This document shows positions 1 through 34,641 of a DNA stretch of 34,641 bases, piece after piece. The stretch is taken from IMG/VR virus record IMGVR_UViG_3300042731_006034, positions 1 to 34,641 of that record, one strand, 5' to 3'. The DNA comes from a virus. Position 1 is the stretch's first letter. Each line of letters starts with the position of its first letter. The position numbers and the translations under genes are program-made. The notes beneath the pieces are model-generated. The model had not been told where the DNA came from, searched no databases, and was given only the letters and a program-made list of their open reading frames with translations.

Positions 1-564
1 GGGAGTGATGATATTATAGATTGTGGGAATGACGATAGCTTTGATGTTACAACAGGCGTAACATTCTTTTTTATAGCTTATGTCCCAAGTTCAGCCACAG
101 ATATTATAGGATTTGGATGTAAAAATACTATTGGCGGGACGAGTGGATTATGGGACGTATTAAGATATTCTAATGATTTAAGATTTAGATTAAATACAAA
201 TTCTAAAGAATGCCAAAGTAATACTGAGGTTCCAACAGATAGATGGTTCCAGCTGGCTTGTACTTATGACCAACAGAATATGAGGATTTATTATGATGGC
301 GTTTTGGATAAAACAACTGCTTATACTACTGCTATTTCAACTAATGATGAAAATGTATATTGGGGTCTTCATAAGAATTATAAATTTCACGGTAAAATGG
401 CAATGGTAGCAATGTGGAATCGGGGTTTAATTGCTGATGAAATTTACCAATTGTATGCGAATCCTTATTGTATATTTGCTCGGCCGAGTCGGGCGAGGTT
501 GTTTTACGTTTCTGTGACCAATACTGCATTTTTGCAGTATTATTATCGCTTCTTGAGAGGTTAG
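1..564 (+). CDS. LamG/concanavalin-like adhesin, C-terminal part (partial)
   Basis: Frame 1 is open from the first base to TAG at 562-564, so the gene begins to the left of the window; 187 residues are visible. The visible part has the features of a LamG/pentraxin-type jelly roll: TDRWFQLACTYD, then RIYYDGVLDKTT, then GKMAMVAMWNRGLIADEIYQLYANPY. This closing segment, followed by a short Arg/aromatic tail, is the usual end of phage LamG proteins (family knowledge). Such domains bind sugars, so I infer a tail or appendage protein that contacts the host surface. The next gene starts 5 bases after the stop, which suggests a shared transcript. An ATG at 280 is internal to the domain and not the real start. 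Confidence 0.8.
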   Translation, partial: GSDDIIDCGNDDSFDVTTGVTFFFIAYVPSSATDIIGFGCKNTIGGTSGLWDVLRYSNDLRFRLNTNSKECQSNTEVPTDRWFQLACTYDQQNMRIYYDGVLDKTTAYTTAISTNDENVYWGLHKNYKFHGKMAMVAMWNRGLIADEIYQLYANPYCIFARPSRARLFYVSVTNTAFLQYYYRFLRG

Positions 565-569
565 AAACT

Positions 570-2480
570 ATGGAAAGGAATGTAGCCGGCCAAACTTGGG
601 TCGTGCATGCCTTTGACAGAACAGACGGTTCACCAAAGACCGGTGATGCAGCGAATATTACTGCAGAAATATTGCTGGAAGGTGGTACGAAAGAGGCAAC
701 GAACGATACAAACCCAACCGAAGTGGGTGGGGGATATTACGTTTTCAACTTGACCCAAGCAGAAACAAATCATTACCATTTGGCAATATTGCCGGAAAGT
801 TCAACTGCGAACATTATTGTGTTGGGGGACCCCGGTGCAGTATATACAGAACGTGCATATAAGGAAATTATTACTGTTCAACCACTTATTCCCAACGAAA
901 TCGACTTGGCGAACACAAGCTCATGGCGGATAGGGTTGATGCTTTATGATGCTCGTCTGGGCGTGCCACCGTCTACGTCGGAAATTACCCCTGGTACAAT
1001 TTCGATAGACCGGAAGGCTGCGGGGGGAACTTCATGGACGAATGTTGTAAATGATGCTGCATGTTCTGAAGCTATCGGGTTGATTTATTATGATGAGGTA
1101 TTCGATAGCGCGACCGGATACGCAGAGGGGGACAGTATCAGAATTACTTTTAAATCACAATCGATTATAATGTCTGGTAGAGTACATGAAATCACCCAAA
1201 GTGCAGGCACAATATTCTATACTTCCATTCGGCAGACAATGCGTGGGACGGACAATGCAGCCTTGGCAGCTACGGCTCTGACAGATGCTACATGGACGGA
1301 TGCACGTGCGGGATACTTAGATAATCTTTCTGCCGGAGCAGTGGCACAGTCTTCTGTTTGTACTGACGCAAGGTTGGCAGAATTAGATGCAGGGAATATG
1401 CCGACCGATATAGCTAATATCGAGACTGATACACAGGACATCCAAAGCAAGATTGGTACGCCTGCCAATATTGATACCGGCGGTGCAACGTTAGCTGATA
1501 ATCTCAAGAAACTTGCTGATGACAATGCTGGTGCAGACTTTGATGCTACCAACCACTCACAGAAGGCTATTCGGGATAGAGGCGATGTGGCTTGGACAAC
1601 GGGTTCAGGTACCGGTTTAACGGCTTTAGCCAGTGGCACAGCGCAAGGCGGAACAGCTTCGACGATTCAATTAGCCGCCGGCGAATCATTTGCGAATGAT
1701 GAATTAAATGGCAATATTGTACTTATTCATACCGGTACCGGGGCGGGGCAAGCACGTTTAATCACGGATTACACTGGAGCGACGGATACCGCGGATGTAA
1801 CCCCGAACTGGACAACAACTCCAGATGCCACAAGCCAATATGAAGTTATTCCCGGGTCGATGAATGTAGAGCAGATAGAGCGCGTCGATGCGACTGACCA
1901 AATCCGTGATGCTGTTGTCGATGATGCTACAAGGATAGATGCAAGCGCATTGAATACGTTGTCTGGACATGACCCTGGAGCCACGATAGCCAAAGCTGGT
2001 GATGCAATGACACTAGCAGATGACGCGATAACTTCAGCGAAGTATGACGAGACAACTGCCTATCCAATAAAATCGGAAGATGCTGGCAATACACAAATAG
2101 CACGCACCGGTGCTGACGGTGATACGTTGGAGACCATCTCTGATGAGATAGATGATATTGAGACGGCGGCTACTGCTATTCAAGCAAAGACGGATAATTT
2201 ACCTGATGGTATTCAAAAGAATACGGCACTGAATAATTTCGAGTTTGTGATGTACGATTCTACTGATCATATTACCGGCAAGATTGGTTTAACAGTTACC
2301 GCTACCCGGTCAATTGACGGGGCTGCTTTTGGGGCTTGTGCTAATGCGGTTTCTGAGGTAGCTAATGGAGTGTACAAAATAAACTTAGCGGCGGCGGATT
2401 TAAATGGTGATGTGATTACATTGCGGTTTACCGCGGTCGGTGCCGATGATACCATGATAACTATTAAGACGGATTCCTAA
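570..2480 (+). CDS. Multidomain beta-rich phage appendage/tail fibre protein
   Basis: I chose the ATG at 570 (636 residues) over an upstream ATG at 468, because 570 follows the previous stop and has GAGAGG about ten bases before it. Residues 1-100 (VAGQTWVVHAFDRTDG ... GGGYYVFNLTQAETN) form an Ig-like/carboxypeptidase-regulatory-type beta domain common in phage structural proteins. Residues about 345-428 (GTAQGGTASTIQLAAGESF ... TTTPDATSQYEVIPGS) are another module shared by many phage proteins. A helical linker follows (IETAATAIQAKTDNLPDG), and the last 90 residues (LNNFEFVMYDSTDHITGK ... ITLRFTAVGADD) are a second Ig-like domain. I infer a virion-associated fibre or baseplate-like protein. 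No enzymatic motif was seen. Confidence 0.75.
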   Translation: MERNVAGQTWVVHAFDRTDGSPKTGDAANITAEILLEGGTKEATNDTNPTEVGGGYYVFNLTQAETNHYHLAILPESSTANIIVLGDPGAVYTERAYKEIITVQPLIPNEIDLANTSSWRIGLMLYDARLGVPPSTSEITPGTISIDRKAAGGTSWTNVVNDAACSEAIGLIYYDEVFDSATGYAEGDSIRITFKSQSIIMSGRVHEITQSAGTIFYTSIRQTMRGTDNAALAATALTDATWTDARAGYLDNLSAGAVAQSSVCTDARLAELDAGNMPTDIANIETDTQDIQSKIGTPANIDTGGATLADNLKKLADDNAGADFDATNHSQKAIRDRGDVAWTTGSGTGLTALASGTAQGGTASTIQLAAGESFANDELNGNIVLIHTGTGAGQARLITDYTGATDTADVTPNWTTTPDATSQYEVIPGSMNVEQIERVDATDQIRDAVVDDATRIDASALNTLSGHDPGATIAKAGDAMTLADDAITSAKYDETTAYPIKSEDAGNTQIARTGADGDTLETISDEIDDIETAATAIQAKTDNLPDGIQKNTALNNFEFVMYDSTDHITGKIGLTVTATRSIDGAAFGACANAVSEVANGVYKINLAAADLNGDVITLRFTAVGADDTMITIKTDS

Positions 2481-2668
2481 TGATAATAAGATGGACGCCA
2501 GCTAATCGAAGAGGACAAGTATATTATCAAGGCTTAGGCTATATGTCTCCGGTAGTTATTGCCGAAGTAAATTTGTACCACGCGATAGATATTGTTATTG
2601 AGGACTACTTTAAGACTGATGTAGTAATCGAGGATTACTACAAGGCAGATGTAAGTATAGATAAATAA
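2480..2668 (+). CDS. Small protein with an internal tandem repeat
   Basis: 62 residues. The ATG overlaps the last base of the upstream TAA (TAATG), implying translational coupling with the appendage protein gene. The C-terminal third is a clear two-copy repeat of about ten residues, VIEDYFKTDV then VIEDYYKADV, preceded by a partial third copy (AIDIVIEDYF overlaps the first). The N-terminus (IIRWTPANRRGQVYYQGLGY) is basic and aromatic. I do not recognise a family. Position suggests a small accessory to the appendage protein. No signal peptide or membrane segment is visible. Confidence 0.6.
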   Translation: MIIRWTPANRRGQVYYQGLGYMSPVVIAEVNLYHAIDIVIEDYFKTDVVIEDYYKADVSIDK

Positions 2669-2688
2669 ATTGCCCTAATTCATATCCA

Positions 2689-2928
2689 ATGGAATTAATT
2701 TTAATTATTGCTTTTGGTTGTACAATAGCGGTATTGGTTTGGTTGAACTCCCAGTATAGCCGGGCTATTGGACAACTAAAACAGCTACTAAAAGAACAGC
2801 AACAACAATTAGCTTCTAAGCCCAAGAAAGAGCCGCCGGAATGGGAAGCCCAACCCACTTCGGAAGAATTGCAGGCAGATTTTGACCAGAGGGTAGTTGA
2901 TGGCATTTCAACCCGGAAACCTTGGTAA
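2689..2928 (+). CDS. Small single-pass membrane protein with coiled coil
   Basis: 79 residues. Residues 1-20 (ELILIIAFGCTIAVLVWL) form one hydrophobic helix at the N-terminus. It is followed by a Gln/Lys-rich segment predicted by eye to be a coiled coil (GQLKQLLKEQQQQLASK) and an acidic, Pro-containing tail (KKEPPEWEAQPTSEELQADFDQ). This topology fits a holin-like or spanin-like accessory, or a virion membrane-interacting protein, but no family motif decides it. The 3' end overlaps the next gene by 29 bases. The function is unknown. Confidence 0.55.
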   Translation: MELILIIAFGCTIAVLVWLNSQYSRAIGQLKQLLKEQQQQLASKPKKEPPEWEAQPTSEELQADFDQRVVDGISTRKPW

Positions 2929-3490
2929 TTCTAAATACAGTGATTACGACAAAGAGTTCTTTTTAGCGGCGTATGAACTCAACGGACGCAAGTTTGTTCA
3001 GACACGCAAAGCTTTGCTGCGTAAGCGGATAAAATGTCCTTATAATGCGACATATCAGTGGGTGCGCCAGAAGGATAAGTATCACAAATTACGTATGGAA
3101 GAAAGAGAAAAGGTTATTAAACTGGCGTGGTCGAATGCGGTTCGTACTTTAGAATTGTCTTTTGATGATGCCAAGTTAAAGGAATTAAGCCCCGAAAAGG
3201 CGGCTTCGGTGCTAGAAAAGTTGGTGGGGACGGTGTTATTGCTGCAAGGTGAACCAACCACCCATGTTAAGATAGATGGAAACATTGACATCAGCGCAAT
3301 TGAGCGCAGAACTCAAGAACGACTTAAAACAATTGAGGCGGCTGCCGGTAGACTTGGCGGCGCAGGCGCAGATATGCTCCCTGTACCAGCAGAATCCGAG
3401 TCAACTTCTACCGTACTTTGCGACGGTGATGCAGAATTGCTATCACATCGTGAACAAGGACGGGGACAAGCAACTGTTGTGGATGAATAA
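2900..3490 (+). CDS. terS: Probable terminase small subunit
   Basis: 196 residues from the ATG at 2900, with GAGGG six bases upstream; a TTG three bases earlier is less likely. The N-terminal 60 residues are basic and helix-turn-helix-like (DKEFFLAAYELNGRKFVQTRKALL ... CPYNATYQWVRQKDKYHKL), as expected for pac/cos recognition by a small terminase. The middle is helical (SPEKAASVLEKLVGTVLLLQGEPTTHVKIDG) and resembles the oligomerisation and post-HTH regions of phage small terminases. Position directly before terL supports the call. The last 72 residues lie in a 215-base overlap with the terL reading frame. The first part of that tail (ISAIERRTQERLKTIEAAAGR) looks like real helical protein, while the final 40 residues look low quality and may be only a shadow. 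Confidence 0.65.
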   Translation: MAFQPGNLGNSKYSDYDKEFFLAAYELNGRKFVQTRKALLRKRIKCPYNATYQWVRQKDKYHKLRMEEREKVIKLAWSNAVRTLELSFDDAKLKELSPEKAASVLEKLVGTVLLLQGEPTTHVKIDGNIDISAIERRTQERLKTIEAAAGRLGGAGADMLPVPAESESTSTVLCDGDAELLSHREQGRGQATVVDE

Positions 3491-5117
3491 GACCCAACAA
3501 AAGTTGTTTGAAGAGATTAAAGCCCAAGAGGAGCGTGGGTTGCCGGTGCGCATTATCATCCTCAAAGCCCGGCAAGAAGGTATCTCGACTTTCATTGCTG
3601 CCCGGTTGTATTTTCGGACTATCTGTATTCCGAATACCGCCAGCGCCATTATTGCCGACTTGGACGCCAACGCCCAACAGCTATTTGAAATATACCGGCG
3701 GTTTTACGAGTCCTCCCCCGAGGATTTAAAGCCGTGCAAGAAGTACGATAGGCGCGATCGGGGCACGGTGTTTGATGAATTGCAATCACGGATAGATATT
3801 TTAGTGGCTACCGAAGCGAAGAATGAGGTTAGTGGACGTACTGGTAGATCTCGAACTTATCAGAACGTGCATTGTAGTGAGTATGCTTTTTGGGCGAACG
3901 CGCGGGCGACGATGAACGCCCTGAACCAAACCATCCCCGAAAAAGAAGGTACCGAAGTATATATAGAAAGCACGGCAAATACTTGGGGGGATGATTTCTT
4001 TAGCGCATGGGAACGGGCCAAAGAGGGGAAGAGTGATTACCAAGCGGTGTTTTTCCCCTGGTGGTTTCATCTGGAGTATGCGACTCCGTGTGATGAACAG
4101 AAGCAACAGGAGATAGAAAGCACCCTGGGGACAGCCGAGGATGCGGAATTCGGCAATGAGCGGTATTTGCTGGAAGAGTTTAAATTATCTTTTGCTCAAT
4201 TGCATTGGCGGCGCCGGACTATTGCCAACAAGTGTTCGGGGTCATTGCAAACCTTCAAGCGCGAATATCCCTCTTTTGCTGAGGAAGCCTTTCAAACGGC
4301 GGGGGAATATGCCCTTGACCAAAACGCCTTAGTGTATTTTAGCAAAGAAGTGCAAAACCCTTTATGGGTGGGGGATATTAACAAGGAACGGCATTTAGAC
4401 CTGACTGAGACGCCGACGGGGTTTCTGAAGATATGGGAAGAACCAGAGCCATACACCGAATATATTATTGGCTCTGACCATGCCCAGGGGTTGGACTGGG
4501 GCGACTTCAATTATGCGGTGGTGATTCGGCGGTTACCATTACAAGTGGTAGCGACTCTAGCTGGGCATGATGGGCGGCGGATTCAACCGGATGAATTCGG
4601 GTTGTTGATGGCGTGGTTGGGGGAATATTATCATTGGGCGCGCATTTGCCCCGAAAGTAACAACGATGGCGGCAAAGCCATTACAGTGTTGCAAATGGTC
4701 GCCAAATATCCCAAACTTATCTATGAGGATGCCCATTTGCGGTTGAGCAAAACCAAAAGGGTAGGTTGGATGAACAATGCCGCCACGCGCAAGTTGCTTA
4801 TTTCCGAGCTGCAAGAGGCGATTAAGCAACGGGCGATTACTATCCAAGATAGCATGATAATTAATTGCGCGAAGGGGTTTGTGTATGTCAATGGCAAGCC
4901 GCAAGCGGTGAAAAAAGGTGAGAAAAGAGTGGCGGGTGAATCCCTATGGCAATACATTGACTGCCCTTTGTTTGCTCTAGGTTCAGCGTTGTTGGCGCAT
5001 AACCGCTTGCCGCCACCAAAACCACAGGAAGTTATCAAAAATGATTATAGGCATCCGCGTACTCTTAAAAGGATGCAACAAGCCAAAGCACAAAAAGGGA
5101 TATTGGCTTATGTATAG
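3276..5117 (+). CDS. terL: Terminase large subunit (ATPase/nuclease)
   Basis: 613 residues from ATG 3276; later in-frame ATGs at 3429 (residue 52) and 3483 are alternatives, and none has a strong RBS. The ATPase domain shows a Walker A-like segment ILKARQEGIST (about residues 96-105). It also has a Walker B-like HCSEYAFW (about 199-206), with Ser-Glu in place of Asp-Glu as in many phage terminases, and a motif III region YIESTANTWGDDFFSAW (229-245). The RNase H-like nuclease domain has candidate acids D401 (IGSDHAQGLDWGD), E460 (CPESNNDGGKA) and D562 (YIDCPLFALGSALLAHN). It pumps DNA into the procapsid through the portal encoded next and cuts it. The length is normal for the family. Confidence 0.93.
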   Translation: METLTSAQLSAELKNDLKQLRRLPVDLAAQAQICSLYQQNPSQLLPYFATVMQNCYHIVNKDGDKQLLWMNKTQQKLFEEIKAQEERGLPVRIIILKARQEGISTFIAARLYFRTICIPNTASAIIADLDANAQQLFEIYRRFYESSPEDLKPCKKYDRRDRGTVFDELQSRIDILVATEAKNEVSGRTGRSRTYQNVHCSEYAFWANARATMNALNQTIPEKEGTEVYIESTANTWGDDFFSAWERAKEGKSDYQAVFFPWWFHLEYATPCDEQKQQEIESTLGTAEDAEFGNERYLLEEFKLSFAQLHWRRRTIANKCSGSLQTFKREYPSFAEEAFQTAGEYALDQNALVYFSKEVQNPLWVGDINKERHLDLTETPTGFLKIWEEPEPYTEYIIGSDHAQGLDWGDFNYAVVIRRLPLQVVATLAGHDGRRIQPDEFGLLMAWLGEYYHWARICPESNNDGGKAITVLQMVAKYPKLIYEDAHLRLSKTKRVGWMNNAATRKLLISELQEAIKQRAITIQDSMIINCAKGFVYVNGKPQAVKKGEKRVAGESLWQYIDCPLFALGSALLAHNRLPPPKPQEVIKNDYRHPRTLKRMQQAKAQKGILAYV

Positions 5118-5132
5118 AACTATGGACACATA

Positions 5133-6839
5133 ATGAGAAACGACCGAGAAAAATTAGCAGACTTGGATAAAACCAACGACGAAGAATTAATTGTCAAACT
5201 GGTCAAGTCTTGCCGCAAAGAGGCTGATAGTAATCAAGGTGAATGGACGAAGCGTGCCAAAAGGAATATCGAATATTACGTGGGCAACCAGTGGTTGACC
5301 GAAGAAGGCGAAATAGATGATAGTTCCCCAGCGTGGCGGTTTCGGACGCAAGTGAATTTGATATTTAATACTATTCAGAGCATTACGGCCTCGGGGTTGG
5401 ATGCCCGACCACGGGTGTATTATTCTGCTGATGACCAAAATCAAAGCCAATTAGCCGAGCATCTCACTGATATTATTGAGGCTTATCAGGAGATGCGGCT
5501 GGAAGAATGGTTGGTGTATCAGACTATCTTGTGGTTTACCTTGACCGGCATTGCTTGGCGGAAGTATCTGTGGGATGCTAATTTAAACCGGCCGACGTCC
5601 TTTGTTATTCCGGCGTGGGAAGTAGGCGTAGACCCGGATGGGTGTTTACCCGACTGCTCCGACCATCGCTATCTGATTCACACCAAAGAAGAGGATATTG
5701 ATATAGTGGCACGCAGGTATGGCGTGGATGAGGATGATATAGCCGGGGAGAGTGCGGATGCGGATGATGAAGTGAGTTTTTGGCGGCGGTGGTTTAAGCG
5801 GCATGAGCTTTCCGAGACAGTGCCACGCAAAAAAGTTGCCGTACATGAGTTATGGTATTTTGGGCAGACGCCAGCCGACTTGATTGCGGATGAGAAACCG
5901 GCAAAGAGTGTAAAGTACCCACAAGGACGGGTTTTTGTTGTCTCTGGTAACAAATTGCTTTATCAGGCAGCTAACCCTTTTAATCATGCGCGTGCGCCGC
6001 TGCTCCCATTTCATGGTTGCACGGCGCCCAGTGGGTTTTTAGGCTTCGGTATCGTAGACCAGTTAGCTCCAATTCAATTTGCCCTCAATGTATTGATGAG
6101 CCAAGCCATCATGAGTAACATTCTGATGGCTAATCCACAATGGGTGGTCGAAGAGGGGGCGGTTAATGATGGGTGGATAACGAATGAGCCGGGGCTGGTG
6201 ATTAAAACCGCCGAGGGCATGATAGACCGAGTGGAAAAACAACCGGGGGTGGGCCCTTCTAGCTCTACTTTTCGGTTAATTAGTGATTTAACCCAATTTG
6301 CCGAACGGGTATCCAGTGTGTCTGAGGTGATGTGGGGGCGGCAGCCCGGGGGCAGTGCATCAGGGATTGCCATTGCTGGATTGCAGCAAGCGGCCTCAAC
6401 GACCATCCGGCAGTATATGCGGTGGTTTGAGATGTCCTACAAACTAGCGGCTATCATGGAGGCGGAGAACTTACAGCAATACGCCAATCCTATTAGTCAG
6501 GACATGCTCACCCACATGAATTTGGGCGAATGGTTCAACTGGGAGGAAGAGATTCGGCAATTAAGGTTTGATGTGCATGTGCAGAGTTTGTCCGAGCTGC
6601 CCCGTAATTTGGAGGGGCGGTTAAACTTTGGGATGCAGATGGTACAATTGGGCGTGTTTGATATAGAGGAATTTTTAGATTTTACCCGGATTCCTATTTC
6701 GGACAGGTTGCGCAGTCAAATAGCGCCGCCGGATATGGGGATGATGGGTAATCAATTAGGTACACCCCGGCAGCAACTAGCTGGCTTGCAAGGGTTGGCT
6801 GGTTTAGGACAGGGTGTACCGGTGGAAGGGAGGTTATAA
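5133..6839 (+). CDS. Portal protein (P22-like group)
   Basis: 568 residues. The portal family is recognised from the N-terminal pattern (WTKRAKRNIEYYVGNQWL ... RTQVNLIFNTIQSITA ... DARPRVYYSA), then ILWFTLTGIAWRKYLWD, the conserved VIPAWEVGVDPDG, and an RFVVSGNKLLY-type wing strand. A stem and crown follow (PLLPFHGCTAPSGFLGFGIVDQLAPIQFALN), with long helices before the C-terminus. The C-terminal tail is Met/Gly/Gln rich. The portal forms the dodecameric DNA gate at one capsid vertex and docks the terminase. It lies 15 bases after terL, and the downstream gene overlaps its stop (TAATGA). The length is close to portals of short-tailed phages that lack a tape measure. The start has only a weak GGA-type RBS. 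Confidence 0.88.
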   Translation: MRNDREKLADLDKTNDEELIVKLVKSCRKEADSNQGEWTKRAKRNIEYYVGNQWLTEEGEIDDSSPAWRFRTQVNLIFNTIQSITASGLDARPRVYYSADDQNQSQLAEHLTDIIEAYQEMRLEEWLVYQTILWFTLTGIAWRKYLWDANLNRPTSFVIPAWEVGVDPDGCLPDCSDHRYLIHTKEEDIDIVARRYGVDEDDIAGESADADDEVSFWRRWFKRHELSETVPRKKVAVHELWYFGQTPADLIADEKPAKSVKYPQGRVFVVSGNKLLYQAANPFNHARAPLLPFHGCTAPSGFLGFGIVDQLAPIQFALNVLMSQAIMSNILMANPQWVVEEGAVNDGWITNEPGLVIKTAEGMIDRVEKQPGVGPSSSTFRLISDLTQFAERVSSVSEVMWGRQPGGSASGIAIAGLQQAASTTIRQYMRWFEMSYKLAAIMEAENLQQYANPISQDMLTHMNLGEWFNWEEEIRQLRFDVHVQSLSELPRNLEGRLNFGMQMVQLGVFDIEEFLDFTRIPISDRLRSQIAPPDMGMMGNQLGTPRQQLAGLQGLAGLGQGVPVEGRL

Positions 6840-7108
6840 TGAGCGAAGAAGTAGAAACCATGTCGCTACGGTTACCGGCTGGTTTAAAAGCAAAGCTTAA
6901 AAAGGCGGCCGAAGGGCGCAAAGTGCCGATGTCGGCTTTAGTTGAATACGGGGCTTTCATTATGGCGCATTTGCCGGAGCGTACTTGGCAGCAATTATTG
7001 TATGTGCAACAGCGGGGTCGGCGAGGGCTAACGCCGGCGCAACAAATAGTTGATGTTATTGCTAGAACTCCCCCATATACGGGGGTGCAACCCAAATGGG
7101 GCAAATAA
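6839..7108 (+). CDS. Ribbon-helix-helix-like small protein
   Basis: 89 residues; the start overlaps the portal stop codon and GGGAGG lies six bases upstream. The N-terminus reads as an Arc/MetJ-type fold: a beta strand (ETMSLRLPAGLKAKLKKAAE) with alternating hydrophobic residues, then a helix and turn (RKVPMSALVEYGAFIMAHLP). The C-terminal half (RTWQQLLYVQQRGRRGLTPAQQIVDVIART) is helical and basic. By fold it should bind DNA, perhaps as an autoregulator of late genes. However, its position between portal and scaffold also allows a structural role with packaged DNA. A short C5/G5 hairpin (CCCCC at 7070-7074 with GGGGG at 7081-7085) lies in the last codons. Confidence 0.6.
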   Translation: MSEEVETMSLRLPAGLKAKLKKAAEGRKVPMSALVEYGAFIMAHLPERTWQQLLYVQQRGRRGLTPAQQIVDVIARTPPYTGVQPKWGK

Positions 7109-7117
7109 GGAGGTTAT

Positions 7118-7186
7118 ATGCTAAAAAGCTATAGCCGTTTTCACGGCAAAAGGAGTTATTCTTATGTTAGGAAAAGAACGCACTGA
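7118..7186 (+). CDS. Possible 22-residue basic mini-protein or leader peptide
   Basis: ATG at 7118 is preceded by a near-ideal RBS (AAGGAGG at 7107-7113, spacing 4). The reading frame runs 22 codons, MLKSYSRFHGKRSYSYVRKR plus two residues, to TGA at 7184-7186, overlapping the scaffold start at 7164. The product would be strongly basic and aromatic. Because the RBS is better than that of the scaffold gene, either this is a real mini-protein, or the ribosome loading site serves as a translational coupler for the scaffold. Nothing identifies a function. Confidence 0.3.
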   Translation: MLKSYSRFHGKRSYSYVRKRTH

Positions 7187-8012
7187 CCAGGGCCCTGAGT
7201 CTGAGGTACCGGCGGAGGCGTCCGCGTCCGACACTGGCGAAAGTGGCGCCAGTGCAGCGGCGGAAGCTCCGTCCGAGGCTGAGGGTACAGTCGCAGAAGC
7301 AGAGGCTTCGCCAACCCCAACCGTCGGAGGGGCGGCGACGGAACCCGACGACCCGTTTGCCGAGCTTCTGAAAGATTTTGTACCGAAGAAAGACCATGAT
7401 AATGCAACGCGGAAGATTACCCAACAAGGGCAAGAGTTAGCGGCCAGGGATCGTCAATTAGCTGATTTATCCCAGAAGTTTGATGCTTTACAACAAACGT
7501 TGACGCAGCAGCGTCAGCAGCAGGAAACTGACTGGGATACAGAAGGTGAGGGCAGCGACTACCAAACGCCTACCACGCCAGCTAATACGGTTACAGCCAC
7601 TCGACTTGATACCATTGAAGGGGCGTTGTTAGAGTTGCATCAAGAGTTACAGGGGTTTAATCAGCGATTTGCCCGGCAGAACACCTTACAGGAAGCGACC
7701 AAGCAAACGGGCATCCGCGAGGATGTTCTTCAGGTGTATCAAGACCTAAAGGATCGAGGGCAGGATGTGGAGGCCGCGGCTTTGCTGTCTAAAGCGGCGG
7801 TATTGGAACATGAGCAGCGTCAGCAGCAGCGGAAAGCCGAGCAGGAGAAGCAAGCCCGGGAAGTGGAGAAGATTATGCCCGGGGGCGGGGCGCGGGGGGA
7901 AGCTACTGTGCCTACCATTGACCCTTTAAAGCCGGAAGAACTTCCAGATGATAAAGCGCAGCGCGACCAATTTCGTCTAGGTCGCCTGAAAGAATGGTTT
8001 ACCAAAGGATAA
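7164..8012 (+). CDS. Probable capsid scaffolding protein
   Basis: 282 residues; ATG 7164 has AGGAG eight bases upstream. Residues 1-65 are acidic, Ala/Glu/Pro/Ser-rich and low complexity, hence disordered (SEVPAEASASDTGESGAS). The middle is a Gln/Lys/Asp-rich helical coiled coil (about 75-120 and 140-230, for example QELAARDRQLADLSQKFDAL and EHEQRQQQRKAEQEKQ). The C-terminus is charged and helical (DDKAQRDQFRLGRLKEWF). Acidic N-terminus, long coiled coil and a short basic C-terminal helix, placed just before the capsid gene, are the usual signature of phage scaffolds. They direct capsid assembly and then leave the head. No protease domain is visible. The call rests on composition and position, not on a conserved motif. 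Confidence 0.75.
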   Translation: MLGKERTDQGPESEVPAEASASDTGESGASAAAEAPSEAEGTVAEAEASPTPTVGGAATEPDDPFAELLKDFVPKKDHDNATRKITQQGQELAARDRQLADLSQKFDALQQTLTQQRQQQETDWDTEGEGSDYQTPTTPANTVTATRLDTIEGALLELHQELQGFNQRFARQNTLQEATKQTGIREDVLQVYQDLKDRGQDVEAAALLSKAAVLEHEQRQQQRKAEQEKQAREVEKIMPGGGARGEATVPTIDPLKPEELPDDKAQRDQFRLGRLKEWFTKG

Positions 8013-8116
8013 TTTGTTGCAAACGAAAACACGGGAGCGAGTGACAGCCGCTCCCCTCTCCCCTAAAACGGGAGGCTGTCAGTGTGCCGCTAACAGAAAG
8101 GGAGGATTGATTTACA
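8013..8116 (+). promoter_or_regulatory. Structured untranslated leader before the capsid gene
   Basis: A 104-base non-coding gap. It holds a hairpin whose arms are 8042-8055 and 8070-8081: eight base pairs (TGACAGCC with GGCTGTCA), a two-base bulge, then four more pairs, with a 14-base loop. An alternative smaller hairpin pairs GGGAGC (8033-8038) with GCTCCC (8050-8055), so the two are mutually exclusive. No T-tract follows, so it is not an intrinsic terminator. It may stabilise or process the abundant capsid mRNA. The GTG start at 8117 is served by GGGAGG (8100-8105). Confidence 0.5.
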
Positions 8117-9151
8117 GTGGCACTCTTAGACCAACTAACCTCAGCTACTCGAGACGCTTTCGTAGGATTCAACGAAGAGCTGATGACGATGGAATATGCC
8201 GCCGCGAATATCTTGTTAAACCAAGCACGGACTGACCAAGATACCGGGGCGAATATCATCTTCGATGTCCTCTATGAGCGTCTGGGCGGGGGTTGGTATG
8301 CTGATTATGATACCTTTGACCAAGCCGCGCAGTCACGCATTACGCAAGGCGAAGTCGAATGGGCGGAATTATACGTCCCGATGCAAATATCGGGTACTGA
8401 ATTAAAGAAGAATGCCGGGATGACGGTATCGCAGGTAATGAGTTATAAGAAGTTAAATGAGATACCCGACCGGGGGAAGAACACGTTAGTAAACATCCTC
8501 AATTCTCAGATACGTCATGCGAAAGAAGATGCTAAACATCTGATAGCCAAAGGCATTTACGGTGATGGTTCAGGGAATGCGGGGAAACAAATGGACGGTT
8601 TTGGCAATATCATCGAAGCCAGCACTTCAGATTATGCCGGTATTGCTTATACAGAACTGACCGCTATCGATAAAAACAGTCATTTTAATGACCCAAATTA
8701 TCCGTGGCAACCGAAAGTGGATAGCAATAGCGGGACAAACCGGGCGTTGGATTGGTCGGCAATAATGACCATGTACCAAGACTGTCGTATTGGCAGTAAC
8801 AAGTCCGATTATGTGTTTGTGGACGGGCAGATGATAAATGCGGTTATCTCTGTTGCTTTAGGGGAAAACCAAAAGATACTTGAGGATGCCCGATTAGCCG
8901 AACTCGGATTTGAGCATGTCAAGATTGCTGGCGGGCCGACTTTCGTCGTGGACGATTACTGCGACGAGTACAATTTGTGGTGGATAAACACCAAACATAT
9001 GTGGATTCAAATGCACCCAACCGCGTGGGATTTCAGCGGCTGGAAGGTGCCGACCAACCAAAGCGCTTTGATTGCCCAGTTGACCATCATGTTACAGTTA
9101 GTTTGTGATGACCGGGGCAAGATGGGCTTTATGGACGACTACGAACCTTAA
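8117..9151 (+). CDS. Major capsid protein
   Basis: 344 residues from a GTG start at 8117. The protein resembles HK97-fold capsid proteins of the type found next to P22-like portals. It has an N-terminal arm (MALLDQLTSATRDAFVGFNEEL), a long E-loop-like region, the segment AKGIYGDGSGNAGKQMDGFGNII with its Gly-rich turn, then YVFVDGQMINAVISVALG. The C-terminal end is TFVVDDYCDEYNLWWINTKHMWIQMHP and QSALIAQLTIMLQLVCDDRGKMG, typical of the axial-domain and end strands. Position after the scaffold supports the assignment. It forms the icosahedral shell. A structured leader precedes it, and the next gene starts 16 bases after its stop. Confidence 0.88.
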   Translation: MALLDQLTSATRDAFVGFNEELMTMEYAAANILLNQARTDQDTGANIIFDVLYERLGGGWYADYDTFDQAAQSRITQGEVEWAELYVPMQISGTELKKNAGMTVSQVMSYKKLNEIPDRGKNTLVNILNSQIRHAKEDAKHLIAKGIYGDGSGNAGKQMDGFGNIIEASTSDYAGIAYTELTAIDKNSHFNDPNYPWQPKVDSNSGTNRALDWSAIMTMYQDCRIGSNKSDYVFVDGQMINAVISVALGENQKILEDARLAELGFEHVKIAGGPTFVVDDYCDEYNLWWINTKHMWIQMHPTAWDFSGWKVPTNQSALIAQLTIMLQLVCDDRGKMGFMDDYEP

Positions 9152-9167
9152 TAGGAGGTGGAGGACA

Positions 9168-9989
9168 TTGAAGATATTAACCGGACAAGAGATACATGAA
9201 CAGGCCTCCTCTCCGAAGGTACGTGCCGGAGAGTTGGCGCAGGATGAATTTGGGCGTATTTGGATATACCTACAAGCCAGTGAAACCTTAAGTTTTGGCA
9301 ATATTCTCAAGGCGAATTTGGCGGTTGCAAATGCTGATGTGGACACCGCAGCGGCAGCGGATACACGTCGAGTTACTGGTACGGGGGATTTCCCTACGAC
9401 TACTATAGTAGACGCAGCCGATGCTACTAAACATGGGCATCAATATCGTTTGTTTATTGATGCTGGCGCGGCTCAGAATCAAGGCGGGGTGATTAGCAAG
9501 CGGGTATCCAATAACGCCGTCGATGTCTACTGGGAAACCTCAGACGATGGCAAAATCGGGACAGCATTAACCACGTCTAGCGATTATTTGGTATATGTCT
9601 TTACGCGGGTAGCCAAAACCGCCGCGGCTACCGATAGAGTGGTAGCTATTGCCCAGATGGACATTACCGATGAGTATTGGTTTTGGGGTTTAGTGTTTGG
9701 GCATGGTTGGGTTTTATTGGACGGTGATGGTAATGCCCCGGCGGCTGCCGCTGGAGCTTTTGGCTTGATTCCCACGGCGGTTTCCGGGGTAGCTGGTGGG
9801 TTCACGGGTTCGCCGGCGTCAACCGAAGCGGGGATTGTCGAATTGGCTTGTTGCTTTGGTCATGCTATCATCGATACGGATACGACTGGGGATGTGTTAA
9901 TTCCCGGTTTGTTCAATTGTATGCGGACAATGCCGATAGCCTTTCCTGACATACCGCCTAGCCTGACGTATAATTACCCCAAGAAGTAA
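9168..9989 (+). CDS. Head-associated structural protein of unknown type
   Basis: I take TTG 9168 as the start (273 residues), because AGGAGGTGGAGG lies at 9153-9164, directly before it. An ATG at 9105 would put the first 21 codons inside the capsid gene. The protein begins KILTGQEIHEQASSPKVRAGEL and continues with alternating beta strands and Ala/Asp/Thr-rich segments: ANLAVANADVDTAAAADTRR, QYRLFIDAGAAQNQGGVISK, MDITDEYWFWGLVFGHGWVL. A Gly/Ala-rich region (PAAAAGAFGLIPTAVSGVAGG) follows. No enzyme motif is present. Position after the capsid gene and beta-rich composition suggest a capsid cement, decoration or minor head protein; this is inference. Confidence 0.65.
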   Translation: MKILTGQEIHEQASSPKVRAGELAQDEFGRIWIYLQASETLSFGNILKANLAVANADVDTAAAADTRRVTGTGDFPTTTIVDAADATKHGHQYRLFIDAGAAQNQGGVISKRVSNNAVDVYWETSDDGKIGTALTTSSDYLVYVFTRVAKTAAATDRVVAIAQMDITDEYWFWGLVFGHGWVLLDGDGNAPAAAAGAFGLIPTAVSGVAGGFTGSPASTEAGIVELACCFGHAIIDTDTTGDVLIPGLFNCMRTMPIAFPDIPPSLTYNYPKK

Positions 9990-9995
9990 CTAACA

Positions 9996-10026
9996 TTACG
10001 CCGTTAGCATAATGCTGGCGGCGTAA
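9996..10026 (+). repeat. 13-bp hairpin between two head genes
   Basis: Left arm 9996-10008 (TTACGCCGTTAGC) pairs with right arm 10014-10026 (GCTGGCGGCGTAA) over all 13 positions if two G-U pairs are allowed; the loop is ATAAT. It starts six bases after a stop codon and ends before the RBS AGGAGG (10035-10040). There is no T-run behind it, so it is not a standard terminator. It could act as an mRNA end or stability element, or as a weak attenuator setting expression of downstream genes relative to the capsid. Confidence 0.55.
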
Positions 10027-10049
10027 CCCTTATTAGGAGGATAAAGATA

Positions 10050-10508
10050 ATGGCGCATGGACGGACAACCTCTATGACGCATGAGAAGAACTGGAACAAG
10101 AAAGAAAAAGCTGCCCCCGATAATGTGCATGAACGGCATGTATTAATGGGGGCTAGGGTAAATGCTAATGAGCATTTAGAGTTCTATCGTAATTTTACCA
10201 ATGCCGGGCCGCCTTTTGTCATGAATAGCATCAATACGGAAACTATAGCTGCTACTAAAACGCTGACAGTGAATGATGCTTCTATACAATTTATTGACCC
10301 GGGCGGGGCTAATAGGGATATTGTTTTGCCGGCGGAAGCATCTTCAGCGGGGTATTTCTTCTTTATTAGCAATAGGGAAGATGTTACTGGTGATTTAGTT
10401 GTAAAGAACGACGGGGGCGATACTATTGCAACGGTTACGCTAACCGAATCCGCCTTAGTTATTTGCGATGGGACAAATTGGGCCGGCGGAGTATTAAAGG
10501 CAACCTAA
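10050..10508 (+). CDS. Small beta-rich virion protein
   Basis: 152 residues; AGGAGG lies ten bases upstream of the ATG. The N-terminal half is basic and hydrophilic (EKNWNKKEKAAPDNVHERHVLM). The C-terminal half is a beta-sandwich-like domain (TLTVNDASIQFIDPGGANRD, then SAGYFFFISNREDVTGDLVV, ending ESALVICDGTNWAGGVLKA). This last pattern, a strand ending in V-CDGTNW, is frequent in phage capsid decoration and tail-tip proteins. The N-terminal part loosely resembles the start of the tailspike at 23624 (W-NK-K ... R--LM-A-V-AN--L-F), so it may be a virion-docking element. I infer a head decoration or tail accessory. Confidence 0.6.
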   Translation: MAHGRTTSMTHEKNWNKKEKAAPDNVHERHVLMGARVNANEHLEFYRNFTNAGPPFVMNSINTETIAATKTLTVNDASIQFIDPGGANRDIVLPAEASSAGYFFFISNREDVTGDLVVKNDGGDTIATVTLTESALVICDGTNWAGGVLKAT

Positions 10509-10696
10509 TGACGCGGATAGAACTGCTCAAAGAATTGAATGGCATTGCGCATGATGTCATCTATGATGGCTTTGTGCCGTCCGATGAGGTTAGGGTGCGG
10601 CAGTTGTTGCAGGAATATATTACTGAACGAGGCAGTAGCAGCATCCTAAATGATAAAGTGGTCATGGGCATAGTACGAAGGATTCAGCGAGGTTGA
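10508..10696 (+). CDS. Small helical protein, unknown
   Basis: 62 residues from ATG 10508, which overlaps the previous TAA (TAATG); an in-frame start at 10463 would lie inside the upstream gene. The sequence is all-helical in appearance (TRIELLKELNGIAHDVIYDG, then RVRQLLQEYITERGSS and DKVVMGIVRRIQRG), mildly basic and without membrane segments. I do not recognise a family. It is the first of two tiny genes that separate the head genes from the glycan cassette. Confidence 0.5.
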   Translation: MTRIELLKELNGIAHDVIYDGFVPSDEVRVRQLLQEYITERGSSSILNDKVVMGIVRRIQRG

Positions 10697-10699
10697 ATT

Positions 10700-10867
10700 A
10701 TGAGGGATTTGTTGGTGGATATTAAAATAGGACTGCAAATGTTGGCGTATTCGGCAGAAAAAGTCTTACTTAGTAGCAAACGGGATAGGCGAACACCTAC
10801 TGGGGCTTCTTTGGTAGCTCTTAGGGTTGACCAAAGTTATGCTATTGCGCATAGTTATTTAGGATGA
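10700..10867 (+). CDS. Tiny protein at the cassette boundary
   Basis: 55 residues, starting at ATG 10700 three bases after the previous stop and ending with a TGA that overlaps the next gene's ATG (ATGA at 10864-10867). The protein has an amphipathic N-terminal helix (MRDLLVDIKIGLQMLAYSAE) and a basic middle (SSKRDRRTPT). No family was recognised. Tight coupling on both sides argues that it is translated. RBS evidence is weak (AGCGAGG at 10686-10692). Confidence 0.45.
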   Translation: MRDLLVDIKIGLQMLAYSAEKVLLSSKRDRRTPTGASLVALRVDQSYAIAHSYLG

Positions 10868-12555
10868 TAGTACGTCGCAATACCGACCATATTGGTGACG
10901 CATTAATGGCGTTAGCCATGATGCAACAAATACATGCTGATACTGGTGAGCAATTTGTTTGGGCTGGAACGCCAACGACTAACGCTTTAATGTATGGGCT
11001 GGATTATGTAACCACCACCCCGGCGGAACATTTGGTAAGGTGGGATGTGGACTTATCTGCTATTAAATATCCAGCATGGGCGGACTATGCCCAAGCATTT
11101 AATATTGAATGGCAGGGTGAGCCGGCGAAATTAAAACCGATACTACATGAGGAATTGCCAGATAATAACCGCTTGAAAGTCGGGCTTTGTTGTTGGTCGC
11201 GCGACAAGTTTCGTAGTTATCCGCATTGGAAGGCATTAAAAAAAAGATTAGCACAGTTGCATGATGTGTATTTGCTGGGCAAAGATAAGATTCCCATACA
11301 AGAATTGCTAAATATAGTTGCCCAACTGGACTATTTGGTTTCAGTAGATACCGGAATAGCACATATTGGCGGAGTTTTAGGGATACCATTAATTATTATT
11401 GCCGGCCCCACAGATTGCGAGTTATTGTACAAATATTATGACAATGTTCAATATGTTTCTACTGATGCTGATAAATGCGACCGTAAGCCTTGTGTTAATC
11501 AGCCGTGTAAGTATGTGAATTGTTTATATTTGATACGCCCCCGTGAAATAGCGGATGCTGTTTCGTGGGATAGGGTTATATTGCCCCAACCCGGTACTTC
11601 ACCCCCGTTAATTTTAAAAAGTACCTATCAGGACGCTATCGCTTTTATGCGATTGGATGGTTTGGGCGGCACTGTAACGTTATCTAATCATGCTTATAAA
11701 ACAAAACAAATATATGATTATCCTATAACATTGATAATTCGAGGATATGCAGAATTATTCGATGATAATCCAAATGTTGATAATATTATCACTGTTGGGG
11801 CAACTAATTGGGGTGATTGTCTTAAGGCTTTCCAAAATAGTTTTATGGCTATTGCTGATATACGCTTTGCTATACCTAAGTGGTATCAAACGTGCTCATT
11901 GTTTAAACAAGATTTGGGCGAATTAGAACAGATGTACAATAGTTTTGGGCTAGAGTATATGGGTTACCATGATTTGGTTCTGAATAGCACTTTGCATCAT
12001 ATACTAATGACTGACAAATTACTTGGACTGCCGCATGAAACAATAGAATCAAAGGTTTACTCATGGTCTGATGCAAAAGCAATTAAAGGTGATTACATTT
12101 GCATTAACAATGGTGTTGATATTATTCATCAGGGGCAACGCCAGACAAAATGTTGGGATTATTGGAACAAATTTGTTGGCTTGTGTGATGTGCCTGTTGT
12201 GCAGGTGGGAACTATAAATGACGTGCCAATTATTGGTACGCATGACATGCGAGGCAAAACAAATATCCACGAATTATGTGGTGTTCTAAAACATGCAAAA
12301 GCTATTATTTGCACTGAAGGCGGGATAATGCACCTAGCTTATGCTCTTAATCATCCTAAAACTATTGTTTTGCGTGGCCCAACCCGCGGGAAGATGTTTG
12401 AATACCCGGGGCAGATTATGGTTGATTCTTATGTGTGTGAAGCATGTACTTTCTGCAAACCCGACTGGTATCTAAGGTGCTATACTGATAGTGATGCTGT
12501 ATGTATGAAAACTATTACTCCAGAGAGGGTATATGAAACTTTGGTTACGCATTAA
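10864..12555 (+). CDS. Tandem GT9-type glycosyltransferase (heptosyltransferase-like fusion)
   Basis: 563 residues holding two copies of a GT9 (ADP-heptose/LPS heptosyltransferase-type) core. Copy 1: IGDALMALAMMQQI near residues 10-23 and the nucleotide-sugar motif VDTGIAHIGGVLGIP (D162, G164, H167). A Cys-rich stretch follows (CDRKPCVNQPCKYVNCLY, about 207-225). Copy 2: CTEGGIMHLAYALNHPKTIV (E485, G486, G487, H490), followed by GPTRGKMFEYPGQ and another Cys-rich tail (CEACTFCKPDWYLRC) ending ITPERVYETL. Members transfer a heptose or related sugar in the cytoplasm. Copy 1 is short at its N-terminal half and may not be a complete enzyme. It is coupled to the upstream tiny gene by ATGA and overlaps the next gene by 23 bases. 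The substrate is unknown. Confidence 0.85.
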   Translation: MIVRRNTDHIGDALMALAMMQQIHADTGEQFVWAGTPTTNALMYGLDYVTTTPAEHLVRWDVDLSAIKYPAWADYAQAFNIEWQGEPAKLKPILHEELPDNNRLKVGLCCWSRDKFRSYPHWKALKKRLAQLHDVYLLGKDKIPIQELLNIVAQLDYLVSVDTGIAHIGGVLGIPLIIIAGPTDCELLYKYYDNVQYVSTDADKCDRKPCVNQPCKYVNCLYLIRPREIADAVSWDRVILPQPGTSPPLILKSTYQDAIAFMRLDGLGGTVTLSNHAYKTKQIYDYPITLIIRGYAELFDDNPNVDNIITVGATNWGDCLKAFQNSFMAIADIRFAIPKWYQTCSLFKQDLGELEQMYNSFGLEYMGYHDLVLNSTLHHILMTDKLLGLPHETIESKVYSWSDAKAIKGDYICINNGVDIIHQGQRQTKCWDYWNKFVGLCDVPVVQVGTINDVPIIGTHDMRGKTNIHELCGVLKHAKAIICTEGGIMHLAYALNHPKTIVLRGPTRGKMFEYPGQIMVDSYVCEACTFCKPDWYLRCYTDSDAVCMKTITPERVYETLVTH

Positions 12556-13543
12556 TGGGATGGAGTTTTGTTCATGGCTGATAGTGTGGAACTGTCTTGC
12601 TAAAGTATTTACTAGCTTAGGCATAAAAGTATGGAAGTTTCCATGGGAGACACCTCCTGGCAATATTGAAGAATGGGTTGAGATGTGGTGGTGTGACCCT
12701 CAGTATTGGCAATGGAGCGAATTGCCGGTAAAGCTAAAGATTGGTATAGCATTATCTGAACACCAATCGCTTTTCGCGGATAATCCACAGCGTGTTATCG
12801 ATAATATTAATCAAGCTGATGTTCTATATTGCCCGTCTCGAAGTGCTATGCGAGCGTATTTAGAATCACCTATTGATATTCCTATTAAGTTAATGTCCTT
12901 TGGGGTAGATTCAGACGAATATAAATATTGCGAAAGAGATTATAATGCGAAACCTTTCAAGTTTTTGCATATTGGTGTTACGCAATTCAGAAAAGGAAGT
13001 TGGTTAGTGCCAGAAGCAATGTTGAAAGCATTTAACAAAAAGGATGATGTTACACTTTCTATTGTGGCGCACAGGACAAGTCCAATGTATGAACAATTAC
13101 TTAAGGAATATCAGGATAATTCGCAGATATGTTTTGTGCAGAAAAAAGTTAAACATCCGATTGAGCATTATCAGCAATATCATGTATTGGTTTCCCCTCA
13201 ACTATCTGAGGGCTTTGGTTTGTGCATCCCCGAAGCTATGGCGACTGGTATGCCATGTATAGTGTCAAGATGTTCAGCACCGCGTGAATATTTTGACAAA
13301 AAATATGGATGGTGGGTAGAAATGTCCGAACTGTATAGCCCGGTAAGCCAATGTTTTCCGGGAATCACTGGTTTATGGCGGCTGCCTGATGTCAATAGCT
13401 TGGCTGATGTGATGCGCTATGCTTATGAGCATAGAAATGAATGCAAAGAAAAAGGGAGACTAGCTAGTGAGTATGTATTATCTGATATGACATGGGAGAG
13501 AGGTGTTCAGCCCATCGTTGATTATGTAAGGAGTATAATATGA
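12533..13543 (+). CDS. GT4-family glycosyltransferase
   Basis: 336 residues; ATG 12533 has GAGAGGG about six bases upstream and overlaps the previous gene by 23 bases. The C-terminal Rossmann half is typical GT-B/GT4: FKFLHIGVTQFRKGSWLVPEA, VTLSIVAHR, then SPQLSEGFGLCIPEAMATGM with the EX7E pair E226 and E234 that holds the nucleotide sugar. The N-terminal half (KLWLRINGMEFCSWLIVWN ... ALSEHQSLFADN ... VLYCPSRSAMRAYLES) is less conserved but has the expected 'sentinel' segment before the linker (IKLMSFGVDSDEY). It should transfer a sugar with retention of configuration. The donor and acceptor cannot be read from the sequence. Confidence 0.87.
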   Translation: MKLWLRINGMEFCSWLIVWNCLAKVFTSLGIKVWKFPWETPPGNIEEWVEMWWCDPQYWQWSELPVKLKIGIALSEHQSLFADNPQRVIDNINQADVLYCPSRSAMRAYLESPIDIPIKLMSFGVDSDEYKYCERDYNAKPFKFLHIGVTQFRKGSWLVPEAMLKAFNKKDDVTLSIVAHRTSPMYEQLLKEYQDNSQICFVQKKVKHPIEHYQQYHVLVSPQLSEGFGLCIPEAMATGMPCIVSRCSAPREYFDKKYGWWVEMSELYSPVSQCFPGITGLWRLPDVNSLADVMRYAYEHRNECKEKGRLASEYVLSDMTWERGVQPIVDYVRSII

Positions 13544-14418
13544 AACTATCAATGTTGCTGCCAGTATTAAATGAAGGGCAATTATTAGAAGCTAATTTGG
13601 AAACAACACTGCCGTATGTTGATGAAGCTATTATTGTTGATGGGGGACCTGAAGGCCCATCTACTGATGACACCGCGTCTATTGTGGAACAGTTTAGCAA
13701 GGTGCATCCGGGTAAGATTACTTATTTATCAGATACCTTTGATTTAGGCGATACTACTTGGGATGAATCGAAACAGCGGAATCTAGGTTTAAGCAAAGTC
13801 ACCGGTGACTTTCTTATGCCCCACTGTGGTGACATGATATATGATGAAGAGGATATGGCCAGGTTAAGGGAGGCGGTTGATAAATATAGTGATAAAAAGA
13901 TTTTCTTTTGTTTCTTTTTAGAGTTTTGGCTTAATATTAACCACCTCAGGTTATATCGTGCTCCTGAGAGTTTTAATGCGTGGTTTCCGGTACCACAGAT
14001 TGGTGATATTCCAATACTCTCTATGGAATTGGAATTGTATTATGAGAATGGCCCCTGTTTGCATTTTAATCACTCACTTCTGACTAATTATGATTTTCTT
14101 TATATTCATAAAGTAACAAGATTTCATTATGGCTGGATTACGCCATTTGAAAAGCAGGTAGCTAAACACGTTCGTAATATAAAGCAGGGGGAATGGGCAG
14201 AGCATGGCGAGCAATTAAAAGCGAAAGGGGAAGCTGCAATTTACGCTTGGGCTGTAAATCATGTTTTGTCCTATGAAGGTTTGGATTGCAAATATGTATA
14301 TACCGGGATGCAGCCTAAGCAACTTCAGGATAGAGAATTTAGTTATCTTGATGGTTATGAGGAAACTATTGTAAAATATGAGGATAAGTTTGGTAAGAAC
14401 TTTTGGTTAGAAGGATGA
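13540..14418 (+). CDS. GT2-like glycosyltransferase with altered metal motif
   Basis: 292 residues, ATGA-coupled to the preceding gene. The GT-A start is clear: KLSMLLPVLNEGQLLEANL and EAIIVDGGPEGPSTDDT. Next come TWDESKQRNLGLSKVTGD and, where the metal-binding Asp pair normally stands, FLMPHCGDMIYDEED (residues 92-105). The usual DAD/ADE is therefore replaced by H95-C96-G97-D98, leaving one Asp. The C-terminal part has conserved aromatic stretches (FLEFWLNINHLRLYRAPESF, TRFHYGWITPFEKQVAKH), as in phage and bacterial GT2 proteins. It may be a metal-poor variant enzyme or a non-catalytic subunit. Other GT-A families are less likely. Confidence 0.78.
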   Translation: MKLSMLLPVLNEGQLLEANLETTLPYVDEAIIVDGGPEGPSTDDTASIVEQFSKVHPGKITYLSDTFDLGDTTWDESKQRNLGLSKVTGDFLMPHCGDMIYDEEDMARLREAVDKYSDKKIFFCFFLEFWLNINHLRLYRAPESFNAWFPVPQIGDIPILSMELELYYENGPCLHFNHSLLTNYDFLYIHKVTRFHYGWITPFEKQVAKHVRNIKQGEWAEHGEQLKAKGEAAIYAWAVNHVLSYEGLDCKYVYTGMQPKQLQDREFSYLDGYEETIVKYEDKFGKNFWLEG

Positions 14419-15659
14419 AAATTGTATTTATTAATCCGCCTATACCGGAATTAGCTGATGATAGACTTGAGCCTCCGCTAGGCATATTATCTGTTGCGTC
14501 ATATTTACAATGCTATGGTATTGATGTGGAAATAGTTGATCTAAGCGGCGGCGTAGATATAAATATTCCTGCCGCTGATTTTTATGGGTTCTATACTTGC
14601 ACGTCAAGTTATCACCGTGCTATGGCAATTAGCAAGCAAGTTAATGGACTAACAATTGCCGGGGGTCCACATGCTTCAGCACTCCCAAAGGAAGTTGCAA
14701 AGAACTTTGATTTTGTAGTTGTTGGCGAGGGTGAAGTTGCTACGTTGAATATAGTTCGTGGTAAAACGACAGAGTGTATAGTCCAAGGGATGCCAGTTGA
14801 GAAGTTGGACAACCTGCCATTCATAGATTATTCGCTCATAGACATGGCGACATATCACCGCACAGTTGATGGGGAGAAATCATTCCCCATGTTATCGTCA
14901 CGTGGATGCCCATATTCGTGTGCATTTTGCAACTCTATTATCATGGGACGTAATCACAAGACAAGGCTTAGGAGCCCTGAGCATGTTATTGCTGAGATGA
15001 AAATGCTAATAGATAAATATGGTGTATCACATTTCCGCTTCCATGATGACATATTTGGCATGGATAAAAAATGGTTAGTGCAATTTACTGACATGGTAAA
15101 GGATTTGGATATTGTTTATCGGGCTTTCGTTAGGGCTGACCAATGTGCTAAAGATGGATTTACTGATTTGTTATACGATGGAGGTTGCCGTCTGGTTGCA
15201 ATCGGGATTGAATCCGGTTCGGATGAGATGTTGGGAAGAATGGACAAACGAGTAACTAGAGAGATATGTTTTAGTGGCATCCGAAAGGCCAAAGAATCGG
15301 GACTAACTGTTCGGTCATACTTTATCGTAGGATTCCCCGGTGAAACGTGGGAAACAATTAGTGATACTGTTGATTTTATTAAGATTGCACAGCCTGATGA
15401 ATATATGGTGTACTCGTTTATTCCATATCCTGGTACACCTGTATATCACCATCCTGAGCGATATGGGATAAAGCAGTTATCGACAAACTTTAATGATTAT
15501 TTCTTTATCTATGGTGATAGAGAATCAAAGTACATTTACGAAACTGATACACTGACGGCGGGTGTAATCAAAGAGATGCGAGAATATATCATAGCAGAAG
15601 CTGATAGATTGCAATTATCATGGGCTAGTAAAAAAGAAGGCCAACATGATGAAAATTAG
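14415..15659 (+). CDS. B12-binding-type radical SAM enzyme
   Basis: 414 residues from ATG 14415 (ATGA overlap); a TTG at 14403 is in frame but lies within the upstream gene. Residues 1-115 form a cobalamin-binding-like Rossmann domain (INPPIPELADDRLEPPLGIL, TIAGGPHASALPKEV, VVVGEGEVATL). The radical SAM core has SSRGCPYSCAFCNS with cluster cysteines C165, C169 and C172. It continues with FHDDIFGMDKKWLVQF, LVAIGIESGSDEML and SYFIVGFPGETWETI, all standard core motifs. Such enzymes use a 4Fe-4S cluster, SAM and often cobalamin for C- or P-methylation, ring changes or oxidations. No DxHxxG cobalamin-His motif was seen, which is common in this group. Context suggests modification of a sugar or glycolipid. 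The substrate is unknown. Confidence 0.9.
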   Translation: MKIVFINPPIPELADDRLEPPLGILSVASYLQCYGIDVEIVDLSGGVDINIPAADFYGFYTCTSSYHRAMAISKQVNGLTIAGGPHASALPKEVAKNFDFVVVGEGEVATLNIVRGKTTECIVQGMPVEKLDNLPFIDYSLIDMATYHRTVDGEKSFPMLSSRGCPYSCAFCNSIIMGRNHKTRLRSPEHVIAEMKMLIDKYGVSHFRFHDDIFGMDKKWLVQFTDMVKDLDIVYRAFVRADQCAKDGFTDLLYDGGCRLVAIGIESGSDEMLGRMDKRVTREICFSGIRKAKESGLTVRSYFIVGFPGETWETISDTVDFIKIAQPDEYMVYSFIPYPGTPVYHHPERYGIKQLSTNFNDYFFIYGDRESKYIYETDTLTAGVIKEMREYIIAEADRLQLSWASKKEGQHDEN

Positions 15660-16539
15660 TGCTTATCTATGGAGTGTAGCAGCAGAGAATATGTTTTTTC
15701 CATATAAAGCAAGTATAGAATCTATTTTGTCTTTAGTGGATGAAGTTGTCATTGCAATTGACCCCAATCTCGAAAACGCATCAATTTATACTCAGTTAAG
15801 TAATAAAGTAAGAATTATTAAGTGCAAATATGATGTCCTAAGTTGGGATATTCGCAACCAAATGTTGCAAGCAGCCAGAGCAGAATGTATTGGTGATTGG
15901 TGTTTGTATTGGCAACTTTGTGGTGTGCTTCATGAAAAGGATGCAGAGCTAATCGAGACCACTCTTGATAACACTTCCGCTACTTATGTTCCACTCGGAC
16001 AAATATCGGTTTGGGGTATGAGGAGATATGGTGTCTCAAGAGTTGGCTTGCCATGGCTCACAAGAAATTTATCTAATTTCCAGCATCATACACCAAGTTA
16101 TCATATAGGCAGTATGGATTCTATAGTGTACGATGGTAAATATATTATAGATGGTGATGATGCTATTCTTTGCGATATTACAGTGGATAGCTGGTTTGCG
16201 AACTCCCCGTCCTGCCTCGCAGATATTAGCTTATTAGCACCCGACACAAAAACTTTAGGTGAAAATCCTGAAAAATATTCATCTATTTATTATTACACTT
16301 TTTATAATTGGAACAGGAAGACCGCACAGGGAGAAATAGACCGCATTTATCACGATAGAGTATACGGGCGATGTTCTGATTTGGATGCTGAAAAGTATTA
16401 TTTGGGACTTAAGCAACCGTTAGTGTTTACCAATGAGTTTGAAACACCAATGCCACAGGCGCAATGGTATTTTAATCTTAATCATCCGAAGTATATTCGT
16501 GATTGGCTTAATACATACGGAATAAGAGAACCAGAATGA
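15646..16539 (+). CDS. GT2-like protein lacking the metal-binding Asp pair
   Basis: 297 residues; ATG 15646 is used (ATG 15649 is equally possible) and overlaps the previous gene by 14 bases. The GT-A frame is present: MKISAYLWSVAAENMFFPYK, DEVVIAIDPN and SWDIRNQMLQAARAECIGDW. At the position where relatives read QADEVLHEKD, this protein reads YWQLCGVLHEKD (residues 88-99), so both acidic metal ligands are missing. The rest (HIGSMDSIVYDGKYIIDGDD, IYYYTFYNWNRKTAQGE, NHPKYIRDWLNTYGI) is intact, so this is not a decayed gene. I infer a non-catalytic or alternative-mechanism paralogue acting with the neighbouring transferases. Confidence 0.68.
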   Translation: MMKISAYLWSVAAENMFFPYKASIESILSLVDEVVIAIDPNLENASIYTQLSNKVRIIKCKYDVLSWDIRNQMLQAARAECIGDWCLYWQLCGVLHEKDAELIETTLDNTSATYVPLGQISVWGMRRYGVSRVGLPWLTRNLSNFQHHTPSYHIGSMDSIVYDGKYIIDGDDAILCDITVDSWFANSPSCLADISLLAPDTKTLGENPEKYSSIYYYTFYNWNRKTAQGEIDRIYHDRVYGRCSDLDAEKYYLGLKQPLVFTNEFETPMPQAQWYFNLNHPKYIRDWLNTYGIREPE

Positions 16540-17486
16540 GCAAAATAGCAATATCATTTACAGGTTGGTTTCAATTTGATAATTGGCAGGTGTCAGCGGG
16601 AGGTGCTGAAAGGGAATTAGTATATCTAGGCATGTTATTAGCAGATGACAACGATGTTACTTTTTATGGTAGAACAGAATCAGAATGGTATCATAATGGT
16701 CTTTGTGTGAAACCGTCAGAAGAAATTTGTGATAGCTTTGATATTTTTATCTCGAATAATACTTGCCCTAATTCCAGTGCAAAATATTGTTATTATACCT
16801 GGACAGATTTTGTTACCATCTCAGCTTTGCCGGACTTAATTATCACTGATACCAAAAGAGGCAAGGCGCTATATGAAATTCAAGGGCATAAATCTATTGT
16901 TCTTTATCCCCCTATCAAGCCAGCAGGTTTTGATAGTAATAGGGATATGCAGAAGGTGCTTTTTGTTGGACGGCACACACCGGATAAAGGTCTTGATATA
17001 GCTATTGAAGCGGCTAATTTAATGCCGGATAAAAAATTGCATGTTATTGGCAACTCATGTCTTGATAGCAGTAAGGTGCCCGGTATGAATGTTGTTAGTG
17101 AGGTCTATTATAAGCATTGCCGAGAGTTATCTGCTGAAAACATCATCTGGCGTGGCAATTTGGAATATGATGTTGTGTTAAGCGAGATGCGTTCTGCGAA
17201 TATGATTATTATTCCATACCAAACTTCTAATGAGTACAATACTAATGTAGCTTTAGAAGCAATTGCCAATGGTTGCGTCCCAGTAATAGCCTATGGATTA
17301 ACCGATTATTTGACACCTGATAACGCAGTGATATTGCCAGATGCACGGAACTTAAAACCGGAATTTGTGGCAATGATAATATCAAATATACATGATACTG
17401 AAAGATATAGAGAAGCTGGTTGGCGTACAGCAAAAGAGATATATGATTATTGCAATAATGAGTTAAAGGAAACTATATGCGGATAA
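16536..17486 (+). CDS. GT4-family glycosyltransferase
   Basis: 316 residues, ATGA-coupled to the gene before it. The N-terminus has the Gly-rich entry of GT-B enzymes (WQVSAGGAERELVYLGMLLA). The C-terminal domain shows VLFVGRHTPDKGLDIAIEAA, the strand KKLHVIGNS and IIWRGNLEYDVVLSEMRSAN. It then has MIIIPYQTSNEYNTNVALEA with EX7E at about E233 and E241. This is a retaining transferase of sugar from a nucleotide donor. It is shorter than typical GT4 (about 350-400), mostly in the N-terminal acceptor domain, as phage versions often are. The acceptor is unknown. Confidence 0.85.
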   Translation: MSKIAISFTGWFQFDNWQVSAGGAERELVYLGMLLADDNDVTFYGRTESEWYHNGLCVKPSEEICDSFDIFISNNTCPNSSAKYCYYTWTDFVTISALPDLIITDTKRGKALYEIQGHKSIVLYPPIKPAGFDSNRDMQKVLFVGRHTPDKGLDIAIEAANLMPDKKLHVIGNSCLDSSKVPGMNVVSEVYYKHCRELSAENIIWRGNLEYDVVLSEMRSANMIIIPYQTSNEYNTNVALEAIANGCVPVIAYGLTDYLTPDNAVILPDARNLKPEFVAMIISNIHDTERYREAGWRTAKEIYDYCNNELKETICG

Positions 17487-18100
17487 ATTTAACTGATTAT
17501 AAATTTGATGTTGTCACTAAAATCTTTGAGGTTATTGGCAGTACTAATAATTTTGCTATTGAGCTTGGCGCAGCGGATGGGGATGGCAACTTCTACAATA
17601 GGTTCATTCATTTTAATTGGTTGTTACTAGGTGCAAGTTATAGTAAATTGCCAACATTTTTAACAAGAGAGAATATTAATGGTTTATTATATAAGTACAA
17701 CACGCCTAAAGTTTATGATTTGTTGGTAATTGACATTGATTATAATACTTTTTGGATTTGGGAAGCTATCAGAGAACATATAGCACGGGTTGTTGTGATA
17801 GAATACAATGCAATGTTATCACCAGATGAAGATAAAATAGTAAAATACAAACCTAATGGTGCTTGGGATGGAAGTGATTATTTTGGGGCTAGTATCTTAT
17901 CGTTATTTAAACTTGGCAGAGATAAAGAATATTCCCTAGTTTATATTGATAGAGATAATTTGTTTTTTATCCACGATAGTTGCGAACCCGGAAAATATTT
18001 CATAAATAGCAACGAACCACCGGCATCAATACTAAATTATCAGCATAGTGATAGGGATTTTGTATCTTATGAAAGATATAAAAAAGAAAGATTTGAGTAA
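17477..18100 (+). CDS. FkbM-like SAM-dependent methyltransferase
   Basis: 207 residues, overlapping the previous gene by 10 bases. Motif I for SAM binding is FAIELGAADGDG (residues 27-37). A later strand DLLVIDIDYNTFWIWEAI (81-98), then RVVVIEYNAML and DGSDYFGASILSLFKLGRDK, match a family of methyltransferase-like proteins that occur in sugar biosynthesis clusters. The reaction is probably O-methylation of a sugar, though no acceptor residue can be assigned. Base composition is low in G+C: 17 of 60 bases at 17701-17760. The next gene starts 32 bases before its end. Confidence 0.72.
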   Translation: MRINLTDYKFDVVTKIFEVIGSTNNFAIELGAADGDGNFYNRFIHFNWLLLGASYSKLPTFLTRENINGLLYKYNTPKVYDLLVIDIDYNTFWIWEAIREHIARVVVIEYNAMLSPDEDKIVKYKPNGAWDGSDYFGASILSLFKLGRDKEYSLVYIDRDNLFFIHDSCEPGKYFINSNEPPASILNYQHSDRDFVSYERYKKERFE

Positions 18101-18611
18101 GGTATTTCCAACTTTCCCACATGATATTGAAGTAGAAATAATGGGTTATTATAGAGCAACAGAGCGCAATGATGCTGAGTTGTTGGTAAGGCTTGGTCTT
18201 GCAATAGGTGCGGAAAATATATTGGAATTAGGCACATGGGAGGGAGATACTACGTTGTTATTATCGCATTATTTCGACAAGGTGTATACTGTGGATATTC
18301 AGCCAAAAGTTGAATTGCATATTGATAATGTGGTGCAGATTTGTGCTGATTCTCTTAAATATGATACTTATGCCGCTATTCCACCACCAATACATTTAGC
18401 ATTTATTGATGGTGGTCACGAATATACCAACGTTGTAACTGATACATTCCACGCATTGCGACTAATCACTAATGGTGGTCTCATAGTTTTTCATGATGTC
18501 GCATCATGGCCTGATGTTAAACTAGCATTGGATGATTTATCTTATTGCTTTGACATCTACCACATAGTTGACGATAATCACATAGGCAACATGGCATTTG
18601 TACTAATATGA
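18069..18611 (+). CDS. Class I SAM-dependent methyltransferase
   Basis: 180 residues from ATG 18069 (KDIKKKDLSKVF); an in-frame start at 18048 would lengthen it by seven residues inside the upstream gene. Motif I is ENILELGTWEGDTTLLLS (about 49-66), followed by KVYTVDIQPKVEL. The hallmark HLAFIDGGHEYTNVVTD (109-125) is typical of the Methyltransf_24 group, and NGGLIVFHDVASWPDV follows. These proteins commonly O-methylate sugars in glycan clusters. It sits between another methyltransferase and a radical SAM gene, and its stop overlaps the next start (ATGA). Confidence 0.8.
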   Translation: MKDIKKKDLSKVFPTFPHDIEVEIMGYYRATERNDAELLVRLGLAIGAENILELGTWEGDTTLLLSHYFDKVYTVDIQPKVELHIDNVVQICADSLKYDTYAAIPPPIHLAFIDGGHEYTNVVTDTFHALRLITNGGLIVFHDVASWPDVKLALDDLSYCFDIYHIVDDNHIGNMAFVLI

Positions 18612-19936
18612 TAACATTCATTATTGACGACTATATCATAGACCCTTTAGGTATTGCTTATTTATCGGCGATGCTAAAGCAAGCCGGGCATAAACCGAAA
18701 TTGCTTCTGACTGAAGCGTTAAAAACGCAAGAGATAACTACGCCCATTGTAGCTTTTTCGGTAACCACTGGCAAGCATACGCATTATACTGAAGTCAGTC
18801 AAGAGCTAAAACGTCAATATCCGCATCTGACTGCTATCTTCGGGGGACCACATTGTACCTTTTTCCCTGACTTTGTCAAACATGCTGCTGTTGATTATTT
18901 ATTTCGGGGTGAAGGATTTGAGGCTATCGTCCAATTTATCGATAATTGGGATACTGACAAACTGTATGACACTGCTAACTTAGTTTATGTGCATGCCCCT
19001 TGCACTGAAACGGTACGAGAGAATGAATTATCACCCCCTTTTGAAGTAGCTAAATTACCTTTTCCTGACCGAGAACTTATCTATCAATACAAGGAAAACC
19101 GGGAGAATCCCATCAAAAACATTATGGCATCTTTTGGCTGTCCGATGCGTTGTTCTTATTGCTACAATGAACAATATACTAAATTGGGTTATCCTTTAAG
19201 GGTTAGACCGGTGGATAGTGTGGTAGAAGAGGGAGCAAAATTAGCAAAGGACTATCCGGCAACGCAGTTAATCTTCTTTCAGGATGATATTTTCCCTATT
19301 TATCGCCCCGAATGGATAACCGAATTCGCCCGGCAGTGGCGCGCTAAAGTGAAGTTGCCCTTTCATATTCAATTTAGAATTGAGATGCTTACAGAAATGG
19401 TTTTAGCTACTTTAAAACATGCTGGGTTGCATAGTTGCACTTTTGCTTTAGAATCGGCTAATGCAGATACGAGAGTAGTTTTGTTAAACCGGCAGGTAAC
19501 GGATACGCAAATAAAAGCGGGGGTTAAGCTCTTACAGCAGTATGGGATAAAATATCGGATAGAAAATATGTTGGGGTTGCCCCATGAAACGTTAGATGAT
19601 GCTTTGGCAACTTTGGACTATAACATTGCTTGCCGCCCGGCTATTGCATGGGCTTCGTTGTACACTCCTTATTTTGGGACAAAATTAGGGAACTATTGTC
19701 GGGATAAGGATTTAATTGAAACAACCAAATGGGGTGCTGATTTTTTTACCCATGCGTCGTTGAAACTGCCGCGAAAGAAACAAATAGAGAGAATTCAAAA
19801 ACTATTTGCTTTGATTTGTGCTATGCCAATGTTGCGTTGTCTTTTGCCTTGGTTAATTCGTTTACCACTGAATTATCAAAGAGTATACCAGTGGGCAAAA
19901 CAATACCTTTACAAGCACAGGTTATATAAATGTTAA
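18608..19936 (+). CDS. Second B12-binding-type radical SAM enzyme
   Basis: 442 residues, ATGA-coupled. The N-terminal cobalamin-binding-like domain shows DPLGIAYLSAMLKQAGHKPK, TAIFGGPHCTFFPDF and DYLFRGEGFEAIVQF. The core has MASFGCPMRCSYCYNEQ with C178, C182 and C185, then LIFFQDDIFPIYRPEWITEF, HSCTFALESANADTRV and YRIENMLGLPHETLDDAL. The C-terminus is hydrophobic (LFALICAMPMLRCLLPWLIR), suggesting membrane or lipid-substrate contact. It shares only the general plan with the other radical SAM protein, so the pair is not a recent duplication. It ends the cassette; a 124-base gap follows. The substrate is unknown, and a polyprenyl-linked glycan or lipid is a reasonable guess. Confidence 0.9.
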   Translation: MITFIIDDYIIDPLGIAYLSAMLKQAGHKPKLLLTEALKTQEITTPIVAFSVTTGKHTHYTEVSQELKRQYPHLTAIFGGPHCTFFPDFVKHAAVDYLFRGEGFEAIVQFIDNWDTDKLYDTANLVYVHAPCTETVRENELSPPFEVAKLPFPDRELIYQYKENRENPIKNIMASFGCPMRCSYCYNEQYTKLGYPLRVRPVDSVVEEGAKLAKDYPATQLIFFQDDIFPIYRPEWITEFARQWRAKVKLPFHIQFRIEMLTEMVLATLKHAGLHSCTFALESANADTRVVLLNRQVTDTQIKAGVKLLQQYGIKYRIENMLGLPHETLDDALATLDYNIACRPAIAWASLYTPYFGTKLGNYCRDKDLIETTKWGADFFTHASLKLPRKKQIERIQKLFALICAMPMLRCLLPWLIRLPLNYQRVYQWAKQYLYKHRLYKC

Positions 19937-19980
19937 GCTACTGTAAAATTCAATTGCGGTTGGTGCTATTGCGCTTGGGT

Positions 19981-20009
19981 TTTACAACCTCAACAGCTTG
20001 GTATATAAA
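19981..20009 (+). promoter_or_regulatory. Candidate sigma-70-type promoter before the neck genes
   Basis: TTTACA at 19981-19986 and TATAAA at 20004-20009 are separated by exactly 17 bases, each one mismatch from the consensus. It lies in the only sizeable gap around the cassette, just after its last stop and about 50 bases upstream of the next gene. A short hairpin (ACCC/GGGT, within 20014-20026) lies at the expected transcript start. Transcription from here would let the neck and tail genes be expressed independently of the cassette. By-eye promoters are error-prone. Confidence 0.42.
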
Positions 20010-20060
20010 CCGCACCCCTCGCGGGTATAACACTTGGTGCATCCAACGGAGTACAGAATC

Positions 20061-20366
20061 ATGAAACATTTAACCCGTGGCTCAGCCGTGACTATTTGGT
20101 TCACCACGAAAACGAAGTCCACTTATGCCGGGGCGTGGTCTTACGCCGACCCGGACAACGGGTGCAAGATAACTATTGTTCGGGAAAGTGATAATTCCAC
20201 CATTATTGACGATGTGGCGATGACTAAAAGTGCGACGGGGATATATTATTATTATTGGCAGACGACCACCAGTTATGGCATTGGGCGGTATGTTGTCCAG
20301 TGCACTGCTGACGGAACAACGTATGATGGTATCTTCAAAGAAACCTTAGCCTATGTGGAGGGTTGA
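20061..20366 (+). CDS. Small Ig-like beta protein
   Basis: 101 residues from ATG 20061, with GGAG nine bases upstream; an in-frame TTG at 20034 has no RBS and is not used. It begins KHLTRGSAVTIWFTTKTKST and has the beta-sandwich run DNGCKITIVRESDNSTIIDD, GIYYYYWQTTTSYGIGRYVV and DGIFKETLAYVE. This is an Ig-like/transthyretin-type domain common in phage particles. It has the same general plan as the small protein at 26474 and the first domain of the appendage protein at 570. I infer a structural accessory placed at the neck. No catalytic features are present. Confidence 0.6.
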   Translation: MKHLTRGSAVTIWFTTKTKSTYAGAWSYADPDNGCKITIVRESDNSTIIDDVAMTKSATGIYYYYWQTTTSYGIGRYVVQCTADGTTYDGIFKETLAYVEG

Positions 20367-20368
20367 TA

Positions 20369-21367
20369 ATGGCATACAAACGGGTTGAGATTAGAGAAAA
20401 ATTACGGCGCAAACTCTCGGAAATCGAAGAAGGAACATGGAGTGATGATGAACTTAACGACTGTATCGGTGATGGGGAAAGAAGAACGTGTGAAGAATGC
20501 ACCGTGCAGAATGAAATGGGCTTAATTGATGAGCAGCAGTCCCACCAAATTATTGCTGACCAGTACGAGTATCCCTTGCCCTCCGACTTTCTCGACTTTA
20601 TCAGTGTAGAACAATTCTATAGTGGTGAATATTGTCCTTTGCGATACAAAAGTTACCGAGAGCTACGGCGGGGGCAACGCCCGGGAACAACCAGTGGGCG
20701 AATGCTCTGGTTTGCGTTGGGACGGCGGATGCGAGCAGTGTTGGGCAATGGCGCTTGTGATGCGGGCGGTTCATCGACGGCTTTAATAGATGCGGCCGTA
20801 GACTTTTCAACGTGGGGTATTCGGGAAAGTAAAGCCTATGCCCATAATGACACCGACGATAGTTACGCGTTAATCACCACAGTAGCCGCCAACCAATTGA
20901 CTACGGCCGCTTTAACTGGTGGGGCAGACAACACGTGGAGCGAGGATGATAGCTATTACGTTGAAGAAATAGAAGCAACCTTGGATAGTATCATGGTAGA
21001 CCCAACCCCCAGCACCTCTGATGATACTGGTACAGAGAACCTTTATATCCAGTATAGTAGGTATGCTCGGACGATGACCGCCGACCAAGACTACTCGGAA
21101 ATCCCGGACTATGCGTTGGATACTCTTTTATATGCGTCAGCTATTTATGCCTTAGAGAAAAAAGAAGGGGTGGGGACGGCAGTAGTGGCAAATACCACTC
21201 AAATGTTTAAGTTTGAAGCGGCGGAAGTACGCCGGTTTATGCAACGAAGAGGACAAACCAATTACCGTAGGGTACGGGATGTATCTCTTTGGGGTACGGG
21301 GATAGGTATTCATGGACGGGTGCAGTCGGCAACTCGACAAGACCCCAGTCCATTGACCGCAGGATAA
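20369..21367 (+). CDS. Neck adaptor / head-tail connector (P22 gp4-like)
   Basis: 332 residues; I take ATG 20369, GGAGGG lies about six bases upstream, and the frame overlaps no upstream coding sequence. The N-terminal helices (KRVEIREKLRRKLSEIEEGT, SDDELNDCIGDGERRTCEEC) and the middle DQYEYPLPSDFLDFISVEQF are typical of the gp4-like adaptor that closes the portal. So is the C-terminal helical part (DYALDTLLYASAIYALEKKE, FKFEAAEVRRFMQRRG, RRVRDVSLWGTG). Residues about 126-198 (DAGGSSTALIDAAVDFSTWG ... GGADNTWSEDDSYYVEE) look like an inserted beta module found in other phage proteins. The adaptor joins portal to nozzle. Its order before the nozzle gene supports this call. Confidence 0.78.
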   Translation: MAYKRVEIREKLRRKLSEIEEGTWSDDELNDCIGDGERRTCEECTVQNEMGLIDEQQSHQIIADQYEYPLPSDFLDFISVEQFYSGEYCPLRYKSYRELRRGQRPGTTSGRMLWFALGRRMRAVLGNGACDAGGSSTALIDAAVDFSTWGIRESKAYAHNDTDDSYALITTVAANQLTTAALTGGADNTWSEDDSYYVEEIEATLDSIMVDPTPSTSDDTGTENLYIQYSRYARTMTADQDYSEIPDYALDTLLYASAIYALEKKEGVGTAVVANTTQMFKFEAAEVRRFMQRRGQTNYRRVRDVSLWGTGIGIHGRVQSATRQDPSPLTAG

Positions 21368-21371
21368 TACA

Positions 21372-23234
21372 ATGCCAAAACATCCAATCAGTAACTTTGC
21401 CGCTGGCATTATGGCGGCCAGTGGGTATACCAATTACAAAGACGTGGCGGCGGCGGAAATAATTAACTTTGATGTCGATGAGTACGGTCGGTTAGTAAAG
21501 CGACTGGGCTATAGTCATCTCAATAGTAGCGCTTTAGTGGCAATTCCAAAGTCGATGATACGAGCATACTATCGGGGCAGTGGTTTATCCAGCCGGGAAC
21601 ATCTCATCGTCGCCTGTGATAATGCGACGGGTTTGTGGTATTGGGATGGCGCGGCGTTTCAGGAGTTAAAGAACTCGTCTGATGACCCAGCCTCATCTAT
21701 TGACCTTTCGGGTAGCCCCTCTGCCCGGTTTGGCATGGCGGTATATGGGCATCGCTTATTCATGGCGAATGGTTCGTCAAGGATGCAATATTGGGTCAAG
21801 TTGGCAGCGGCAGCGCCGGTATTGTATGACCATGGCATTGATGCCCCAGATGAGCCAACATTAGGAGTGGACGGTAGTGGTTCTAATAGCTTAGAAGCAG
21901 AGAAATTTTATGGTTATGCGGTGACGTTTTATAACCATAACGACGCCATTGAGTCGGCTAACTTTCCGGCGGCGGCGCGGGTGACGGCAGAAACAACAGT
22001 CGCCAACAAAACTATCAATTTATCCAGTATTGAAGTATGTAGTGACCAACAGGTGACCCGGCGGAAGATATATCGCACGGCGGCACAGGACACCGAAGCC
22101 GGGGCGGAAAACGCCCAGTTGTACTATCTCGACACTATCAATGATAATACTACAACCACCTATCAAGACGATGGGGATGTAACTTTGTCATCTACTATAT
22201 TGCCTTCGGAGGACTGGGACGAACCGGGACAATACGCCTATGTATTGGGGGATGCTGGGCGCTTATGGGTAGCTGATAAAGATGATAGTTACACCGACTA
22301 TTCGACCTTTGACGCTACCGGGGCACCGGTGTTGGATGGTTTTCCAAGTGGCAACTCTTTACAAATAGAGCCAGACGATGGGGATATTATCACCGCTTTA
22401 GCGCGGATTCCCGGCGGGTTGAACCAACGGGCGGTGTTTAAACGGAATGCAACCTATATTATTCATGGTGATACTGCTAGTACGATGCAAATACAACGGC
22501 ACATGCCCGGTTGCGCCGCACCGTTTGCCGTAGCCGAAGTCAATCTTGAAGGGGGCAATGACCTATTGTTCTTCTTTGGCGCCGACAAACAGATTTGGGC
22601 TTTGGGGGCTGGGGCACCGCAGTTGGTATCATTACCCGTAAAACCTTTACTAGATGATATTCCAGCCAGTCGTTTTGACCAATTGCAGGCGGTAGGTTAT
22701 GCCAACAAGTATCTGTTAGCCTATCCCACCGGGGACAACGAGAATGACCGGCTACTGGTATATGATGCCAGTCAGAAGTATTGGACGACCTATGACCTGC
22801 CGGTTAATTGGTTGAGTTGGTGGAACGGCGAGGAAAGTACGGACGCCGATAAAAACCGGCTGGTATTTGCCAATAGTGGGACATCTTACGTCGAATACCT
22901 CTTTACGGATAGTGTTGGAGATGAGATATACGAGGACAATAGCACGCCGATAACGGCTAGTTGGTTATCGAATACGCTCTATCTGCCGTATGAAAGTATT
23001 ATCACGGGAGTGTATATTTATGACGTAACTGAAAGCACTTATACGGTACGGGTGGACAAGGTGGATGAGCGAGGGGTGCGCACTGGCAGAGAGCATCCCG
23101 GCTTTGCCCCGTCTCGGCGGAACAACTATCGACAGGGTTGCTTTGAAAGGGGGCGGGGGTTTCAGATATACTTTGAGACCGAATCTACCCCCAGTATTGT
23201 AGAACGGATAGAAATAGAATGGCGTAGGGTATAG
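21372..23234 (+). CDS. Tail nozzle / DNA stabilisation protein (P22 gp10-like)
   Basis: 620 residues. It begins with the characteristic entry PKHPISNFAAGIMAASGYTN and EIINFDVDEYGRLVKRLGYS, followed by repeated beta blades (LIVACDNATGLWYWDGAAFQ, RFGMAVYGHRLFMANGSSRM). An Ig-like segment (EKFYGYAVTFYNHNDAIESA) follows, then further blades (YVLGDAGRLWVADKDDSYTD, LLFFFGADKQIWALGAGAPQ, NRLLVYDASQKYWTTYDLPV). These features match the beta-propeller-containing nozzle of short-tailed phages, which plugs the tail and receives the spike or fibres. The C-terminal part (TPITASWLSNTLYLPYES) fits the last domain. It follows the adaptor gene by four bases. Confidence 0.8.
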   Translation: MPKHPISNFAAGIMAASGYTNYKDVAAAEIINFDVDEYGRLVKRLGYSHLNSSALVAIPKSMIRAYYRGSGLSSREHLIVACDNATGLWYWDGAAFQELKNSSDDPASSIDLSGSPSARFGMAVYGHRLFMANGSSRMQYWVKLAAAAPVLYDHGIDAPDEPTLGVDGSGSNSLEAEKFYGYAVTFYNHNDAIESANFPAAARVTAETTVANKTINLSSIEVCSDQQVTRRKIYRTAAQDTEAGAENAQLYYLDTINDNTTTTYQDDGDVTLSSTILPSEDWDEPGQYAYVLGDAGRLWVADKDDSYTDYSTFDATGAPVLDGFPSGNSLQIEPDDGDIITALARIPGGLNQRAVFKRNATYIIHGDTASTMQIQRHMPGCAAPFAVAEVNLEGGNDLLFFFGADKQIWALGAGAPQLVSLPVKPLLDDIPASRFDQLQAVGYANKYLLAYPTGDNENDRLLVYDASQKYWTTYDLPVNWLSWWNGEESTDADKNRLVFANSGTSYVEYLFTDSVGDEIYEDNSTPITASWLSNTLYLPYESIITGVYIYDVTESTYTVRVDKVDERGVRTGREHPGFAPSRRNNYRQGCFERGRGFQIYFETESTPSIVERIEIEWRRV

Positions 23235-23235
23235 G

Positions 23236-23309
23236 CTTTTGTTTGCAGTTCAATATAAGAATTTATCATGTTAATCTAACTTACTTTGGAATAGCACTGC
23301 AAACGAAAG
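23236..23309 (+). promoter_or_regulatory. Intergenic inverted repeat in the leader before 23323
   Basis: CTTTTGTTTGCAGT (23236-23249) pairs with ACTGCAAACGAAAG (23296-23309), 14 pairs including one G-U, with a 46-base AT-rich loop. The right arm is followed by the RBS AAAGGGAGGG. TGCAAACGAAA (23298-23308) and GAAAGGGAGG (23305-23314) also occur in the capsid leader (8018-8028 and 8096-8105). No T-run follows the right arm. The function is unknown; it could be an RNA processing or stability element or a factor-binding site. Only this leader, no gene, lies between 23235 and 23322. Confidence 0.5.
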
Positions 23310-23322
23310 GGAGGGAAATATA

Positions 23323-23622
23323 ATGATAAGTATGGGCTTTGATCATGGGTCTAATCGGGATGTGGATACTACGGCCGAACAATTGTCAACAACTGTTTTA
23401 GTCACCCGAAATTTGCGCAATGGCATTACCATCAAGGCGGATGCCAGCAATGCTGGTATCGTGTATGTCGGCAACTCGGATGTGACGGCAGGAAATGCGG
23501 CGGCAACGGATGGTTTTCCTTTGTCAGCCGGCAATGAGGTAACCATCCATGTGGCGCGCTTGGCGGATATTTATGTTATCGCTAGCCAAGCAAACCAAGT
23601 AGTGTATTGGAAGGCTGATTAA
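23323..23622 (+). CDS. Small beta-rich virion protein
   Basis: 99 residues with a strong RBS (AAAGGGAGGG, about nine bases upstream). The protein reads as a single beta domain: TTVLVTRNLRNGITIKADAS, NAGIVYVGNSDVTAGNAA, TDGFPLSAGNEVTIHVARLA and DIYVIASQANQVVYWKAD. The pattern I-VG-SDVT ... G-PL-AG-EV matches a common small phage structural protein type, often annotated as hypothetical or as a decoration or fibre protein. It lies directly upstream of the spike, two bases away, so it is probably a tail or fibre accessory. It has no signal peptide. Confidence 0.65.
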   Translation: MISMGFDHGSNRDVDTTAEQLSTTVLVTRNLRNGITIKADASNAGIVYVGNSDVTAGNAAATDGFPLSAGNEVTIHVARLADIYVIASQANQVVYWKAD

Positions 23623-23623
23623 T

Positions 23624-26464
23624 ATGGCAGATAGAAAAAGTATTGGGGCTACTAATGAATTAGGCTGGGCTAACAAGGACAAATATCAAAGTATGCGCAA
23701 TATCCGCTGGCGCAACGAACTAATGCACGCTGATATTGACGCTAATGGTAACCTGCGGTTTAAATCGCCGGTGGTATTTGCGAATAGCATTTCAGGGGTA
23801 TTCTACAATGTGCAGAATTACGGGGCAGCGGCGGATGGCACAGATGATAGTTCAGCTATTCAAGATACAATAGATGCGGTTGAAACTGCCGGTGGTGGGG
23901 TGGTCTACTTTCCAGCCGGGACTTATGGGGTCAGCGGGCAGTTAAACATTGCTGATAATGTGATGCTCTGGGGGGATGGGTGGGGGTCAATTCTATCCCA
24001 ATTAGAGGGCGGCGGCAGCTCAACCCGAACCATCAATATTAACGGGGATGACAATGTCGTAGTGCGCAACTTGTGCATTAACCATGACGGCGTTGTCCAT
24101 GCGGCGGGTGAATGGAATCACGCTATCCGCATTACGGATAGCACTAATATCATTATTAATAACGTCAAGGTTATAGGGCCGGCGAAGGATGACGGTGCCA
24201 GTCGTGGGGATGGTATCTATGTTTCTGGCACGTCCAGCAACATCGCCATTGACAATTGTTTGTTGCAAGGCAATAGCCGCAATGGTATAGCGGTAGTAGA
24301 AGGCACGAATATTGTCATTCGGGGCTGCCGGATTACGGGGGAAAACAACGAAGCCGGCATTGATTTAGAACCAAATGCCGGGGAAACGGTACAATACGTT
24401 TTGATAGATGATTGCTATGTAGACCATGCTATCGGCTTGGTTGCCGCCGGGACAACCAAACTGGTTTCAGATATTCAGATAACCAATTCTAAATGTCTCT
24501 TGCTGCGGGTTTGGGGCAATGTGCATCATGTCGAAATGGACGGCTGCGAACTGGCCGGGTCTTACTCTTATAGTGGTTGGCTTTCAGCAGAACATCGGTC
24601 AGTGGATGCAGCTTACCGGTCTACCGATATTGTGGTAAAGAATACCAAGTTTGCCCGGGGCTACCTGCAAGGGGTTGACCTTACCGTAGAGAACTGTATC
24701 ATTGATGCGACCGGGCAAGACTATGGCTTGGACGATAATAGCATGTCGGGGCGGTTAACTGTGCGGGGATGCGAGGTCAAGAACGCCACGTTATACGGGA
24801 TATTTGGGCGCAGTGCCAGCATGTACAGCATCAGCAATTGTAACATTCATACTAATGGGGATGGAATACGCTTGCAAAAGGGTACCACTGTCATGGATAT
24901 CAACGATTGTGATATTCATGACAATACAACTTACGGGGTGCATCTGGATAGTGGGGCAAATGCCCGGATAAACTTAGCAAATTGCCGTATCTACAGCAAT
25001 ACAAGCGATGGGGTGCATGTAGTAGAAGCAAACAAACTCAAGCTAGTGGGCTGCCATATTTATAACAATGGCGTTGAAGGAATCCAGCTACAACCCGATG
25101 ACCCACCGTATCAACATCTTAGAGAAGTTGATTTTGCTACACATGACAATTGGGATGTCACCAACGACTTTGATAACTGGGACAGCAATGAGTATGCCAG
25201 TTATGTGTGGTCTAGTAACCAAACATCTACATTGGTGCAAACGGCTGCCAACCGTCGTGGGACACTACTCAATTTAGTCCCAACATGGTTTACCTATACC
25301 GTAGGAGTAACCACTGCCCCCGATGGCGATTTTGCTTTGACATTGGAGAACGTGGGGGAATCATCGGTAACCTTAGACCATACTGCGGGAACACATACTG
25401 TAAGGTTTATCTCAGCGGCGGATGCGGATACGAGTGACTGCACCATTCAAGCAGTGGTTTCGACGGGGACAGAGGGGACAATTACCATCGATGATGTGTA
25501 TTTATATCAGTCCAAGATACAACATACGGATATTATCGGTTGTACTATTGAAGATACCCGGCAGGGCGCCAGTCGCACGCAAGACCATGGTGTGCGGATG
25601 CGGTCGTATGAAACGGGGGCGGTCAACGTTGCTGACACAACCATTCGGAATCATACCCAATATGGCATTTTGGATAACACCTCTTGGCGGCTGCGGGTAA
25701 GTAATTGCCAGATAGAACGGAATACTCTCTTCGGTATATCCATTGCGAATACGTATTTAGAAGAAGCTCTCATCAGCAATAACATCATCCGTAAGAATAG
25801 TAACCGGGGGTTGCGGGTGGACAATAATACGGCAACCGTAATTATTCAGGGCAATGAAATTATCGAGAACGGGTCGGACGGGGTGCGCATAGACCATGCC
25901 GACGAGCTGATAATTAACAGCAATGTCTTTCGGGATAATGCTGGCATAGGGTGTAGTATTCATCCCGGCAGTAATGATGATGTCAAATATCTCGCCCTCA
26001 CCGGCAACCAAGCGATAGATACTGGGGTAGCTACACAGACATACGGGATATGGTTGCGTGGTGCTGATATAACGAATAGCATAGTAAGTGACAATTACGC
26101 CGTGGGGAATACTACACAGCAGATATATATTACTGCTACTGGTGTGGTATATGACACGGTGAACAATGTTGGCTTAGTAACCATACGTGACTTCACTGCG
26201 GCAGATACAACACCATCGGTTCGACGAGGCAATTTATTTCGTACTCAAAACACTGGTGGCACTACAATTACTGACTTTGATGATGGCACTGAAGGTAAGA
26301 CCATTAGAGTTATTATTGGTGATGCATTTACTACTATCGACTTTACAGGTTCAAGTCTGAAAGGCAATGCCGGTGTGGACTGGTCACCGGGCAATGGTGA
26401 CTGGATGGAATGTACTTTATATAACAATAACTGGTATTGCTCAGTACATGACTGCACCGCATAG
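23624..26464 (+). CDS. Right-handed beta-helix tailspike with inserted jelly-roll domain
   Basis: 946 residues. A short N-terminal module (residues 1-55, ELGWANKDKYQSMRNIRWRN) leads to the beta-helix entry VFYNVQNYGAAADGTDDSSA (59-78) and GGGVVYFPAGTYGVSGQLNI, the Pectate_lyase_3 signature. Many coils follow with the I--N-I--N rhythm (NIIINNVKVIG, NIAIDNCLLQGNSRNGIAVV, DINDCDIHDNTTYGVHLDSG). Around residues 493-632 the coils stop for a domain resembling a carbohydrate-binding jelly roll (NWDVTNDFDNWDSNEYASYV, FALTLENVGESSVTL, TEGTITIDDVYLYQ). The helix then resumes to about 820. The end (RRGNLFRTQNTGGTTITDFD ... DWMECTLYNNNWYCSVHDC) is a terminal beta domain seen in other phage spikes. I infer host-polysaccharide binding and possible cleavage; no catalytic acids can be assigned. 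Confidence 0.85.
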   Translation: MADRKSIGATNELGWANKDKYQSMRNIRWRNELMHADIDANGNLRFKSPVVFANSISGVFYNVQNYGAAADGTDDSSAIQDTIDAVETAGGGVVYFPAGTYGVSGQLNIADNVMLWGDGWGSILSQLEGGGSSTRTININGDDNVVVRNLCINHDGVVHAAGEWNHAIRITDSTNIIINNVKVIGPAKDDGASRGDGIYVSGTSSNIAIDNCLLQGNSRNGIAVVEGTNIVIRGCRITGENNEAGIDLEPNAGETVQYVLIDDCYVDHAIGLVAAGTTKLVSDIQITNSKCLLLRVWGNVHHVEMDGCELAGSYSYSGWLSAEHRSVDAAYRSTDIVVKNTKFARGYLQGVDLTVENCIIDATGQDYGLDDNSMSGRLTVRGCEVKNATLYGIFGRSASMYSISNCNIHTNGDGIRLQKGTTVMDINDCDIHDNTTYGVHLDSGANARINLANCRIYSNTSDGVHVVEANKLKLVGCHIYNNGVEGIQLQPDDPPYQHLREVDFATHDNWDVTNDFDNWDSNEYASYVWSSNQTSTLVQTAANRRGTLLNLVPTWFTYTVGVTTAPDGDFALTLENVGESSVTLDHTAGTHTVRFISAADADTSDCTIQAVVSTGTEGTITIDDVYLYQSKIQHTDIIGCTIEDTRQGASRTQDHGVRMRSYETGAVNVADTTIRNHTQYGILDNTSWRLRVSNCQIERNTLFGISIANTYLEEALISNNIIRKNSNRGLRVDNNTATVIIQGNEIIENGSDGVRIDHADELIINSNVFRDNAGIGCSIHPGSNDDVKYLALTGNQAIDTGVATQTYGIWLRGADITNSIVSDNYAVGNTTQQIYITATGVVYDTVNNVGLVTIRDFTAADTTPSVRRGNLFRTQNTGGTTITDFDDGTEGKTIRVIIGDAFTTIDFTGSSLKGNAGVDWSPGNGDWMECTLYNNNWYCSVHDCTA

Positions 26465-26473
26465 TAAGAGGAT

Positions 26474-26824
26474 ATGTTAGCCTATAGAGAAGAAACCATT
26501 AAATTCTGGTGTACCATCCGTGACGGTGATGGGCTTGAGCCAACCACCGTCGCGGATGTCAACTTTTCCATTCGGCAAGATGACCGGGAGATAACCAAGC
26601 CGGCGGCGATGACCCAAGATAGTGGCACCCGGTATTATGCCGAATGGGACGTACCCATATTACAAGCCTTTGGGCAGTATTATGTTTTGGTGACGGCGAC
26701 AGTGGATAGCGCTGCTTGGGAGCAGGTTATAGCCATCATTGAAATACGGGAGAATATCGAAGCCTTTATTATTGACCTGTACAATAGAAGTTTATCAAGA
26801 AGGGGGTTCAATAATGCCCTATAA
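26474..26824 (+). CDS. Small Ig-like beta protein after the spike
   Basis: 116 residues; AGAGGA lies a few bases upstream of the ATG. The sequence is one beta-sandwich: EETIKFWCTIRDGDGLEPTT, VADVNFSIRQDDREITKPAA, GTRYYAEWDVPILQAFGQYY and VTATVDSAAWEQVIAIIEIR. It ends with a helix (ENIEAFIIDLYNRSLSRRGF). It resembles the small protein at 20061 in its layout (charged start, MT---TG-YY--W, G-Y-V--TA), suggesting paralogues with a similar virion role. The last 11 bases overlap the next gene. The function is inferred only from position. Confidence 0.6.
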   Translation: MLAYREETIKFWCTIRDGDGLEPTTVADVNFSIRQDDREITKPAAMTQDSGTRYYAEWDVPILQAFGQYYVLVTATVDSAAWEQVIAIIEIRENIEAFIIDLYNRSLSRRGFNNAL

Positions 26825-27449
26825 ACAGAATAACATCCAACGGATATTACGCAAAGAGGAGAGCGTCGGGGACGTAGAGCTACGTCCCCGACGCCCCATT
26901 GAAGAGCAGAAATGGCCTCGGTTTTACGACCCGTTTTATGCTCAGATATTACGCAAAGTACCTATTGTTGGGCGGGCAATAGCGGGGCCGTCCGCCGTCG
27001 AACGGAAAAGGAATTACTATCAGTATCTCTTAGAAAAGCAAGCCCGTGGGTTAGCCGCGCAAGCCGCTGGACAGCTAACCCCAGCAGACATTACTCAAGA
27101 ACAAAACATTATGGGGCAGGCGGGGCGGCTGGGGCAACAGATAGGCAGTCAGACATTGGGGCCGAGTTACGGACGGCGGGGGTTGGCTTTTTCACCTGCT
27201 GCTGGGGCGGCCGGAGGGCAATTGCAAGCAACCGTAGGACGGGGAGCATTAGAGACCATTCAAGCCCAACGGCAAGCCCGACAGCAAGGGGCGCAGTCCC
27301 AACTAACCCAAATACAAGTGGCTTTAGCCAACCAAGCCCAAGCCCAGTTTAGTCAAGAACAGCAGGAACAAAGTGAGTTTAACCAGACATTGGGGCGGAT
27401 ATTTGCCTTAATAGCTTTAGACCCAAGTTTAGCCGCTTTTTTTGGTTAG
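26814..27449 (+). CDS. Probable internal virion (ejection) protein
   Basis: 211 residues from ATG 26814 with AGGGGG about eight bases upstream; an in-frame start at 26739 would overlap the previous gene heavily. The composition is Gln/Ala/Gly-rich and helical: EKQARGLAAQAAGQLTPADI, MGQAGRLGQQIGSQTLGPSY, QAQRQARQQGAQSQ and LANQAQAQFSQEQQEQSEFN. It ends with a hydrophobic helix (GRIFALIALDPSLAAFFG). Gln/Ala-rich helical proteins placed between spike and giant protein genes fit T7 gp14/P22 gp7-type ejection proteins, which leave the capsid with the DNA and form a trans-envelope channel. A 15-bp palindrome lies in codons 17-27. Confidence 0.62.
   Translation: MPYKQNNIQRILRKEESVGDVELRPRRPIEEQKWPRFYDPFYAQILRKVPIVGRAIAGPSAVERKRNYYQYLLEKQARGLAAQAAGQLTPADITQEQNIMGQAGRLGQQIGSQTLGPSYGRRGLAFSPAAGAAGGQLQATVGRGALETIQAQRQARQQGAQSQLTQIQVALANQAQAQFSQEQQEQSEFNQTLGRIFALIALDPSLAAFFG
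26863..26894 (+). repeat. Near-perfect 32-bp palindrome inside a coding region
   Basis: GCGTCGGGGACGTAG (26863-26877) is exactly complementary, in inverted order, to CTACGTCCCCGACGC (26880-26894), with only AG between. It falls about 50 bases after the start codon of the internal protein gene and keeps the frame. It is the longest perfect inverted repeat I found in the window. As RNA it would form a very stable hairpin; as DNA it is a possible dimeric protein site. Confidence 0.75.
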
Positions 27450-27460
27450 CAGGTGAAATT

Positions 27461-27685
27461 ATGCCATACACCCAAAAAGAAAAGAAGTTAATGGCGTCCC
27501 TGCGGCGGCAATATGGGGCGAAGAAAGCCCAGCAAGTGTATCATGCTATGCTTAATTCTAAAGAACATGATAATATCTTTGGCGCCAAAAGCAAACAAGA
27601 AAGAAGTAAACAGGGGTTAACCACTATGTCAAAGCGCAAGAAGGGCAAACACAAGAGAACTAAACGGAAGAAACGGGGGCGATGA
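27461..27685 (+). CDS. Small basic protein
   Basis: 74 residues; AGGTG lies about seven bases before the ATG. It starts PYTQKEKKLMASLRRQYGAK and KAQQVYHAMLNSKEHDNIFG. This resembles a recurring family of small phage proteins beginning MPYT--Q--LM with a K-G-KK--VY-AM helix (recalled, not searched). The C-terminal 19 residues (MSKRKKGKHKRTKRKKRGR) are almost entirely basic and start with an internal Met at 27629, so a shorter product is possible. A DNA- or RNA-condensing role inside the capsid is a guess. Confidence 0.6.
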   Translation: MPYTQKEKKLMASLRRQYGAKKAQQVYHAMLNSKEHDNIFGAKSKQERSKQGLTTMSKRKKGKHKRTKRKKRGR

Positions 27686-27686
27686 T

Positions 27687-29069
27687 ATGCCAAGTTCAGC
27701 GTTAGATGTTGCCAAAACAATAGAATTTGCCTTAATCCTGAAACGGCAGGGGAAAATAGGCGAAGCTAACCGCCAACTCAAGTTGATGGAATACAATTTA
27801 GAACGAGACAAACTCGAACGTCTCAAGGCGGCGGATGAAGCTCAACATAACTATCATATGGCCCGGTTGGAATACCTTAACGAACAGTTGAAAGCCGGGA
27901 GACAACCTCCCCCCATGCACCCCGCCGAAGAGGCTTATAAGCGCGCCCAAACTGGCAAGCTATTAGCTGACCAAGCGATGCAACGTCGGTTAGCAGGGGC
28001 ACAAGAGCGACTGACTGGCATAGGGGCGCAACATGAAACGCCAGAAACAAAACATTATCTGGCCGGTATGCTTGGGGTTGACCCTTATGCGCCAGCTGCA
28101 CCCACAACCCCAAAATATCAAGTGGTTGGTCGAGGCGGCCTGGTTTTTGACCCAACTACTGGCAGGTATATACCACCACCAACTGCTGCTATGCCTACTG
28201 AGCAACCGCAAATCATGCAAGATGCTCAGGCTTTATACGATGCTATCCAGTCACCGGAGACGCCAGACATGTTAAAGAAATTATATCAAATCCACTTTGA
28301 TAGTCTAACGCAACAACCAATATTGCCTACTCGTACACTATCGTTTGATGACCGGATGAAAGAAACCTATATGACATCGCAAAACCCGATTGAGAAGTCT
28401 TTGGCTTTAGCTTTGTTAGGTTTAGAAGAGGTTGGCCCGGGTGACTTTCGCAAAGTAGCCCCAGAACCAGAAATGGCACAGCGGATTCGATTTATTGAAC
28501 GGAAAACCGGTACTCCACTCAACCGGGCAGAAATATTGCAATTAGCTGGTATTAGACCAGAGAAGATTACCGCTAAACAGATGGAATCCCTCGATGGTTT
28601 AGTCGAATTATCGGTTGGATTGCCCAACCTAACGGGCATTCAACGCAAGGTTAGAGGTGACGAACTCGAACCTATTGGTCAATGGTTGGCTCGTATAGGG
28701 AAGGAAATTGGCAAAGAGAAAAACAAAGATATGCGGCAAGATGTGATAAGTTATATTAAATCGGTCGGGGAAAGTGTTACTCTGGGCGAACGCAATGCTT
28801 TTTACGCCACTACAGCGGCTTCTATGGGGTTGGATGCCAAAGTTTTTACCCAAGCCAAGTCAATTACCCTTAGCCCAGAAGAAACCGTCCGCCAACAAAA
28901 CCAGCAAGCCGAACAACGACCTATCCAAGTATCCAGTTGGCAGGATGTCATTAATTTGCGGCAACCGATAACCAGTGAGCAATATCGGCAGATGGTACAG
29001 CAGTTCGGGCGCCCGGAAACCTTATCTCCAGAGTTGCAAGAGGCTTTAAAAAAGCTCATTACTTTCTAA
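27687..29069 (+). CDS. Probable internal virion protein, mid-size
   Basis: 460 residues. Residues 1-75 are helical and charged (IEFALILKRQGKIGEANRQL, MEYNLERDKLERLKAADEAQ). A Pro-rich linker follows (APAAPTTPKYQVVGRGGLVF), then a mostly helical middle (SLALALLGLEEVGPGDFRKV, RIRFIERKTGTPLNRAEILQ). The C-terminal part is charged (LRQPITSEQYRQMVQQFGRP). No enzyme motif is seen. It lies one base after the small basic gene and before the giant gene, the place where T7-like and P22-like phages put their second ejection protein. The ribosome signal is weak (GGGGGCGATGAT). Confidence 0.6.
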   Translation: MPSSALDVAKTIEFALILKRQGKIGEANRQLKLMEYNLERDKLERLKAADEAQHNYHMARLEYLNEQLKAGRQPPPMHPAEEAYKRAQTGKLLADQAMQRRLAGAQERLTGIGAQHETPETKHYLAGMLGVDPYAPAAPTTPKYQVVGRGGLVFDPTTGRYIPPPTAAMPTEQPQIMQDAQALYDAIQSPETPDMLKKLYQIHFDSLTQQPILPTRTLSFDDRMKETYMTSQNPIEKSLALALLGLEEVGPGDFRKVAPEPEMAQRIRFIERKTGTPLNRAEILQLAGIRPEKITAKQMESLDGLVELSVGLPNLTGIQRKVRGDELEPIGQWLARIGKEIGKEKNKDMRQDVISYIKSVGESVTLGERNAFYATTAASMGLDAKVFTQAKSITLSPEETVRQQNQQAEQRPIQVSSWQDVINLRQPITSEQYRQMVQQFGRPETLSPELQEALKKLITF

Positions 29070-29081
29070 GGAATTTATATT

Positions 29082-32000
29082 ATGCTGAGCCCAGAAAGAA
29101 CAATTATCCAAGCTGGCGAAGAACCGCAAGAACCACCAGAATACACCATTGACCCCTTTTTGCGGAGCAAATTAGAAGATGATGGCTGGTTGCAACCCGG
29201 TGCTGAATTATCCACCTTAGACCCGTTTATCCTGAGCAAACTGCAAGATGACGGTTGGCTACAACCCGTTACCCCTACTACAGGCGAGTCATTGGCAAGA
29301 GAATTACGGGGCATTGGCGGGGTATTAGGCAAAGTCGGTAAAACTATTGCACCGGGCGCACCAGAAGAACGTCTCGCCGCCCAAATGCAACTTGGCATTG
29401 GCGCTGGCCAAGTTGCCAAACAAGTGGGTAAAGGGCTGGTGGCAGTGGCAGGGCAAGTAGGATTAGCGACTATGCCGGGGGAAGCTTTGATAATGTCCCC
29501 CGAAATGCAAAAAGCAGCGGCTGAAGCTGCGCAAACATTGGGGCAAACTTTTATCACTGACCCTTTAGCGAAATACCATCCGCGCGGTAAGTTTAAGCGT
29601 ATGCGCCAAGAATTTAGAGCCGGCCCCATTCGCACTTCAACGGATGTGTTCTTTGACTTGCTTACCTTAGCGACGTTAGTTGGGGCGGGAATGGTAGCTG
29701 CTGGCAAGGTTGGTTTAGGCGGTGTTAAAGTAGCCCAAGTAGGCGGCAAAACCGTTCTCGCAGGTGAAAAGATTACCCGTACTGCCAAGATAGCCGCTGG
29801 TTTGGAACGGGCGGGCAAAGCTTTGATAACCGGGAGTAATATCGTTGATCCTTCTTTTTATGTTTATCAGGGATTCATCAAGGGTACGGGCAAGGGTTAT
29901 GCTTTGGTGCAAAACCTACTGGATGAAAAGTTGATGAAGGCCGCCAGCAAAAATATCGACTTGGAGGGATTAGCGAAACTCGGTACTTTAAACCATCGGA
30001 TTAAAAATATGGCTACTGGTTTAGGGGCGGATGACGCCGCTAAGTTTGCTGATGACTTCGTTGATTTACTAGCTACTGGGGGGAAAAGCGGTGAACCTCT
30101 GACCACAGCACAAATACTTGATGACGCTATCAAAAACAAGAAGCCCTTGACTGTTTCTTATGCGACTAAGGGGAAAGAAGTTAAAAAGAGAACGTGGAGT
30201 AATATCAGTTGGTCAAAGGATAAAAAGAAGATTTATGCGATGGATAGCTTGCGAGGTAAAAGAACCTCATTTTCACCCCGGAACGTTCGGGGGGTTGAAG
30301 GGGTGCAATTAGTACGAGACATTCCCGAACCCGTTATAGAACTGTACAAACAATTCAAAAACCTAACTGAAGATCAACAACGCACCTTAATTGCTATCCA
30401 TGCCGCCGCCCAAAAGGTAGCTTCTGAGGGTGATGATAAACTGATGCAAACCCTCTGGAAGAACATCGGCAAAAAGGTGGATATGTCACCGGCGGAGGCG
30501 ATGAGTTTCTACTTGGGATTAAATGATGACTTAGCCGAGGAAGCTACCCAAGCCATCTTAAAAAGCCCGGCGGCTGATGGTAAAAAGATAGCCGATATAG
30601 CCCAGCAACTGCAACAGGACATCTTGGATTTAGGGTTGCCGGAAGAAATTGCCACTCAAGCGGGGGATAACTTTACCAAAATTGCCGAAACCATCCCCCG
30701 GCGTGGAGTGCAAGGAACATTAGCGGATGGATTAAAGAAATTAGGTTATACAGAAGCTGCTATCAAGAAGATACACCCGGTAGCCGCCCAAGCTGCCGTT
30801 GACCAGCAAATCTCAGCCAGTGATGCGAAGGTAAATGCCGAGGGGGTTTTAGAAGTTGCTCAGGTAAGCAAGCCCAAACCAAAGCCAGAACCCGAAAAAC
30901 CCTTCCGAGAAATTGAGATAGTCGCCCCCGAAGCGCCGCCAGAAGTGCCGGACGAAGTCGGAACGGAAACCCTAGCCGAAACCATGCAACGTATTAAAGA
31001 ACCAGCCCCTGAACCCACTCCTAAAGTGCCGGCGGCGGAAACTTTTGCTCCTACTGAAGCCGAAGTGCCGGTTGAACCTGAAGCCCCGGCAGAAGTACCA
31101 TTAGAACCCGAAACCCCAGCCGAATTAGAAACACCACATGCCAGAGAAGCCGCTATCCCCAGTGAAGAGGTAGAGCTCCTCCTCATTGACAACCTCAACA
31201 AGGCCATTGGGGCTGGCGATACAGCACAACTAGGCAGGCTTGCCAGCGACAACCCCAACGTTAGGCTTATTCAACCAGAGACCGGCGGCATCCCCGATGC
31301 CCGGTTACATGACATTGATGCCCGGTTACATGACATTCAAGGCGAAGGGCAAATTAGTCGAGTAATAACTCCCGGCTACATGATAGACGACAAAGTGGTG
31401 CGGAAAGCGGTGGTTGAAGCTGGTGGAGCAGCACCAGAGGCACCGGCTGTTACTGAAGAAGCGGCACCGCCGGTAGAAACTACCCCGGAACCCATCCCTA
31501 AAACAGTAACCAAAGCGGAAGGTATTATCACCAATATCACCCCAGAGGAACAGTTACCCCCGACCGGGGTAACTAGATTGCCAGTTTCTGATTTAACTTT
31601 GGCGCCAGAAAAGTTTCAATATAAAATTGGTTATGGCAAAGCCGGTATAACCGGCTCTTTGACCGAAGCAAAGCAATTTCGGGAGGAATTAGCCGGGGTA
31701 GTGAATGTTTGGCAGAATCCTAGTGATAATAAAATTTATGTTGTAAATGGACATAACCGGGTAGAATTGGCTCAACGCTCTGGAGTTAATTCTGTTAATG
31801 TAAAATTTCTGGATGCGGAAACCGCCGAGGAAGCGCGCACATGGGGAGCTTTAATTAATATCGCAGAAGGCCGAGGCAAGCCCCTAGATGCAGCCAAATT
31901 ATTTCGTGATAGTGGCATTACTAAAGCAGATTTAGCCGAGTTTGGCATAGCTTTGTCAGAAAAAAACGCCAGAGAGGGTTTAGCTTTGGCAGCCTTAAAT

Positions 32001-34641
32001 CCAGCTTTATTTAATGCAACTATGCGAGGGGATTTCCCTATGTCCCATGCTATTGCTATTGGGGCAGAGTTACCCGACCACAATTTACAAAATGAAGTGG
32101 TTAGACTAATTGATAAACATACCGCCAAACATAAGAAAATTAACTCAGATACTATTCGCGAATTGGCTAACATGGCAAAAGGAATGCCAACTGCCGAAGA
32201 AACAGAATTAACTTTATTTGGCGAAGAAATATTACAACAGGCTTATGTGGTAGAAAAAGCCGACCTGCAAACATACATCAAACAAAGACTAAGCAAAGAA
32301 AAACGTTTGTTTGGTATGGTAGCTAAATCGGCAAATGCTCAAGAACTCGCTAAAGCTGGCAATGTTATCGAACTTCAAGCAAGCAAGGACATTTCTACTG
32401 AGGCGGCTCAATTGCTTTCTATCTTTGATAGTTTAAAACATACCGCCGGGGAAATTAGTGACATTCTCAATGATGCAGCCATGCGTATAGGCAAAGGAGG
32501 CAACGCTAATGCTATCAAACAAGAAACTTACGAAACTATCCGGGCGAAACTACCCGAAGTTATCATCGGAGGCGAAACGCCGGTTGCTAGTGCAACTGCG
32601 CCAAGCCCTGCTACACCAACTGAAATAGTACAAGAAACCCTAGACTCTGATGCTACCACGAAAGCCGCCGGGGCAGTGTCCAACTTCCTCAAAGATGAAA
32701 AGGGCTTTGCCATAGCCCCAGCGGAGGCGATTGCCCGGACAAGAGAACAAGTCCGGAAGGCTATCGACTACCTCAACGAAAAGGGGGTGACGGAATCTGG
32801 GGCACAAATTACTGGACATGCTTTGTTTACCCCTGAGGTGGTATTGAATACTATGGGGCCGGCAAGCCGCAAGTACACCACCGCTTTGCGCTTTGTTGAA
32901 AACGCCGCTGATGCCCAAGCGGCGCCGGCTATTTATGGGCGGGTGATACCCATTCATAAGGAACTATCCGAACTGGAATGGGCTAGTCTGTGGGATGCTT
33001 TAGAAGGCAAAGCTGAACCTATTAATGAGAAAGTCGAACAAGCTTTGTCGCAGATGCAACAAGAGTTTGCCAAAGTTGCCCAAGCTGCGGCGGATAATGA
33101 TGTGCAAATTTTCCACTACAAAGCCGATGGCAGCCGGGTAGGGACACCGTTCCGCCCCCGGGAAAACTATGCCCCTCATATGTATCCGTCTGAACTGTAC
33201 GCCGATAAAAACTTCATGGCACAGGCCGCTGAACAACTAGCAGAGCAGATGCAAATTAGCACTCCCGAAGCCGAGAAGATATTGCAAGAAAGTCGTATGG
33301 GTAAGCATGAATGGCGCATGGGTAATTTGGAAATGGCACGACAGTTTGACATGCCGGGTTATCGCCGGGACGTGGGAGCATTCATCAAATACTTTACTGA
33401 AGCTTGGAAGCGCATCGAATTAGCGAAAGCCTTCGGGGGAGACTATAGCAAACTGGACGACTTGTTTGCCGAGATAGAAGCTGAAGGACACGACCCCCTC
33501 TTAGCGAAGTCAGTCTTTCAAGTATTTGTTGGACAAGTGCCGATGACCGAATGGCAAAAACGCTATCTGATGCCCCTGGTGCGGGATGTTAAGCGGTTCA
33601 ACGTCACCACCAAAATGGGCTTGGCAACAGTAGCCAATATCTTTCAAGGTCCCGTCAATGTCCCGATGATAACTTCACACCGGTCTTGGATAAAAGCCCA
33701 AAAGCGCATTCTGACCGATAAAGAATTCCGCCAGCGCATGGAGATGACCGGGGCTGTATTGCAAAGCGCCCGGCATTACATGGGTACCGGCGCGGCGGAT
33801 ACGTGGTTATTTCGCATCGGGGCGCCGGCTTTTTCTGCCGTTGAGCAAATGAACCGCTTAGTCGGCGGCACTGCGGGTATCATGTGGGTCAAAGAAAACG
33901 AGGCTATCCTGCGCCGGGCTTTGCAACAGGGCAAGACCAAACAGGCAGCGGCAGCAAAACGGGTGCTACAACGTTATGACCTTGATGTCGAAGATGTCCT
34001 AGCCAACCCTCTAGGTGAACCGGGACACCCAGACGACGGGGGGGATGCACGGCTTAACCAAGCTGCGGTAAAAGCCGCTAACGTGTCCCAACATCGCTAT
34101 GGGGCATTGGACTTACCGCCGGCTTGGTTTGGCGCCTTTGGGCGGATATGGGGACAGTTCCGCTCCTATACCATGCAACAAAGCGTCTTTGTCGGCCGGG
34201 AGTTTAGAAACGCCGCTAAAGAATTCAGCAAGGGCAACCGTAAACCGATGTTGCGTTGGTTAATTGCTTTAGGTTTTAGCAGCATGGTTGCCGGGGAAAT
34301 TATCAACGATATTCAGGCAATGTTCTCCAACCGCGAACGGCGCTACAAACTCAAAGACCCCCGGCGCTGGATGCTAGAGAACCTATTAGCTATCCAAGCC
34401 TTTGGACCCATTAGCTTTTTGGTGGATGCCATGCGCTATAATGACTACGTTGGACTGGTCGGTGGGGCGACGGCATCAACGGGGGCAAAAGTTCTCAAGG
34501 CAGCCAAAACCCCAGTAAAACTCCCCCGAACTCTCATCAAAGAAGGAACGCCACGCTATATTAGCAAACCATTGACAGGATATGTCTGGCCGCCGGAATC
34601 CAGAAAGAAAACCCCGAAGTCCGATATTGACCGACTACTAG
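29082..34641 (+). CDS. Giant virion/polyvalent protein with ParB-like domain (partial)
   Basis: ATG 29082 (AAGGA about nine bases upstream) opens a frame with no stop to the right edge, so at least 1853 residues are coded and the C-terminus is missing. In order: an N-terminal two-copy repeat (DPFLRSKLEDDGWLQP, residues 24-39 and 47-62); Ala/Gly/Lys-rich helices with a hydrophobic stretch near 190-220; a helical part to about 590; and a Pro/Glu-rich linker (about 590-690). A ParB/sulfiredoxin-like domain begins at about residue 834, with NGHNRVELAQRSG (N889, H891, R893), followed by a helical KorB-like part. After about 1200 there is a long helical region ending in segments such as FGRIWGQFRSYTMQQS (about 1683 onward) and FSSMVAGEIINDIQ. 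I infer an internal, injected protein. Confidence 0.8.
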   Translation, partial: MLSPERTIIQAGEEPQEPPEYTIDPFLRSKLEDDGWLQPGAELSTLDPFILSKLQDDGWLQPVTPTTGESLARELRGIGGVLGKVGKTIAPGAPEERLAAQMQLGIGAGQVAKQVGKGLVAVAGQVGLATMPGEALIMSPEMQKAAAEAAQTLGQTFITDPLAKYHPRGKFKRMRQEFRAGPIRTSTDVFFDLLTLATLVGAGMVAAGKVGLGGVKVAQVGGKTVLAGEKITRTAKIAAGLERAGKALITGSNIVDPSFYVYQGFIKGTGKGYALVQNLLDEKLMKAASKNIDLEGLAKLGTLNHRIKNMATGLGADDAAKFADDFVDLLATGGKSGEPLTTAQILDDAIKNKKPLTVSYATKGKEVKKRTWSNISWSKDKKKIYAMDSLRGKRTSFSPRNVRGVEGVQLVRDIPEPVIELYKQFKNLTEDQQRTLIAIHAAAQKVASEGDDKLMQTLWKNIGKKVDMSPAEAMSFYLGLNDDLAEEATQAILKSPAADGKKIADIAQQLQQDILDLGLPEEIATQAGDNFTKIAETIPRRGVQGTLADGLKKLGYTEAAIKKIHPVAAQAAVDQQISASDAKVNAEGVLEVAQVSKPKPKPEPEKPFREIEIVAPEAPPEVPDEVGTETLAETMQRIKEPAPEPTPKVPAAETFAPTEAEVPVEPEAPAEVPLEPETPAELETPHAREAAIPSEEVELLLIDNLNKAIGAGDTAQLGRLASDNPNVRLIQPETGGIPDARLHDIDARLHDIQGEGQISRVITPGYMIDDKVVRKAVVEAGGAAPEAPAVTEEAAPPVETTPEPIPKTVTKAEGIITNITPEEQLPPTGVTRLPVSDLTLAPEKFQYKIGYGKAGITGSLTEAKQFREELAGVVNVWQNPSDNKIYVVNGHNRVELAQRSGVNSVNVKFLDAETAEEARTWGALINIAEGRGKPLDAAKLFRDSGITKADLAEFGIALSEKNAREGLALAALNPALFNATMRGDFPMSHAIAIGAELPDHNLQNEVVRLIDKHTAKHKKINSDTIRELANMAKGMPTAEETELTLFGEEILQQAYVVEKADLQTYIKQRLSKEKRLFGMVAKSANAQELAKAGNVIELQASKDISTEAAQLLSIFDSLKHTAGEISDILNDAAMRIGKGGNANAIKQETYETIRAKLPEVIIGGETPVASATAPSPATPTEIVQETLDSDATTKAAGAVSNFLKDEKGFAIAPAEAIARTREQVRKAIDYLNEKGVTESGAQITGHALFTPEVVLNTMGPASRKYTTALRFVENAADAQAAPAIYGRVIPIHKELSELEWASLWDALEGKAEPINEKVEQALSQMQQEFAKVAQAAADNDVQIFHYKADGSRVGTPFRPRENYAPHMYPSELYADKNFMAQAAEQLAEQMQISTPEAEKILQESRMGKHEWRMGNLEMARQFDMPGYRRDVGAFIKYFTEAWKRIELAKAFGGDYSKLDDLFAEIEAEGHDPLLAKSVFQVFVGQVPMTEWQKRYLMPLVRDVKRFNVTTKMGLATVANIFQGPVNVPMITSHRSWIKAQKRILTDKEFRQRMEMTGAVLQSARHYMGTGAADTWLFRIGAPAFSAVEQMNRLVGGTAGIMWVKENEAILRRALQQGKTKQAAAAKRVLQRYDLDVEDVLANPLGEPGHPDDGGDARLNQAAVKAANVSQHRYGALDLPPAWFGAFGRIWGQFRSYTMQQSVFVGREFRNAAKEFSKGNRKPMLRWLIALGFSSMVAGEIINDIQAMFSNRERRYKLKDPRRWMLENLLAIQAFGPISFLVDAMRYNDYVGLVGGATASTGAKVLKAAKTPVKLPRTLIKEGTPRYISKPLTGYVWPPESRKKTPKSDIDRLL
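29151..29267 (+). repeat. Two-copy 16-residue repeat near the giant protein's start
   Basis: Copies at 29151-29198 and 29220-29267 encode DPFLRSKLEDDGWLQP and DPFILSKLQDDGWLQP, separated by a seven-residue spacer. The DNA copies differ at several third positions, so the protein sequence, not the DNA, is being kept. This suggests a short binding motif used twice, for example for docking to another virion protein or the scaffold. Confidence 0.7.
31296..31337 (+). repeat. Exact 21-bp tandem direct repeat in the giant gene
   Basis: The same 21 bases occur twice without a gap (31296-31316 and 31317-31337), encoding DARLHDI twice. Because the copies are identical, it is a recent in-frame duplication or a site prone to slippage; the frame stays open. 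It lies in the linker region between the Pro/Glu-rich segment and the ParB-like domain. Confidence 0.85.

Follow-up and report, generated by a model that had tools for sequence, protein, structure and literature searches.

The window, that is, the whole stretch of 34,641 nucleotides of viral DNA analyzed here, belongs to a P22/SU10-type podovirus and carries, between its decoration and adaptor genes (10864-19936), a cassette of glycosyltransferase (GT), methyltransferase (MT) and radical SAM genes. As the initial annotation had described, nine same-strand open reading frames (ORFs) fill this interval inside the structural block, with terminase, portal, and major head protein genes upstream and an SU10 adaptor gene downstream. 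Its family calls held for the 7 of 9 genes recognized by Pfam, while those for gene 5 (GT2) and gene 7 (methyltransferase) are tentative. The features are the following:

3276..5117, + strand, terminase large subunit (PHROG phrog_2, 3e-15; ~28% to Roseobacter phage CRP-7 TerL)
5133..6839, + strand, portal protein, P22 type (PF16510, 2.7e-30; phrog_156, 1e-45)
7164..8012, + strand, probable scaffold protein (inferred: between portal and major head protein, acidic, Gln-rich)
8117..9151, + strand, major head protein, candidate acceptor (phrog_9953, 1.9e-24)
9168..9989, + strand, probable decoration protein 1, candidate acceptor (follows the major head gene; upstream RBS AGGAGG; family search without match)
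10050..10508, + strand, probable decoration protein 2, candidate acceptor (phrog_32934, 4.5e-8; heads the coupled gene chain)
10508..10696, + strand, 62-aa ORF (ATG shares 1 nt with the decoration gene's stop)
10700..10867, + strand, 55-aa ORF (ATGA overlap with the gene 1 start)
10864..12555, + strand, gene 1, tandem GT9 (PF01075 twice)
12533..13543, + strand, gene 2, GT4 glycosyltransferase (PF13692, 4e-15; E-x7-E present)
13540..14418, + strand, gene 3, GT2-family glycosyltransferase (PF00535, 2.6e-7)
14403..15659, + strand, gene 4, B12-binding/radical SAM, rSAM1 (PF04055, 7e-20; PF02310, 2e-8; CPYSCAFC)
15646..16539, + strand, gene 5, tentative, very divergent GT2-like protein (without family or PDB match)
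16536..17486, + strand, gene 6, GT4 glycosyltransferase (PF00534, 7e-9; E-x7-E present)
17477..18100, + strand, gene 7, plausible class I methyltransferase (ELGAADG; cyanophage S-SM2 relative)
18048..18611, + strand, gene 8, Methyltransf_24 SAM methyltransferase (PF13578, 2.7e-14; alternative start ATG 18069)
18608..19936, + strand, gene 9, B12-binding/radical SAM, rSAM2 (PF04055, 9e-16; PF02310, 7e-12; CPMRCSYC)
20363..21367, + strand, head-tail adaptor protein, downstream boundary (PF24175 SU10_adaptor, 2.8e-13)
23624..26464, + strand, right-handed beta-helix tail spike, candidate acceptor (PF13229, 1.4e-51; PF12708, 1.9e-20)

All eight internal junctions of the cassette overlap, by 4 to 53 nt. 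The earlier description of these overlaps as mostly ATGA was somewhat overstated, as three junctions are of this type as called, and a gene 4 start at ATG 14415, likelier than 14403, would make it four. Two small ORFs that the initial annotation did not list (10508-10696 and 10700-10867) join the decoration gene to gene 1. Along this bridge the genes first overlap by 1 nt, then lie 3 nt apart, and finally overlap by 4 nt, and from the decoration gene at 10050 to gene 9 no gap in the chain exceeds 3 nt. Translational coupling links the cassette to the decoration gene and, considering a chain without longer gaps, its genes are therefore probably expressed together with the head genes. We also scanned for promoters and terminators, but the counts were near or modestly above those of shuffled sequence (56 versus 41 +/- 6 and 14 versus 10 +/- 3.5, respectively) and were dropped as evidence.

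The base composition of the cassette is foreign. Its GC content is 0.387 versus 0.481 in the rest of the window, GC3 is 0.25-0.38 in cassette genes versus about 0.40-0.55 in phage genes, and composition changes abruptly near 11.0 and 20.0 kb.

Enzymes encoded by the cassette

Among the glycosyltransferases, which we also compared with counterparts in other viral contigs (L numbers; next section), gene 1 contains two GT9 domains by Pfam (2e-17) and is 38% identical to its counterpart in contig L092. Domain 1 retains the GD motif, whereas GGT replaces GD in domain 2, in the window as in L092 and L234. Gene 2 is 51% identical to its L092 counterpart and 48% to that of L234/L235; its closest solved sequence is chlorovirus B736L (8e-5), itself of putative function only. 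Gene 3 (47% identity to L092) has a conserved HCGD in place of the canonical DxD, and its nearest PDB sequence is GmaR (3e-7). Gene 5 matched nothing in Pfam, NCBIfam, PHROGs, or PDB sequences, showed no obvious DxD where expected, and gave an unusable AlphaFold model when run without an alignment (pLDDT 31); therefore, its assignment as GT2-like is only tentative. A profile comparison between genes 5 and 3 was not significant, and tblastn of genes 1, 3, and 5 against 50,697 phage records gave no match. Streptomyces phage relatives of the GT4 enzymes (29%) were rejected as homologous cassettes, as they adjoin other genes.

Regarding the two methyltransferase calls, gene 8 has weak relatives in the cassettes of L093 and L095. 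Gene 7 had no family match, and its AlphaFold model, also without an alignment, was unusable (pLDDT 35). It has a 32-33% relative within the sugar-gene cluster of cyanophage S-SM2 and an ELGAADG motif, features with which a methyltransferase would plausibly fit.

Genes 4 and 9 both possess the CX3CX2C motif and an N-terminal B12-binding-type domain, above the Pfam cut-offs for both domains. rSAM1 is 48% identical to its L092 counterpart and 39% to those of L093-L095, and its best cellular relative is 33% identical; in the tree, 22 of the 25 rows of its clade are viral. rSAM2 is 36% identical to the L142 enzyme, is nearest to that of L240 in the tree, and falls in a clade made exclusively of viral sequences. 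It also has a hydrophobic C-terminal segment, and its best NCBIfam matches are HpnJ/BchE-type enzymes. The closest solved sequence to both enzymes is AprD4 (PDB 6fd2; 2e-33 for gene 4 and 2.5e-23 for gene 9), a radical SAM diol dehydratase that acts on a sugar and deoxygenates it. AprD4 needs a reductase partner of the AprD3 type, and none was identified here. As the B12-type radical SAM superfamily includes methyltransferases too, the reaction of genes 4 and 9 is therefore not assignable from this likeness.

Related cassettes in other viral contigs

Single-sequence scans of viral contigs with the major head protein or rSAM1 found no match, and profile queries were required to find relatives. 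We counted as a cassette any rSAM1 or rSAM2 relative accompanied by GT and/or MT genes. A close parallel is L092, a siphophage contig unrelated to the window phage (tape measure, 3e-41; GP4-type fiber, 7e-78), whose late region contains GT9x2-GT4-GT2-rSAM1 in the gene order of the window at 38-51% identity. This four-gene block is followed by a GT/MT set of its own, the whole lying between a fiber gene and the lysis genes.

The initial annotation had proposed searching related phage genomes for the block between capsid and adaptor genes, and related cassettes were found beside capsid genes in at least eight further viral contigs. In L093, L095, L099, L100, L104, L129, L142, and L251, a cassette comes immediately after the major head gene, in some cases with a decoration gene in between, a proximity that is partly an ascertainment effect since short viral contigs are recognized by hallmark genes. 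Neck or adaptor genes come after these cassettes wherever the contig extends far enough. The neighboring capsids belong to five further families (phrog_1357, 1005, 133, 10, and 14242, versus 9953 in the window), and the cassettes vary in make-up apart from rSAM. The cassette of L240 is placed between neck1 and a tail gene, those of L106-L108 and L112 occupy other parts of the head module, and in the larger phages L094, L098, L234/L235, and L246 related enzymes are found outside the structural region. A terminase profile scan returned 80 distant relatives, none of which (0/80) carries a cassette. The head regions of relatives also hold HNH-like ORFs.

Comparison with known systems

By its architecture, the nearest precedent for the cassette appears to be the Corndog group (Cluster O mycobacteriophages), compared here through the Catdawg and Firecracker records, although the enzymes do not appear homologous: phmmer of Catdawg gp33-36 against the window and its relatives gave nothing at E<0.01. 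In these phages the portal and protease genes flank one O-methyltransferase gene and three GT genes (PMC4351075), and modification of the capsid with methyl groups and glycans has been proposed for Corndog gp35-38 and Catdawg gp33-36 (PMC4351075). PMC12363180, citing Freeman et al. 2023, reports that Corndog proteins are glycosylated and that gp38 is essential. As in the window, the GT and MT genes overlap inside a head-gene operon; however, the site is portal-protease instead of capsid-neck, and there are four genes instead of nine, without radical SAM, GT9, or a GT4 tandem.

Chlorovirus PBCV-1 (A064R, A111/114R, A075L, and others) also relies on virus-encoded soluble non-ER enzymes, and these, including a GT/methyltransferase, make a methylated capsid glycan (PMC5408694). 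In contrast to the window, it is a eukaryotic algal virus whose genes are scattered and expressed early, whose glycans are N-linked, and which lacks radical SAM enzymes. The sugar/LPS-like cluster of cyanophage S-SM2 resembles the cassette as a large phage-encoded block of sugar genes with the gene 7 relative, but it has NDP-sugar synthesis genes, lies outside the head genes, and its other genes are unlike those of the window.

Probable glycosylation of the virion and its alternatives

The idea favored in the initial annotation, virion glycosylation, stands in part: it is the best-supported reading, considering the coupling, the recurrence on the capsid side, the absence of a membrane GT set, and the Corndog precedent. 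We consider it probable, though well short of certain, that the cassette serves to glycosylate virion proteins of the phage itself, late and in the cytosol, with sugars that are methylated or radical-edited. We infer the following scheme for its timing, acceptor, order of steps, sugars, and radical chemistry. Late in infection, ribosomes translating the head genes would run on along the coupled genes and reach the cassette; the first sugar, taken from host NDP- or ADP-sugars, would be placed by a priming glycosyltransferase on a Ser or Thr residue of a capsid, decoration, or spike protein; the glycan would then be lengthened by the GT9, GT4, and GT2 enzymes; and the SAM methyltransferases together with the two B12-type radical SAM enzymes might methylate, deoxygenate, or otherwise edit its sugars. 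The cassette gave no family match to an integral-membrane GT, flippase, polymerase, or ligase, which suits a soluble protein acceptor; its only predicted TM segment is one hydrophobic stretch in gene 9. On the other side, gene 3 without a canonical DxD, the unassigned gene 5, and a second GT9 domain apparently without the catalytic Asp equivalent count against this reading, as do the weak TibC match of gene 1 (see below), the lack of homology to the Corndog-group enzymes, the hallmark-gene bias of short contigs, and the larger phages with related enzymes outside the structural region; the hydrophobic C-terminus of rSAM2 could point to a membrane-bound substrate.

Such a substrate would suit modification of the host envelope, in which LPS, O-antigen, or another surface glycan would be altered for superinfection exclusion or to prevent re-adsorption of released virions to debris. 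GT9 is the family of the LPS heptosyltransferases, the only phage relative found for gene 7 sits in the S-SM2 sugar/LPS-like cluster, and rSAM2 combines its C-terminus with HpnJ/BchE-type matches. We nonetheless regard this as unlikely, given the coupling of the cassette to late head genes, its recurring position next to capsid genes, the lack of any integral-membrane Gtr-type enzyme, flippase, polymerase, or ligase, and the absence of a lysogeny gene from the window, itself a fragment. DNA hypermodification, with GTs decorating modified bases that MTs and radical SAM enzymes edit further, appears very improbable. Virus-encoded DNA-modifying GTs have been published, according to citations in PMC12619734, and bases are possible substrates for both other enzyme classes; but neither cassette nor window contains a base hydroxymethylase, TET-like oxygenase, thymidylate-synthase homologue, or base kinase, and in most small contigs cassettes adjoin capsid genes, not nucleotide genes.

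The location itself might be uninformative on the acceptor if the capsid-neck slot merely tolerated inserts of mixed functions. The varying make-up beyond rSAM, a cassette GC unlike that of the phage, and the HNH-like ORFs of relatives would agree with such a permissive landing site. We find it rather improbable, since the inserts keep combining GT, MT, and B12-type radical SAM genes, unlike random cargo, and Corndog-group phages independently have GT/MT genes among head genes along with capsids reported as glycosylated. Misassembly or contamination by a host operon, named in the initial annotation as a finding that would overturn its reading, is hardly credible despite the sharp composition shifts at both ends. 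It is rejected because independent viral contigs carry the genes: the same four-gene block is present in L092, and similar cassettes occupy the same slot in many others. Moreover, coupled genes run across the upstream junction, and rSAM1 and rSAM2 both have viral sequences as their closest relatives.

Returning to virion glycosylation, the presence of similar sets in the same spot of unrelated viruses suggests that many phages coat their own particles with sugars of unusual chemistry. Among phages, a few mycobacteriophages are documented to glycosylate their virions, using one to three glycosyltransferases. It is possible, at somewhat less than an even chance, that cassettes in the capsid slot are widespread, modular, and swapped among unrelated tailed phages, building glycans on the virion that are edited by B12-type radical SAM enzymes of viral lineage. 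If so, many uncultured phages with different capsids would bear much larger cassettes in one recurrent slot, and the radical SAM enzymes could yield C-methylated or deoxygenated sugars, which would be the first known radical chemistry on the glycan of a virus particle itself. Phage particles would then offer new glycans and new enzymes for editing them, raising new questions on particle stability, adsorption, and recognition, and inspecting the capsid-neck interval would be a simple rule for discovering more cassettes.

Concerning the candidate acceptors, we also compared gene 1 with the protein O-heptosyltransferase TibC (BAHT type), with which it shares a GT9-type domain, a likeness that would speak for a protein acceptor. 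TibC is the top, albeit weak, PDB match of domain 2 (E 1.9e-4), and all four Cys of its iron finger (PMC4358343) align in register there, a motif that E. coli WaaC, WaaF, WaaQ, and WaaU do not have. The differences are that the GD motif, taken as the equivalent of catalytic Asp110 of TibC, is present in domain 1 but gives way to GGT in domain 2, and that gene 1 has a tandem architecture in which no N-terminal beta-barrel was seen; against NCBIfam TIGR04414 it scored 29 bits, under the curated cut-off of 200. The substrate of TibC is a beta-helix protein, and the window phage has a beta-helix spike.

The late region and its coupled genes

Judged by its predicted genes, the window is the late region of a P22/SU10-type podovirus. 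The closest database phages are remote, with identities of ~28% for the terminase, ~21% for the portal and ~23% for the capsid protein. ORFs are open at both ends of the 34,641 bases, and the virus record is apparently a fragment, an incomplete contig. Its features are as follows:

3276, terminase
5133, portal (PF16510, 2.7e-30)
7164, probable scaffold
8117, major head protein (phrog_9953, 1.9e-24)
9168 and 10050, two probable decoration proteins
10864-19936 (+), nine-gene block, after the decoration proteins and before the adaptor
20363, SU10-type adaptor (PF24175, 2.8e-13)
between 20363 and 23624, 620-aa protein
23624, beta-helix spike (PF13229, 1.4e-51)
29082, giant internal protein

The internal/ejection-type protein (29082-34640) is >1853 aa, open at the window end, and seems, by eye, to include a ParB-like segment (VNGHNRVELAQRSG). 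At the other end, a LamG-like fragment (1-564) runs off the window start and a 670-aa fiber-like protein (468-2480) has no Pfam or PHROG match.

The initial annotation described nine overlapping genes between head and neck genes, and this was borne out, as all eight internal junctions overlap and the flanks were identified by family matches. The decoration gene is moreover joined to gene 1 via two small ORFs (1-nt overlap, 3-nt gap, 4-nt overlap), so that 10050-19936 forms a single unbroken coupled chain. GC is 0.387 in the cassette vs 0.481 elsewhere in the window, and GC3 is also markedly lower, which indicates horizontal acquisition into the late operon.

Pfam families in gene order (GT9 x2, GT4, GT2, B12-binding/radical SAM, none, GT4, none, Methyltransf_24, B12-binding/radical SAM) agreed with most original glycosyltransferase (GT), methyltransferase and radical SAM assignments. 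The exceptions are gene 5, without a match, and gene 7, tentatively a likely methyltransferase because of its ELGAADG motif and a relative in the cyanophage S-SM2 sugar cluster. The CX3CX2C motifs of both radical SAM genes (gene 4, rSAM1; gene 9, rSAM2) and the E-x7-E of the GT4 genes are intact, while gene 3 has a conserved HCGD where DxD is expected.

Recurrence beside capsid genes

The initial annotation had proposed looking for the same block between capsid and adaptor genes of related phages. Manual reading of ORF maps, with key genes backed by family matches, revealed an rSAM1 or rSAM2 relative with GT and/or methyltransferase genes directly after the major head gene, whether or not a decoration gene is also present, in at least 8 viral contigs (L093, L095, L099, L100, L104, L129, L142, L251). 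Neck, adaptor or tail-completion genes lie downstream in L093, L099, L100, L129 and L142 (in L099 the adaptor match falls short of its cut-off, and the L142 adaptor was assigned by eye). Counting phrog_9953 of the window, six capsid families accompany the cassette.

Capsid families of the other contigs
phrog_1357: L095, L099; L093 similar (PF25209, 1.2e-5)
phrog_1005: L100
phrog_133/4523: L104
phrog_10: L129
phrog_14242: L142, L251

Counter-examples are L094, L098, L246 and L234/L235; the block of L106, L107, L108 and L112 lies elsewhere within the head module, and that of L240 is flanked by neck1 (9e-23) and a tail gene (2e-21). Mx9, BUCT555 and ppBjS10J-1 are relatives free of the cassette: their capsid genes are followed by genes of the tail or neck, and no GT is listed there. 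Proximity to structural genes is partly ascertained, because short contigs are called viral by hallmark genes; this bias accounts less readily for the exact place behind the capsid gene.

Several blocks have features of their own. The late-region cassette of L240 (2636-11353) encodes two GT4 proteins, a SPASM-like radical SAM protein, an aldo-keto-reductase-like protein, GT9 and an rSAM2 relative. In L108, the major head gene is followed by ORFs read by eye as possibly a sulfotransferase and as GT2-like (10578-12069), and an rSAM/GT pair also lies upstream of the terminase. The L099 cassette ends in an 895-aa protein (13723-16410) that fuses GT2, TPR repeats and GT4, and that of L129 opens with a GT2-TPR protein. 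In L095, HNH/NUMOD-type homing-endonuclease-like ORFs lie beside the capsid gene and after rSAM1 (5028-5573, 11196-11765), a possible route for cassette mobility.

A scan with the rSAM1 profile recovered L092 (29 kb), of uniform GC, whose matches to a tape measure (3e-41), a tail completion protein (1.5e-8) and a GP4-type fiber (7e-78) mark it as a siphophage. Its cassette keeps the order GT9x2, GT4, GT2, rSAM1 (identity 38, 51, 47 and 48%, respectively). Two PF13524 glycosyltransferases and methyltransferases follow, and directly after the cassette come an ORF resembling a holin and an endolysin of M15 type, both assigned by eye. The 159-kb phage L234/L235 carries GT9-GT4-GT9 near exonuclease and helicase genes (L234 7181-10090), related to genes 1 and 2 and located in the replication, not the structural, region. 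From these comparisons, the cassette consists of a conserved core (GT9, GT4, GT2, rSAM) with a variable tail.

Enzyme resemblances and ancestry

The nearest PDB sequences are GmaR, a flagellin glycosyltransferase, for gene 3 and chlorovirus B736L, of putative function, for gene 2. The second GT9 domain (11599-12552) best matches the protein heptosyltransferase TibC (1.9e-4), and the alignment keeps all four cysteines of the iron finger; in TibC these (Cys 339, 342, 358, 370) are required for assembly and for glycosylation of a beta-helix protein (PMC4358343). The motif is absent from the E. coli LPS heptosyltransferases compared. Such resemblances are weak hints of protein glycosylation. In this domain GGT replaces GD in the window, L092 and the second copy of L234, while domain 1 keeps GD. 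As the GD aspartate is kept only there, catalysis may fall to domain 1, with domain 2 either divergent or serving in recognition, possibly an active/divergent enzyme pair.

The best PDB match for both radical SAM profiles (rSAM1, 2e-33; rSAM2, 2.5e-23) was AprD4, which catalyses the radical SAM deoxygenation of a sugar (PMC5461906), and NCBIfam matches ranged from methyltransferases to cyclases, every one below cut-off. The methylated sugar initially proposed is thus just one option.

In a quick maximum-likelihood tree, in which some viral rows are duplicates, rSAM1 groups with L092 (100), then with L093-L095 (94), in a clade of 25 rows, 22 viral and 3 uncultured cellular (95), the latter among the matches listed. 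rSAM2 falls within a clade that is all-viral among the matches listed (100), nearest to L240. By their placement, these enzymes look like a viral lineage and not recent host captures.

Candidate acceptors

Considering the late coupling, the recurrence beside capsid genes, the absence of membrane transferases and flippases from the cassette and the Corndog-group precedent, we favour that the cassette glycosylates a virion protein. This keeps the preference of the initial annotation, with the virion-protein acceptor as a candidate only. In the mycobacteriophage Corndog, gp35-38 (an O-methyltransferase, two GTs and one GlcNAc transferase), encoded between portal and protease, are proposed capsid modifiers (PMC4351075); virion proteins of Corndog, Che8 and Myrna are reported to be glycosylated, and gp38 to be essential (PMC12363180). 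The equivalents in Catdawg, of the same group, show no homology to the cassette enzymes; the cassette would therefore work like the Corndog system without sharing its ancestry. Position points to the decoration proteins and the major head protein as candidate acceptors, and analogy with TibC to the beta-helix spike.

Follow-up and report, generated by a model that had tools for sequence, protein, structure and literature searches.

Portals, portal-bound minor head proteins and the internal proteins of podoviruses all reside inside the capsid at the portal vertex, beside the end of the genome. It is not yet settled how ejection proteins hold the genome and meter its passage. T7 gp16-C binds DNA independently of sequence, and it has been proposed, as yet only as a hypothesis, that it clamps the entering genome at around 850 bp (PMC8954989). 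SPP1 gp7, which is called a DNA-binding protein in a title cited by PMC6316719, is targeted by the portal to the procapsid interior (PMC6316719). Both glutamates are required for CTP hydrolysis in B. subtilis ParB, and we took the roles of the ParB pocket residues from the same studies (PMC8367383, PMC8494293). DdrB-like ParB domains have been described in polyvalent proteins (Iyer et al., PMC5512222).

The window analysed here is a whole virus record of 34,641 bases (IMG/VR IMGVR_UViG_3300042731_006034), which is linear and likely a fragment; a test for circular closure found no terminal overlap. At its end, the original prediction placed an open frame of at least 1853 codons, and this frame is present, open at its 3′ side and running off the contig (Table 1). 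Across 200 shuffles of the same bases, the longest open run averaged 119 codons and reached 216 at most, so the frame is not a product of chance. The gene order, with adaptor, nozzle-like, tailspike and small genes followed by the giant gene, corresponds to the ejection position of P22 and T7. Since no tape-measure-like gene was seen in the window, the natural reading is that the phage would be short-tailed, with the giant gene in a gp16-like position. The claim of a ParB-like domain in such a position was supported, in that the module follows the adaptor, nozzle-like and tailspike genes and large proteins of cultured relatives occupy the same position. Between its head and tail genes, the window also encodes glycosyltransferase-like proteins and a radical SAM/B12-binding protein (10864-12555, 12533-13543 and 18608-19936).

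Table 1. Features of the window, with positions in nucleotides.
Feature	Position	Strand	Basis or remark
Terminase	3276-5117		
Portal protein (phrog_156)	5133..6839	+	PHROG; separate from the ParB-like module
Major head protein	8117-9151		
SU10-type adaptor	20363..21367	+	
Putative nozzle/tail-hub-like protein	21372..23234	+	PHROG label "internal virion protein" (phrog_511)
Beta-helix tailspike-like protein	23624..26464	+	
Ala/Gln-rich, short Lys/Arg-rich and 460 aa genes just upstream of the giant gene	26739..29069	+	Candidate smaller internal proteins, from position
Giant open frame, 1853 codons, ATG start, 3′ end missing	29082..34641	+	ORF list and shuffle test
Tandem motif IDPFLRSKLEDDGWLQP / LDPFILSKLQDDGWLQP, residues 23-62	29148..29267	+	Motif scan; possible binding or targeting tag
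Hydrophobic segment, residues 187-205	29640..29696	+	Kyte-Doolittle mean 1.53 over 19 residues
Shared module, residues ~825-1160 (~335 aa): ParB N domain, HTH domain, helical domain	31554..32558	+	
ParB/Srx-type nucleotide-domain fold	31566..31871	+	Model residues 20-121
FQYK motif (Q846, K848), probable equivalent of ParB Q-P-R (C. crescentus Q58, R60)	31614..31625	+	Equivalence from VIA alignment range; Q and K in 44/44
GHNR motif (residues 890-893), equivalent of ParB GERR	31749..31760	+	
I-N-I-A-E-G, equivalent of ParB E-N-x-x-R	31854..31871	+	N926 in 44/44; glutamate position not conserved
ParB-type helix-turn-helix DNA-binding domain fold	31872..32186	+	Model residues 122-226; 4umk_B Z 8.5, 6y93_B Z 7.6, 6s6h_B Z 7.0
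Lineage-specific beta-hairpin and five-helix domain, ~130 aa	32187..32570	+	No clear PDB match
C-terminal region without detectable relatives	32559..34641	+	Hydrophobic stretches near the end

Outside the module, the giant protein had no detectable similarity to any ejection protein. Pfam found no LPD, protease, helicase or ART domain in the protein, whose 3′ end is missing, and a GrpE match that did not reach the cutoff (E 0.0027) was set aside. In an attempt to recover the missing 3′ end, IMG/VR yielded no close relative of either the C-terminal region or the capsid protein; an iterated search of the giant's C-terminus against other polyvalent C-termini found no homology, despite a resemblance by eye. 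Of the window ORFs that were scanned, only the giant protein contains the N-terminal tandem 17-residue motif.

When the giant protein was compared with 50,697 phage records by tblastn, relatives were found for residues ~825-1159 only, and in few lineages: Prochlorococcus phages P-SCSP1, an uncultured marine Autographiviridae phage, "Dunaliella viridis virus SI2" and Ruegeria phage 45A6. Because the single protein had no ParB match in Pfam or among PDB sequences, confirming the ParB call required a family profile and a fold comparison. A five-sequence profile ranked C. crescentus ParB first in the PDB (E 0.04, collinear). Aligned by hhalign against 18 bona fide ParBs of chromosomal and plasmid type, the module matched collinearly at E 1.6e-6; the profile alignment to ParB continues through the HTH, directly after the N domain.

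An AlphaFold (AF2) model of the module, computed with 44 diverse members, had a pLDDT of 90, and Foldseek returned Noc, ParB and KorB as its top matches (E 4.5e-6 to 5e-4). With VIA, model residues 21-224 (protein 830-1033) aligned to ParB 6t1f_B over 182 residues (Z 11.6, rmsd 4.4) and to KorB 8qa9_A over 198 residues (Z 10.2, rmsd 5.9), and the HTH part separately matched DNA-bound Spo0J, Noc and ParB domains. The original prediction of a region resembling the ParB/KorB N-terminal and HTH parts was thus borne out, by the family profile and the model alike. As modelled, the module is confirmed as a ParB nucleotide-domain fold and a ParB HTH, followed by a hairpin/helical domain of its own. 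This last domain matched nothing in the PDB above the common helical background (best Z 7.3) or with confidence, and a ParB-type dimerisation domain was not recognisable in the module.

The predicted NGHNRVELAQRSG is present in the giant protein and includes the GHNR motif. Across 44 members, the equivalents of ParB Q58 and N136 are kept (44/44 each), as is R104, and R60 is replaced by lysine (44/44). Four pocket positions have changed: R103 to N or Q, R139 mostly to E, E102 to H, and E135 to varied residues. We discounted the invariance of GHxR, since the pattern used to scan IMG/VR and the bacterial/archaeal genomes accounts for part of it; Q846, K848, N926 and D936 lie outside that pattern and are invariant in the 44 divergent sequences. 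The GERR and ENxxR motifs with their hydrolysis glutamates are absent, and we therefore filed the module as a ParB-like fold and not as a ParB CTPase. With both glutamates gone, classical CTP hydrolysis appears unlikely; judged from sequence, nucleotide binding is possible.

Pattern scans located 334 module stretches in IMG/VR and 24 in bacterial and archaeal genomes. A search of 72,556 plasmid records found no match, and a plasmid origin of the module was rejected on that basis. Module-bearing proteins range from 363 to more than 5500 aa, and large ones occupy a comparable gene position in P-SCSP1, uvMED S31-C1 and SI2. New here are fusions of the module to portals of the lambda and Mu types and also to a minor-head-type protein; no account of portal-ParB fusions was found in the set of papers searched. 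Lambda-family portals carry it at their C-terminus in L033 and L021 according to Pfam and PHROG scans, and in L008, L009, L025, L027, L032 and L036 by homology. The Mu-type case is L088, from a cyanobacterial genome, and the minor-head-type case is L016 with its near copies. In L087 and L030, the module gene adjoins the portal gene. Other carriers are giant or mid-size proteins with LPD38, MuF_C, ADP-ribosyltransferase, zeta toxin or peptidase domains. Genes around module genes match virion structural, tail, terminase, internal virion, head morphogenesis and DNA-ejection families, a context that is weak by itself as structural neighbours are common in phage contigs. The portal and minor-head fusions are the strong part of the evidence, and they occur in phages other than that of the window. 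Taken together, these sequences indicate a distinct ParB-like lineage tied to virion portal-vertex proteins, and the common denominator of its carriers would be the portal vertex inside the capsid.

Some of these fusions and large proteins have features of their own. In L030 (465-1976 / 1879-3108) and L018 (3-1019 / 1031-2332), portal and module occupy separate frames that overlap or adjoin, although close relatives have them fused; the split may reflect a sequencing error or a frameshift. A Cys-rich segment of ~45 residues (CSTGYGCGxTCISLxKECR...IGKERLKRLxxLAxGG) recurs within module proteins and neighbouring large ORFs: at 126-179, 588-632 and 1263-1305 of the L052 module protein, in L053, L059 and L062, and at the N-terminus of the L016 protein. 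It is possibly a metal-binding, processing or packaging tag. L052, L053, L062 and others match the minor-head N-terminus through this short segment and not over the whole domain, and were not counted as minor-head fusions. In L013, L020, L029 and L031, a minor-head-type N-terminal domain of ~156 aa (phrog_16619) occurs in several neighbouring large ORFs of one phage and so looks like a shared targeting tag.

Among cultured phages, the module gene of P-SCSP1a is gene 21; its describers, going by size and position without any homology, had independently guessed at an internal virion protein (PMC9860041). The P-SCSP1u cryo-EM text that was searched deals with capsid, portal, adaptor, nozzle and fibre and does not describe the module protein. 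A distant relative, gp43 of Salisaeta icosahedral phage 1 (SSIP-1; 2319 aa), contains part of the ParB N domain, is annotated as a DNA methyltransferase and is recorded as a structural protein. The 3912-aa "hypothetical" protein of Ruegeria phage 45A6 (L005 6880-18618) joins the ParB module to helicase, methyltransferase, GNAT and LPD38 domains; by eye, it also has a JAB-like HHNHP stretch.

The original prediction had likened the giant to polyvalent proteins and suggested that it could load on, protect or circularise incoming DNA. The comparison stood in part, and these activities, like delivery itself, stay conjectural. A relative does combine the module with LPD38, helicase and methyltransferase domains, but the module is not the DdrB-like ParB (PF18763) known from polyvalent proteins. 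At E 0.1, PF18763 matched 0 of 48 module members, whereas the positive control, P1 DdrB, scored 135 bits; hhalign found no similarity between the two, and a DdrB-type identity was rejected. The DdrB-type family was rare in the one bacterial family examined.

The portal and minor-head fusions point to the portal vertex as the place of action, leaving free delivery into the host as only one of several options. Guided by this shared location and by the clamp hypothesis for T7 gp16-C, we favour a gp16-like internal or ejection protein whose ParB-fold module grips the genome at the portal or as it enters the cell, a reading that we regard as evenly poised between right and wrong. The giant would be the largest internal, ejection-type protein of a short-tailed phage. 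Its probable place of storage is the portal vertex inside the capsid; there, and/or during cell entry, the module probably binds phage DNA. Against this reading stand the lack of similarity to ejection proteins outside the module and the silence of the searched P-SCSP1u cryo-EM text on the module protein. By analogy with the role proposed for T7 gp16-C, the module would work as a grip or clamp. Virion presence, DNA binding, clamp action and nucleotide dependence are properties that we infer for the module protein, and a clamp is not guaranteed, because two CTP-binding and two hydrolysis residues are changed and the ParB dimerisation domain is not recognisable. More speculatively, tailed phages may repeatedly have recruited a ParB-derived clamp to the portal vertex by attaching it to portals, minor head proteins and ejection proteins. 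Such a clamp would grip or encircle the genome end, hold it in the head and control its release, and its switch might be some nucleotide besides CTP or might need no hydrolysis; we consider this general scheme rather doubtful.

Other explanations start from the same observations. The module could be an injected effector that is set free by ejection or proteolysis and then nicks or cleaves the DNA of the host or of a rival, like other ParB/Srx-fold nucleases. Its (N/D)GHxR motif does depart from GERR, some relatives are polyvalent, with LPD38, ADP-ribosyltransferase, zeta toxin, MuF_C, helicase and methyltransferase domains, and polyvalent ParB domains have been read as NTP-regulated DNases (Iyer et al., PMC5512222). 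However, the module keeps a full ParB HTH, which DdrB-like domains as described do not, no metal-site motif was identified in it, and portal-fused modules would need to be cut free before injection; we consider an effector unlikely. The fusions speak for a module that stays in the capsid undelivered, contacts the last-packaged DNA and signals or holds its end, given that it is joined C-terminally to two portal types and also to minor-head-type proteins. This is hardly likely either, as the phage in the window has a portal without the module and proteins of 2000-5500 aa with effector domains look built for delivery.

The HTH domain and the fold as a whole would also fit a ParB-like role in partition or regulation, with loading at a specific site of the incoming genome in the manner of ParB on parS and KorB on its operators. 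The loss of the hydrolysis glutamates, the exchange of one binding arginine for N/Q and of another mostly for E, and the absence of matches in the plasmid records make this highly improbable. Least probable of all, in our judgement, is an inert ParB-derived fold serving as a structural spacer in large virion proteins: the CTP pocket is kept just in part, as a mere scaffold would allow, but the four invariant residues outside the search pattern argue against it.

A DNA grip at the portal or on entry, if correct, could be a means, not described before, by which phages hold their genome, and would extend ParB beyond partition and regulation. A mobile module with a known DNA-clamp fold, found on portals and ejection-type proteins, is a concrete and testable candidate. 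The test is within reach, as cultured P-SCSP1 phages carry the module and the capsid and tail of one of them have been solved.

Compared with known systems, the module resembles the ParB/Spo0J/Noc/KorB CTPase clamps in having the N-domain fold and HTH in the same order and in keeping the Q, the N and one R of the CTP pocket. It differs from them in having GHxR for GERR, xNxxE for ENxxR and its own C-terminal domain, and in being embedded in virion-type giants or fused to portals. With DdrB-like ParB domains it shares the ParB/Srx superfamily, a setting in large phage proteins near virion genes and a D/N ending strand 2; unlike them as described in PMC5512222, it keeps the full HTH. The giant is, like polyvalent proteins, a large phage protein in a virion gene context, but its sequence up to the missing 3′ end contains none of the typical polyvalent domains, which are present in its relatives L005, L102 and others. 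Because the profile of PHROG_21, labelled "portal protein", includes the module as its C-terminal part (positions 1016-1328), the giant matches it (window 31563-32498). The match is restricted to the module and the true portal is encoded elsewhere in the window, so we rejected the giant as a portal; the module explains how this misleading label reaches non-portal giants, an annotation trap. The giant resembles T7 gp16 and P22 gp16 in gene position, great length and hydrophobic segments, and a genome clamp has been proposed for T7 gp16-C, but no sequence similarity to the giant was detected and a ParB fold is not mentioned in PMC8954989. As the module proteins would be, SPP1 gp7 and the MuF minor head proteins are portal-linked, DNA-binding and a vehicle for fused domains (PMC6316719); here, in contrast, a ParB-like domain is what has been fused, and the module is found on portals as well.
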